From the NCBI GenBank assembly GCA_013287135.1, contig JABDEK010000030.1:1-42671 (forward strand): a DNA stretch of 42,671 nucleotides, in the 5' to 3' direction. A program made the translations under genes and the position numbers. Positions 1-42,671 of this stretch are shown here, one piece after another. Source of the DNA: Acidobacteriota bacterium. GTDB taxonomy: Bacteria > Acidobacteriota > Terriglobia > Acidiferrales > UBA7541. Position 1 is the stretch's first letter. Each line of letters begins with the position of its first letter. Under the pieces are notes generated by a model. It did not search any database, was not told the DNA's origin, and worked only from the letters and a program-made list of their open reading frames with translations.

Positions 1-2
1 TG

Positions 3-1217
3 AACGATCGCGACTCACCGATTTGGCAGAACCCCTCCTACTTCCCGATAACTTTCCGGATCACTCCCCAGTGGCATCGAGAGAGCACCAGCAATCAACC
101 GGTTGACTCGATTCCCGGGGGCGGCACAGGGTCCACTTTAGTGTCTCGCAACGTGACCCAGGCCGGTTTCGACTTATCGGGGATGGATCTATGGTCGGCT
201 GGAACGATCTACAAGAATATTTCCTTCCTGCTGTTGCCCTCGTCGGACCCGTTTGCTACCTGGCACTTTGAAAGCGCCTGGGTTCGTCTGGACAATATTA
301 AGGGAACATCATGGCTCAATTTTAAGTTCGGAAGGTTTGAGCTAGATAACTTGATCTCGGAGAAAAGGTTTCTGTTTCTCTCCGCCAACGGTGGCATCTA
401 CCAAACTTATCACTTCGATGTTCCGGGGAGCATCAACGACTTCGGAATCGGCGACAATCAGATCGGTATGGAGTTGATGGGGCACAATGCAGACAGCTCC
501 ATGCGATACTCAATTGCCCTGCTTAGCAGCAACGAAGGCGGGACGGGTCTAACGGAATCCAACCTTCCGGGCGGTTTGCCTTCAAATCGAAGCTTCGACG
601 GTTACATGGCCTTCACCAAGTCTTTCAACGCTGGAAGCTGGGGTTACGAACAATTTCAAGCTTACGCCTACATCGGTCAGAGAGCGACGTATTACCAGAC
701 AACGAGCGGAACTCCACTCGTCGGCCTGGGTAATGAACCTTTTTACCGCATTGGCTTTGCCGGCCAGCTTCATTTCAAGAATCTAGAGTTGCTGCCCTAC
801 TTTATGCATGGGCACGACAATGCATATCTGGGGACGCTTACCCCCGACACGAGCGGACTGCCACCAGGAACGAAAGGACCTGCCTTCAACGGTGGCTTTC
901 TTGAGGGTCAGTATTTCGTGAATCCTCAACTCGTGTTCTTCGGACGCTTCGAGAAAATAGACGTGGCGCAACAGGCCGCGATTAACCTGGGAAGCGTTCC
1001 TGACAATTACGGCAATGTGACGGCCTATTCCGTGGGCTACCGTTATTACCCAATTATGTTTAGCCGCGCGGGATTGGCTTGGCACAATGAGTATTCCATC
1101 ACCAAGTCGATCGGTGTTGTGCCAGAAAGTCTCGACGGTAGCGGCTTGCCCCCGATCCTGAACACTCAAGGCGTATGGAGCAGCAGCATATTTGTTGGAT
1201 TTGACTTCGACTTCTAG
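3..1217 (+). CDS. Outer-membrane beta-barrel protein, 5' end cut by window edge
   Basis: The reading frame is open from base 3, so the gene starts left of the window and the GTG at 141 is internal. About 404 residues are visible. They are rich in aromatic and glycine residues in alternating beta-strand patterns and end in a phenylalanine (F-D-F-D-F), a typical outer-membrane barrel C-terminus. No heme motif is visible in this part. The stop lies 15 bp before a diheme cytochrome c gene on the same strand, so it probably belongs to the respiratory operon that follows. Related barrels next to cytochromes are often annotated simply as cytochrome-associated outer-membrane proteins. A porin or an electron-conduit barrel are both possible. 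The barrel assignment is inferred from composition and the C-terminus, not from a recognised signature. Confidence 0.7.
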   Translation, partial: NDRDSPIWQNPSYFPITFRITPQWHRESTSNQPVDSIPGGGTGSTLVSRNVTQAGFDLSGMDLWSAGTIYKNISFLLLPSSDPFATWHFESAWVRLDNIKGTSWLNFKFGRFELDNLISEKRFLFLSANGGIYQTYHFDVPGSINDFGIGDNQIGMELMGHNADSSMRYSIALLSSNEGGTGLTESNLPGGLPSNRSFDGYMAFTKSFNAGSWGYEQFQAYAYIGQRATYYQTTSGTPLVGLGNEPFYRIGFAGQLHFKNLELLPYFMHGHDNAYLGTLTPDTSGLPPGTKGPAFNGGFLEGQYFVNPQLVFFGRFEKIDVAQQAAINLGSVPDNYGNVTAYSVGYRYYPIMFSRAGLAWHNEYSITKSIGVVPESLDGSGLPPILNTQGVWSSSIFVGFDFDF

Positions 1218-1232
1218 AGACGAGGCCCAAAA

Positions 1233-2105
1233 ATGACACCAAAAAAACTTGCTGTGACATTTGCATTCGGGTCGTTGGCTTTGGTTACAGTCGGAGCCAC
1301 GTCCGTCCTTGCGCAATCGCACATAAACCCGCCAGACCCGGCCCTCGGGACGCCTAGTGTCGCGACCGAAGAAAGCCATATCGGCGCCGTGACGGGACAC
1401 GCGGCGGATGGAGAGAAGCATTATATAAGGTACTGCATTGGCTGCCATGGACCGGACGGCAATGCTGACGGGATGAACGCCCAGTGGATCGATCCGAAGC
1501 CGAGGGATTTCACCAAGGCCGTTTTTAAATGCCGGTCAACCCCTACAGGCACTCTGCCAGTCGATTCAGACATCTTTAATGCCATGACTCGTGGATTCGT
1601 CTCGACGAACATGCCGCAATGGAGACCGTTGACACCACAGCAGCGTGCCGACTTGGTTGCTTTCATAAAAACATGGTCGCCTCGTTGGGCGCAAGAGAAA
1701 CCAGGTACGCCTATAACCATCCCGCCGGAAACTCCGGACACCCCGGAAAGTGTCGAGCGCGGCAAGGTCCTCTATCAGACGACGCTGAAGTGCGTCGAAT
1801 GCCACGGGCCAAAGGGTCTTGGTGATGGACCTTCCGCACCCTCGCTACGCGACAATGACGGAAATCCCATCAAACCATACGACTTTGTGAATGGCTCTCG
1901 ATTCAAATGCGGTACGACGAACGAGGATCTATACCGCATCTTTATGACCGGCTTGGACGGCACGCCCATGCCTTCATGGTCGGATTTCGTGGATCCGAAC
2001 CAAGCCTGGGATCTAGTTCACTACTTGCGGACACTGCAGCGGAATTATCATCCCCGGCATACCGCGAAAGCGGCCGCCAAATCCACGGATCAAAAAGGCG
2101 GATAG
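1233..2105 (+). CDS. Periplasmic diheme cytochrome c
   Basis: This 290-residue protein has an N-terminal signal peptide (about residues 1-28, ending V-L-A-Q). Two class I cytochrome c domains follow, with heme-attachment motifs CIGCH at 68-72 and CVECH at 187-191. Candidate methionine axial ligands lie in the T-N-M-P-Q-W and T-P-M-P-S-W segments. Each domain covalently binds one heme c and would carry electrons in the periplasm. The gene lies between an outer-membrane barrel gene and a cupredoxin gene, upstream of ccoN. Its two-domain layout is clearly paralogous to the last 240 residues of the CcoO fusion encoded downstream, sharing segments such as R-S-T-P-(T/S)-G and the I-P-P-E-(T/A)-P-(D/N)-T-P-E-S-V linker. 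It is probably the electron donor to, or a component of, the cbb3 oxidase. Confidence 0.9.
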   Translation: MTPKKLAVTFAFGSLALVTVGATSVLAQSHINPPDPALGTPSVATEESHIGAVTGHAADGEKHYIRYCIGCHGPDGNADGMNAQWIDPKPRDFTKAVFKCRSTPTGTLPVDSDIFNAMTRGFVSTNMPQWRPLTPQQRADLVAFIKTWSPRWAQEKPGTPITIPPETPDTPESVERGKVLYQTTLKCVECHGPKGLGDGPSAPSLRDNDGNPIKPYDFVNGSRFKCGTTNEDLYRIFMTGLDGTPMPSWSDFVDPNQAWDLVHYLRTLQRNYHPRHTAKAAAKSTDQKGG

Positions 2106-2203
2106 AAACCGCCACTCCGTTGCCACCTTGGGCGGATTTAGCCGTCAAGAGGAAACAAAATTATTCGTCAAGCCTAATTTCTAATTCATGGGGAGGTAAA
2201 GAA

Positions 2204-3019
2204 ATGAAGATTAATTTGAGAATAATGATTCTAGCGGTCCTGTTTTTATCCAACTTGGCCATGGCTTCTGCAGTCCTGGCGCAGTATCAAGTAGTTACCG
2301 TAACCGATGGTGGCACAGTAACAGGCAACGTGAAGTGGACGGGCACAAAGCCGCAGCCTGTGACCCTGCCTATCACCAAGAATCCTGACGTATGCGCTCC
2401 CAATGGGCAAAAGACTCGGGATCTTGAGCGCATCATCATTGCCCCTGACGGTAGCGTCGAAAATACAGTGGTTTACTTGAAGGGTATTTCGAAGGGCAAA
2501 GCCATGGATTTGCCTGAGGCCAGGCGCTCCCTCGACCAGAAGAACTGCCGCTACATTCCCCACATCATGTTAGTTCCAAAAGGCGACGACCTGACGATGG
2601 TGAGTAGCGATCCCATCCTGCACAACATCCATATGACAGGCGTCCAGCTTTATAACATTCCATTCCCGATTGCGAACCATCCGGTCAAAAGGCCTTTTCA
2701 ACGCGATGGAGAAACAGATCTGAAATGCGACGCAGGTCATGTTTGGATGAATTCGGTCGTTATGACGGTCGAGAGTCCTTACTACGCCATTACAGACGAG
2801 CATGGCAATTTCAAGCTTACGGATGTCCCACCTGGAACTTACACGATCGAAGCTTGGCATGAAAACTGGCAGATCGCTCGGCAAGAATCGGTGATGGATG
2901 TGGACTCACACCAGATGGTGAATCGCCCAATCTTCGCTGATGGCATGACCTGGGATAAGAGCGTCACGGTGCCGGCGAAGGGCAACGTTACGGTTGATTT
3001 TCAGATTTCTCAAAAGTAG
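2204..3019 (+). CDS. Exported cupredoxin-like protein with carboxypeptidase-regulatory-like domain
   Basis: This start is chosen because GGGAGG at 2191-2196 sits just upstream and the first 26 residues form a signal peptide (K, then a hydrophobic run, ending V-L-A-Q). A longer in-frame opening begins at 1907, but it overlaps the cytochrome gene. The 271-residue product contains a plausible type 1 copper site: H140, then C175-x3-H179-x2-M182. A CPR-like beta fold follows with the G-N-F-x-L-x-D-V-P-P-G-T-Y segment. Proteins of this type occur next to respiratory complexes. The likely role is a periplasmic copper electron carrier, or copper delivery to the oxidase encoded immediately downstream. 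The ligand assignment is by motif spacing only. Confidence 0.8.
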   Translation: MKINLRIMILAVLFLSNLAMASAVLAQYQVVTVTDGGTVTGNVKWTGTKPQPVTLPITKNPDVCAPNGQKTRDLERIIIAPDGSVENTVVYLKGISKGKAMDLPEARRSLDQKNCRYIPHIMLVPKGDDLTMVSSDPILHNIHMTGVQLYNIPFPIANHPVKRPFQRDGETDLKCDAGHVWMNSVVMTVESPYYAITDEHGNFKLTDVPPGTYTIEAWHENWQIARQESVMDVDSHQMVNRPIFADGMTWDKSVTVPAKGNVTVDFQISQK

Positions 3020-3086
3020 GGACCCACATTAATTGCTCTCGCAGGCCGGTGGAATTTGCCGGTCTGCGAAAGGGGGAGAAGGGGCG

Positions 3087-4499
3087 ATGGCGGCTTCTCA
3101 CGGGTTGCTGGAAAACGAACCGCTGGTAAATGGAAAGCTGGTTAAGCAATGGTTGTTTTGGGGGATCCTCTGGACAATGATCTTCCCGCTCGTGGGGGTG
3201 ATCGTCTCCATCAAATTCAACTATCCGGACTGGCTGGGCCGAACATCCTGGCTGACTTGGGGCCGGATCCGGCCAATGCACGTCAATGGCGTAATCTTCG
3301 GGGCGTTTTCGACAACGTTCTTCGGCCTGGTCTTTTATATGGTTCCTAAGCTCACCGGCATCCGCATGGTGGGCGAGAAGATGGGATTCTGGTGCCTGTG
3401 GCTGTGGAATATCGGTGTTGTGCTCGGTTCATATTCGCTCATGGCGGGCTATCAAAAGGGCATCGAAGCTGGCGATTATGCGCTTTGGGCGGACGTCCCG
3501 TTAATCATCGCCTTCATAGTCTTGACCTATATGGTCATCGCTACCATCGTGCAACGCAAAGAGAAACTGCTTTACGTTTCTCTGTATTACACCGCCGGTG
3601 CGATGGTCTGGACAGCCATCAATTTCCCAATTGGGAACATCCTCCTTCCATATTGGGTACCTGGCGTTAACAACGCGGCTCTTCACGGGCTTTACATCCA
3701 CTATATCGTGGGTCTCTGGATCACACCCGCGGGTTTGGCGTTGATTTATTTTTTCCTACCGCTGGCGTGCAAGAATCCACTTTACAGCCACAAACTCTCG
3801 CTCGTGGGCTTCTGGTCCATCGCTCTGTTCTATCCGTTCGTCGGCATTCACCACTATCTCTATAGCCCCATTCCCAACTGGACCCAGACGATCGCAATCG
3901 TCACCTCCATGATGCTGATCATCCCGGTATGGACCGTCACTCAGAATTTCTTTGGGACGATGATGGGGAATTGGAAATCCTTACAGGAAAGTTTTGTAGC
4001 TAAATTCTGCATTATGGGATCCATCTTTTATTTCCTTGGCTGCTTCCAGGGCTCCACGGAGGCCTTGCGAGGCATGCAACAACTTACTCATTTTACGGAT
4101 TTCGTGATTTCGCACTCTCACCTCACGATTTTCGGCACGTTCGTTGTATGGACGATGGCGGGCACGTACTACGTTTGGCCGCGCGTCACGGGTCACGCTT
4201 TATGGAGCAAGACCTTGGCCACCTGGCACTTCTGGCTCATCGTCGTCAGCTTCAGCACTATGGCTGGGGTACTTACTCTCATGGGGCTTCTACAGGGCAC
4301 GATGTGGATGGACTCGGTGGAATTTGTCGACACCGTCGTAGCCATGAAACCTTATTGGTTCATAAGAACACTCTCCGGGATAGGCATGGATATCGGCATT
4401 TTGCTTTTCATGATTAACATGTACATGACGGCCGTGGAACCTTCTCCCCTTCCCGAAATGGAGCGTGAGAAGGGATTCGTGCCAGTGGCGGCGGACTAA
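3087..4499 (+). CDS. ccoN: cbb3-type cytochrome c oxidase subunit I (CcoN)
   Basis: CcoN is the catalytic heme b/b3-CuB subunit that reduces oxygen and pumps protons in the inner membrane. The ATG at 3087 follows the purine-rich AGGGGGAGAAGGGG at 3071-3084 and is preferred to an upstream TTG at 3033. The 470-residue, multi-span protein is full length for the family. All expected ligands are visible: H65 in PMHVNG (low-spin heme), H200, H255-H256 (CuB), and H343/H345 in H-S-H-L (heme b3 and low-spin heme). Y249 lies six residues before the H-H pair, where the cross-linked tyrosine sits in characterised cbb3 oxidases. The stop is one base before the start of ccoO, so translation is tightly coupled. 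Confidence 0.97.
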   Translation: MAASHGLLENEPLVNGKLVKQWLFWGILWTMIFPLVGVIVSIKFNYPDWLGRTSWLTWGRIRPMHVNGVIFGAFSTTFFGLVFYMVPKLTGIRMVGEKMGFWCLWLWNIGVVLGSYSLMAGYQKGIEAGDYALWADVPLIIAFIVLTYMVIATIVQRKEKLLYVSLYYTAGAMVWTAINFPIGNILLPYWVPGVNNAALHGLYIHYIVGLWITPAGLALIYFFLPLACKNPLYSHKLSLVGFWSIALFYPFVGIHHYLYSPIPNWTQTIAIVTSMMLIIPVWTVTQNFFGTMMGNWKSLQESFVAKFCIMGSIFYFLGCFQGSTEALRGMQQLTHFTDFVISHSHLTIFGTFVVWTMAGTYYVWPRVTGHALWSKTLATWHFWLIVVSFSTMAGVLTLMGLLQGTMWMDSVEFVDTVVAMKPYWFIRTLSGIGMDIGILLFMINMYMTAVEPSPLPEMEREKGFVPVAAD

Positions 4500-4500
4500 C

Positions 4501-5805
4501 ATGCAGAACAAACGCATCGACACATTCATTATGGGTATGGCGATCGTGTTCATGGGGGCCGCAGTCTTCATTATGGGACTGCTGCCTTGGCTGGGACGGG
4601 CACACGCGATGACCGTCGTCACGATGGACGGAAAAGTCGTTCCTGCCCAACCTTACACCGCACTCGAAGCCAAGGGCCGCAAAGTGTATATCCGGGAAGG
4701 CTGCTGGTATTGCCACTCGCAGTACGTGCGCCCAGTAACCGGCGAGGATCGGCGCTGGGGACCCCCGTCGCAAGAGGGCGAATATGCCTACGATGTTCCC
4801 CATATGTTTGGGACTCGCCGGATCGGTCCCGACCTCACGCGAGAAGGCGGAAGGGTCGCTGACGATTGGCACTTTGCCCATCATTTTAATCCGCGCATGG
4901 TGGTGCCCGATTCGATCATGCCTCAGTTTCCTTGGTTGTATAACGGCGTGGACGCTAACGGCAGGCCCGTTCCGACCGAAGACGCCGTTGCGCTTGTCGC
5001 CTACATCCAGAAGCTCGGCTCGAATCTGGGCCCCTGGCGAAAGAACTTTCTCTACATCTCAGGAGGGTCGGCCATCCCTGTCGTTCCGGCCGCTGTCCAA
5101 GACGGGGTTGAGGAAGGCAAAAAAGTCTTCATGCGTCGTTGTGTTGGGTGCCATGGCGAGACAGGTGACGGAAAAGGACCTGTTGCGGTCTTCCTGGCGA
5201 CCAAGCCGCGCATCTTCAAGGATGGCATCTTCAAATTCCGTTCGACCCCTTCCGGCTCGATTCCCACGGATGGCGATCTCTACCGAACAATCACGATGGG
5301 CGTTCGCGGCACCGCTATGCCTAATTGGCACGAATTGACTGAGGAGGACCGCTGGTTCGTGATTCAGTACATCAAGACGTTCTCCGACCGATTCAAGGAG
5401 GAGACTCCTGGCGATGTCATCGTGATCCCGCCGGAGGCCCCCAACACACCTGAATCGGTGTCTCGCGGAAAGGGCCTCTATGACCAGATGAAGTGTGCGG
5501 AGTGCCATGGTGTGGACGGCACGGGCAACGGTCCTTCTGCCTCCACCCTGCGCGACAATTGGGGAAATCCCGTCGCTCCGCGCAACTTCACCCACGGCGG
5601 CACGGACATGAAGAGTGGTCCGGCTCCGCAGGATATGTATAAGGCCTTCAGCACCGGCTTGGATGGAACTCCTATGCCGTCGTACGCCGACTTCCTCAAC
5701 CCAGATCAGCGTTGGGATTTGGTTCACTACGTGATGTCGTTTGGCCCACCAGACACTTATCTAATCCTTAGCCCACAGCAGGCTGGAGACTCTTATGGAC
5801 ACTGA
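4501..5805 (+). CDS. ccoO: CcoO fused to a C-terminal diheme cytochrome c (CcoP-like) module
   Basis: This is the cytochrome c subunit of the cbb3 oxidase. ATG 4501 directly follows the ccoN stop. Residues 1-200 are a normal CcoO: an N-terminal membrane anchor (about 10-32), the Y-I-R-E-G-C-W-Y-C-H heme site (68-72) and the Q-Y-V-R-P segment. CcoO normally ends near 200 residues, but this protein has 434. The extension carries two more heme motifs, CVGCH at 214-218 and CAECH at 332-336. It closely resembles the separate diheme cytochrome at 1233-2105. The extension supplies the two hemes normally provided by CcoP, and no full-length ccoP is present in the visible operon. The 3' end overlaps the next gene by 11 nt. 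Confidence 0.93.
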   Translation: MQNKRIDTFIMGMAIVFMGAAVFIMGLLPWLGRAHAMTVVTMDGKVVPAQPYTALEAKGRKVYIREGCWYCHSQYVRPVTGEDRRWGPPSQEGEYAYDVPHMFGTRRIGPDLTREGGRVADDWHFAHHFNPRMVVPDSIMPQFPWLYNGVDANGRPVPTEDAVALVAYIQKLGSNLGPWRKNFLYISGGSAIPVVPAAVQDGVEEGKKVFMRRCVGCHGETGDGKGPVAVFLATKPRIFKDGIFKFRSTPSGSIPTDGDLYRTITMGVRGTAMPNWHELTEEDRWFVIQYIKTFSDRFKEETPGDVIVIPPEAPNTPESVSRGKGLYDQMKCAECHGVDGTGNGPSASTLRDNWGNPVAPRNFTHGGTDMKSGPAPQDMYKAFSTGLDGTPMPSYADFLNPDQRWDLVHYVMSFGPPDTYLILSPQQAGDSYGH

Positions 5806-5980
5806 TATTCTGTTCTGGACGTTTTTGGCTGGCCTTGGGTTTGCGCTGAACGCATGTTGCATCTTTTTGCTTCTAGTCCGTCACGGTCAATATCGTGACC
5901 CCGAGAAGCCAAAATTCATAATGTACGACAATGAAGCAAGGGATGATTCGCGGTTTAGCGCCGATTTGGTGAATGTATGA
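5795..5980 (+). CDS. ccoS: cbb3 oxidase assembly protein CcoS-like
   Basis: This 61-residue protein has one membrane span (about residues 7-27) followed by R-H-G-Q-Y-R-D-P-E-K-P and then I-M-Y-D-N-E. That pattern matches the CcoS family, in which a span is followed by a G-Q-(F/Y)-x-D-x-(E)-x-P segment and an acidic tail. CcoS is required for cofactor insertion into cbb3 oxidase, in particular hemes b and b3. The start overlaps the end of ccoO by 11 nt, and its stop overlaps the next ATG in an ATGA arrangement. This places it firmly in the oxidase operon. Assignment is from motif and context. It differs from typical CcoS in lacking the L-E-G-P wording. Confidence 0.75.
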   Translation: MDTDILFWTFLAGLGFALNACCIFLLLVRHGQYRDPEKPKFIMYDNEARDDSRFSADLVNV

Positions 5981-6105
5981 ACGATTCCAGGGGAGAACTC
6001 CGACTGCCCACTAGCGCTTCGAGTGATCGGCCGGGTTTTTCCTGGCAACTGGCTGCCTACGCCATCCTGGTAGCTGTAGCCATCTATTACTTGTGCGTCA
6101 CATAA
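5977..6105 (+). CDS. Tiny single-span membrane protein of the cbb3 operon (42 aa)
   Basis: This short reading frame starts with the ATG of an ATGA overlap with the ccoS-like stop (5977-5980), a hallmark of translational coupling. The product is 42 residues: a polar N-terminus of about 20 residues, then one hydrophobic helix (about 22-40), ending L-C-V-T. It has no cofactor motif. By position it could play the part of CcoQ or CcoH, small single-span proteins that stabilise cbb3 complexes, but the sequence does not show which. It is easily missed because of its length. Confidence 0.6.
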   Translation: MNDSRGELRLPTSASSDRPGFSWQLAAYAILVAVAIYYLCVT

Positions 6106-6177
6106 AATTGCAACTCTGTTTTATCATCAGCAGTGTCGCTTACTATTGGATTGCAGACGCGGAAAGAGGTGAACGAC

Positions 6178-6336
6178 ATGAATAGCGAAAATGAGCACGA
6201 TCATGATATTCACACCTACGAGTATTCCGGGATTCAAGAGCGGGTCGGCAAAGTAAATACGTGGTTAATTGTCGTATACGCCGCTCTGCTGATTTGGGGG
6301 GTATGGTACCTTATCACCTTCTGGAATCATGCCTGA
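6178..6336 (+). CDS. Small membrane protein resembling the CcoP/FixP N-terminal anchor (52 aa)
   Basis: ATG 6178 is preceded by AAAGAGGTG at 6163-6171, a good ribosome-binding site. An earlier in-frame TTG at 6133 lacks one. The 52-residue product has a polar, histidine- and acid-rich start, then Y-S-G-I-Q-E-R, then one membrane helix (about 24-48). The FixP_N anchor of CcoP has a D-G-I-x-E segment immediately before a single helix, so this looks like a CcoP anchor without its two cytochrome domains. Those domains are instead fused to CcoO upstream. It is the last gene of the operon. The similarity is short and should be treated as a hypothesis. CcoQ is the alternative. Confidence 0.6.
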   Translation: MNSENEHDHDIHTYEYSGIQERVGKVNTWLIVVYAALLIWGVWYLITFWNHA

Positions 6337-6352
6337 GCTATAACCGGCATAA

Positions 6353-6365
6353 CGGGGCCTCCCCG
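6353..6365 (+). terminator. Weak hairpin after the cbb3 operon
   Basis: CGGGG-CCT-CCCCG forms a five-pair stem with a three-base loop 16 bp after the last small gene of the oxidase operon. There is only a scattered T-rich stretch downstream, so an intrinsic terminator is possible but weakly supported. Confidence 0.3.
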
Positions 6366-6484
6366 CGAGCCGTTTGCCTTTGGGCGTCTCAGCAGCTTCC
6401 GGTGAGGGTAGCTCACATCTTCTGCGCGTTCACTCCATTCGTCGCTTAACGCTTCGGTAACGTAGTTTTCATGGCAAACAAGGC

Positions 6485-7622
6485 CTATTGGAATGAATAC
6501 CTCGAAATCGCACGGATTTTGAACTGTTCTTGGTCTGGTAACCTGGATAATTCCGATCTGGCTTGGCGCAAGACAGGAACGTTCGGATCAGCGTCTTTCG
6601 ATTGCGCAAGGAACTCTTGGTAGGCAGCGCGACCCTTCACGCCCTGCTTGGTTCGACCTGCACCAGCGTCCATCGCTTTTACCGGGCTCTTGTCAGATCG
6701 GCCAGTTTGCCTATAGAGAACCCTTAAGCTATCGCGCGGTCTTTGAATCTCGCGGGTAAGTCTGAGCCCATTGCTTGCAGGCTTCCGCGGCCTTTTCCAG
6801 ATCACCCGTGACCAATCGATAGTACTGACAAGATACGTCGAACTTGTCGCGTCGGCTTAGCCGGTCACGAAGCTCATAAGCCTTCTTCAAGTTTTCCACC
6901 GCGAGCTTGGTCTCGCGCAGGTTGAAGTAGCTTGTTCCGAGGGCAGCATATGCCAACGAGAAATTAGAATCCAGGTTAACAGCGCGCTGGAAGAACGGAA
7001 GAGAGGTTTCGATATCTGCGTGATTGAACGCTTTCAAGCCCCGGCTGTACGCCTGCAGAGCCTCCAGCGACGATGTCGTGGCTTCCACCAGCGGTGTGTC
7101 AAACTGCGAAAGCAAACCGTGCGACTCACCCAGACTAGTGCGGATCCCGGTCGAGGCTTTTCCGAGCGCGGCAAGAACGTGTTCCTTATCCTCGGAGGTA
7201 ACCTCTTCCTGCGCTAGAGTCTTGCCTGTCTTGCAATTCACAGCGTTGAGCCCGACAACATACCCGTCTTCCGAAGTTCCAATCGAACCATTGATTACTG
7301 CTACGCTTCCGGTGTGCTCGCAAATCTGCCTCGCCAGGTATTGATTGAGCCGCAGGTCTGCGGGCTGGCCCATGAGGCCGAGCGTCTGCACGATTTCTTG
7401 GTCAGAGACTACATTCAGGAATGTCGATTCCCTTAGTTTCGTGGCCAGGCCCTGGCGTAAGGTATCGTCGAAGACTGCGTTACTAGTGTTATTCGTGAAA
7501 TCGGCAATAACGATGAAATCCTTGTCTGTCACAATCGGCGAGCGATGGAAATAAAAATAGCTGCCTCCGGCCGCAACCAGAACCGCGACCGCTAAGATTG
7601 TGGATTTCCGTTGAATGCTCAT
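6485..7622 (-). pseudogene. Decayed serine/threonine-kinase-type TPR protein (kinase domain lost, internal deletion)
   Basis: The reading frame from 7622 to 6729 encodes a membrane helix, then a TolB-N-like region (I-A-D-F-T-N-N-T and D-D-T-L-R-Q-G-L), then TPR repeats. This is the usual C-terminal half of the large Acidobacteriota kinase/TPR proteins. The N-terminal kinase domain is absent. The frame stops soon after A-Q-T-Y-P-R-D. A second, different frame (6805-6485) holds the typical family end: A-A-Y-Q-E-F, then K-D-A-D-P-N-V-P-V-L. Several hundred residues of TPR found in intact members are therefore missing between the two pieces. This is most likely a pseudogene created by deletion plus frameshift. 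The 5' part could still be translated as a truncated membrane-anchored protein. Confidence 0.75.
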
Positions 7623-7757
7623 ATTGTGGAGCTGGTCATACCGAGAGCTAGCTCGGCACCTTGATTTTGCGACGACAACCATGCTCGCCGCTGCGAGCGG
7701 GGAACGCCCCGACAAACCATTGAGCCTGGACCAAGCCATTCTCCGATCGCAATTGCG

Positions 7758-8429
7758 TCAGTTGCGCGAGCCGGCTCGCCACGCACGTTTGAGGCCGACG
7801 TACAGCACCAACAACAAGCATAGTCCACCCAACACAATGGCTGCCCTCATGTAGTCCTTCTCTTCCTGCTCTGATATGAGTCTTCGGGGCGGAGGCGCGG
7901 GCTGGGGCGTCGTGAGCGTAATCCCGCGATCCTGAGCGATGACTTCGGCAAGACGCCGAGACATCACTAATACTGCAGCGTCATAGTTCGCTTGGCGCAG
8001 ATAAGGCATCGCTTCGCGTCCGAAGGCGGCGGTCTTGCTGTTTGGTAGAATGGTGTTAAGACCACGGCCTACTTCGAATCGGTACTGCCGATCGTCTACG
8101 GCAAGCAGTATCAGCACGGCGCGCTCCGATTCTGCGGGACCCACACCGACCTGCGTTGCAAGATCGATCGAGAAATCCGTGATTGAGCGCCCATCGAGAG
8201 ATTTCACAGTACTTACAACGATTTGGGCGTGAGCTTTTTGGTCAACCTCCTGGCACAAAGTCGTCACTTGCTCTTTGGTCGACGAACTCAATACGTCGGC
8301 GAAATCGCTCACATAGATACCGGGCTCTAAACCCTCTTGAGCTGATGCGTTAAGCGGCTTCACAGCCAAGTTAAGAAGAATCGCTATGGAGGCCCAACAG
8401 ACCATTCTCAGAAAGGGAATATATCGCAT
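7758..8429 (-). CDS. TPM-domain (YgcG-like) membrane-anchored protein
   Basis: The 223-residue protein starts at ATG 8429; an in-frame TTG at 8483 would add 18 residues. A signal peptide or anchor (about residues 5-30) is followed by a TPM domain: the Y-V-S-D-F-A-D-V-L start, an A-Q-I-V-V-S-T-V-K strand and a F-E-V-G-R-G-L-N segment. A proline-rich linker and a C-terminal membrane helix (about 195-215) complete it. TPM domains occur in exported proteins linked to membrane-protein or photosystem repair and to stress, and their biochemical role is not settled. No obvious operon partner is seen; the decayed kinase gene follows on the same strand. Confidence 0.85.
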   Translation of the reverse strand: MRYIPFLRMVCWASIAILLNLAVKPLNASAQEGLEPGIYVSDFADVLSSSTKEQVTTLCQEVDQKAHAQIVVSTVKSLDGRSITDFSIDLATQVGVGPAESERAVLILLAVDDRQYRFEVGRGLNTILPNSKTAAFGREAMPYLRQANYDAAVLVMSRRLAEVIAQDRGITLTTPQPAPPPRRLISEQEEKDYMRAAIVLGGLCLLLVLYVGLKRAWRAGSRN

Positions 8430-8608
8430 TTTGGGGAGGCGTCTGGACGCGGCAATAGTAGAACCAACGTTTTGGTGTGTCAACGCGCGTCCAGCGGCTT
8501 GGCGGCTTTGCCCACTGAGCTATACCCTAGAAGGGCAACAGCTTGGATGTTTTGTCAGAACCAGACAGGCCTAACAATAGCGAGCTGCTGTGCCAAGCCA
8601 GCCGGTTC

Positions 8609-8628
8609 GGATTTCGCGCGCGAAATCC
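8609..8628. repeat. Perfect 20-bp palindrome in a divergent intergenic region
   Basis: GGATTTCGCG followed directly by CGCGAAATCC reads identically on both strands. It lies between the start of the minus-strand TPM gene (8429) and the plus-strand zinc-ribbon gene (8712), about 84 bp upstream of the latter. No T-run follows, so it does not look like an intrinsic terminator. A dimeric regulator site is the simplest reading. No known operator is recognised. Confidence 0.6.
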
Positions 8629-8711
8629 TAGTGCGTCGGGTGCTTATTGGGATATAAGTATGGCCCACGATCCCGGATCGAAACGGTTACGCAGCAGCGG
8701 AGGCAGCGATT

Positions 8712-9092
8712 ATGAATTGCAATACGTGCGGGACTCCTCTGGGAGACGCAGATCTCGTTTGCCCTTCTTGCAGCAAGGCGACATCAGAGGTTGCACAACC
8801 GAAGCCAACGGCAAGAATGGTCACATCAAAGCTTTCTGAGTATTATCAAATCGAATTTCAGAAGATACAAACCTCAAACGAGCAGTACAAAGGAAAATGG
8901 AACTGGGCAGCCTTTTTGGCGGGACCGATCTGGGCCTTCACTAAAGGGCTTAAGGAGATCGTCGTAATCTACGCCTTGGCTATTCTTTTCACTTTTGGTA
9001 TTTCCGTGCTCGCGTACGCCGTTATCTTCGGTTTGCGCGGGAATTATATCTATTACACCAAATTGATGAAGGGCCGCGTTCTAATTATCTAG
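8712..9092 (+). CDS. Zinc-ribbon membrane protein with DUF2628-type region
   Basis: This 126-residue protein begins with a four-cysteine zinc ribbon: C3-N-T-C6 and C17-P-S-C20. After a linker, an F-Q-K-I segment and the K-W-N-W-A-A-F-L-A-G-P-I-W motif lead into two membrane helices (about 75-105). It ends with R-G-N-Y-I-Y-Y-T-K. The W-N-W-A-A-F-x-x-G-P-x-W pattern is characteristic of DUF2628 membrane proteins. Function is unknown. It stands alone on the plus strand, with the CcoI-like ATPase gene converging from the right. Confidence 0.8.
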   Translation: MNCNTCGTPLGDADLVCPSCSKATSEVAQPKPTARMVTSKLSEYYQIEFQKIQTSNEQYKGKWNWAAFLAGPIWAFTKGLKEIVVIYALAILFTFGISVLAYAVIFGLRGNYIYYTKLMKGRVLII

Positions 9093-9184
9093 AGCGATAC
9101 GCTGCGCAACACGGCTTAGGGCTGTTGCTATCTTTGCCCTTGTCGATTAGATCGCGATTCACATGCAATTCGATCGCGATTCTT

Positions 9185-11371
9185 TTATGCTGTGCTAACC
9201 TCAGTTTTTTCTGCGGCTGGACGAAGAGAGTCCGAAGTCGACGAATCCCAAAGTGCCGCTTTGCCGCGACGTCCCCGTGCTCTCTCCAATCGCAACGAAT
9301 TCCCCACCACCATCAGGCTGCTGACCAGCATGGCGGCTGCCGCCATCACAGGTCGCAGCCATCCGATCGCCGCCAATGCGATCGCGATCACGTTGTAGAC
9401 GAACGCCCAGAACAGATTCTCCTGTATGTGGCGGAATGTTTTCTTCGAGAGCGACAGTACCCATGGCACCAACGTGATGTCGCCCGCTAGGATATGAACA
9501 TCCGCCGCTTCTTTACTTAGGTCCGTTCCGATCTGATGTGCGATACCCACGTCCGCCTTGGCCAGCGCCGGTGCGTCGTTCACGCCGTCTCCGACCATAG
9601 CCACCTTCCGGCCGCTGCGCTGGAGCGCCTCAACATAGTCTACTTTCTCCCCGGGAAGCCGCTCAGCGGCCCACTGCTTGATGCCCAGTTCGGCCGCCAC
9701 CAGTTGCGTGCTGGCGCTCCGGTCCCCGGACAACAGATGCACTTCAAGTTTCTGGCCTTGGCACTGCCTCACTGCGCTTTCCGCGCCCGGACGCAGATGG
9801 TCCTGCAGGCGAACCACTCCACGAATTGCGCCATCCCATCCCACATAGACGCGGCTCTCCAGCCCCGCCTCAGGCAACGATCCCTCGAGGTCTGCTGGCA
9901 TCGACAGTCCTTTGTTCAGCAGGCTCACCGAGGTTCCCAGTAGAACGCTATACACTTCCTCGCCAGCCAGCACGCAGCCCTCGATTCCTTCGCCCGGATG
10001 GTTCTGGAAATCCTCCACCGCCAAGAGTTCACCGCCTTGCGCTCGGAACTCTTTCACGATCGCTCGCCCCAGGTGATGTTCCGAGCTGCTTTCAAGCGAA
10101 GCCGCAATTTGCAGCAGCGCGTTTCGATTCACTCCGGCGGCCACGCTTGTTACCACATCGAGCACGCTCAGCTTTCCGTCCGTAAGGGTCCCAGTCTTAT
10201 CAAACACGACCGTATCGACCTTTGACATTCGCTCGAGATTTTCCGGGATACGGATCAGCACCCCTTCTTTGGCGGCTCGTTGCAGGCCCACGAATGTAGC
10301 CATCGGCGTCGCGATTCCGAGTGCGCATGGGCAAGCCACTACCAGTATCGCCAGAGCATTCAAGAATCCGAGTAAAGGCTCGTGACGCAGGACGCCGTAG
10401 TAGGCGACCACGCCAAGCGCAAATAACATTACCGCGCCCACGAACCACGCCGACACGCGATCCACCAGAGTTTGCAGCGGCATTCGTGCCCCGAGCGCCT
10501 CGGCGCACATCCGCTCAATCTGTGCCTGGAGGGTGCCTTCGCCCACTTTCACAGCTTGATAAATAATCGCTCCATCGAAGTTCACCGTGCCTTGCAGTAC
10601 CGTATCACCTGGCCCGCGCATCACCGGCAGCGACTCCCCGGTGAGAATGGACTCGTCGAGCGTCGTACGGCCTTCGAGAATTTTCCCGTCGACTACGATT
10701 CTTTCCGCGGGCAGCGCGCGCAACAGGTCTCCCGCGCGCAGCTCGTCTAGGGGAACTAAATCTTCTCCTTGATCTGCACTCTTCCCGCGCAGACGCCGGG
10801 CCTGGGCCGGGGTCTCTTTGGCCAGCGTTCGCATCGCTTGCGCCATGCGCGCACGTGCCCGTGCCTGTAGATACTTGCCGAGTGTGACAAGGATTATCAC
10901 CATCGAAGCTGTATCGAAATAAACGTCGTGACCGTGCCGGAAAGTCTGCCTCACTGAGTAGACGTATGCCGTCACCGTCCCGAGTGTGATCAGAGTCGCC
11001 ATACTCAGTCGACCGTGCGGAATCTCCTGCACGGCAAGCTTCAGATAGGGGTAACCGAGCCCCAAAACTACCGGCGTCGCCAAGACCAGCAAGATATAAT
11101 GGAGTTGGTCGCGAAGATGAATGGGCAGGTTTGGATATAAATAAAGAACCCAAGCGAAACTCATGATGAAGCCGGAGAGGACCGTGCCCAGTGCAAGTAG
11201 TATGAGGAACCAGGACTCCGAGCTGTCGCCCTCCTGGCCCCCGCCTGCTAGTTGGTACACAAACGCACACCCGGAGCAGCAAAACTGCTTTTCCTCGGCT
11301 CCCATTTGCGTCACGGTGGGCGTTCCCCGTAGGGCTAGCCCACAATGCGCGCAGATCTTTGCCGGTTGCAT
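9185..11371 (-). CDS. ccoI: CcoI/FixI-like copper-transporting P1B-type ATPase
   Basis: This 728-residue P-type ATPase exports or delivers copper across the inner membrane. At the N-terminus is the cysteine-rich metal-binding module (C7-A-H-C10, then C-C-S-G-C) typical of ATPases that supply cytochrome oxidases. Membrane helices follow, then the CPC ion-binding motif at 347-349, the phosphorylated aspartate D391 in D-K-T-G-T-L-T, and the GDGVNDAPAL hinge. The dipeptide expected to read H-P in the nucleotide-binding domain reads H432-H433 (S-E-H-H-L-G-R-A-I), which is unusual. The gene is 29 bp downstream of the SafE/TauE-like gene on the same strand. It is also near a cbb3 operon, which supports copper loading of that oxidase. 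CopA is the alternative label. Confidence 0.88.
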   Translation of the reverse strand: MQPAKICAHCGLALRGTPTVTQMGAEEKQFCCSGCAFVYQLAGGGQEGDSSESWFLILLALGTVLSGFIMSFAWVLYLYPNLPIHLRDQLHYILLVLATPVVLGLGYPYLKLAVQEIPHGRLSMATLITLGTVTAYVYSVRQTFRHGHDVYFDTASMVIILVTLGKYLQARARARMAQAMRTLAKETPAQARRLRGKSADQGEDLVPLDELRAGDLLRALPAERIVVDGKILEGRTTLDESILTGESLPVMRGPGDTVLQGTVNFDGAIIYQAVKVGEGTLQAQIERMCAEALGARMPLQTLVDRVSAWFVGAVMLFALGVVAYYGVLRHEPLLGFLNALAILVVACPCALGIATPMATFVGLQRAAKEGVLIRIPENLERMSKVDTVVFDKTGTLTDGKLSVLDVVTSVAAGVNRNALLQIAASLESSSEHHLGRAIVKEFRAQGGELLAVEDFQNHPGEGIEGCVLAGEEVYSVLLGTSVSLLNKGLSMPADLEGSLPEAGLESRVYVGWDGAIRGVVRLQDHLRPGAESAVRQCQGQKLEVHLLSGDRSASTQLVAAELGIKQWAAERLPGEKVDYVEALQRSGRKVAMVGDGVNDAPALAKADVGIAHQIGTDLSKEAADVHILAGDITLVPWVLSLSKKTFRHIQENLFWAFVYNVIAIALAAIGWLRPVMAAAAMLVSSLMVVGNSLRLERARGRRGKAALWDSSTSDSLRPAAEKTEVSTA

Positions 11372-11400
11372 AAGTCTGCGGCTCCTGGCCTTCCGTCTTT

Positions 11401-12186
11401 TTAGAAATGGTGCATCATGTCATGCACTGCTGGATTCTGCATCGGGTGCGTCAGCCAGTAAAACCCGCGGTAAAGCGTGATCGCACCCAACACGGCGAGC
11501 AGGACTCCACTGACGCGCACCAGTTTCTCCCGCAGCGTGATCGAGAATAGGTCCGCAAAAAATGCCACCAGTAGTAGAGCCGGCACAGTCCCGAGCCCAA
11601 ACGTCAGCATTACCAGCGCACCCCAAGCCGCTGACCCGGCCGACGCCGCTTTGGCCAACATTGCGTAAATCAGCCCGCACGGTAGAAACCCTAGCAGCGC
11701 TCCTAATGGCAGCGCTCTCATCGATTTCGGCAGACGCGTGACGTGTTCGAATCCTCGGGCAAGCCACGGCTGCGGCGTCGCCACCTTCGCTTTGAACGGC
11801 GACCAGTGCTTCATCAATCCTGCAAGCGCAAGCCCCGTGTAAATCATCAGCGCCCCCGCTCCTACCATTAGCAGCGCTTGTATTCTCCCCGTATTTGACA
11901 CCAGGATCGTGAACGATCCCAAGGCTCCGGCCACCGCGCCGAGCAGCGTGTAGCTCGCGATTCGGCCCGCGTTGAACACCAGCTGCTGCGGTAGTACCAC
12001 ACGCCGCCAGGAAGAGCCCGCCAGCGCCGCAGAGCCTGATCCGGCACTGGCGACGCTTGGCGACAGCGAGGGTGCCACGGATATCAGTGCGACAAACCCG
12101 CCACACATCCCCACGCAGTGGAGACTCAGCAACAAACCTGTCAGAAATATCAGCCCTAACTCCATTTGCCACACCTGCCCAAACAT
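11401..12186 (-). CDS. SafE/TauE-like (UreH_2) membrane protein, CcoI partner
   Basis: The 261-residue polytopic membrane protein has the diagnostic opening L-S-L-H-C-V-G-M-C-G-G-F and about six hydrophobic helices. The second half contains the L-P-L-G-A-L-L-G-F-L-P-C-G-L repeat of the same motif. Members of this family are commonly encoded beside CcoI-type ATPases in oxidase assembly loci, where the paired cysteines and histidine may handle copper. Transport of sulfite, as the family name suggests, is not implied. ATG 12186 has GGAAG nearby. An internal ATG at 12165 would also fit. Confidence 0.82.
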   Translation of the reverse strand: MFGQVWQMELGLIFLTGLLLSLHCVGMCGGFVALISVAPSLSPSVASAGSGSAALAGSSWRRVVLPQQLVFNAGRIASYTLLGAVAGALGSFTILVSNTGRIQALLMVGAGALMIYTGLALAGLMKHWSPFKAKVATPQPWLARGFEHVTRLPKSMRALPLGALLGFLPCGLIYAMLAKAASAGSAAWGALVMLTFGLGTVPALLLVAFFADLFSITLREKLVRVSGVLLAVLGAITLYRGFYWLTHPMQNPAVHDMMHHF

Positions 12187-12337
12187 TCACTTCCCGAGCA
12201 CCCTTTTATAGCTCTTTTCGCCTTGATCGAGAAGTATGGTTTTCCCTGGCCACGGACAGGGGTACCTCATTCCCGGAGCCCTTTACTTTGCAAAGAAAAG
12301 TTGAAATCGGGATTGAATCGGCGCTATACAGATCTAT

Positions 12338-12781
12338 ATGAGCTTTTTCCTGGGCAGGTTCCTTGAATTCTCCGCAGCGGGACTAATCTGCAGCACCCTG
12401 GTGCATATCCTCGGACTGTTTGGCAGAAGACCTCCTTTCGGATATTTTGCATTTTCATTGCAGTTCGGGGCTGTTGCTTCGGCCATCGGAGCGGCATTTG
12501 CAGTTGTCCAGCTTCTGAGTTCGCGAGGCGAGAATTTTTGGAGAACGGCATTTCGTAGGGGCCCGAGATGGATGAAATGGATGACTTATTTTCTCATTGC
12601 CTATGCGATTTTAAATTTTATTGTGTTTGTGAACCGGATTGGCCATCGCGAGGGCCTGCAGCCGGACCAAATCACAGCCTTAGTGTTACGTGGAATTTCC
12701 GGGGAATGGATGGTATTTTACTCGACGGCACTTCTAATCTTCTCCTCGGCTATACGCGTTCTCGACTCAAGTGAAAAATGA
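12338..12781 (+). CDS. Four-helix membrane protein of unknown function
   Basis: This 147-residue protein has four hydrophobic segments (about 8-25, 35-60, 80-98 and 118-138) separated by short basic loops. No cofactor or catalytic motif is recognised. Its 3' end overlaps by 11 nt the start of the downstream thioredoxin-fold gene, which suggests co-translation. The role is unknown. Confidence 0.7.
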
Positions 12782-15020
12782 AATCATGCTTCGTGCAGCC
12801 ATACTAATCCTTGTATTCGCGGCTAGCGGCGGAGAACTGTCTCAAGCCGGCCTGCATGGCTCCGTTCAGTCCAATGATGGCCAGTCTGCTCAGCCTCGCG
12901 CGGGAACACAACAATATCGCTACACCAACCGCCTCATTAATTCCAAAAGTCCCTATTTGTTATTGCATGCGCACAATCCGGTTGATTGGTATCCCTGGGG
13001 CGACGAAGCCTTTGAACGGGCCCACAGAGAGAACAAGCCGATCTTCCTCTCAATCGGCTACTTCACGTGTCATTGGTGCCATGTGATGGAGCGGGAGTCG
13101 TATTCCGATCCGAACGTCGCTGCCATCCTGAATCGGCATTTCATTTCCGTCAAAGTCGATCGCGAGGAGCGTCCGGACATCGATCGGATGTACATGTCCT
13201 ACGTCGAATCCACAACCGGCGCAGCCGGGTGGCCACTCAATGTTCTGCTCACCCCCGAACGCAAGCCATTTTTCGGCGGCACCTACCTCGATCCTGACCA
13301 ACTCAAATCGCTACTCCAACAGGCCGCTGACGCATGGAATGGCCAACCCGATTTGATCAAACAGACCGCTGAGCGCGCCGCACAACTCATCCAAATCGTC
13401 AACCAGCAGCCTCCAGCGACAGACGATGTGCGCGCCGCCATTTTAGACCATGTTTTTGAACAGTTTGCGTTGACCTACGACGACAAAAACGGCGGGTTTG
13501 GGGAAGCGCCGAAATTTCCGAGACCACCTGTACTGTCTTTCTTGCTTCGCTATTACGTTCGCACTGGCAGACGCGATGCCCTCGATATGACGCTCGACAC
13601 GCTCCGCGCAATGGAGCGCGGCGGCATTCATGATCAGCTCGGCGGCGGTTTTCACCGCTATTCCACGGGCGCAACCTGGCTCGTCCCCCATTTCGAGAAA
13701 ACGCTCTACGACCAGGCACAACTTGCCGTTGTTTACACGGAGGCCTACCAGATCACCCACGACGGCTCCTATGCGAACACGGCGCGAGATATCCTAAATT
13801 TCACCCTGCGCGAGATGCAGCAGCCTGACAGCGGTTTTGCCTCCGCAGAGGATGCGGATAGCCGCGTCAACCCCAGCAAACCCGGAACTCGTGAGGGAGC
13901 TTTCTATGTGTGGACCTCGAAACAGATCGAAATCGTCCTGGCGAAGGAAGATGCCGAAGTATTCGAGTTTGCGTACGGGGTGGAACCCGAGGGCAATGTT
14001 CCGGCGCAACAGGACGTTCGCCGCGAGCTGAGCGGTAAGAACGTTTTGTATAAAGCTCATCCGACGGCGGAAACTGCGAAGAAATTCAACCTAACCATTG
14101 AACAAACCGTCGAGAAGCTTACCGCTGCGCGGAAAACCTTGTTCGAAGCGCGTTCCCGCCGCCCGCACCCCCCCATCGACGATAAAATTATTACAGCGTG
14201 GAACGGCATGATGATCTCTGCTCTTGCCCGCGCCAGCCAGGTTTTCGATGAACCGCGTTATCTGGAACGTGCGCAAGCTACGGCGAAATTCGTCGAAGAA
14301 CATCTATATGATTCTAGTAACCGTAAGCTGTGGCGCAGCTATCGTGCGGGCGGTCCTTCGGTGGATGGATTTCTCGATGACAGCGCCGACCTCATTAGCG
14401 GCCTTTTAGATCTTTACCAGGCTGACTTCAATGTCCATTGGCTGACCTGGGCCGTCTCACTGCAAGAAAGCCAGGACCGGCTATTCGAAGACTCCAAAGA
14501 GGGCGGCTACTTTGATGTTGGCGCCTCGGACCATTCGCTATTGAGCCGTACTCGAGAAGCTCACGACGGTCCCGAACCGTCGCCTAATTCGACTGCCGCA
14601 ATGAACCTCTTGCGGCTCGCGCAATTCACGGACCGCGCTGAGTGGCGCGTTAGAGCGCAAAATACGCTGTCCGCTTTCTCAGCCCGGCTTGAGTCTGATC
14701 CCGCCGCGCTTCCGGCGCTTGCCTCCGCTCTGGATTTTCGGCTCGCACAAACCGAACAAATCCTAATCGCCGGTGACCCGGCCTTCCAGGACACCCGTGA
14801 ACTGCTGCACCAGGTCAACACTAGGTTTCTCCCCAACAAAATTCTTTTGCTCGCCGATGGTGGGAGTGGTCAAGAGCAACTGACCCGCTGGCTGCCTTTT
14901 ATTGCAGGAGCCCATCGACTCCAGGACCGCGCCACTGCATATGTTTGCGAAAACTATGTTTGCAAGCTGCCAACCGCGGATCCTCATGTTTTCGCGCGTC
15001 TCCTCGACGAGAAGCACTGA
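12771..15020 (+). CDS. DUF255 thioredoxin-fold / six-hairpin glycosidase-like protein (YyaL/SSP411 type)
   Basis: The 749-residue protein begins with GTG 12771, or ATG 12786, and has a signal peptide. The thioredoxin-like domain starts at [14 protein letters not shown] and carries the family C-H-W-C-H-V-M active-site motif plus the D-R-E-E-R-P-D and G-G-W/A-A-G-W-P motifs. The rest is an alpha/alpha-barrel of the N-acylglucosamine 2-epimerase/mannosidase type with G-G-F-H-R-Y and Y-D-Q-A-Q. The family is conserved from bacteria to humans (spermatogenesis-associated protein 20), but its substrate is not established. It overlaps the preceding small membrane gene. Confidence 0.9.
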
Positions 15021-15122
15021 GGACCTGCGGCAACTGGCGCGCCCACCGTTTGGTCCTTACTTCCTATAGGCGCGATTCAAGACTCTCTGCCATCGCGGGG
15101 AAACTGGTAAGATTGTCATCGA

Positions 15123-15674
15123 ATGCACACGTGCCCGGCATGTCGGCAAGTCATCAATCAGCCGAGTGACCTCTGTCCCAGCTGCGGCGCGGACTTGACG
15201 CCGCCTGCGGGCCGCGAATCCACCGCGCCGGATAAAAAATCGCGCTTCTTGACTGCTACTGTGTTGTGGAGCGCCATAATCACGATTCTGTGGGCGATCG
15301 CGTGGTTCGCCTTGCCATGGCTCATATCAGGCTCCAAGCCTGCGGCGGAGTTGCGCGCTCGCGAAACTCTTGCGTCGCTGCAAGCGGAACTCGAGGCCTA
15401 CGGCGTCTCCAACGGCAGCTACCCGCTCTCACTGGAAGTTCTCGGTGATCGCGCTCAACAAGCAACGCGGACAGCGGAGTCGGTTCGCTATGTGTTGCAC
15501 TACACGTCCGGAAATCCGGATGTCGACGGCCACGTAAAAAGCTACTCCCTTGTGGCACGCGCCAAGAGTTTCGGTTTTCTCAATTTTTACACGGACCAGA
15601 CGCGCGTCTTCCGCGCCACGCTCGAGGACCGCGCCGCCACCGCCCAAGACCCTCCCCTCAGACCGAATTCGTGA
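15123..15674 (+). CDS. Zinc-ribbon membrane protein with pilin-like C-terminal domain
   Basis: The 183-residue protein has an N-terminal four-cysteine ribbon (C4-P-A-C7, C18-P-S-C21), a linker and one membrane helix (about 45-68). An extracytoplasmic segment follows: E-T-L-A-S-L-Q-A-E-L-E-A-Y and N-G-S-Y-P-L-S-L-E-V-L. This segment resembles the helix-then-strand pattern of type II secretion pseudopilins. The leader peptidase motif of true prepilins is absent, so this is not an assembled pilin. The family is not recognised. No obvious operon partner is visible, and a decayed cytochrome fragment follows directly. Confidence 0.7.
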   Translation: MHTCPACRQVINQPSDLCPSCGADLTPPAGRESTAPDKKSRFLTATVLWSAIITILWAIAWFALPWLISGSKPAAELRARETLASLQAELEAYGVSNGSYPLSLEVLGDRAQQATRTAESVRYVLHYTSGNPDVDGHVKSYSLVARAKSFGFLNFYTDQTRVFRATLEDRAATAQDPPLRPNS

Positions 15675-15690
15675 ACAGAAATCATTTGAG

Positions 15691-15912
15691 ACCGCCAACG
15701 GCATCCGGCTGTCAGGCGCGCCAGCTTTCAAATCTCAACTCAGCGACACGCAGCTTTGGCAGGTTAGCGAATTGGTCGCGCACTCGAATGAAATTCCTGA
15801 TTCCGTGAAGAAGATTCTCGCTTCGGATTTGTCAACGTCGCCAGTAACTCTTCCGCGTTCGGCATCGGCTCAGATTCGGCTAAGTAAGGGCCTGAGGAGA
15901 CAGAAAGCATGA
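15691..15912 (+). pseudogene. C-terminal remnant of a cytochrome c gene
   Basis: Downstream of the zinc-ribbon gene one frame reads N-G-I-R-L-S-G-A-P-A-F, then L-S-D-T-Q-L-W-Q-V-S-E-L-V. This is the end of a class I cytochrome c, where the methionine normally found before P-A-F has become alanine. No CXXCH motif lies in frame upstream, so the heme domain is gone. The frame ends at the TGA at 15910-15912. This is a fragment, not a functional gene. Confidence 0.6.
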
Positions 15913-15927
15913 GGAAGCCGGCTTAAT

Positions 15928-16328
15928 GTGCATCGTGGCGTTCTGGCATTCTTGTCGTCGAGTGTTCTGAGCCAGACCCGGAATCCCAATTCTAACGCTG
16001 CTAAATCTACGCAAGTCATTGAAGTGATCGCCAAGAAAGATGAATTCTCGCCCGACCAGATCCATGTCAAAAAAGGCACGAGGGTACAGTTAAAACTACG
16101 GGCGGACGACATTGCACATGGCATGAAGCTGAATCTTTACCCCGAAGGAGCGCGCAAAGACGGAAGCCTGGGATTGCTCTTCGAGCATCAGCAGGGCAAT
16201 ACAAAGGTGAAAAAATGCCAGGAAGAGATCCATCGAGTTTGTTGCTGCTCGCGCTGGTACTTATGATTTCGAGTGTTCCGTGCAGTGTGGTCATGGCCGA
16301 TGATTGACAAGCTTATCGCCGAAGAGTA
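15928..16328 (+). pseudogene. Frameshifted cupredoxin (COX2/CuA-like) gene
   Basis: The first frame encodes I-E-V-I-A-K-K-D-E-F-S-P-D-Q-I-H-V-K-K-G, the start of a cupredoxin domain, and D-I-A-H-G-M-K-L. It breaks near the six-A run at 16210-16215. The next frame then gives E-F-V-A-A-R-A-G-T-Y-D-F-E-C-S-V-Q-C-G-H-G, the copper-binding C-x3-C-x-H end. After 16299 the original frame resumes with M-I-D-K-L-I-A-E-E and TAG at 16326-16328. Two compensating single-base indels therefore separate three recognisable pieces. They could be mutations in a decaying gene or sequence errors. With the cytochrome fragment just upstream, this looks like the remains of a small electron-transfer operon. Confidence 0.7.
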
Positions 16329-16574
16329 GACCGCGATCATGCAAGGCTAGCTGACCACAGCCATTGATTTCTTGCGTTGGCGCAGCCTCCGGAAAAATGA
16401 ACAATTCGTCATCCACCGGACACCAAAACTTCATTCTCAATTGATAGAGTTCTGCAGCCTACTTCAATAGCTCGTTAACCGGGTAGCTATAAAGATTGGA
16501 AGCGCGCCAATAACTATTTGCTTAATGCACGGATTGGTTTTTCAAAAAGCGCGCCATCAGGGGCAGAACTTCGA

Positions 16575-17411
16575 ATGAATCCGAAACCGTCGAAGTTTAT
16601 TCTAGGGGCGTGGATTATAGCGCTTCTTTCCCTACTTTCGTTTCCATTACGTGCGCAGGTCGCCGACGCCACGCTGGCCGGTACCGTCACCGACCCGGCA
16701 AGCAAGGTCGTTCCAAACGCCAAAATCTTCATCAAAAATGTCGTCACACGCCAATCAGTGGAGACCCAGACCGATTCGGCTGGTCTCTACAAGCTATCAA
16801 ACCTCGTGCCTGGAGATTATGAGGTTTCCGTGTCAGCCGAAGGTTTTAGTACGAACACAACCAAAGTGATGATCGCTGCAGGAACCAAGCAAACGCTGAA
16901 CTTGACATTGGCTGGTGTGCTTTCACTGGGGGACTTGGGCTTTTCTCCAGCCCAGACCCAGGGAAGTGCTCAGGATCAGGCAAGGCTCAACAAGCGGTCG
17001 CATATGCTAAAGATCCATCAGCGGATAGGTCTAATAGACACGGTTCCGTTAGTCGCCACCGTTATCCTGGGAGCTGGCGCCGGAGGCAAGAGCACTAGCT
17101 CAACAGACCGTTTTGCTCATCTTGCCCTTGGTTCGGTAACCGGGGACTTGTATTTCCTGAGCGCCTATTATGCGATTCGAGCGCCCAAAATCCAAGGGAC
17201 CGAAACCCGCGGATCGATCCGACTGCACAAAGCCTTGGCGTGGATTCATGGCCCCGGAATGATACTGACGCCCATCTTGGGAATAATGGCTTTTGATCAG
17301 AAAAGTAATGGGGAAAAGGTTCATGGCATCGCCAGCGCCCATGGGGCCGTGGCTATAGTAACAGCCGCGGCGTATGGAGCTTCGATTTTGTCGGTATCGA
17401 TAAAATTCTAA
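16575..17411 (+). CDS. CPR-domain protein fused to a histidine-containing four-helix membrane domain
   Basis: ATG 16575 is chosen because a signal peptide (residues 8-27, ending L-R-A-Q) follows directly. The extension to 16518 adds nothing recognisable. Residues about 30-112 form a carboxypeptidase-regulatory-like beta sandwich (G-T-V-T-D-P, G-L-Y-K-L-S-N-L-V-P-G-D-Y). The C-terminal 135 residues hold four hydrophobic helices with histidines near their ends: K-I-H-Q-R-I-G, F-A-H-L-A, L-H-K-A-L-A-W-I-H-G and S-A-H-G-A. This layout suggests a b-type heme membrane domain of the cytochrome b561 kind, but that is an inference. It sits 10 bp upstream of a yceI-family gene. A b561-type gene also precedes yceI in E. 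coli. Confidence 0.65.
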   Translation: MNPKPSKFILGAWIIALLSLLSFPLRAQVADATLAGTVTDPASKVVPNAKIFIKNVVTRQSVETQTDSAGLYKLSNLVPGDYEVSVSAEGFSTNTTKVMIAAGTKQTLNLTLAGVLSLGDLGFSPAQTQGSAQDQARLNKRSHMLKIHQRIGLIDTVPLVATVILGAGAGGKSTSSTDRFAHLALGSVTGDLYFLSAYYAIRAPKIQGTETRGSIRLHKALAWIHGPGMILTPILGIMAFDQKSNGEKVHGIASAHGAVAIVTAAAYGASILSVSIKF

Positions 17412-17421
17412 AAGAGGTTTC

Positions 17422-17973
17422 GTGAACAAAAACACAGGCCTGGCAATGGTTTTCTTTCTTCTACTTGGGATTCCCATCTTCGCCCAGACAGATAGCCAAT
17501 GGGTCCTTGAACAATCCACCCTCACCTATCACGTGACTCACCCGCTGCATCAGGTTGACGGTGTTAGCCACGCGGCACGAGGCAAGGGGGTTTGCCATGC
17601 CGGGCAATGCGACTTCTTAATTGCGGTTCCAGTCAAAACATTTGATTCCGGGGACAGCAACCGCGATCTTCACATGCTGCAGGTGACGCGTGGTGGGCAA
17701 TTCCCGATGGTAACTGTCCGCACTCGATTGCCCGAAAGCGCGTCCGCATCAGCGACGATCCATGCAGACCTGGAGATCCAATTTGCCGGACAAACCGCGA
17801 AGTATGACCAAGTCCTGTTCCAACAGAAAAGCCAGGGAAACGAGATCCGGATAACTGGAACTATTCCGGCCATACTAACCGATTTCAAGATTGATCCACC
17901 GTCGCTGTTAACTGTAGCTGTGAAGAACGAGATGCCGGTGCGAGTGGAAATGACTTGGCAAAGGCAGAAATGA
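17422..17973 (+). CDS. YceI-family exported lipocalin-like protein
   Basis: GTG 17422 has AAAGAGG at 17411-17417 upstream, overlapping the stop of the previous gene. The 183-residue product has a signal peptide (about 1-21) and the YceI beta-barrel pattern: Q-W-V-L-E-Q-S-T-L-T-Y-H-V at the start, F-D-S-G-D-x-N-R-D-L-H-M in the middle and a final F-K-I-D-P-P segment. YceI proteins bind polyisoprenoid lipids in the periplasm. The start of the mature protein contains C-H-A-G-Q-C, possibly a disulfide pair. It is probably co-transcribed with the upstream CPR/membrane-helix gene. Confidence 0.85.
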   Translation: MNKNTGLAMVFFLLLGIPIFAQTDSQWVLEQSTLTYHVTHPLHQVDGVSHAARGKGVCHAGQCDFLIAVPVKTFDSGDSNRDLHMLQVTRGGQFPMVTVRTRLPESASASATIHADLEIQFAGQTAKYDQVLFQQKSQGNEIRITGTIPAILTDFKIDPPSLLTVAVKNEMPVRVEMTWQRQK

Positions 17974-18352
17974 CATGGCGTTAGGATCCGGTGCGATGTT
18001 GGGAGACAGGCCGGTTGCCGCCGTTAGCCTTCGCACTTTGAGAGGGATCGCGTTTTGTACCGCGGAGCAGCTTATGCCTTTGACAAACTTGTTGTGCCGT
18101 TGGGTACCCAGCTGATCGTTCCGAGCTTCACCCCCTGGCAATCGAAAGCCGGACGAAATCGATGAGCACGTAGCTTTGCCGGTCATGTTTTTGCAGGTTT
18201 GCTAGCCAAACTTTTCTTTTTCTTTCTCGCCTCAGCGCTTCCGCTCAGCTTCGCGGGTTCAACTACCTCATGAAATCATAAGATTATTCGGCGTGCTGGA
18301 ACAAAGCTCAGACAACGGCTCGTCGATGTTTTGTGTCCATCGCATAAAGATA
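17974..18352. other. Intergenic stretch with a possible coding remnant
   Basis: There is no intact gene in these 379 bp. On the plus strand, about 18037-18163, one frame reads E-R-D-R-V-L-Y-R-G-A-A-Y-A-F-D-K-L-V-V-P-L-G-T-Q before a TGA. It looks like a broken coding piece but cannot be assigned. A pyrimidine-rich tract (18206-18230) lies between the convergent neighbouring genes. No clear terminator hairpin is seen. Confidence 0.4.
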
Positions 18353-20593
18353 TCATTCGCGACTCGCCATGACGGGCGCCCTGCGCGCTGTGGCGAGCCC
18401 GCCAGGCCACCAGTTCCAATCGCCTGCAATACGAAGGAGCGCAGGACCGATCACAATACGAACGAGTGTCGCGTCAATCAACACGGCGACCGCCAACGTA
18501 AATCCGATCATCTTGACCACCAGGAAATCTCCGAAGGTGAATGCCGCAAATACCACGATCATGATCGCGGCGGCGCTCGTAATCAGGCCTGCGGTTCTAG
18601 CCAGAGCCTCCGGGATGGCATCCATTTCACTCAGCCCGCTCCTTCTGGCTTCGAGAACGCGTGCGACCAGAAATACCTCGTAATCCATGCTTAATCCGAA
18701 GACGATGGCAAAGGCGACAATCGGAACAAGGGGAAACACGCTGCCGGTCCCCCCAGGAACTCCCAGGAAGCTGCTTCCGTGTCCGTCTTGGATAACGAAA
18801 ACCAATGCTCCGAAGGAGGCCGCGACCGAGAATAGGTTCAGTGCGATGGCCTTCACGGCGGCGAAGATCGATCGGAACCCGCAGAGCAGAGCAAGGAGCG
18901 TCCCCCCCACTACCAGCGCCATTACGGAGGGAAAGCGATCTCTGATAATCGTTTCATAATCGGCGTTGAGTGCCGGGATGCCCCCAACGAGAAGGGTTGC
19001 GCCAGACACTCCGGTGAGAGCTGGCGCGCCGGTCTTACGGAGCTCCCGCACCCAGCTGACTTGGTCGCGCAGGGAGACCGAACTCGCGGGTAACACCTCA
19101 AGCAGCGCCGCTCGTCCGTCACTACTCAGGAACGTTCGACGCGTCTCCCGCGAGAGGTCAGGGAGCGAAGACCGGTTGTTCTCCGCAATCGTAGTTATGG
19201 AAATCACGCGGTCACAGCGAGGGTCGCTCGCGAGCCGCTTGGTGAGACGATCCAGCGCATTCCACCCCGCGTCGGTTTGCGCGACGGAATCCGTTGGAAG
19301 ATCGACAATGACGCGCAACGATTCAACAACGCCGCCCCGGTCCATCCGTTCAAGGGTGTGGAGCGCATGGACTGATTCCGCCGCCTGCGGAAGCCAATCC
19401 CCTCGGGGGAGGCTGGTATCCAGTCGTCTGACCTGCCAGGCGAGCAGAAGCAACGGAGTACCTGCCACAACGAGGGCAAGCCAGGGATGCGCGACAACCA
19501 TCTTTCCCCATTGCCGCCAGAGATTTCCCGTACGCGCGGCCCGACGCGCATCCAACTTTGGAGTAAAGGGCAATCGGCCAAGATCAATCCGCGGACCGAG
19601 CAGCAGCAGCGCTGCCGGAACGAGGGTATTGGTAAGCAACACACTCATTCCCGTCACCAGGAATCCCGCGACACCGATGGAACGGATTTCGCTGATCGGA
19701 ACCGTCAAGAGGGCTAGAAATCCGATAGCTACCGTTGAGGCTGAAATCAAGAGCGTGCGACCTGCCTGACGTGCCGCGATGACCGAGGCCGCGGGTCCGT
19801 CGTGCCCGGCGGAAATCGCTTCCCGGAAGCGGCTGATCATGAGGAGCGCGTAGTCGATTCCCAGGCCCAGGCCAAGCATGGTGGCCAAATTCTGAACCAG
19901 AATGGACAAGTGCCAGCGCTGGGCCAGGAATCCCGTAATCGCCAGAGTGGTCGCGATGGCAAGCTGGCCAACCGCCAATGGAATCAGGGCGGCGATCAGG
20001 CTTCCAAAAGCCAGCAGCAGAAGCGCGAGGGTCGCCGGGATCACCAGGCTTTCGCCGCGATGCACGTCGGCGGCGCTCGCTTTCCTAATATCGAAATTCA
20101 GTGGAATCTCGCCTGTGAGTTCGAGCTTCACCGCCGGATAACGGCCCCGCAGTTGATTTTCAAGCGAGCTTGCCAGCTGGTGAAGCTCCGGAACAAGCGA
20201 CTCGACTGGACCGCCGGTCGACGTGAGTCCCACGAGAACAAACGTTCCCCCTCCCCGGCCCAGAAAAATCGGATCGCGCAACTCGAGATAGGACACCACT
20301 CCTGAAACGCCGGGTTGCTCTCTCAGTCCTGCCACGATGGTTTCTAACGCTTGCCCGCCTTCCTCCGAATCCGCAGGCGGGAGTCCCTCGATTACCAGGA
20401 CAACGCGGTCCACAAACGGCGACCGAAAACGACTGGCCAGCTCTTCCCGGACAGTTTCAGCTTGGCTCCCTTCGACACGGGTTGCGGTCTCCAGGTGGCG
20501 CTCCGCGTGAAAAGAGAATGGAAGAAGTGCGATGGCTGCTGTGAGGACGATCCCTGACACCCAAAAACGGCGCACATCCATAGCTATTATCAT
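18353..20593 (-). CDS. MMPL-family (RND-type) membrane exporter
   Basis: This is a 746-residue MMPL protein, or 742 residues from the ATG at 20581. It has the duplicated RND layout: one N-terminal helix, a large periplasmic loop, then a block of five or six helices. This is followed by a second helix (about 345), a second loop and a second helix block. The G-L-G-I-D-Y-A-L-L-M-I-S-R-F-R-E motif and its second copy F-G-L-S-M-D-Y-E-V-F-L-V-A-R contain the aspartate used for proton coupling. Family members export lipids, hopanoids or hydrophobic compounds. It points away from the exported protein gene at 20722 and is separated from the lipid cluster by that gene, so linkage is only suggestive. 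Confidence 0.9.
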   Translation of the reverse strand: MIIAMDVRRFWVSGIVLTAAIALLPFSFHAERHLETATRVEGSQAETVREELASRFRSPFVDRVVLVIEGLPPADSEEGGQALETIVAGLREQPGVSGVVSYLELRDPIFLGRGGGTFVLVGLTSTGGPVESLVPELHQLASSLENQLRGRYPAVKLELTGEIPLNFDIRKASAADVHRGESLVIPATLALLLLAFGSLIAALIPLAVGQLAIATTLAITGFLAQRWHLSILVQNLATMLGLGLGIDYALLMISRFREAISAGHDGPAASVIAARQAGRTLLISASTVAIGFLALLTVPISEIRSIGVAGFLVTGMSVLLTNTLVPAALLLLGPRIDLGRLPFTPKLDARRAARTGNLWRQWGKMVVAHPWLALVVAGTPLLLLAWQVRRLDTSLPRGDWLPQAAESVHALHTLERMDRGGVVESLRVIVDLPTDSVAQTDAGWNALDRLTKRLASDPRCDRVISITTIAENNRSSLPDLSRETRRTFLSSDGRAALLEVLPASSVSLRDQVSWVRELRKTGAPALTGVSGATLLVGGIPALNADYETIIRDRFPSVMALVVGGTLLALLCGFRSIFAAVKAIALNLFSVAASFGALVFVIQDGHGSSFLGVPGGTGSVFPLVPIVAFAIVFGLSMDYEVFLVARVLEARRSGLSEMDAIPEALARTAGLITSAAAIMIVVFAAFTFGDFLVVKMIGFTLAVAVLIDATLVRIVIGPALLRIAGDWNWWPGGLATARRAPVMASRE

Positions 20594-20721
20594 GTCATAT
20601 CACACAAGATCGTCGTCACCAAAACTTCCCGTGGCGCCTAAGAACCACAAGGGCGAAAGAGGTGCTCGGTCCGGAACCGGTTCATGCGTTTGCGCTTAGT
20701 TTCGCAAGTTTACACTTGCGC

Positions 20722-21561
20722 ATGACTCACGTACGGAGCTATCTGAATCTGCTAAACTTCCCCATCGATTTAGGAGGATCAATTCGTACCTTATTATTGC
20801 TCGGACTGCTCGCCGCCATCCAAGCTGGAGTGGCCGACCCTCGCCTTGGCGGGTGGACGCTCATCTCCGCGCAGTCTAGTCTGGATCCTCCGAACCGGCT
20901 CTCCATAACACCTCTACATGACGGGGTGCATGTAGTCATGTCGGGCGAAACCCATATCGATTTCACTGCGAATTGGAACGGACACGAATCGTCCGCACCA
21001 GGCAATCTCGCGTTCAATCAAATTGAGCTGCGCAGGATCAATAAGAGGCAGGCGGAGGTCAAGGAGGAAAAGGATGGAACTGTTGTGGCGACGGTTCGCG
21101 AAAAACTTTCGAATGATGGGAACGAGCTGACGACTACGACCGCAACCAGGGGCCACGCCGATCAGATCACCGTGTGGACGCGAAGCGGAGGTACGAAGGT
21201 CGCCAGTGACCTCTTCGCAGGCGAATGGACCCAGGATCTCAGCAAGACCCGTTTGCGCCAAGGTTTGGTGCTCAAAATCGAGTCGGACGGAAGCGGTGGG
21301 ATCCGTTTTTTGGGTGACTTCAGCTATACCGCCCGTTTTGACGGAAAGCAATACGATCTAAAGAACTCGCGCAATGACACCGTGACGCTTGAACTTGTCG
21401 ATCCTCACACGGTGGACGCGAGCTACCGGCGGGACGATCAACTCACTCAAAAGGATAGGTGGGTGGTTTCCGCGGAAGGGCAGCAGATGACACTATCCAC
21501 CACAGGCACGTTGGAAACGGGCCAGCGGGTAACGGAGAAGCTCTTGTTTAAGAAGCAGTAG
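20722..21561 (+). CDS. Exported beta-rich protein of unknown function
   Basis: ATG 20722 is preferred to a GTG at 20662 because it leaves a signal peptide (hydrophobic L-L-L-L-G-L-L-A-A-I-Q-A-G, cut near residue 38). The 279-residue protein then reads G-G-W-T-L-I-S-A-Q-S-S-L-D-P and later F-A-G-E-W-T-Q-D-L-S-K-T-R. This is a repeated pattern of two lipocalin-like halves seen in many Acidobacteriota exported proteins of unknown function. The rest is alternating beta strands rich in threonine and charged residues. The 3' end overlaps the convergent megaenzyme gene by 14 nt. Confidence 0.7.
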   Translation: MTHVRSYLNLLNFPIDLGGSIRTLLLLGLLAAIQAGVADPRLGGWTLISAQSSLDPPNRLSITPLHDGVHVVMSGETHIDFTANWNGHESSAPGNLAFNQIELRRINKRQAEVKEEKDGTVVATVREKLSNDGNELTTTTATRGHADQITVWTRSGGTKVASDLFAGEWTQDLSKTRLRQGLVLKIESDGSGGIRFLGDFSYTARFDGKQYDLKNSRNDTVTLELVDPHTVDASYRRDDQLTQKDRWVVSAEGQQMTLSTTGTLETGQRVTEKLLFKKQ

Positions 21562-24500
21562 TGGATATCGCATCTGTGCAGTCCAGAAGCCGATCGCTCG
21601 CTGACACCGCGTTGACCTCACGAGCCGCGACCGAAATGATCCCCCTGCGATACATGAATTTCAGAATGCCGTTGACCGTATCTTCCAGAGACGGATCTGC
21701 TTTGCCCCACACGGAGGCATCGCGGGCCATTTGATAAGAAGAGCTGTCATAGCGTTTGAACTCCATCGCAGAGATGTTGTCGACAGAGCCCACCAAAAAA
21801 TCCAGCAGCGGAAAGAGAAGATCTTCCTTTCGGCATCTCCGGATCAGCTCGGGAACGAAGTCGGGAAGCCTGAATGTTTCGAATTGCCGGCCAGTCGCTT
21901 TGGTAATAAGCCCGGTAATATCCATCATGTTCGAATAATCGTCCCGCGTGACATGGTAAGTCTTATTCGCTGTGCCGGGAGTGGTAGAGATCGCAACGAT
22001 GTTGTTCGCCACAATGTCCGCCGGAACAAAGCTGACCTGGTTGAGAGTATCAACGCCAATGCCGTGATTCACCATGAAGGCAACCAAGCGAACGGCGATA
22101 TCGAAGTTGTTGCCTCCGCCCGTGACGGAAGGACTCACCAGAGCAGGCCGGAAAATCCGCGCGGAAAGTCCCCGGCTGCGCGCGTCGACAACCACCTGTT
22201 CCGCTACCCACTTTGATTGGCTGTACCCAAAATCGAGCAGCTCCATATTCTCGTTCAGGTCGCTCTCATTCAGGACTGATTTGACCGCCCAGCCAAACAC
22301 GAAGGTAGTCGAGACATAATTGAACTCTTTGGGCCTTCCCTCGAACGCCAATCTTACGACCTCATTGGTTCCCAGTACGTTCGCGTCACGCATCAGGTCG
22401 TAGTTGAACAGGTAATTCACGGTTGCACCGTTGTGGAACACCGTGTCGATTTCACTCGCGAGGAAATCCCACACGTCCTGCGTCAGGCCCAGCTTTGGCT
22501 GTCCTAGATCGCCGCAGACGGGGATCACCCGAGCTTCGAACATCTCCTTCAGATCTACCCCGCAAGGTCCCATTGACTCCATTGCAGCTCGCAGTCTTTG
22601 CCTACCCTGCTTTTCGTCGGAAGACCTGACAAGAACATAGATCTTCGCTCGTGTCTGTTCCAGCAAGCTTTTCATGAAAAATGGCCCTAGGAAGCCGGTC
22701 CCGCCGGTGAGCAGCACCTGATTCAGCATCGGTATCTCCGGCGTGGGCAAAGGCACCGGAGGCTCGAAGATCAGCTTCCGGTCATTGCTCATCATCTGCT
22801 TCTCAGCGGCGCACTGCTCTTCACGGAAAGCCGCAAGGGAATGACGCAGATGAACCAGTGCCTCTTCGGGAGCGCTCTTCAACTGTTCGGCTAGTCCAAA
22901 CAGCTCCGCTACGCCGACACGCTGAATGACACCAATATCTACCTGCCTCGCCAGCATCTCGGCGCCTTTATCTTTCAGGAGTTCTTTGAGCTCATGCATG
23001 AACACAACAAGATCCAGGGAATCCAGTCCAGCTTCGACGAGGTTGCACGATTCCAGACCTGTCAGGCTGTACCTGGCTTTCAATTCGGCGAAAGAGGAAT
23101 GCATGTCGGAATCGGACGCGGAGTTCCCGGCGTTCTTCTCCCGCGAAAAGTCGGAAAGAACGGTGAACTGACCTTGCAGCCACATCTGCTTGGTCTTATG
23201 GCGCATAATCTTACCCGAACTCGTTCTCGGAATCGCACGAGGCCCGATGAGGGAAATCACCGCCACTTCCACGTTGAGATAATTCCGGACCGCGGCGGCA
23301 ATCTTTCGTGCATCGGGAAGCGCCCTAGGATTTTTGACTTCGGCGACGATTGCCAGCGCAGGTTCGCTGTCTTCCTGAATCTGGAACGCGGCGACGCAGT
23401 TGTGCCGGATCAGACCGGATGATTTCTCCACAACGTTCTCAAGGTCGTGTGGGTAATAGTTTTGCCCGCGGAGAATAATCATGTCCTTGATGCGGCCGCA
23501 GACGTAGAGTTCGCCGTCGTGGAAGAATCCTATGTCGCCGGTCCGAAGGTAGCCGTCGTCATAGGGAGTATCGTCCACAAGCCGCGCGCGAAACTGCTTC
23601 AGAGTCAATTCCGGATTATTCCAGTAACCTCGGCACTTACCGCTTCCGGCGACCCAAATTTCGCCGGTGCGCTCTGGCTTAAGAGCGAAATGCCCTTCCG
23701 GATCCACGATCTTGACGTCGAGACCCGGGAGCGGCGTTCCACAACTGACAATCTGCGTGGCCCCCCCGATTTCAGAGACCTCCGTAGTCATGCGGGCCGT
23801 CCCCAGGGCCAGCGCACGCTTGTTGACGGAAACGATGTTGCGACCACCCAGTGAAACCGCCAGAGTATTCTCGGCCAGCCCGTAGGCGACATAGAAACTC
23901 TCGGACTTGAGTCCATAGGACTGAAACGCTTCTAGAAACCGGGTGTAGGTATCCGGCTTTACGGGTTCCGCGGCACACATCAAAACGCGAAGCGAGCTGA
24001 GATCACAAGCCTCCAGGCTCTCCTTGGAAAGCCTCCCGGCGCGCAGGCAATAGTCGTAGGCGAAGTTGGGGGCAGCCGTGGCGGTGGCGCGGTAGGTCGT
24101 CATCGCATTGAACCACAGGATCGGCCGCTGAATGAAGTCCATGGAAGCGAACCCGTACGTCGTGCCACCTTTCAGTGCTGGATATAGGTAGCACCCGATC
24201 AGTCCCATATCGTGATACTGCGGAAGCCAGGAAACGACGACCGGCGCGGGATGGTCGATCACGAGCGGACACGTATTCAGGATGTTTTCGTGCGTCACGA
24301 TCACGCCCTTGGGCTCCATGGTCGAACCCGACGTGTACTGGAGAAACAAGATCTTCGAAGGATCGACAGCCGGTCGGTCCGAAATCGCATCCACGAAATC
24401 TTCCGTGGCGATCCACGGAAGACCGGAAATGTAATCTACGTCGACGCCGCACGCCGAGACTCCACTTCTGGCGAGATTCGTCTTGAGGGATGCGTGGTAG

Positions 24501-24865
24501 TCTCTGCTCGTTAAGATCCCCGCCGCCTGGCAATCCTTTGCGATGTGGACCATTTTGTATAGGGCGCTCTGGAAGCCACGCGAACTGGGGGGATAGACCG
24601 GCACGGGGATCAATCCGGCGCGCACGCAGCCAAAGAATGCGCAGATCATTTCGAGCCCCGGCGGGTACGCAAGCAGGAGCCGGTCGCCCACCGCGAAACG
24701 ACCCTCTTTCCACAAATGTGCCGCGATCGCCTGCGCTCGGCGGAGAAACGACGCGTAGGTGTAGCTTTCGATCGGATCGCCGTTTACATCAAGGTACGAA
24801 TAAAGGAGTTTGTCCGGGTGCTCATCTGCCAACCTATCCAGGTGGCCCAAAATTGACGCCGTCAT
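21548..24865 (-). CDS. Fatty acyl-AMP ligase / acyl carrier / thioester reductase megaenzyme
   Basis: The 1105-residue protein activates a fatty acid, loads it on its own carrier domain and releases it reductively. ATG 24865 follows GGAGG by 11 nt; a TTG at 24868 is an alternative. Residues 1-580 form the adenylating domain with T-S-G-S-T (178-182), the FAAL-type W-L-P-Q-Y-H-D-M-G-L, and the R-T-G-D-I-G segment. Residues about 590-670 form the carrier domain with G-L-D-S-L and phosphopantetheine serine S616. Residues 715-1080 form the NAD-binding reductase with T-G-G-T-G-F-L-G (720-727) and catalytic Y881-x3-K885. The product would be a fatty aldehyde or, after a second reduction, an alcohol. 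A desaturase and P450 gene face it. ElbD-type ether-lipid enzymes have a similar order plus an acyltransferase, which is absent here. Confidence 0.9.
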   Translation of the reverse strand: MTASILGHLDRLADEHPDKLLYSYLDVNGDPIESYTYASFLRRAQAIAAHLWKEGRFAVGDRLLLAYPPGLEMICAFFGCVRAGLIPVPVYPPSSRGFQSALYKMVHIAKDCQAAGILTSRDYHASLKTNLARSGVSACGVDVDYISGLPWIATEDFVDAISDRPAVDPSKILFLQYTSGSTMEPKGVIVTHENILNTCPLVIDHPAPVVVSWLPQYHDMGLIGCYLYPALKGGTTYGFASMDFIQRPILWFNAMTTYRATATAAPNFAYDYCLRAGRLSKESLEACDLSSLRVLMCAAEPVKPDTYTRFLEAFQSYGLKSESFYVAYGLAENTLAVSLGGRNIVSVNKRALALGTARMTTEVSEIGGATQIVSCGTPLPGLDVKIVDPEGHFALKPERTGEIWVAGSGKCRGYWNNPELTLKQFRARLVDDTPYDDGYLRTGDIGFFHDGELYVCGRIKDMIILRGQNYYPHDLENVVEKSSGLIRHNCVAAFQIQEDSEPALAIVAEVKNPRALPDARKIAAAVRNYLNVEVAVISLIGPRAIPRTSSGKIMRHKTKQMWLQGQFTVLSDFSREKNAGNSASDSDMHSSFAELKARYSLTGLESCNLVEAGLDSLDLVVFMHELKELLKDKGAEMLARQVDIGVIQRVGVAELFGLAEQLKSAPEEALVHLRHSLAAFREEQCAAEKQMMSNDRKLIFEPPVPLPTPEIPMLNQVLLTGGTGFLGPFFMKSLLEQTRAKIYVLVRSSDEKQGRQRLRAAMESMGPCGVDLKEMFEARVIPVCGDLGQPKLGLTQDVWDFLASEIDTVFHNGATVNYLFNYDLMRDANVLGTNEVVRLAFEGRPKEFNYVSTTFVFGWAVKSVLNESDLNENMELLDFGYSQSKWVAEQVVVDARSRGLSARIFRPALVSPSVTGGGNNFDIAVRLVAFMVNHGIGVDTLNQVSFVPADIVANNIVAISTTPGTANKTYHVTRDDYSNMMDITGLITKATGRQFETFRLPDFVPELIRRCRKEDLLFPLLDFLVGSVDNISAMEFKRYDSSSYQMARDASVWGKADPSLEDTVNGILKFMYRRGIISVAAREVNAVSASDRLLDCTDAISTTAS

Positions 24866-25364
24866 CAATCAGCGATCCTCCAATGTTGAATAGAACGCAA
24901 GTCAGTAAACGAAACATCCCTCCCCAGCAAGCCAGCTGAACCGCGATTGAGTTTGAAAGTGCAGACCTGAAATGTAGGCCGACTGTGAGAATGTGTGCGT
25001 AATTTTTTCTCAGCATAAGCGTCGCTCGACGCTCTGGGGAACGGATGGTTTACTTTTTTGCCGCACAGGGACGCGGAGGGGACTTGCGCAGCTGCGCCGA
25101 CGTCCTATGGTCCCTTGCAAGAAGCCCTGTTCGTTATGGTTCATTGATAGTTATATGTTAGCAAACCATTTTGGACAATGCCATGTGTCGTCGCTTTCAC
25201 CGCTTCCACCACTGCACCTAGGCATCCTCCGTTCCGAATGTTCTTGATTGTCTTTACGGGCTCGCATTAAAATTATGCTGCGAGGTTGTCGGCGGCGCAG
25301 CGCCAATTTCGCTGAGGGTCAGGACCAGGGATGCGATGTATGGAACGCGTCGGGCCCAATTAGC
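24866..25364. promoter_or_regulatory. Divergent control region between the megaenzyme and desaturase genes
   Basis: These 499 bp separate the oppositely oriented megaenzyme and desaturase genes and carry no recognisable gene. A perfect 12-bp palindrome, GCGCAGCTGCGC, lies at 25086-25097 and a ten-base inverted repeat, GTCGCTCGAC, at 25021-25030. Either could be an operator. No convincing -35/-10 pair is proposed. A shared regulator for both directions is an inference from the layout. Confidence 0.45.
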
Positions 25365-26519
25365 ATGATCGCGGAGGCGCCGGTGACGTTCGAAACCGAA
25401 GCGGTGATCACCCAAGAGCCGGAGACGGCGGATCTGGTACCATCGGAAACCTCAGTGGCGTCGTTTATCGAACCGGTCGATGCATCTTCCTTTCCGAAAG
25501 TCTTACGTCGCCGCCTGGATAAGTTTTTTGCCGACCACAACATTACTCCCAAAGCGGACCATGCGATGTGGGTCAAGATCGCTGTGGGCCTGGCAGTCCT
25601 CGCGGGCACCTGGATTGCTCTGTATGCGCTGAGGCCCGGTTCATGGAAGTTTGTGGCCCTCTACCTTTTAGGTGGCCTCGCCCAGACATTCCTTTTGCTG
25701 AACATCGCCCATGACAGCAATCACAACGCCATCTCGTCCCGGCCGCGCGTCAACAAAACCCTGAACTATGTCTTCGATTTGTGCGGAATCAGCTCGTACA
25801 TGTGGCGTATCCTCCATCATCGGGGCCATCACTCCTGCATCAATCTCCACGGCGAGGATGATGCGCTTTCGGGACGCGGCATCTTTCGCTTTACCCCCTA
25901 TGAATCCCGCGCGCCATGGCACCGGTTCCAGCACATCTATGCGCTGTTCTTTTATGCACTGTTCTCTCTCGACTATGTGTTCTTCAGGGACTTCGAAAGC
26001 TTTTTCTTCCCGTCCCACGAATATCTGAAACGCGCCAAACATTCTCTGCGCGAATATGCCATTCTCGTTGCCGGCAAGGGCTTCTACCTCATTTACATGC
26101 TTGTCTTGCCGGTGATGGTGCTTGGAAAATCACCTCTGCTGGTCGCCGGGGCGTTCCTCCTGGTCCATTTGTTCATCGGTTTAGCCGTAACGCTTGTATT
26201 CCAGACGACGCACACCATCGACAGCACCTACTTTCCCTCGGACCGCGCTGAGTTTGACAACGGCGTGTATCACATCTTCGCAACAACGGCCGATTATGCG
26301 ACGGAAAACCCGCTCGTCGGTTGGCTCGCGGGCGGGCTCAACCATCACATCGTCCACCATCTGTGCCCTTTCGTGTGCCATACCCACTATGCCCCGCTGA
26401 CCAGGATCGTGAAGGAGACCGCCGAAGAGTTTGGGGTTCCCTATCGGCAGCACCCCACCATGACGCGGGCAATCCGGCATCATCTGATACTCTTGAAGCA
26501 ATTGGGGAACGAAAACTGA
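25365..26519 (+). CDS. Membrane fatty-acid desaturase
   Basis: The 384-residue di-iron membrane enzyme introduces a double bond, or possibly a hydroxyl or triple bond, into a lipid-bound acyl chain. ATG 25365 is chosen because residues encoded upstream look non-coding. Hydrophobic helices at about 65-83, 93-110, 200-215 and 240-285 flank three histidine boxes: H116-x3-H120, H151-H152-x2-H155-H156 and H327-H328-x2-H331-H332. The third box is N-H-H-I-V-H-H-L-C-P. This is the acyl-lipid/linoleoyl-CoA-desaturase branch. Because it is next to a carrier-protein-containing acyl activating enzyme and a P450, an acyl-carrier-bound substrate is likely, as in JamB-type enzymes. That is inference. Confidence 0.9.
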   Translation: MIAEAPVTFETEAVITQEPETADLVPSETSVASFIEPVDASSFPKVLRRRLDKFFADHNITPKADHAMWVKIAVGLAVLAGTWIALYALRPGSWKFVALYLLGGLAQTFLLLNIAHDSNHNAISSRPRVNKTLNYVFDLCGISSYMWRILHHRGHHSCINLHGEDDALSGRGIFRFTPYESRAPWHRFQHIYALFFYALFSLDYVFFRDFESFFFPSHEYLKRAKHSLREYAILVAGKGFYLIYMLVLPVMVLGKSPLLVAGAFLLVHLFIGLAVTLVFQTTHTIDSTYFPSDRAEFDNGVYHIFATTADYATENPLVGWLAGGLNHHIVHHLCPFVCHTHYAPLTRIVKETAEEFGVPYRQHPTMTRAIRHHLILLKQLGNEN

Positions 26520-26617
26520 TTCTGAGCATTTTATCTTTTACCTATGGCCGCGCTACCACTTCCTACAAGTGACATGAAATCACCTGCGGTTCAAGGCAAG
26601 TATCAGGACGGCTGGGT

Positions 26618-27991
26618 ATGACCTTATCCGCGCCTGTCCCCGTTGTTTCCCGATTTCGCTGTTTTGCGGACTCTCGCGCAATGTTCCGCAATCCCGTGCA
26701 GGTTTTGTCGAAGTACAACGATATCTTCGGCGACACATTCCGGCTCTATTTGGGCGGTCTCAAGGAAGCGATCGTTACGATCGATCCCGCTGTCATTCAG
26801 CACGTGTTAAAGACCAATGCGGAGAACTACCAAAAATCCGAAATTCAAGTAAAGCGGATGGGCCACTTCCTGGGGAAAGGTCTTCTCACCACCCACGGAG
26901 AAGCCTGGCGCACGCAGCGGCGTCTTATCCAGAAGGGCTTCGATCGAACGCAACTCGATGCGCTGTCCTCAATCATGCAGGACTCCCTCGCCGAGTCGCT
27001 GCGGGATTTCGACAGACAGGTCCGTCGCGGCCCCGTCGATATCTACCCCCACCTGATGAAAATTACATTCGCGATGGTCTCCCGATCGCTCTTTGGCGCA
27101 CGGTTGAAGGACGAAGACATCGATCTGGTCAGCCATACCATCTGCACCGTCCAGGAATTCATTGTTCGGCAAACCCTTCAGCCCTACCTGAATGCCTGGT
27201 TCGCCGTCTCGGGGGAACTGCGCAGACACGAAGACATGCGAACCCGCGCGGACGCCATTCTGCTCGAATACATCAGGAAGCGCCGCAACGAACCGCCCGG
27301 CCACGATCTGCTGCAGACTTTGATGGATGCGCGTTACAGCGATGGCGAAGGCATGAGCGATGAGCTCATCCTCAGTGAGAGCATGCAACTTCTGGTGGCC
27401 GGCCATGAAACATCGTCGAATGCGCTATCGTGGCTTCTTTATCTTTTGAGCTCGCGTCCGGATTGTCTCGAAAGGGTAAGGCAGGAATTTGATTCCGTGC
27501 TCGGCGAAGCGCCTCTGAGCCACAGCGACGTTCCCAAATTCGAATTTGCGACTCAGGTCATTCAGGAGGCGCTCCGCCTCTACCCGCCGTTTTGGATGAT
27601 CGACCGCATGGCTGTCGCGGACGACCGCGTAGGCGACCTCGCCATTCCCCGTGGATCGATGGTCATTGTGTATGTGTACGGTGCGCACCATGCTCCGCGT
27701 TACTGGCAGAATCCGGAGAATTTCGATACGGAGCGTTTCACCAAAGCCAACGAAAAGCTGCGCACGCCCTTCACCTTCCTTCCCTTCGGGGGCGGACCGC
27801 GAGGCTGTATCGGTGGAAATTACGCGATGCTGCAGATCCTCATGATTTTGAGCGATCTGCTCAGAAAATACGATTTTCAGCTGGCTCCGGGCCAAATGAT
27901 CGAAGCTCGTCCGATGGTCATTCTGCGGCCGAAGCACGGAATCCGCATGACGTTCACTCATACCATCGCTCTGGCCCCCTGCACCGCATAA
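26618..27991 (+). CDS. Cytochrome P450 (fatty-acid hydroxylase-like)
   Basis: The 457-residue heme-thiolate monooxygenase has all the class signatures. The oxygen-binding A-G-H-E-T-S lies at 261-266 and the E-x-x-R pair is E317/R320. The heme-binding loop F-G-G-G-P-R-G-C-I-G has its cysteine ligand at C397. Overall similarity is to bacterial class II-like and CYP4/CYP102-type fatty-acid hydroxylases, but it has no fused reductase. An external ferredoxin or flavodoxin would be needed, and none is visible in the window. It lies 98 bp downstream of the desaturase on the same strand and is probably part of the same operon, acting on the acyl chain handled by the megaenzyme. Confidence 0.93.
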   Translation: MTLSAPVPVVSRFRCFADSRAMFRNPVQVLSKYNDIFGDTFRLYLGGLKEAIVTIDPAVIQHVLKTNAENYQKSEIQVKRMGHFLGKGLLTTHGEAWRTQRRLIQKGFDRTQLDALSSIMQDSLAESLRDFDRQVRRGPVDIYPHLMKITFAMVSRSLFGARLKDEDIDLVSHTICTVQEFIVRQTLQPYLNAWFAVSGELRRHEDMRTRADAILLEYIRKRRNEPPGHDLLQTLMDARYSDGEGMSDELILSESMQLLVAGHETSSNALSWLLYLLSSRPDCLERVRQEFDSVLGEAPLSHSDVPKFEFATQVIQEALRLYPPFWMIDRMAVADDRVGDLAIPRGSMVIVYVYGAHHAPRYWQNPENFDTERFTKANEKLRTPFTFLPFGGGPRGCIGGNYAMLQILMILSDLLRKYDFQLAPGQMIEARPMVILRPKHGIRMTFTHTIALAPCTA

Positions 27992-28011
27992 GAGGCGATC
28001 CGGTCGGAAAC

Positions 28012-28449
28012 CTACTTGAGTTGTAAAGCGTAAAACATTGCCCAATTGATATCCACTCGGCGACCGCAACTTCGCCCATGCGGAAAGCCGGTCCCGACGA
28101 GAAAACGAACTAGCGATTCCTCCGTGCTGTCTGCGACTTGGATTATGGCCGCGACTTCCTGCTCCGTGTAGGTCGCGTATTTTTTGTTCTTGTTCCGTTT
28201 GCCCACATGGATCGGCCAATCCTTCTTCTGCACCCCGTCCTCTCTCGCAACGTACTTGCCGATGCCACGGTCGTTCGGGAAAACCATTGTCTTGAGGAAA
28301 TAGTTCAACACGGTCGATTCGCCGATTGGTGCGCCCGTCGCACCAGAGGGGCGTGTCCGCAACTCGTGCAGAAAGTCGAGCATGTCATGGCGGCAAATTC
28401 GTCGAAAAAGGTTTTCTTGCAGCTTGTGAAGATTCATATTTGAATGCAA
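28012..28449 (-). pseudogene. Truncated tyrosine-recombinase (phage-type integrase) gene
   Basis: The frame reads N-L-F-R-R-I-C-R-H-D-M-L-D-F-L, then Y-T-E-Q-E-V-A-A-I, then V-R-F-L-V-G-T-G-F. These belong to the core-binding domain and the first part of the catalytic domain of a tyrosine recombinase. The N-terminal arm-binding domain is missing. After V-G-T-G-F the frame goes wrong (a frameshift near the R-S-C-G-R-R segment), and the R-H-R-Y catalytic residues beyond the first are not present. The gene starts 31 bp from a duplicated tRNA-Ala 3' end, which is where an integrase gene is expected. It marks an old integration event and is not active. Confidence 0.75.
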
Positions 28450-28479
28450 GAGGAAACCGCAAATGTGGCAACAGTACGT

Positions 28480-28567
28480 GGTAACAGCTAGCGGTTTTCC
28501 AACTTCCTTGGTTTCTTCAGATGAGTGGAGCCGGCGCGGTTCGAACCCGCGACCTCCTCGATGCCAT
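28480..28567 (-). repeat. Attachment-site copy with tRNA-Ala 3' fragment
   Basis: Bases 28526-28567 match the 3' half of the tRNA-Ala gene (32560-32601), with one mismatch in 42. They include the T-arm GGTTCGAAC read on this strand. Upstream, GTAACAG(C/T)TAGCGGTTTTCC and TGGTTTCTTCA are also shared, so the repeat continues about 45 bp past the tRNA end. The fragment ends at the anticodon, a usual crossover point for tyrosine recombinases. It cannot fold as a tRNA. Confidence 0.8.
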
Positions 28568-28883
28568 TCGGAGAGAAGCCTCTATTCCTATTGGCACCTG
28601 AGCCTCTCGTTGCGGCTATTACGGTCGACGAAATCGGATAGAGCGTCTGAAAACGGAGGTTGCTTCCTGTTATTCGTATTATGGACTTCGCGCAGCTCGT
28701 GAGATTGCCACAATCATGCCGACAATGCCGATTTTAATGTATACCCAACACGGCTATTGGGGAATGGAATTGGAAGCTAAGAAATTCGGCGTGCGATTGA
28801 AACGGTGTTAAAGCAGCGAACCTTGAGTCCAGGACCCTGTACACGCTCGGGTGAGAAGCGACGGAAACCGAGGGCGAAATTCG
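28568..28883. other. Non-coding stretch at the left end of the island
   Basis: No gene, RNA or repeat is recognised between the tRNA fragment and the Crp-type remnant. A short piece at about 28720-28830 shows no convincing codon pattern. It is probably eroded element DNA. Confidence 0.4.
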
Positions 28884-29085
28884 ATGCTACTCGGCTTACT
28901 CGCTGACGAATGCGATGCAGTGTTCAAGAAATTAGAGTTCGTAGAGTTGCCCACGAATTTTGTCTTACAAGAAGCAGGGCCGATCAAATTCGCTTATTTC
29001 ATTAATTGTGGACTGGCCTCGGTCTTAAACGACGAAAACGTTGAAGTTGGACTGGCTGGTGCGTCGGCTGGCGACAGGTCGATTG
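28884..29085 (+). pseudogene. N-terminal fragment of a Crp/Fnr-type regulator
   Basis: From ATG 28884 the frame reads L-L-G-L-L-A-D-E-C, then L-E-F-V-E-L-P-T-N-F-V-L-Q-E-A-G, then Y-F-I-N-C-G-L-A-S-V-L. It continues with N-V-E-V-G-L-A-G. These are the first strands of the cyclic-nucleotide-binding domain of a Crp/Fnr family regulator. After about 65 residues the similarity ends and the frame runs into unrelated sequence. The rest of the sensory domain and the helix-turn-helix are missing, so this is a remnant. Confidence 0.65.
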
Positions 29086-29130
29086 CACCTAAGATAATCA
29101 AGCGTAGAATAGCGGCATCGAGATGTACCG

Positions 29131-29325
29131 ATGGAAAAGGAAGGTTTGAAAAGCGCGGACCTGAGGCGCTTGTGTGAGGGCGTGTCGCCTGACGACGAGC
29201 CGTGCGGTTCCCCAGCGACACTGAGTTGCTTGACGTGTGGGAGATGGTTTTGCGGTGCTCACGCCGAGGATGATGAGTGGCATCCGTGCGTGCTGCCGTC
29301 TGGTGAGGAGGGCGGCGAGGCGTAG
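29131..29325 (+). CDS. Small cysteine/histidine-rich zinc-finger protein (64 aa)
   Basis: The 64-residue product contains C-E-G...E-P-C, then C-L-T-C-G-R-W-F-C-G-A-H and E-W-H-P-C, giving at least six cysteines and two histidines spaced like a B-box or AN1-type zinc finger. No DNA-binding helix or enzyme domain is present. It lies 35 bp upstream of an even smaller gene with a strong ribosome-binding site. Function is unknown. The zinc role is inferred from cysteine spacing. Confidence 0.6.
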   Translation: MEKEGLKSADLRRLCEGVSPDDEPCGSPATLSCLTCGRWFCGAHAEDDEWHPCVLPSGEEGGEA

Positions 29326-29360
29326 AGCACCCGCCCAGCTAAACGAGGAGGATAAACCAT

Positions 29361-29507
29361 ATGACAGCACAACGGCAGTCCGACATCCTGAAGATCGAGC
29401 AGAGGCGAGATTTGCTCCTGAAAATTGGTGTACTGGACAATGAAATCGCGTTTCCCGCGTTGGCGTTAATTAGGCGTGGAGTTGGTCTGGTCATCGGTTG
29501 GGTGTAG
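29361..29507 (+). CDS. Tiny protein with strong ribosome-binding site (48 aa)
   Basis: AGGAGG at 29346-29351 lies nine bases before ATG 29361, a near-perfect initiation signal. The frame encodes 48 residues: a charged N-terminal half (Q-R-Q-S-D-I-L-K-I-E-Q-R-R-D-L-L-L) followed by a more hydrophobic tail ending V-I-G-W-V. No family is recognised. It follows the zinc-finger gene by 35 bp and may be co-transcribed with it. Confidence 0.55.
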   Translation: MTAQRQSDILKIEQRRDLLLKIGVLDNEIAFPALALIRRGVGLVIGWV

Positions 29508-29676
29508 TCTCTGATCGGGGCGATCCTTATCATTAATAAAGACTGCTTTTGCTAGGCCTAAGAATTTATGCGATACAACTGTAGGAAACAGAACCCGCGG
29601 TCCTGTCCTGAGCTTGCGACCAAGTAAAGGGTCAACAGACCGTTCATTTCCGTGTGTTCAGAAAGGACCATCATCG

Positions 29677-30705
29677 GTGCAGACGTCACAAATTTTTCAA
29701 GCATGGGGCAAGATCCTCAAGGGTGAACCTCCCTCTCTGTCGATAGAAATCACGCGTGAATGCCCTTTGAAATGTCCGGGATGTTACGCGTATGACGACG
29801 CACACCTAGGCGGCGGACAGACATTGCGCGACCTGAACGATAGAAGAGGCCAATCCCTAGTAGACGGAGTTCTTGAAGTCGTCGATCGGCTGAAGCCTTT
29901 GCACTTGTCTATCGTCGGGGGTGACCCGCTGGTCCGCTATCGCGAACTTGAGTTGTTGATTCCCTTGTTATTGGGGCGCGGAATCCATGTGCAGATTGTT
30001 ACCAGCGCCTTCCGGACAATGGGTCCGACCTGGGCAAGCCTGGAGCATCTGCATATCGTCGTGTCCATCGATGGCCTGCAACCAGAACACGATATCCGCC
30101 GAGCGCCAGCAACGTACGACCGCATTCTAAAAAACATCCTGGGGCAGAGAGTCACGATCCACTGCACGGTCACAGGTCAAATGATGAAGCGACCAGGATA
30201 CTTGGGCGAATTCCTTGAATTCTGGACGCCACGCCCCGAGATCAAGAAGGTGTGGTTCAGCCTGTTCACTCCTCAAATCGGAGATCAGATGCCGGAAATC
30301 CTGGGTTTTGAAGAGCGGGCGCAAGCTCTTGCGGACATGACCCAATTGCGAAAACAATATCCGAAGCTTGATATGCCGCAGGCGGTGATTCGGCAGTTCG
30401 CCTCCCCGCCACACAGCCCGAAAGAATGTGTTTTCGCGCTCACAACCCAGACGTTGTCGGCAGACCTGGAGACAAAGATCACCCCCTGCCAGTTTGGTGG
30501 GAATCCTGACTGCGCATCCTGCGGATGCATCGCATCGATGGGTTTGGCTTCCGTAGCTTCGCACAAATTGGGAGGAATCCTCCCGGTTGGCGCCATTTTC
30601 AAAGCCTCCCTCAAGATCGGACAGAACAGAGCGAAATCAAGAGCGAAGTATCAAATTAAAAATCCTCTACAGATATCGCAGGTAAAGAAAACAAACGTAC
30701 AATAG
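29677..30705 (+). CDS. Radical SAM protein with C-terminal cysteine cluster
   Basis: GTG 29677 is preferred because AAAGGA lies about 10 bases upstream; a TTG at 29614 would add 21 residues. The 342-residue enzyme has the 4Fe-4S radical SAM motif C29-x3-C33-x2-C36 (C-P-L-K-C-P-G-C-Y-A). It also has the S-I-V-G-G-D-P-L glycine motif and the V-V-S-I-D-G-L strand of the half barrel. Near the C-terminus, T-P-C-Q-F-G-G-N-P-D-C-A-S-C-G-C-I resembles an auxiliary cluster-binding site of the SPASM type. The reaction cannot be named. It is followed after 22 bp by a class II aldolase gene, so the two probably act in one pathway. It is the main intact cargo of the tRNA island. Confidence 0.88.
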   Translation: MQTSQIFQAWGKILKGEPPSLSIEITRECPLKCPGCYAYDDAHLGGGQTLRDLNDRRGQSLVDGVLEVVDRLKPLHLSIVGGDPLVRYRELELLIPLLLGRGIHVQIVTSAFRTMGPTWASLEHLHIVVSIDGLQPEHDIRRAPATYDRILKNILGQRVTIHCTVTGQMMKRPGYLGEFLEFWTPRPEIKKVWFSLFTPQIGDQMPEILGFEERAQALADMTQLRKQYPKLDMPQAVIRQFASPPHSPKECVFALTTQTLSADLETKITPCQFGGNPDCASCGCIASMGLASVASHKLGGILPVGAIFKASLKIGQNRAKSRAKYQIKNPLQISQVKKTNVQ

Positions 30706-30727
30706 TCGGGGAAGGAAAAATTAGTTT

Positions 30728-31807
30728 GTGAAGAATGCAGCCCAGCCCAAGCTTTTGTCCACTCGATATGAAAGGGAGGTAGTTTCCCTCGGCGAACTAT
30801 CCGCGCGGCTCGGCAGCAATCCACTCTTGGTACAAGCCAGCAATGGAAATACATCTATAAAGCTAGATGGAATTCTATGGATTAAAGCATCTGGCAAATG
30901 GCTAGCACATGCAATGCAAGAAGAGATGTTCGTTTCGGTTGAATTGGCGTCCGTTAAGGAGGCTGTTCAGAACAACAAGGAAATTGCGCCGCACTATGAC
31001 CTGAGGGACGAGCCCCGACCATCGATTGAAACACCAATGCACGCCATCCTTCGGCATCGTGTTGTCATCCACGTGCACTCTGTCAATGCTATCGCCTGGG
31101 CGATACGTCTAGATGGACCCGAGCAACTAAAAGAACGACTGGCTGGCCTACGGTGGCAATGGATTCCGTACGCAGGATCCGGCATCCCGCTAGCCCGAGA
31201 AATCGAAAAGAAAGTGGGCCGTGCGCGGGAAACCGACGTTCTCGTACTTGGAAACCACGGACTGGTTATTTGCGGACATGATTGTTACTCAGCCGAAAAG
31301 CTTCTTCGTGACGTTGAACGACGACTTGCGATTGCTCCCCGAAGATTCCCAAGGCCCGACACCTCAGTGCTGAATACGATTGCCCGTTCTTCAAAATGGC
31401 AATTCCCTGATGTCGATTCACTGCATGCATTAGGAACGGATCCAGACTCTCAAAAGATTCTAAAAGGCGGCATTCTCTATCCATGCCAGGCTATTTTTCT
31501 GGGCCATACGATGCCTCTCTGGCCGCCTGCGGCCGTAATTTCTAAATTCAAAGAGCGCTTGATTGGCAAAGATACAACTCCTCCTTTCATAGCTGTGGAG
31601 AGAAGTGGAGTCATGCTCAACAAGAAGATGACCAGCGCAGAGCGCGCCACCTTGATTGGTCTTGTGCAAGTGACTCAACGAACGGAAAGATCCGCGCGAC
31701 TTCGCTACCTGGAAAAGGCGGAAATATCGGATGTCCTGAGCAAGGGCGCACATGGTTGCAAAGAAGGAGTTGTGATGGAGGAAAAAGCAAATCCTATTGC
31801 GAGATAG
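30728..31807 (+). CDS. Class II aldolase/adducin-family protein
   Basis: The 359-residue protein starts with GTG 30728 (AAGGA about 12 bases upstream). The zinc-dependent class II aldolase fold is shown by S-N-G-N-T-S, K-A-S-G-K, the histidine pair in V-I-H-V-H-S, and L-V-L-G-N-H-G-L-V. These include the expected zinc-ligand histidines. The C-terminal 150 residues extend beyond a minimal aldolase and contain no recognised domain. Class II aldolases cleave or form sugar phosphates such as fuculose or rhamnulose phosphate; the substrate here is unknown. It appears translationally linked to the upstream radical SAM gene. Confidence 0.85.
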   Translation: MKNAAQPKLLSTRYEREVVSLGELSARLGSNPLLVQASNGNTSIKLDGILWIKASGKWLAHAMQEEMFVSVELASVKEAVQNNKEIAPHYDLRDEPRPSIETPMHAILRHRVVIHVHSVNAIAWAIRLDGPEQLKERLAGLRWQWIPYAGSGIPLAREIEKKVGRARETDVLVLGNHGLVICGHDCYSAEKLLRDVERRLAIAPRRFPRPDTSVLNTIARSSKWQFPDVDSLHALGTDPDSQKILKGGILYPCQAIFLGHTMPLWPPAAVISKFKERLIGKDTTPPFIAVERSGVMLNKKMTSAERATLIGLVQVTQRTERSARLRYLEKAEISDVLSKGAHGCKEGVVMEEKANPIAR

Positions 31808-31815
31808 CAGAACTT

Positions 31816-31995
31816 TTATTCTGGGAATGGCCCGCCGATAATCGGGTCGGCAACCAGCACGTCAAAGTCTTTCTTACACGTTATGCAAGTGACGGTCTGG
31901 TTGTTCATTGGACTTCGTCCCACTCTTACAAAGACATGAATAATCTGTTTCCGTTTGCAATGCTGGCAGTAGACAGGGATTTTGGACTTCTCCAT
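31816..31995 (-). CDS. Small zinc-ribbon protein (59 aa)
   Basis: On the minus strand ATG 31995 opens a 59-residue frame with C-Q-H-C-K-R-K-Q near the start and C-I-T-C-K-K-D-F-D-V-L-V later, then D-P-I-I-G-G-P-F-P-E at the end. The two C-x2-C pairs 24 residues apart form a clear zinc ribbon, and the protein is complete. It converges on the aldolase gene with only 8 bp between stops. Function is unknown. It is below the length cut-off of many gene finders. Confidence 0.65.
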   Translation of the reverse strand: MEKSKIPVYCQHCKRKQIIHVFVRVGRSPMNNQTVTCITCKKDFDVLVADPIIGGPFPE

Positions 31996-32141
31996 ACCTG
32001 ATTCTATAACGCGCTCGGTGAGGGCTGCCCGTATCTTTTGGCACTCTAAGTGTTTGGTGAGATTTTTGATCTGTACTTGATGGTCAGACGATAGTGAAGC
32101 CTATTGTAGCAACTTAGCCCTGCTCTTCTTCCGCCGAAATC

Positions 32142-32336
32142 TTGGGCTACAACGTGTTGCTGACGATAGATCAGGGCTTTGTACACCAGCAAAACCTTGA
32201 GGGCCGCAGGATCGCGCTTCTGATCCTTGTGGCTCCGTCGAATCAGATCGAGGATTTGGCACCGATTGCTCCGGCCGCTCTCGCCGCCCTGGCCGATATC
32301 CAACCGGGAAGCGTCGTTCGTGTGAAAGCAGCTTAG
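32142..32336 (+). pseudogene. C-terminal fragment of a DUF5615 (PIN-like) protein
   Basis: The frame reads L-L-T-I-D-Q-G-F-V-H-Q-Q-N-L, then R-R-I-A-L-L-I-L-V-A-P-S-N, then P-G-S-V-V-R-V. These segments are characteristic of the second half of DUF5615 PIN-like proteins, which are often toxin components of toxin-antitoxin pairs. The N-terminal half with the first acidic residues is missing, and no antitoxin gene is seen upstream. It is probably a remnant. Confidence 0.6.
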
Positions 32337-32509
32337 TTCCAGCCTCAGAGTTCAGGTGCGTCCATTCGCGGCAGATCATAGAGCTTGCTGACGAGTCCAA
32401 TGATCCAGCCGATGGGATATAAGATATCGCTGATGATTGTACAAATCCTGAGACGCGCCTCCCAGGCGGCACGCTCCTCCTCTGCATCACGTACGATTTG
32501 TTGTACTCG
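32337..32509. other. Stretch with a minus-strand coding remnant
   Basis: On the minus strand one frame reads V-R-D-A-E-E-E-R-A-A-W-E-A-R-L-R, then a hydrophobic segment I-S-D-I-L-Y-P-I-G-W-I-I-G-L-V, and stops near 32350. It has no start codon and runs back into the attachment-site repeat, so it is likely a gene cut by the integration. No family is recognised. Confidence 0.35.
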
Positions 32510-32601
32510 GGTAACAGTTAGCGGTTTTCCGAGGTAACGTTCCTGGTTTCTTCAAATGGTGGAGCCGGCGGGGTTCGAACCCGCGACCTCCTCGATGCCA
32601 T
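32510..32601 (-). repeat. Right attachment-site copy overlapping tRNA-Ala
   Basis: This is the partner of the repeat at 28480-28567 and comprises the 3' half of tRNA-Ala plus about 45 bp beyond its 3' end. A few bases of extra sequence (GAGGTAACG) lie between the two shared outer blocks, so the copies have diverged. Confidence 0.75.
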
Positions 32602-32632
32602 CGAGGCGCGCTCCCAACTGCGCTACGGCCCC
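32557..32632 (-). tRNA. tRNA-Ala(GGC)
   Basis: Read on the minus strand, the gene starts GGGGCCGTAGCGCAG and ends CGGCTCC-A-CCA. The acceptor stem GGGGCCG pairs with CGGCTCC (one G-U). The D-arm carries the usual AGCGCAGTTGG. The anticodon stem CTCGA/TCGAG encloses anticodon GGC (bases 32597-32599). The T-arm contains GGGTTCGAACCCC. The 3' CCA is encoded. Length is 76 nt. The 3' half is duplicated 4 kb to the left. Confidence 0.95.
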
Positions 32633-32750
32633 ACAGAATCCAAATGCTGTTATAGCGTTTATAGCACCTTGCGAATGCGAGCGTCAAACAACTCCCCTAC
32701 AATAGCATGCATAACACAACGCATTGTTGGAGCATCAGAACAACGAGTCT

Positions 32751-33605
32751 ATGGCCAGAAAGATTACACGACGCGATATGACGAAGTTGCTGGCTACCGC
32801 CGGAACCGGCACGCTCGCTTTGGGACTTTACACCTGGCGCGTGGAACCTCATTGGCTGGAATTCACTTTTCCTACGCTACCCATCTCCGGCTTGGCCCCC
32901 GGGCTGGAAAACCGCACTCTCGCGCAGATTAGCGACATTCATGTGGGACCCAGAGTTGACGACGACTACATCATCAACTCCTTCCATAGGGTTCAGAAGC
33001 TAGCGCCAGACTTCGTAGCCTTCACCGGGGACTTCGTCACCTACAGAAGTGCGCAACAGTTCGAGCAGTTACGGCGTGTTTTGCGGCACGCCCCGCATGG
33101 CCGTCTAGGCACCGTCGGGATACTTGGCAACCACGATTATGGTTTTCACTGGCGCATGCTTGATGTCGCAGACCGTGTTACAGCGATTGCGCGCGACGCA
33201 GGCATTGTGCTGCTTCGCAACCAAGCGTTCACAATTGCCGGATTACAATTCGTTGGACTGGAAGACTTATGGAGTCCGCTCTTCGATCCCGCAGATCTCC
33301 TGGCCCAGAAAAGCCAGGACGCCTCCACAGTTGTGCTCTGCCATAACCCGGACGCCGCGGATCGCCCGATATGGAGCGGCTATCGCGGATGGATTCTTGC
33401 CGGCCACACACACGGCGGGCAGTGTAAGCCGCCGTTTCTGCCGCCGCCGCTGGTGCCGGTAGCGAACAAGCGCTATATCGCTGGCAAGATTGAATTGTCA
33501 GGAAACCGCAATATGTACATCAGCCGAGGCGTGGGCCACTTGCTTCGCGTTCGCTTTAACGCGCGCCCGGAAGTAGCCGTATTTAAGCTCCAGCGTGCCG
33601 TGTAG
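32751..33605 (+). CDS. Exported metallophosphoesterase (YkuE-like)
   Basis: ATG 32751 is chosen because residues 1-30 form a Tat-like signal (R-K-I-T-R-R-D-M, then a hydrophobic stretch). The longer opening at 32724 adds nine residues. The 284-residue protein shows the complete calcineurin-like metal site: D-I-H in Q-I-S-D-I-H-V-G, F-T-G-D-F, G-N-H-D, a further L-C-H-N, and G-H-T-H-G-G-Q. It hydrolyses phosphoesters at the membrane or in the periplasm. YkuE-like members may act on lipid-linked substrates. The gene begins just outside the island, upstream of tRNA-Ala in the opposite orientation. Confidence 0.92.
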   Translation: MARKITRRDMTKLLATAGTGTLALGLYTWRVEPHWLEFTFPTLPISGLAPGLENRTLAQISDIHVGPRVDDDYIINSFHRVQKLAPDFVAFTGDFVTYRSAQQFEQLRRVLRHAPHGRLGTVGILGNHDYGFHWRMLDVADRVTAIARDAGIVLLRNQAFTIAGLQFVGLEDLWSPLFDPADLLAQKSQDASTVVLCHNPDAADRPIWSGYRGWILAGHTHGGQCKPPFLPPPLVPVANKRYIAGKIELSGNRNMYISRGVGHLLRVRFNARPEVAVFKLQRAV

Positions 33606-33662
33606 CGAGCAACACTACAAACTACGATTCGATTGGTGGCCATCGAATAGCTGCCCTAACTC

Positions 33663-34256
33663 TCAGGAATGATGGAACCAGGCATACCCCACGGTAAACG
33701 TAAAAGTGCCGTTGTATCCCGGATTATGCGGACCCAAGCTGGCGCTTGACAGATGGCCAAATTCAATTTCAAAAAGTAGCGCACGCTTCTCTTTCACGAA
33801 GACATTCGCTCCAAACGCAGCTCCCGGCGTGAAGTTCACCTGCGAAGTGTCTCCCGGCGGAATATTATCCCTGCTGAAAACGATGCCACCCTCCGGAGCG
33901 AAGTACGGAACGACTTTCTTGCGACTCGTAAAATTCCATTTCCAAATGATGGGCTTAATGCTGCCTCCATACACGGCGCTTTCCGGCGGGAAGACCACGT
34001 AGATCGGCATCACGTCAACATCCCACTCAAAATTGCCGCGAAAGATTCCGGATAGATGATCGGAGGTAAATACTCTGCCGGCGCGACCGCCCGCATAAAA
34101 AAACTGAGTCGTATCGGACTTACCCAGGCCCATGCCGCCTCCGCCGAAAAGCGCCAATTGCCACGTATCTTTTTGAATGGGATTCGCAGGCGAATCTTGC
34201 GCCGCGATTGCCGAACCCAAGGCAAGCAACAGAATGAATACGCCGAAAATCTTCAT
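33663..34256 (-). CDS. PagL-like outer-membrane acyloxyacyl hydrolase
   Basis: The 197-residue protein has a signal peptide (1-19) and an alternating beta pattern ending in an aromatic strand (Y-A-W-F-H-H-S). The family active-site segment is seen as G-H168-L-S170-S-A-x5-H-N-P-G, corresponding to the H-x-S-N-A motif of lipid A 3-O-deacylase. The catalytic glutamate expected about 12 residues later is not obvious; the position reads N-P-G-Y-N-G. It may therefore be an inactive or diverged member, or simply a small barrel. It is divergent to the beta-CASP gene. Confidence 0.6.
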   Translation of the reverse strand: MKIFGVFILLLALGSAIAAQDSPANPIQKDTWQLALFGGGGMGLGKSDTTQFFYAGGRAGRVFTSDHLSGIFRGNFEWDVDVMPIYVVFPPESAVYGGSIKPIIWKWNFTSRKKVVPYFAPEGGIVFSRDNIPPGDTSQVNFTPGAAFGANVFVKEKRALLFEIEFGHLSSASLGPHNPGYNGTFTFTVGYAWFHHS

Positions 34257-34447
34257 GCACTCCCCCCCATTTCATACGTTTCCGGAATCCTTCGACCCCC
34301 ACCATGCGGCTGGTTTCCGGTAGCAGGATATTAAATCCTGCCGAGCGTAAAACCTCTTGCCTTTGCGGTCAAGGTGCCAGCGTACAGACGCGGAAGAATC
34401 AGAAAGCCCGAGGATTTTTCGCCTGGTAAGTCTAAAATAAGCGCCCT

Positions 34448-35848
34448 ATGCCCAAAATTACTTTTCTAGGCGCAGCTGGAACTGTCACAGGATCGAAATA
34501 TCTGATCGAAGCCGGCGGCAAACGCCTCCTGGTGGATTGCGGCCTGTTCCAAGGCCCCAAGGAACTTCAGCAACGCAACTGGAATAATCTCCCAATCGAT
34601 CCGGCCAGCATCGATTGGGTTCTGTTGACGCACGCGCATATCGACCACACTGGCTATATACCACGGCTAGTGCAAAACGGTTTCCGCGGCCCCATTTATT
34701 CGAATGCGGCCACGCGCGAATTGTGCGAATTACTTCTGCTGGATTCGGCGCACCTGCAGGAAGAGGATGCCCAGTATGCAGCCAAGAAAAACTACAGTTC
34801 GCATCATCCTCCGCTTCCGCTTTACACCGTGGCCCAAGCGCAAACTTCCCTGGCGCAGTTTCGGGAGATTCCGCGAGCAGATGTTTTTTCGATCAGTCCG
34901 GAGTTTTCGGTGCGGCCTCACGACGCAGGACACATCCTCGGCTCCTCCTGGCTGGAGCTCACCATCACCGAAAACGGCAAGCAGACACTCGTCGTTTTCT
35001 CCGGCGATGTGGGCCGGTATGATCAGCCCATCTTGAAGGACCCTGAATCGCCGACGCACGCCGATTTTCTCCTGTGCGAGTCCACCTATGGCGATCGCGA
35101 CCATCCCACCGGCTCGGTGCCCGACGAACTGGCTGACGTAATCAACCGAGTCGCAAAGCGCGGTGGCGCAGTGGTGGCGCCTGCTTTCGCTGTGGGGCGA
35201 ACGCAGACTCTGATGTACTACTTGCGTGAACTTGAAGAAAAGCAACGCATCCCGCACCTTCCAGTTTATGTCGATAGCCCGATGGCTATTAACGTGACGG
35301 ACATTTACGTGCGCCATAAGGAAGACCACGATGCCGATTTCGTGCAACAGGAAAACCAAGGCAATCTCGATCCGCTAAACATGAAAGAAGTGCACATGAC
35401 GCGCTCGGTGGAGGATTCAAAGAGCATCAACGAAGTAGTTGCCCCGTGCATCATTATTTCGGCCAGCGGCATGGCCAACGGCGGGCGAATCCTGCATCAT
35501 CTGGCGCGTCGTCTGCCCGATTCACGCAGCGCCGTATTGCTTGTAGGCTATGAAGCGGAAGGCACGGGAGGCCGCGCGCTAGAAGATGGAGCACAATATC
35601 TTCGCATTCACGGCGAAGAAGTGCCGGTGAAAGCCGAGATTGTTAAAATTGATCAGCTATCCGCGCACGCGGGTCGTAGCGAGCTTTTGCGATGGCTTTC
35701 AGGGATTACTGCGCCACCGCGCCAGACATTCCTGGTACACGGCGAGCCTAACGCGCTTGAATCCTTCCACGGCGCTGTAACCGGCCGGTTTCACTGGCCG
35801 GTCACCGTCCCGGAGTATTTGCAGTCGATCGATTTGGGAACCCAATGA
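34448..35848 (+). CDS. Metallo-beta-lactamase/beta-CASP ribonuclease
   Basis: The 466-residue protein has the zinc-binding motif H62-A-H64-I-D66-H67 and later H-D-A-G-H-I-L-G-S and F-S-G-D-V-G. The beta-CASP domain follows with P-A-F-A-V-G-R-T-Q and the A-S-G-M-A-N-G-G-R motif, then the C-terminal S-A-H-A-G-R and V-H-G-E-P. This set is typical of the prokaryotic Ysh1/CPSF73-like RNA-processing nucleases. It is expected in the cytoplasm, acting in RNA maturation or turnover. The stop is four bases from the convergent unknown gene. Confidence 0.93.
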   Translation: MPKITFLGAAGTVTGSKYLIEAGGKRLLVDCGLFQGPKELQQRNWNNLPIDPASIDWVLLTHAHIDHTGYIPRLVQNGFRGPIYSNAATRELCELLLLDSAHLQEEDAQYAAKKNYSSHHPPLPLYTVAQAQTSLAQFREIPRADVFSISPEFSVRPHDAGHILGSSWLELTITENGKQTLVVFSGDVGRYDQPILKDPESPTHADFLLCESTYGDRDHPTGSVPDELADVINRVAKRGGAVVAPAFAVGRTQTLMYYLRELEEKQRIPHLPVYVDSPMAINVTDIYVRHKEDHDADFVQQENQGNLDPLNMKEVHMTRSVEDSKSINEVVAPCIIISASGMANGGRILHHLARRLPDSRSAVLLVGYEAEGTGGRALEDGAQYLRIHGEEVPVKAEIVKIDQLSAHAGRSELLRWLSGITAPPRQTFLVHGEPNALESFHGAVTGRFHWPVTVPEYLQSIDLGTQ

Positions 35849-35852
35849 GCGG

Positions 35853-36248
35853 TTAAGCAGTCAGCGGCAGAGCTGGATTTTGTGTGAACGCAGGAATCTC
35901 GCTTAGGCTGAATCCAAGCACAAACACTGGATGCGGCGCACCGCGGCCCCAGCGCGTGAGTTCCCACTTCGCGCGCAGGAACCTCACTTCGGGCTTTAAG
36001 GTGAGATCGAGAATCTGCCGCGTTTCTCCGCGATAGAAACGTTGCGGCATTTTCAACAGAGGCAATTTCCCAAAATCCTGCCCGTCCGCCGAGCCCCACA
36101 CCGAAATGTCCACGGATTCCTGCTCGATTTGCTCGGTGATAAACATGGTGCACATAAAGATCCGCGTTTCGCTGGCCGCAATTTCGAACGCGTGGCCTTC
36201 CCCATTGGCGCTAAGTCGCGTGCCGGGCGGAATCAAATCGAGTCTCAT
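35853..36248 (-). CDS. Conserved-looking protein of unknown function (131 aa)
   Basis: ATG 36248 begins a 131-residue protein; a TTG six bases earlier is less likely. It has no signal peptide or membrane helix. Alternating beta strands with M-R-L-D-L-I-P-P-G-T-R at the start and S-V-D-I-S-V-W-G-S-A-D-G-Q-D-F-G in the middle suggest a small beta sandwich, like a discoidin-type or galactose-binding fold. Function is unknown. It ends four bases from the beta-CASP nuclease gene and lies downstream of the aminotransferase gene on the same strand. Confidence 0.65.
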   Translation of the reverse strand: MRLDLIPPGTRLSANGEGHAFEIAASETRIFMCTMFITEQIEQESVDISVWGSADGQDFGKLPLLKMPQRFYRGETRQILDLTLKPEVRFLRAKWELTRWGRGAPHPVFVLGFSLSEIPAFTQNPALPLTA

Positions 36249-36306
36249 GTTCAATTGGCCTCTGTAGGTTAAAATCTCGCGGATTCTAGCATAGCTGCTC
36301 GCTTTT

Positions 36307-37521
36307 TCACTTCTGTCGCGCGCTAGAACTAACTTTTAACTTGGCCAGCCCTTCGGCGGCTGCTTGAAATGTCTTTTCCGTTTTGCAAAATGTGAAACGC
36401 AAATGAGTTCGGCCGTGCGCCGGATCTTGGTAAAAGCTGGAACCCGGAACGGCGGCCACGCCAATTTCCTTTACCAAGTATTTCGCAAACGCAATGTCAT
36501 CGGGAAATCCAAAGGCAGAAATATCCGTCATGATGTAATACGCACCACGCGGCTTGAAACACCGGAACTCGGCATCGGTGAGAATTCCCAGCAGGCGGTC
36601 GCGCCGCACGGTATATTCGCGGGCCAGCGTGTCGTAATACTCCTGCGGAAAATGCAACGCGGTTGCGCCCGCCTCTTGCAGCGGCGCAGCGGCTCCCACC
36701 GTAAGAAAATCGTGTACCTTGCGAATCCGCGATGTCGCCTCGGGAGGCGCGATAGCCCAGCCAACTCTCCACCCGGTCACGCTATAAGTTTTAGAGAGCG
36801 CGTTGATCGTAATAGTTCGCTCGCGCATGCCGTCCAGCGTGGCCATGGAAATGTGCCGCGCTCCGTCGTACAGCATGTGCTCGTAAATTTCGTCGGTGAT
36901 GGCGAACGCATTCCATCGTACGCAGAGATCCCGAATTTGCTCCAGTTCTGCGCGTTCAAAAACTTTCCCCGTGGGATTGTTCGGCGTATTTAGGATGATC
37001 GCTTTCGTGCGCGAACCAAACGCGCCAGCCAGTTCCTGCGGGTCGAAACTCCAATCCGGCTCGCGCAGTTTCACAAAACGCGGCTGCGCGCCGGAAAGAA
37101 TCGCGTCCGGCCCATAATTTTCGTAGAACGGTTCGAACACCACTACTTCGTCGCCCGGATTCACGATAGCCATCATCGACGACATCATCGCTTCCGTCGA
37201 TCCGCAACAAACCGTAATTTCGCGCTCCGGATCAACTTGCACGCCTTGTATGCGCGCGAATTTTTCAGCGATCGCGTTGCGCAACGATTTCGCGCCCCAC
37301 GTAATGGCGTACTGATTGATGTCGGCGGCAATCGCTTCCTGCGCCGCACGCTTGATTTCGATGGGAGCGGGAAAATCCGGGAAACCCTGCGACAAATTCA
37401 CAGCTTTATACTGGATGGCCAACCGCGTCATTTCGCGGATTACGGATTCGGTGAACTGCGCGGTCTTCGAGGAAAGTTCAGGGCGAATGCTTGCGATTCG
37501 CGGCGAGTTTGACGGGTTCAT
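36307..37521 (-). CDS. Pyridoxal-phosphate aminotransferase, class I/II
   Basis: The 404-residue cytoplasmic enzyme transfers amino groups between amino acids and 2-oxo acids. ATG 37521 is chosen over an ATG at 37536; both overlap the upstream lytic transglycosylase gene. Class signatures are present: N-L-S-Q-G-F-P-D-F, N-T-P-N-N-P-T-G-K, D-E-I-Y-E-H, and S-K-T-Y-S-V-T-G-W-R-V-G-W with the lysine that binds PLP. The C-terminus has R-x-T-F-C for carboxylate recognition. The pattern, especially Q-G-F-P-D, fits the kynurenine/methionine aminotransferase (YbdL-like) branch. Confidence 0.93.
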   Translation of the reverse strand: MNPSNSPRIASIRPELSSKTAQFTESVIREMTRLAIQYKAVNLSQGFPDFPAPIEIKRAAQEAIAADINQYAITWGAKSLRNAIAEKFARIQGVQVDPEREITVCCGSTEAMMSSMMAIVNPGDEVVVFEPFYENYGPDAILSGAQPRFVKLREPDWSFDPQELAGAFGSRTKAIILNTPNNPTGKVFERAELEQIRDLCVRWNAFAITDEIYEHMLYDGARHISMATLDGMRERTITINALSKTYSVTGWRVGWAIAPPEATSRIRKVHDFLTVGAAAPLQEAGATALHFPQEYYDTLAREYTVRRDRLLGILTDAEFRCFKPRGAYYIMTDISAFGFPDDIAFAKYLVKEIGVAAVPGSSFYQDPAHGRTHLRFTFCKTEKTFQAAAEGLAKLKVSSSARQK

Positions 37522-39724
37522 CTTTTTGACCACCATACAGCTTGCGGTAAATGTCTGCGTTGCGCGTAACTATTTCCACATATTCGCGCGTCTCGGTGAA
37601 CGGGATCGAGTCGACAAATTCAGCGAGGTCCCTGTACGATTGCCCCGCGTTCCACAAAGCCACACGGTCTTCGCCAGCATTGTACGCGGCTAGCGCCGAT
37701 TCGACACTGCCGAAATCATTTTTCAAACCCGCCACATAAATGGTGCCCAGCCTTACGTTGTAATCCGGATCCGTGAGCAGCGAATGGGAATATTTAACCT
37801 TTGCCTTCTTGGCCATTTGCCGCGCAGTCTTGGGCAAAAGCTGCATCAAACCAAACGCGTTTGCGCCGGAGTGCGCGTCAGGTTCGAATGCTGATTCCTG
37901 ACGGATCAAGCCAGCGGTTAGCATCGGATCGATTCCCGCGTGCGCGGACCATTGCCGTATCGAAGTGCCGAACGGAAGCGGATAGGCCGCGAGCCAAACG
38001 TCGTGAGGAACTTGATCGAACGGCCGCGAATCCAGTTGCGGATAAATCTGTCGCACGGTGACGATAGCGGCTCCTACATGCCCGGCAGCCACCGCAGCTT
38101 GCGCAGCCTCCAACAGAAGCCGCGGCTCGCCAGTGGACGCATAAGCGGCGCGAAGTTCGAGTTCCGCGGACGCGTCAAATGCGATTGTGCTCAACGCGTC
38201 CGCGCGCGCTTGCCGTTCAGCCGCCGCTGGCGGAATCGCACCGAGCGGCTGCGCCGGTAGAACCGGCGGGACTTTTTCCAGCACTTCCGCATTAACGACC
38301 GGCCCCGCGCCCAGTGAACGCACGCGCACCATGGCAAGACTCTCGAAATAATTCTGCGGGTAGCGTTCCTGCAATTTGCCGTAATAACCGCGCGCGAGCG
38401 ACGGATTGCCGGCTTCCTCCAGCAATCGGCCTAGCCAGTACAACGCATCGGGTGTGAACTGCGAGCCCGGGAAACGGCGAAGATGTTCTGTCAGCAGATC
38501 GCTTGCCCCCGGCTGGCGTTTTAGAACCGCGACCCATGCCACTCGCCATTGCGAAGGCTTGGCGTCCGCCATCATCGGGAAATTATCGGCGAGCCGTTTG
38601 TAATAACCGGCTGCGCGGTCGCGATCCATCTGTACCCAATAATAATTCCCGGCCAGATACAGAGCGGCTTCAGTCCACTCGCTGGCCGGCGCACGCGATG
38701 CCGCTGATTCGACTGCCGTGGCCATTTCGGTGTCACGGTGTTGCGAGCGATACCACTGCGCCAACGCGAGATATCTTTCCGCGTCCACGTCTGCATCGGC
38801 GATCTGCAGATTTAGGATCGCGGTTGGAGTGCTCCCCAGCTGCAACTCGCATTCCAGCACGCGCAATGCGGCGCGCTCGCTCGCTGCACCGGAAAGTTGC
38901 GACACCATATGCGAGTACTCGTTGCGCGCATCGCCCCACAGTTTTGCGCCGAAAAGTATTCCGGCATGCGTGAGTTGCTGATCGAGCGGAACGGGCGGAA
39001 TTTGGTCGCCAGCCTTGCCGCTGCGCAGAAAATTTAATTTCTCGCTGGCCTCGCGAGCCTGCGTGCTGGTGGGATATTGCAAATAGATTGCTTGATAGTC
39101 CTTGGCGGCCTCCGCTAGCTGGGCTGATTGCTCGTGAGCTTCGCCGCGCAGAAAAAGCAGGGCCGGGCGTTGCGACGTGAGCGCATACGCATCGAGCGCT
39201 GCCAGAGCGTCGGCGGGTTGGTTTAACGCTAGCGTGGCCGTGCCAATCGCTTGCAGAGCCTGTTCCGTCATCACCGAGTTTGGATATTTTTCGCGAAATT
39301 CCTGCAGCTGCGCCAACGCATCAGCGTCGTGGTTCAGCGCGATATTCGTTTCCGCGCTCCAGTACAGCGCGTAGTCACCCAGCAGCGGGTCGCTCTTTGC
39401 ACGCGCCAGCCATTTGGCGGCGTCTTGATAATGCGCCTTGTTGTAGTCGTGGTAGCCGAGCGCCAAGGCAGCGCGCGACGCGAGCGCTCCGGAAGATTTC
39501 TGCATGGCAAACGCGCTAAGCCGCGCATAGGCAACCGTGGGGTTTCTTTGTTTCAGACCGCGCGTCAATTGTTCGAGCTGTTTTTCACTCGGCGCAGAAG
39601 TTTTCTTCGCCGCCGCAGCCGCTGTCTTCGCTTTCGTAGTATCCGGGGATGTTGCTGCAACAGAAGTAAGAGAAAAAATCAGGCAGGCTGCCGCCACACT
39701 AATAGAGCGGACGGCGAATTTCAT
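37478..39724 (-). CDS. Soluble lytic transglycosylase with TPR-rich N-terminal half
   Basis: ATG 39724 is chosen because a signal peptide follows (residues 1-24, ending S-V-A-A). The open frame upstream has no homology and overlaps the next gene. The 748-residue protein has a long helical TPR-like superhelix (about 60-580) and a C-terminal SLT domain. In the SLT domain, catalytic E610 lies in R-Q-E-S-A-F and is followed by G-L-M-Q-L-L-P and A-Y-N-A-G-E. It cleaves peptidoglycan in the periplasm, like E. coli Slt70. The stop is inside the start of the aminotransferase gene (44-nt overlap in another frame), and the preceding gene ends 10 bp before this start. Confidence 0.93.
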   Translation of the reverse strand: MKFAVRSISVAAACLIFSLTSVAATSPDTTKAKTAAAAAKKTSAPSEKQLEQLTRGLKQRNPTVAYARLSAFAMQKSSGALASRAALALGYHDYNKAHYQDAAKWLARAKSDPLLGDYALYWSAETNIALNHDADALAQLQEFREKYPNSVMTEQALQAIGTATLALNQPADALAALDAYALTSQRPALLFLRGEAHEQSAQLAEAAKDYQAIYLQYPTSTQAREASEKLNFLRSGKAGDQIPPVPLDQQLTHAGILFGAKLWGDARNEYSHMVSQLSGAASERAALRVLECELQLGSTPTAILNLQIADADVDAERYLALAQWYRSQHRDTEMATAVESAASRAPASEWTEAALYLAGNYYWVQMDRDRAAGYYKRLADNFPMMADAKPSQWRVAWVAVLKRQPGASDLLTEHLRRFPGSQFTPDALYWLGRLLEEAGNPSLARGYYGKLQERYPQNYFESLAMVRVRSLGAGPVVNAEVLEKVPPVLPAQPLGAIPPAAAERQARADALSTIAFDASAELELRAAYASTGEPRLLLEAAQAAVAAGHVGAAIVTVRQIYPQLDSRPFDQVPHDVWLAAYPLPFGTSIRQWSAHAGIDPMLTAGLIRQESAFEPDAHSGANAFGLMQLLPKTARQMAKKAKVKYSHSLLTDPDYNVRLGTIYVAGLKNDFGSVESALAAYNAGEDRVALWNAGQSYRDLAEFVDSIPFTETREYVEIVTRNADIYRKLYGGQKDEPVKLAANRKHSP

Positions 39725-39734
39725 CCCAGCCTTC

Positions 39735-40598
39735 CTAGTGCCGCAGAACGGGCGAGGGGTAAGGATATTCTCCGAGGGTCTTGCTGTCACCCTCACCGAG
39801 GATTTCCACCATCCAGTGATGGAAGTAATCCACTGGGTGGTCCTGAATCGCGCGGAAGCGGCGGTCGTATTCTTTGCGGGCTTTATCGATTTCTCCACGC
39901 AATCTGTGACAGATGTCTTTGTGTTCGCGGCCCAGTTTAACCTCTTTCGGGCGCAATAATTTGATGTCTTGCATGGAAACTTTGGCTGCACGATTCGCGC
40001 GGCGATGCAGCTCTTTCATGTCCGACGATAGGCTTGCAACGTCGAAGGCCACAGCCTCTGGCTGCGCGGCTACCGGTTCCAGCGGGATCTCTGTGGTTAT
40101 AGACTGCCCCGCTGGCTCCTCGAGCGGCACATCTTCGGGAACCATGGTGCCCGCGGGCATTTCTGCGGGTTCTTCGGCCCATTCGGATTCGCTCTCGGGT
40201 TCTGCCTCAGCAACGGGCTGCGCTGCGACAACTTCTTCGTCTTTAACTTCGGTGCGGGTCGCGCTAGAAACTTCTTCTTCCTCTTCTACTGGGGCATTCG
40301 CTGCGGCAACCGCGCCAGCTCGTGCGCCAGATCCAGCTTCATCGCGAGGATTCAGCGCCACCGCCACGAAGTTCGAAAGTACGGACAGCCCGGCAGCCAG
40401 CGCGGCGGCGGACGTCTGTGCGCGAAGAAGCGCAGGCAAGGCGTTACTCGGACGGCTTGAAGAGCAAGCCGCAACCAAGTCGGCATACGCCTGCTGCAGC
40501 TCGTCAGCAGTGCGCTGCAGAGGAGCAAGATTGTCGCGCAAAGCGCGCGAGACCGCCTCTTCCAGAGCGTGCTCTAGCGAATTTTTCCGAGCTGTCAA
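39735..40598 (-). CDS. Protein with acidic, proline/glutamate-rich linker, unknown function
   Basis: TTG 40598 is the likely start: there is no in-frame ATG nearby, an in-frame TAG lies nine bases upstream, and an AGGT-type ribosome-binding site is present. The 287-residue product has a helical N-terminal region (1-80), a low-complexity acidic linker (about 95-190, rich in E, P, A and V) and a basic helical C-terminus. The C-terminus contains K-L-G-R-E-H-K-D-I-C-H-R-L-R. No known domain is recognised. It lies 10 bp upstream of the lytic transglycosylase gene and is likely co-expressed, which hints at a cell-envelope role. Confidence 0.65.
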   Translation of the reverse strand: MTARKNSLEHALEEAVSRALRDNLAPLQRTADELQQAYADLVAACSSSRPSNALPALLRAQTSAAALAAGLSVLSNFVAVALNPRDEAGSGARAGAVAAANAPVEEEEEVSSATRTEVKDEEVVAAQPVAEAEPESESEWAEEPAEMPAGTMVPEDVPLEEPAGQSITTEIPLEPVAAQPEAVAFDVASLSSDMKELHRRANRAAKVSMQDIKLLRPKEVKLGREHKDICHRLRGEIDKARKEYDRRFRAIQDHPVDYFHHWMVEILGEGDSKTLGEYPYPSPVLRH

Positions 40599-40791
40599 AT
40601 GGTTCTACCTATTTGAATTATGGAAACGGTAGAAGAGGGTGTCAACTGACATTCCTCCCACGCGTTCCTGAAGCAAAAAACGAGTTTTGAAGCCAAGCTG
40701 TCAAGGCAAAGGGTGACCCAGGAGGGGAGCTAAGCTGCATAATTTCTGAAACCTTACGCCGCGCGAAGAGCTGGCCGACGGCTGTGGTAGG

Positions 40792-41967
40792 ATGCCGCCA
40801 GCTCGCACAATTATGAATCCCACGCTAGCCTTCTGGAAAACTTTTCCACGGAAATCCACTTTCGTTTTCCTGGCGGGAGTTTTCTTCACCTTCAGCACCG
40901 TCGGGATTGCCAGTGACCTAGTTGAAATGGGGCGCCAGCCTGCTCTTCTCTACATTTTAATGGTCCTGATATCCGGCGTCTTCACCGCCAGCTATGCCGC
41001 CGCCGGCCTCGTTTTTCGAAAGAAAATGTGGAAAGCCTTCTTCCCAATTTTTGCCGTCCATATGTTGCTGATAAACCTGCTGCATCATTGGTTGCCTTCC
41101 TTTCCACCTCTCGTAGTCATGAACGCCGCCGATGTTTCCCATCTGCAAAGCAGACTTTCATTCGACGCGAGATGTATGTTAATTGCGATCGCGTTGGGCT
41201 ATTCCTGCTTCGTGTACGTGTTTGTTAGCGAGGGCCGGCGCTACTTCCGAGTCCATGCTGAAATGGAATTGGCCGCCGAAATCCACCACATACTCGTCCC
41301 GCCCATCGACACGAAAATCGGCGAATTTGAATTCTATGGCCGCTCGATACCCAGCGGCGAAGTGGGCGGCGACTTGATCGATGTGTTCCCGAATAATTCC
41401 GGCTGGATTGCGTATGTCGCCGACGTGTCCGGCCACGGCGTTGCGCCGGGCGTGGTAATGGCCATGGTAAAAAGCGCCGCGCGAATGCAAATCTCTTCGT
41501 GCGAAAAAAGTTCCGAGCTTCTCGGACACCTCAACTCCGTTCTGCTGCCGATCAAAAAGCCTGATATGTTCGCAACCTTCGCTTACCTGGCATGGGGCGG
41601 CGAGCGCTTGGAGTACTCGCTGGCGGGCCATCCCGCAATGCTGCTCTACCAAGCCGCTACAAATGAAGTCTCCGAAGTTTCGTGCCTCAACATGCCGCTC
41701 GGAATGTTTGACCAGCAAAACTTCGACACCGCGTCAGTGCATTGCGCTCCGGATGATTTGTTTCTGATTCTCACCGACGGCTTGCTCGAAGTTACCAACG
41801 CCAAGGGCGAGGAGTTTACTTTAACCGGGATCAAGCCGGTGATGCTCGCACATGCCACAGCGCCGCTGGACGTCGTCTTCCAGTCCATCCTGGATGCAGT
41901 CCACAGCCACGGACACGCCATCGATGACCAATCGATGTTGCTCGTGCGCTGCCACCGCGACGCCTGA
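40792..41967 (+). CDS. SpoIIE-family PP2C protein phosphatase with membrane N-terminus
   Basis: The 391-residue protein has an N-terminal block of four to five membrane helices (about 22-150) followed by a PP2C-type serine phosphatase domain of the SpoIIE/RsbU kind. Metal-binding segments are visible: G-E-V-G-G-D-L-I-D-V, V-A-D-V-S-G-H-G, and L-T-D-G-L-L-E, ending with D-D-Q-S-M-L. Such proteins dephosphorylate anti-anti-sigma factors in partner-switching pathways. No partner genes are seen here. ATG 40792 is used; ATG 40813 is possible. It is divergent to the acidic-linker gene. Confidence 0.9.
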   Translation: MPPARTIMNPTLAFWKTFPRKSTFVFLAGVFFTFSTVGIASDLVEMGRQPALLYILMVLISGVFTASYAAAGLVFRKKMWKAFFPIFAVHMLLINLLHHWLPSFPPLVVMNAADVSHLQSRLSFDARCMLIAIALGYSCFVYVFVSEGRRYFRVHAEMELAAEIHHILVPPIDTKIGEFEFYGRSIPSGEVGGDLIDVFPNNSGWIAYVADVSGHGVAPGVVMAMVKSAARMQISSCEKSSELLGHLNSVLLPIKKPDMFATFAYLAWGGERLEYSLAGHPAMLLYQAATNEVSEVSCLNMPLGMFDQQNFDTASVHCAPDDLFLILTDGLLEVTNAKGEEFTLTGIKPVMLAHATAPLDVVFQSILDAVHSHGHAIDDQSMLLVRCHRDA

Positions 41968-42037
41968 AACGCGGACAGCGAACACTCTTCCCTTACATAC
42001 GAAAAACGTCGTTGTGCCCCACGAATACGGCTTGGAT

Positions 42038-42066
42038 TTGGCTGCGTCACTTGCGGGTGGTAAACT
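42038..42066 (+). promoter_or_regulatory. Sigma-70-type promoter of ssrA
   Basis: TTGGCT at 42038-42043 and TAAACT at 42061-42066 are separated by exactly 17 bp. The tmRNA 5' end at 42078 lies 12 bases after the -10 box. Spacing and position fit a housekeeping promoter. Confidence 0.65.
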
Positions 42067-42077
42067 GTAAGTCCCAA

Positions 42078-42428
42078 GGGGGCGACACGGTTTCGACGGA
42101 AGCTGTCGCGGCCCGAAGGCATGCCGGGGCTCACTCGCCCGTAACAGAGTGAAACAACACAACTGGCAACTCACAGTTGGCACTCGCAGCCTAACTTAAA
42201 TTAGGCTACGCGCTTCCTCAGGCGTCACCTACGCGTTTGAGATGAGGCGTCACACAGTAGGCTGGCTGTCGCGTTTCGGTCCGTAATGCGGCGGCGAGAT
42301 TATCGGACTAGTTGCAAGCGCGTCTTGCCCGCTCTGAGCGCTTGCGACGAAAAAATCGGAACGGGCTAAGCATGTAGTCTTCGCGTTGCAAGGCTTCTCG
42401 GACGGGGGTTCGACTCCCCCCGCCTCCA
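42078..42428 (+). ncRNA. ssrA: Transfer-messenger RNA (tmRNA)
   Basis: The 351-nt RNA rescues stalled ribosomes and tags their products for proteolysis. The 5' end GGGGGCGACACGGTTTCGAC and the 3' end GGGGGTTCGACTCCCCC followed by CGCCTCC-A form the alanine-tRNA-like domain. Acceptor strands GGGGGCG and CGCCTCC pair with one G-U. The 3' CCA is not encoded (CCA position reads TTT). The tag frame (42153-42194) reads N-N-T-T-G-N-S-Q-L-A-L-A-A and stops at TAA. It is preceded in frame by TGA, so the resume codon is probably AAC, giving (A)NNTTGNSQLALAA. Resume position is inferred. Confidence 0.96.
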
Positions 42429-42437
42429 TTTACTAAC

Positions 42438-42451
42438 TAGTTTATAAACTA
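42438..42451. terminator. 14-bp perfect palindrome after ssrA, possible terminator
   Basis: TAGTTTA followed by TAAACTA reads the same on both strands, 10 bp past the tmRNA 3' end and followed by TTTGTTA. It could form an AT-rich terminator stem or be a protein-binding or integration site. It is weak as a terminator. Confidence 0.4.
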
Positions 42452-42480
42452 TTTGTTACACTACCAGATCGGGGTGCCAC

Positions 42481-42671
42481 CTACCGAGTGCGTTGACCGG
42501 CGCGCAGCACGCTGGCCGCATTAGTCAAATACTGCTCGTCGCTTAGGATTTCAACCAATTCGTCGGGAAATGGAGCGATCTCGCTCTGTAGATACGTCAC
42601 CAGTTCGCGGTAAATCTCCCGCCGCGCGTAGGGTGCTAGCTCGTTGCGGCGGCGCAGCGCATCCTGGATGA
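42481..42671 (-). CDS. 3' end of an unidentified gene running off the right edge
   Basis: On the minus strand, 62 residues are visible before the TAG at 42483-42481. They are helical and charged (A-L-R-R-R-N-E-L-A-P-Y-A-R-R-E-I-Y-R-E-L, then L-Q-S-E-I-A-P-F-P-D-E-L-V-E-I-L). The start lies outside the window. No family is recognised. Continuous open frame and codon pattern support a real gene converging on ssrA. Confidence 0.5.
   Translation of the reverse strand, partial: IQDALRRRNELAPYARREIYRELVTYLQSEIAPFPDELVEILSDEQYLTNAASVLRAGQRTR

Follow-up and report, generated by a model that had tools for sequence, protein, structure and literature searches.

We have identified a conserved five-gene cluster, biosynthetic and export in kind, at positions 18353-27991 of a 42,671-nucleotide stretch of Acidobacteriota DNA (the window; bases 1-42671 of contig C30 in a 4.38 Mb, 79%-complete genome). 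The cluster joins known kinds of enzyme in a new combination: a FAAL-carrier-thioester reductase megaenzyme, a desaturase and a cytochrome P450, accompanied by an MmpL3-type exporter and a secreted-looking barrel protein. Genes, domains, conserved residues, a FAAL-type insertion and linkage across species are observed in the DNA. We think it fairly probable that the cluster activates a fatty acid, likely desaturates and hydroxylates it, releases it reductively and exports the product. The likely product is a fatty aldehyde or fatty alcohol that is unsaturated, hydroxylated and exported; it is inferred, as are the substrate, the bond positions and the order of steps.

Genes of the cluster and their conserved residues

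18353-27991: five-gene cluster as a whole unit
18353..20593, minus strand: MmpL3-type RND lipid exporter (PF03176, 4.8e-68; MmpL3 likeness)
20722..21561, plus strand: secreted-looking protein, largely beta, for which a fatty-acid-binding-like barrel is predicted (predicted fold; N-terminal hydrophobic segment)
21551..24865, minus strand: FAAL-carrier-thioester reductase megaenzyme, 1105 aa from ATG (Pfam and NCBIfam domains, FAAL-type insertion, conserved carrier and reductase residues)
24866..25364, no strand: divergent intergenic region between megaenzyme and desaturase (alignment of 16 loci)
25365..26519, plus strand: fatty acid desaturase of the membrane type, carrying three His boxes; 384 aa when read from the conserved start (PF00487, 1.4e-29; His boxes; tree)
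26618..27991, plus strand: cytochrome P450 (PF00067, 4.6e-84)
32557..32632, minus strand: tRNA-Ala(GGC), a synteny boundary and not a cluster member (relatives' regions compared)

A first-pass annotation, whose interpretation is partly supported overall, had described three ORFs at 21548..27991 as a ligase/carrier/reductase, a three-box desaturase and a P450. All three are intact there, and the domain calls are borne out by Pfam and NCBIfam domains and by conserved residues. The proposed three-gene set is a real cluster but comprises five genes, including the exporter and the barrel protein.

The megaenzyme ORF (21548-24868, minus strand) is intact, with its start at the ATG at 24865 and GGAGG ahead of it. 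It carries an AMP-binding domain (PF00501, 1.7e-65, residues 11-416), an AMP C-terminal domain (PF23024) and a thioester reductase domain (PF07993, 1.8e-59, residues 720-957), the last also recognized by TIGR01746 at 237.5 bits, above the cut-off of 213.35. Between ligase and reductase lies the carrier, whose phosphopantetheine serine, Ser617 in GLDSLD, stands in a DSL-type motif and is kept in 72/72 aligned sequences; the carrier model PF00550 gave 15.7 bits, under its 20.8 cut-off. The FAAL-specific insertion, which is missing from CoA ligases, is present and measures 28-34 residues in all 72 sequences, while the curated NCBIfam FAAL models reached at best 333-337 bits on the megaenzyme against cut-offs of 600-922. 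Among AMP-binding proteins of the same genome, the insertion is found in L006 and is absent or short in L001-L005 and L007. Thr854 (69/72), Tyr882 (71/72) and Lys886 (71/72) are conserved in the reductase, and we take these to be its catalytic residues. Pfam found no acyltransferase domain in the megaenzyme and no transaminase domain on its reductase. Relatives of the megaenzyme form at least 120 protein clusters, at 91-98% identity. An apparent megaenzyme-P450 fusion at locus L113 was ruled out on inspection as an overlapping frame.

The desaturase ORF is likewise intact (25248-26519, plus strand) and opens at 25248; its start was placed at the ATG at 25365 because homologues measure 384 aa. 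The checked histidines (those of box 1, HH of box 2 and HH of box 3) are kept in 51-52 of 52 sequences. His191 is variable (34/52), and position 367 is His in 42 sequences and Gln in 10. Cluster desaturases of Acidobacteriota and Saprospiraceae form one group in the desaturase tree (SH-aLRT 82), the deep order of which is unsure because the background branches are very long. A PDB sequence search with the desaturase returned no relative. In the P450, Cys397, Glu317 and Arg320 are kept in 56/56 sequences, and the best solved relatives are a putative P450 (7wzl), plant LUTEIN DEFICIENT 5 and P450 4B1. Pfam scans of the 35 distinct window ORFs found no redox partner for the P450, and none was found beside the P450 or the desaturase; the first-pass annotation had suggested a search for a reductase partner near the P450.

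With the starts of megaenzyme and desaturase corrected to 24865 and 25365, the divergent region between them spans 24866-25364. Across 16 aligned loci its conserved blocks are found chiefly among close relatives, and a promoter scan gave one promoter-like match versus 0.6 in shuffles. The region put forward earlier as a divergent control element exists, but its promoter-like match is at about the level of chance. At L048 and L069 the megaenzyme is close to that of the window (88-91%) and the desaturase and P450 are more distant (75-79%), identities that suggest recombination near this region.

By sequence, the exporter is nearer to MmpL3 (4.3e-59) than to MmpL4/5 (3.7e-29 or weaker). The stop of the barrel protein gene overlaps the 3' end of the megaenzyme gene, and the protein is called secreted-looking from its N-terminal hydrophobic segment. 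A fatty-acid-binding-like barrel is predicted for it, with low Foldseek TM-scores (0.29); lipid binding is not implied by the shared fold.

Conservation, distant homologues and probable movement

A pattern scan of a genome collection holding one genome per species (84,980 species) yielded 162 megaenzyme relatives. The best 80 of these were retained and grouped by identity: 48 loci at 76-93% are referred to as acidobacterial-type, and 32 loci at 45-55% as distant. Within the best 80 of 162, desaturase and P450 accompany the megaenzyme at 37/37 acidobacterial-type loci with enough flank, which upholds the functional linkage claimed at first pass. The exporter is near the megaenzyme at 35 of 36 testable loci of this type and the barrel protein at 34 of 36, again among the best 80 of 162; both sit farther away at L056, and no barrel protein was seen at L059. 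All five genes are visible at 32/48 acidobacterial-type loci from the best 80 of 162, and in 32/32 they keep the same order and orientation: P450, desaturase, divergent megaenzyme, convergent barrel protein, exporter. Extra ORFs separate megaenzyme from barrel protein at L042, L056, L066 and L069. Because the five genes keep order and orientation while the flanking genes differ between acidobacterial-type loci, the unit was delimited at window positions 18353-27991. Mantel correlations cannot tell co-function from co-inheritance.

The cluster is found in records of Edaphobacter, Granulicella, Terriglobus and Bryocella. One of the 48 loci, L082, comes from a record labelled Verrucomicrobia; the label is doubtful and probably wrong because this acidobacterial-type cluster branches beside those of Bryocella and Edaphobacter.

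Beyond the cluster, two genes occupy window positions 29614-31807, one for a radical SAM protein and, after it, one of class II aldolase type. Relatives of the former occur in two genomes of the same genus (89% in G007, 80% in G011). The radical SAM (29614) and aldolase (30728) genes were rejected as cluster members: the radical SAM query matched 2/80 loci, L064 (47%) and L118 (24%), and ORF families recovered it at L064 only (best 80 of 162).

By record title, the 32 distant loci among the best 80 of 162 comprise 24 from Bacteroidota and 8 others (Acidobacteriota 2, Gemmatimonadota 2, Planctomycetota 2, Verrucomicrobiota 1, Calditrichia 1). Partners were sought by tblastn with the window proteins, a search that could miss unlike desaturases; within 5.5 kb it found a related desaturase at 20/32 and a related P450 at 20/32, at least one of the two at 28/32, both at 12/32 and neither at 4/32 (all from the best 80 of 162). 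Two of the four loci with neither have a flank cut short on one side. The scattering of the genes among relatives, named at first pass as grounds for refutation, was thus not seen. The desaturase and P450 genes of distant loci share the orientation of the megaenzyme gene, unlike those of acidobacterial-type loci. At five long-flanked loci of Saprospirales type (L083, L084, L092, L112, L114) the desaturase alone is seen, and at L100, L103 and L113 the P450 alone. With partner sets this variable, the megaenzyme does not depend on either tailoring step, save that the tblastn search could have overlooked unlike desaturases.

Neither the exporter nor the barrel protein turned up at any distant locus (0/32; best 80 of 162). 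Other families are added, each identified by Pfam on one or two members: within the best 80 of 162, a phosphopantetheinyl transferase family occurs at ten distant loci, a second family of desaturases also at ten, and a family of sulfotransferases at nine (L094, L096, L103, L104, L106, L109, L110, L111 and L117; by title 8 Bacteroidota and 1 Verrucomicrobiota). A different sulfotransferase lies beside the megaenzyme homologue at L085. This gene content hints at sulfated products at the sulfotransferase-bearing loci. At L095 and L100 the region immediately upstream of the megaenzyme gene encodes a short-chain dehydrogenase and a flavin monooxygenase-like protein (identified with Pfam at L100), both possible further tailoring enzymes. 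A tRNA scan of 25 of the 32 distant loci gave two tRNAs and one tmRNA.

At E 1e-150 or better, the megaenzyme was recovered from 26 of the 399 genomes of its class and, within the genus, from 2 of 20 (G000, G011). RpoB was queried in 21 genomes, two of them non-carriers and the other 19 taken from the 25 further carriers; 19 of these 21 matched. In 18/18 carriers with both values the megaenzyme is nearer to that of the window than RpoB is, most widely in G219 and G276 (90% vs 74%); slow evolution of the megaenzyme could be another source of this high identity. G004, with RpoB at 98%, has no cluster megaenzyme. Strains named Edaphobacter lichenicola fall in three places of the megaenzyme tree (L041; L044 with L079; L046), L041 adjoining the group of the window, and the cluster of G011 lies at a different genomic place than that of the window. 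No match was obtained among plasmids (at E 1e-150) or among viral contigs (searched with exact peptide patterns). The cluster is patchy and, to judge from these sequence comparisons, probably moves horizontally.

Regions of five relatives were compared with the window, and the four that reach the tRNA-Ala (G001, G004, G011, G018) share other genes past its 3' end. Synteny with four same-genus genomes stops at the 3' end of this tRNA-Ala(GGC). The 32.5 kb on its left (window 1-32556) could represent an island or else a rearranged stretch. The tRNA-Ala 3' end was not found a second time in the window or the rest of the incomplete genome, no integrase appeared in Pfam scans of the 35 window ORFs, and one neighbour gene of the relatives' region was not found in this incomplete genome; an island at tRNA-Ala is plausible but unproven. 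Among the 48 acidobacterial-type loci (best 80 of 162), 8/8 tRNA genes, at 7 loci, lie within 1.7 kb of the outer end of the cluster (p 3e-5), a zone covering 115 of 427 kb of flank whose limit was set after the data had been seen; with a zone of 0.7 kb the count is 5/8 (p 8e-4). The window itself does not fit: its tRNA lies 4.6 kb away from the P450, beyond the 1.7 kb limit. Past this tRNA, positions 34448-35848 encode a beta-CASP metallo-hydrolase that is matched in 16 of 20 genus genomes and scores 386.7 bits with NF045584 (type VII Cas14), under the cut-off of 800.

Proposed pathway and alternative explanations

In the pathway that we favor, the ligase of the megaenzyme would convert a free fatty acid to acyl-AMP and the acyl chain would be loaded onto the fused carrier. 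NAD(P)H-dependent reduction by the reductase domain would free an aldehyde, which a second reduction could turn into an alcohol. Desaturase and P450 may modify the carrier-bound chain or the released product, acting before or after release. The product would then leave the inner membrane through the MmpL3-type pump and be carried in the periplasm by the secreted-looking barrel protein.

The most distant alternative is that individually common, functionally unrelated genes are neighbours by chance. Several other copies of desaturases and AMP-binding enzymes do occur in the genome, and 4/32 distant loci lack both tailoring genes (best 80 of 162). The retention of desaturase and P450 at 37/37 testable acidobacterial-type loci while outer neighbours differ (best 80 of 162), together with the recurrence of related neighbours in other phyla in a different order, makes this explanation very improbable. 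The megaenzyme could instead furnish the fatty alcohol or aldehyde that goes into alkyl ether lipids of the membrane, the role proposed for Myxococcus ElbD. The two share the ligase-carrier-reductase logic, and the available part of PMC11868695 reports ether-type membrane lipids in some Acidobacteria. We consider this supply role unlikely, in view of a megaenzyme that has no acyltransferase domain, a cluster that is patchy (26/399 genomes of the class) and equipped with its own exporter, and a carrier-FAAL-acyltransferase encoded elsewhere (L006, contig C99 of the same genome), with a FAAL match in a similar frame of 958-1045 aa in 28 of 36 other family genomes searched (domains checked in L006 only).

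An alkyne or terminal-alkene maker of the JamABC kind would have the desaturase act as acetylenase while the chain is bound to the carrier, and an alkynyl aldehyde would be freed by the reductase. FAAL, carrier and PF00487 desaturase do occur in one set, and Mullins et al. read these three domains as alkyne potential (in the part of PMC8406139 available). Section 5 of that source, in the same part, names no Acidobacteria for its 4,990-sequence JamA tree, and the five conserved families include one desaturase and neither thioesterase nor rubredoxin; judging by this gene content, we hold alkyne formation to be improbable. An amine or sulfate end product, its aldehyde or hydroxyl capped by a transaminase or sulfotransferase encoded elsewhere, would have an amine precedent in tambjamine and draws on the sulfotransferases beside nine distant homologues and L085 (best 80 of 162). 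Both enzymes are absent from the five conserved families, and the block that includes the aminotransferase at 36307-37536 is retained by relatives in cluster-free places, so that we give such capping little chance.

We retain the exported unsaturated, hydroxylated aldehyde or alcohol as the likely product. The open-access literature yielded no description of the five-gene cluster or its product (most subscription papers were outside the search), in keeping with the earlier statement that no product could be named, and nothing relevant on Acidobacteria with desaturase and P450 was found among the listed open-access papers. In the available part of PMC5006271, FAAL is mentioned in a reference only.

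A broader and more doubtful proposal, which we advance tentatively, is that of a horizontally moving cassette that settles beside many different tRNA genes, makes a new exported lipid class with its own pump and carrier, and has sulfated versions in Bacteroidota. If true, Acidobacteriota would have a lipid-secretion cassette whose products, fatty aldehydes or alcohols that are unsaturated, hydroxylated and exported, form a new class; an MmpL3-type pump would be coupled to a dedicated secreted fatty-acid-binding-like carrier, and Bacteroidota would make sulfated versions with the same core. Acidobacteriota are abundant in soils and, to our knowledge, their secreted chemistry is little known. 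Several carriers of the cluster are named strains in which a new secreted lipid could be revealed, and the exporter with its linked fatty-acid-binding-like protein offers a test case for MmpL3-type lipid hand-over.

Comparison with known systems

Carboxylic acid reductases (CAR) have the order adenylation-carrier-reductase. The megaenzyme shares this order, but its adenylation domain is of FAAL type; assignment to CAR was rejected, with NF041592 scoring 142.6 bits against a cut-off of 1300. JamABC and the polyyne clusters, like the cluster described here, encode FAAL, carrier and membrane desaturase together. In JamABC, FAAL and carrier are separate, whereas here the carrier is fused and release is reductive. 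A polyyne cluster was rejected as well, since such clusters require two additional desaturases, a thioesterase and a rubredoxin, whereas the set conserved at acidobacterial-type loci offers a single desaturase and lacks the other parts. The JamABC parallel drawn at first pass accordingly holds for the co-occurrence of FAAL, carrier and desaturase, and not for the fused carrier, the reductive release, the single desaturase or the missing thioesterase and rubredoxin.

ElbD of Myxococcus xanthus has ligase, carrier and reductase domains, as the megaenzyme does, and is described in the available parts of PMC9131029 and PMC9426513 with an acyltransferase and an N-terminal reductase-like domain. The megaenzyme has no such acyltransferase (PlsC-type), and its reductase is C-terminal. 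It does not belong with ElbD because the acyltransferase is absent and a separate carrier-FAAL-acyltransferase is encoded elsewhere in the genome, and the ElbD-type ether-lipid link of the first-pass annotation falls on the same grounds. L006 itself resembles ElbD minus the reductase.

The tail of tambjamine YP1 (TamA, TamT and TamH of Pseudoalteromonas tunicata) likewise involves a FAAL-like ligase fused to a carrier, a predicted chain dehydrogenation and an aldehyde-making thioester reductase (PMC9594044 and PMC5939613, in the parts available). The accessible text of PMC5939613 places the TamA adenylation domain closest to FAALs. That of PMC9594044 has TamA pass the acyl chain from its FAAL-like ligase-carrier to the thioester reductase TamH, giving an aldehyde; the steps from acid to aldehyde were measured, which gives the first and last enzyme steps proposed here an experimental precedent, and TamH with acyl-CoA gave no product. 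In the same partial sources the tambjamine reductase is separate and fused to a transaminase, whereas here it is fused to the ligase-carrier and has no transaminase domain; TamT is predicted to be FAD-dependent, whereas here a membrane desaturase, a P450 and an MmpL3-type exporter are found. TamA/TamH is the closest chemical precedent for the cluster.
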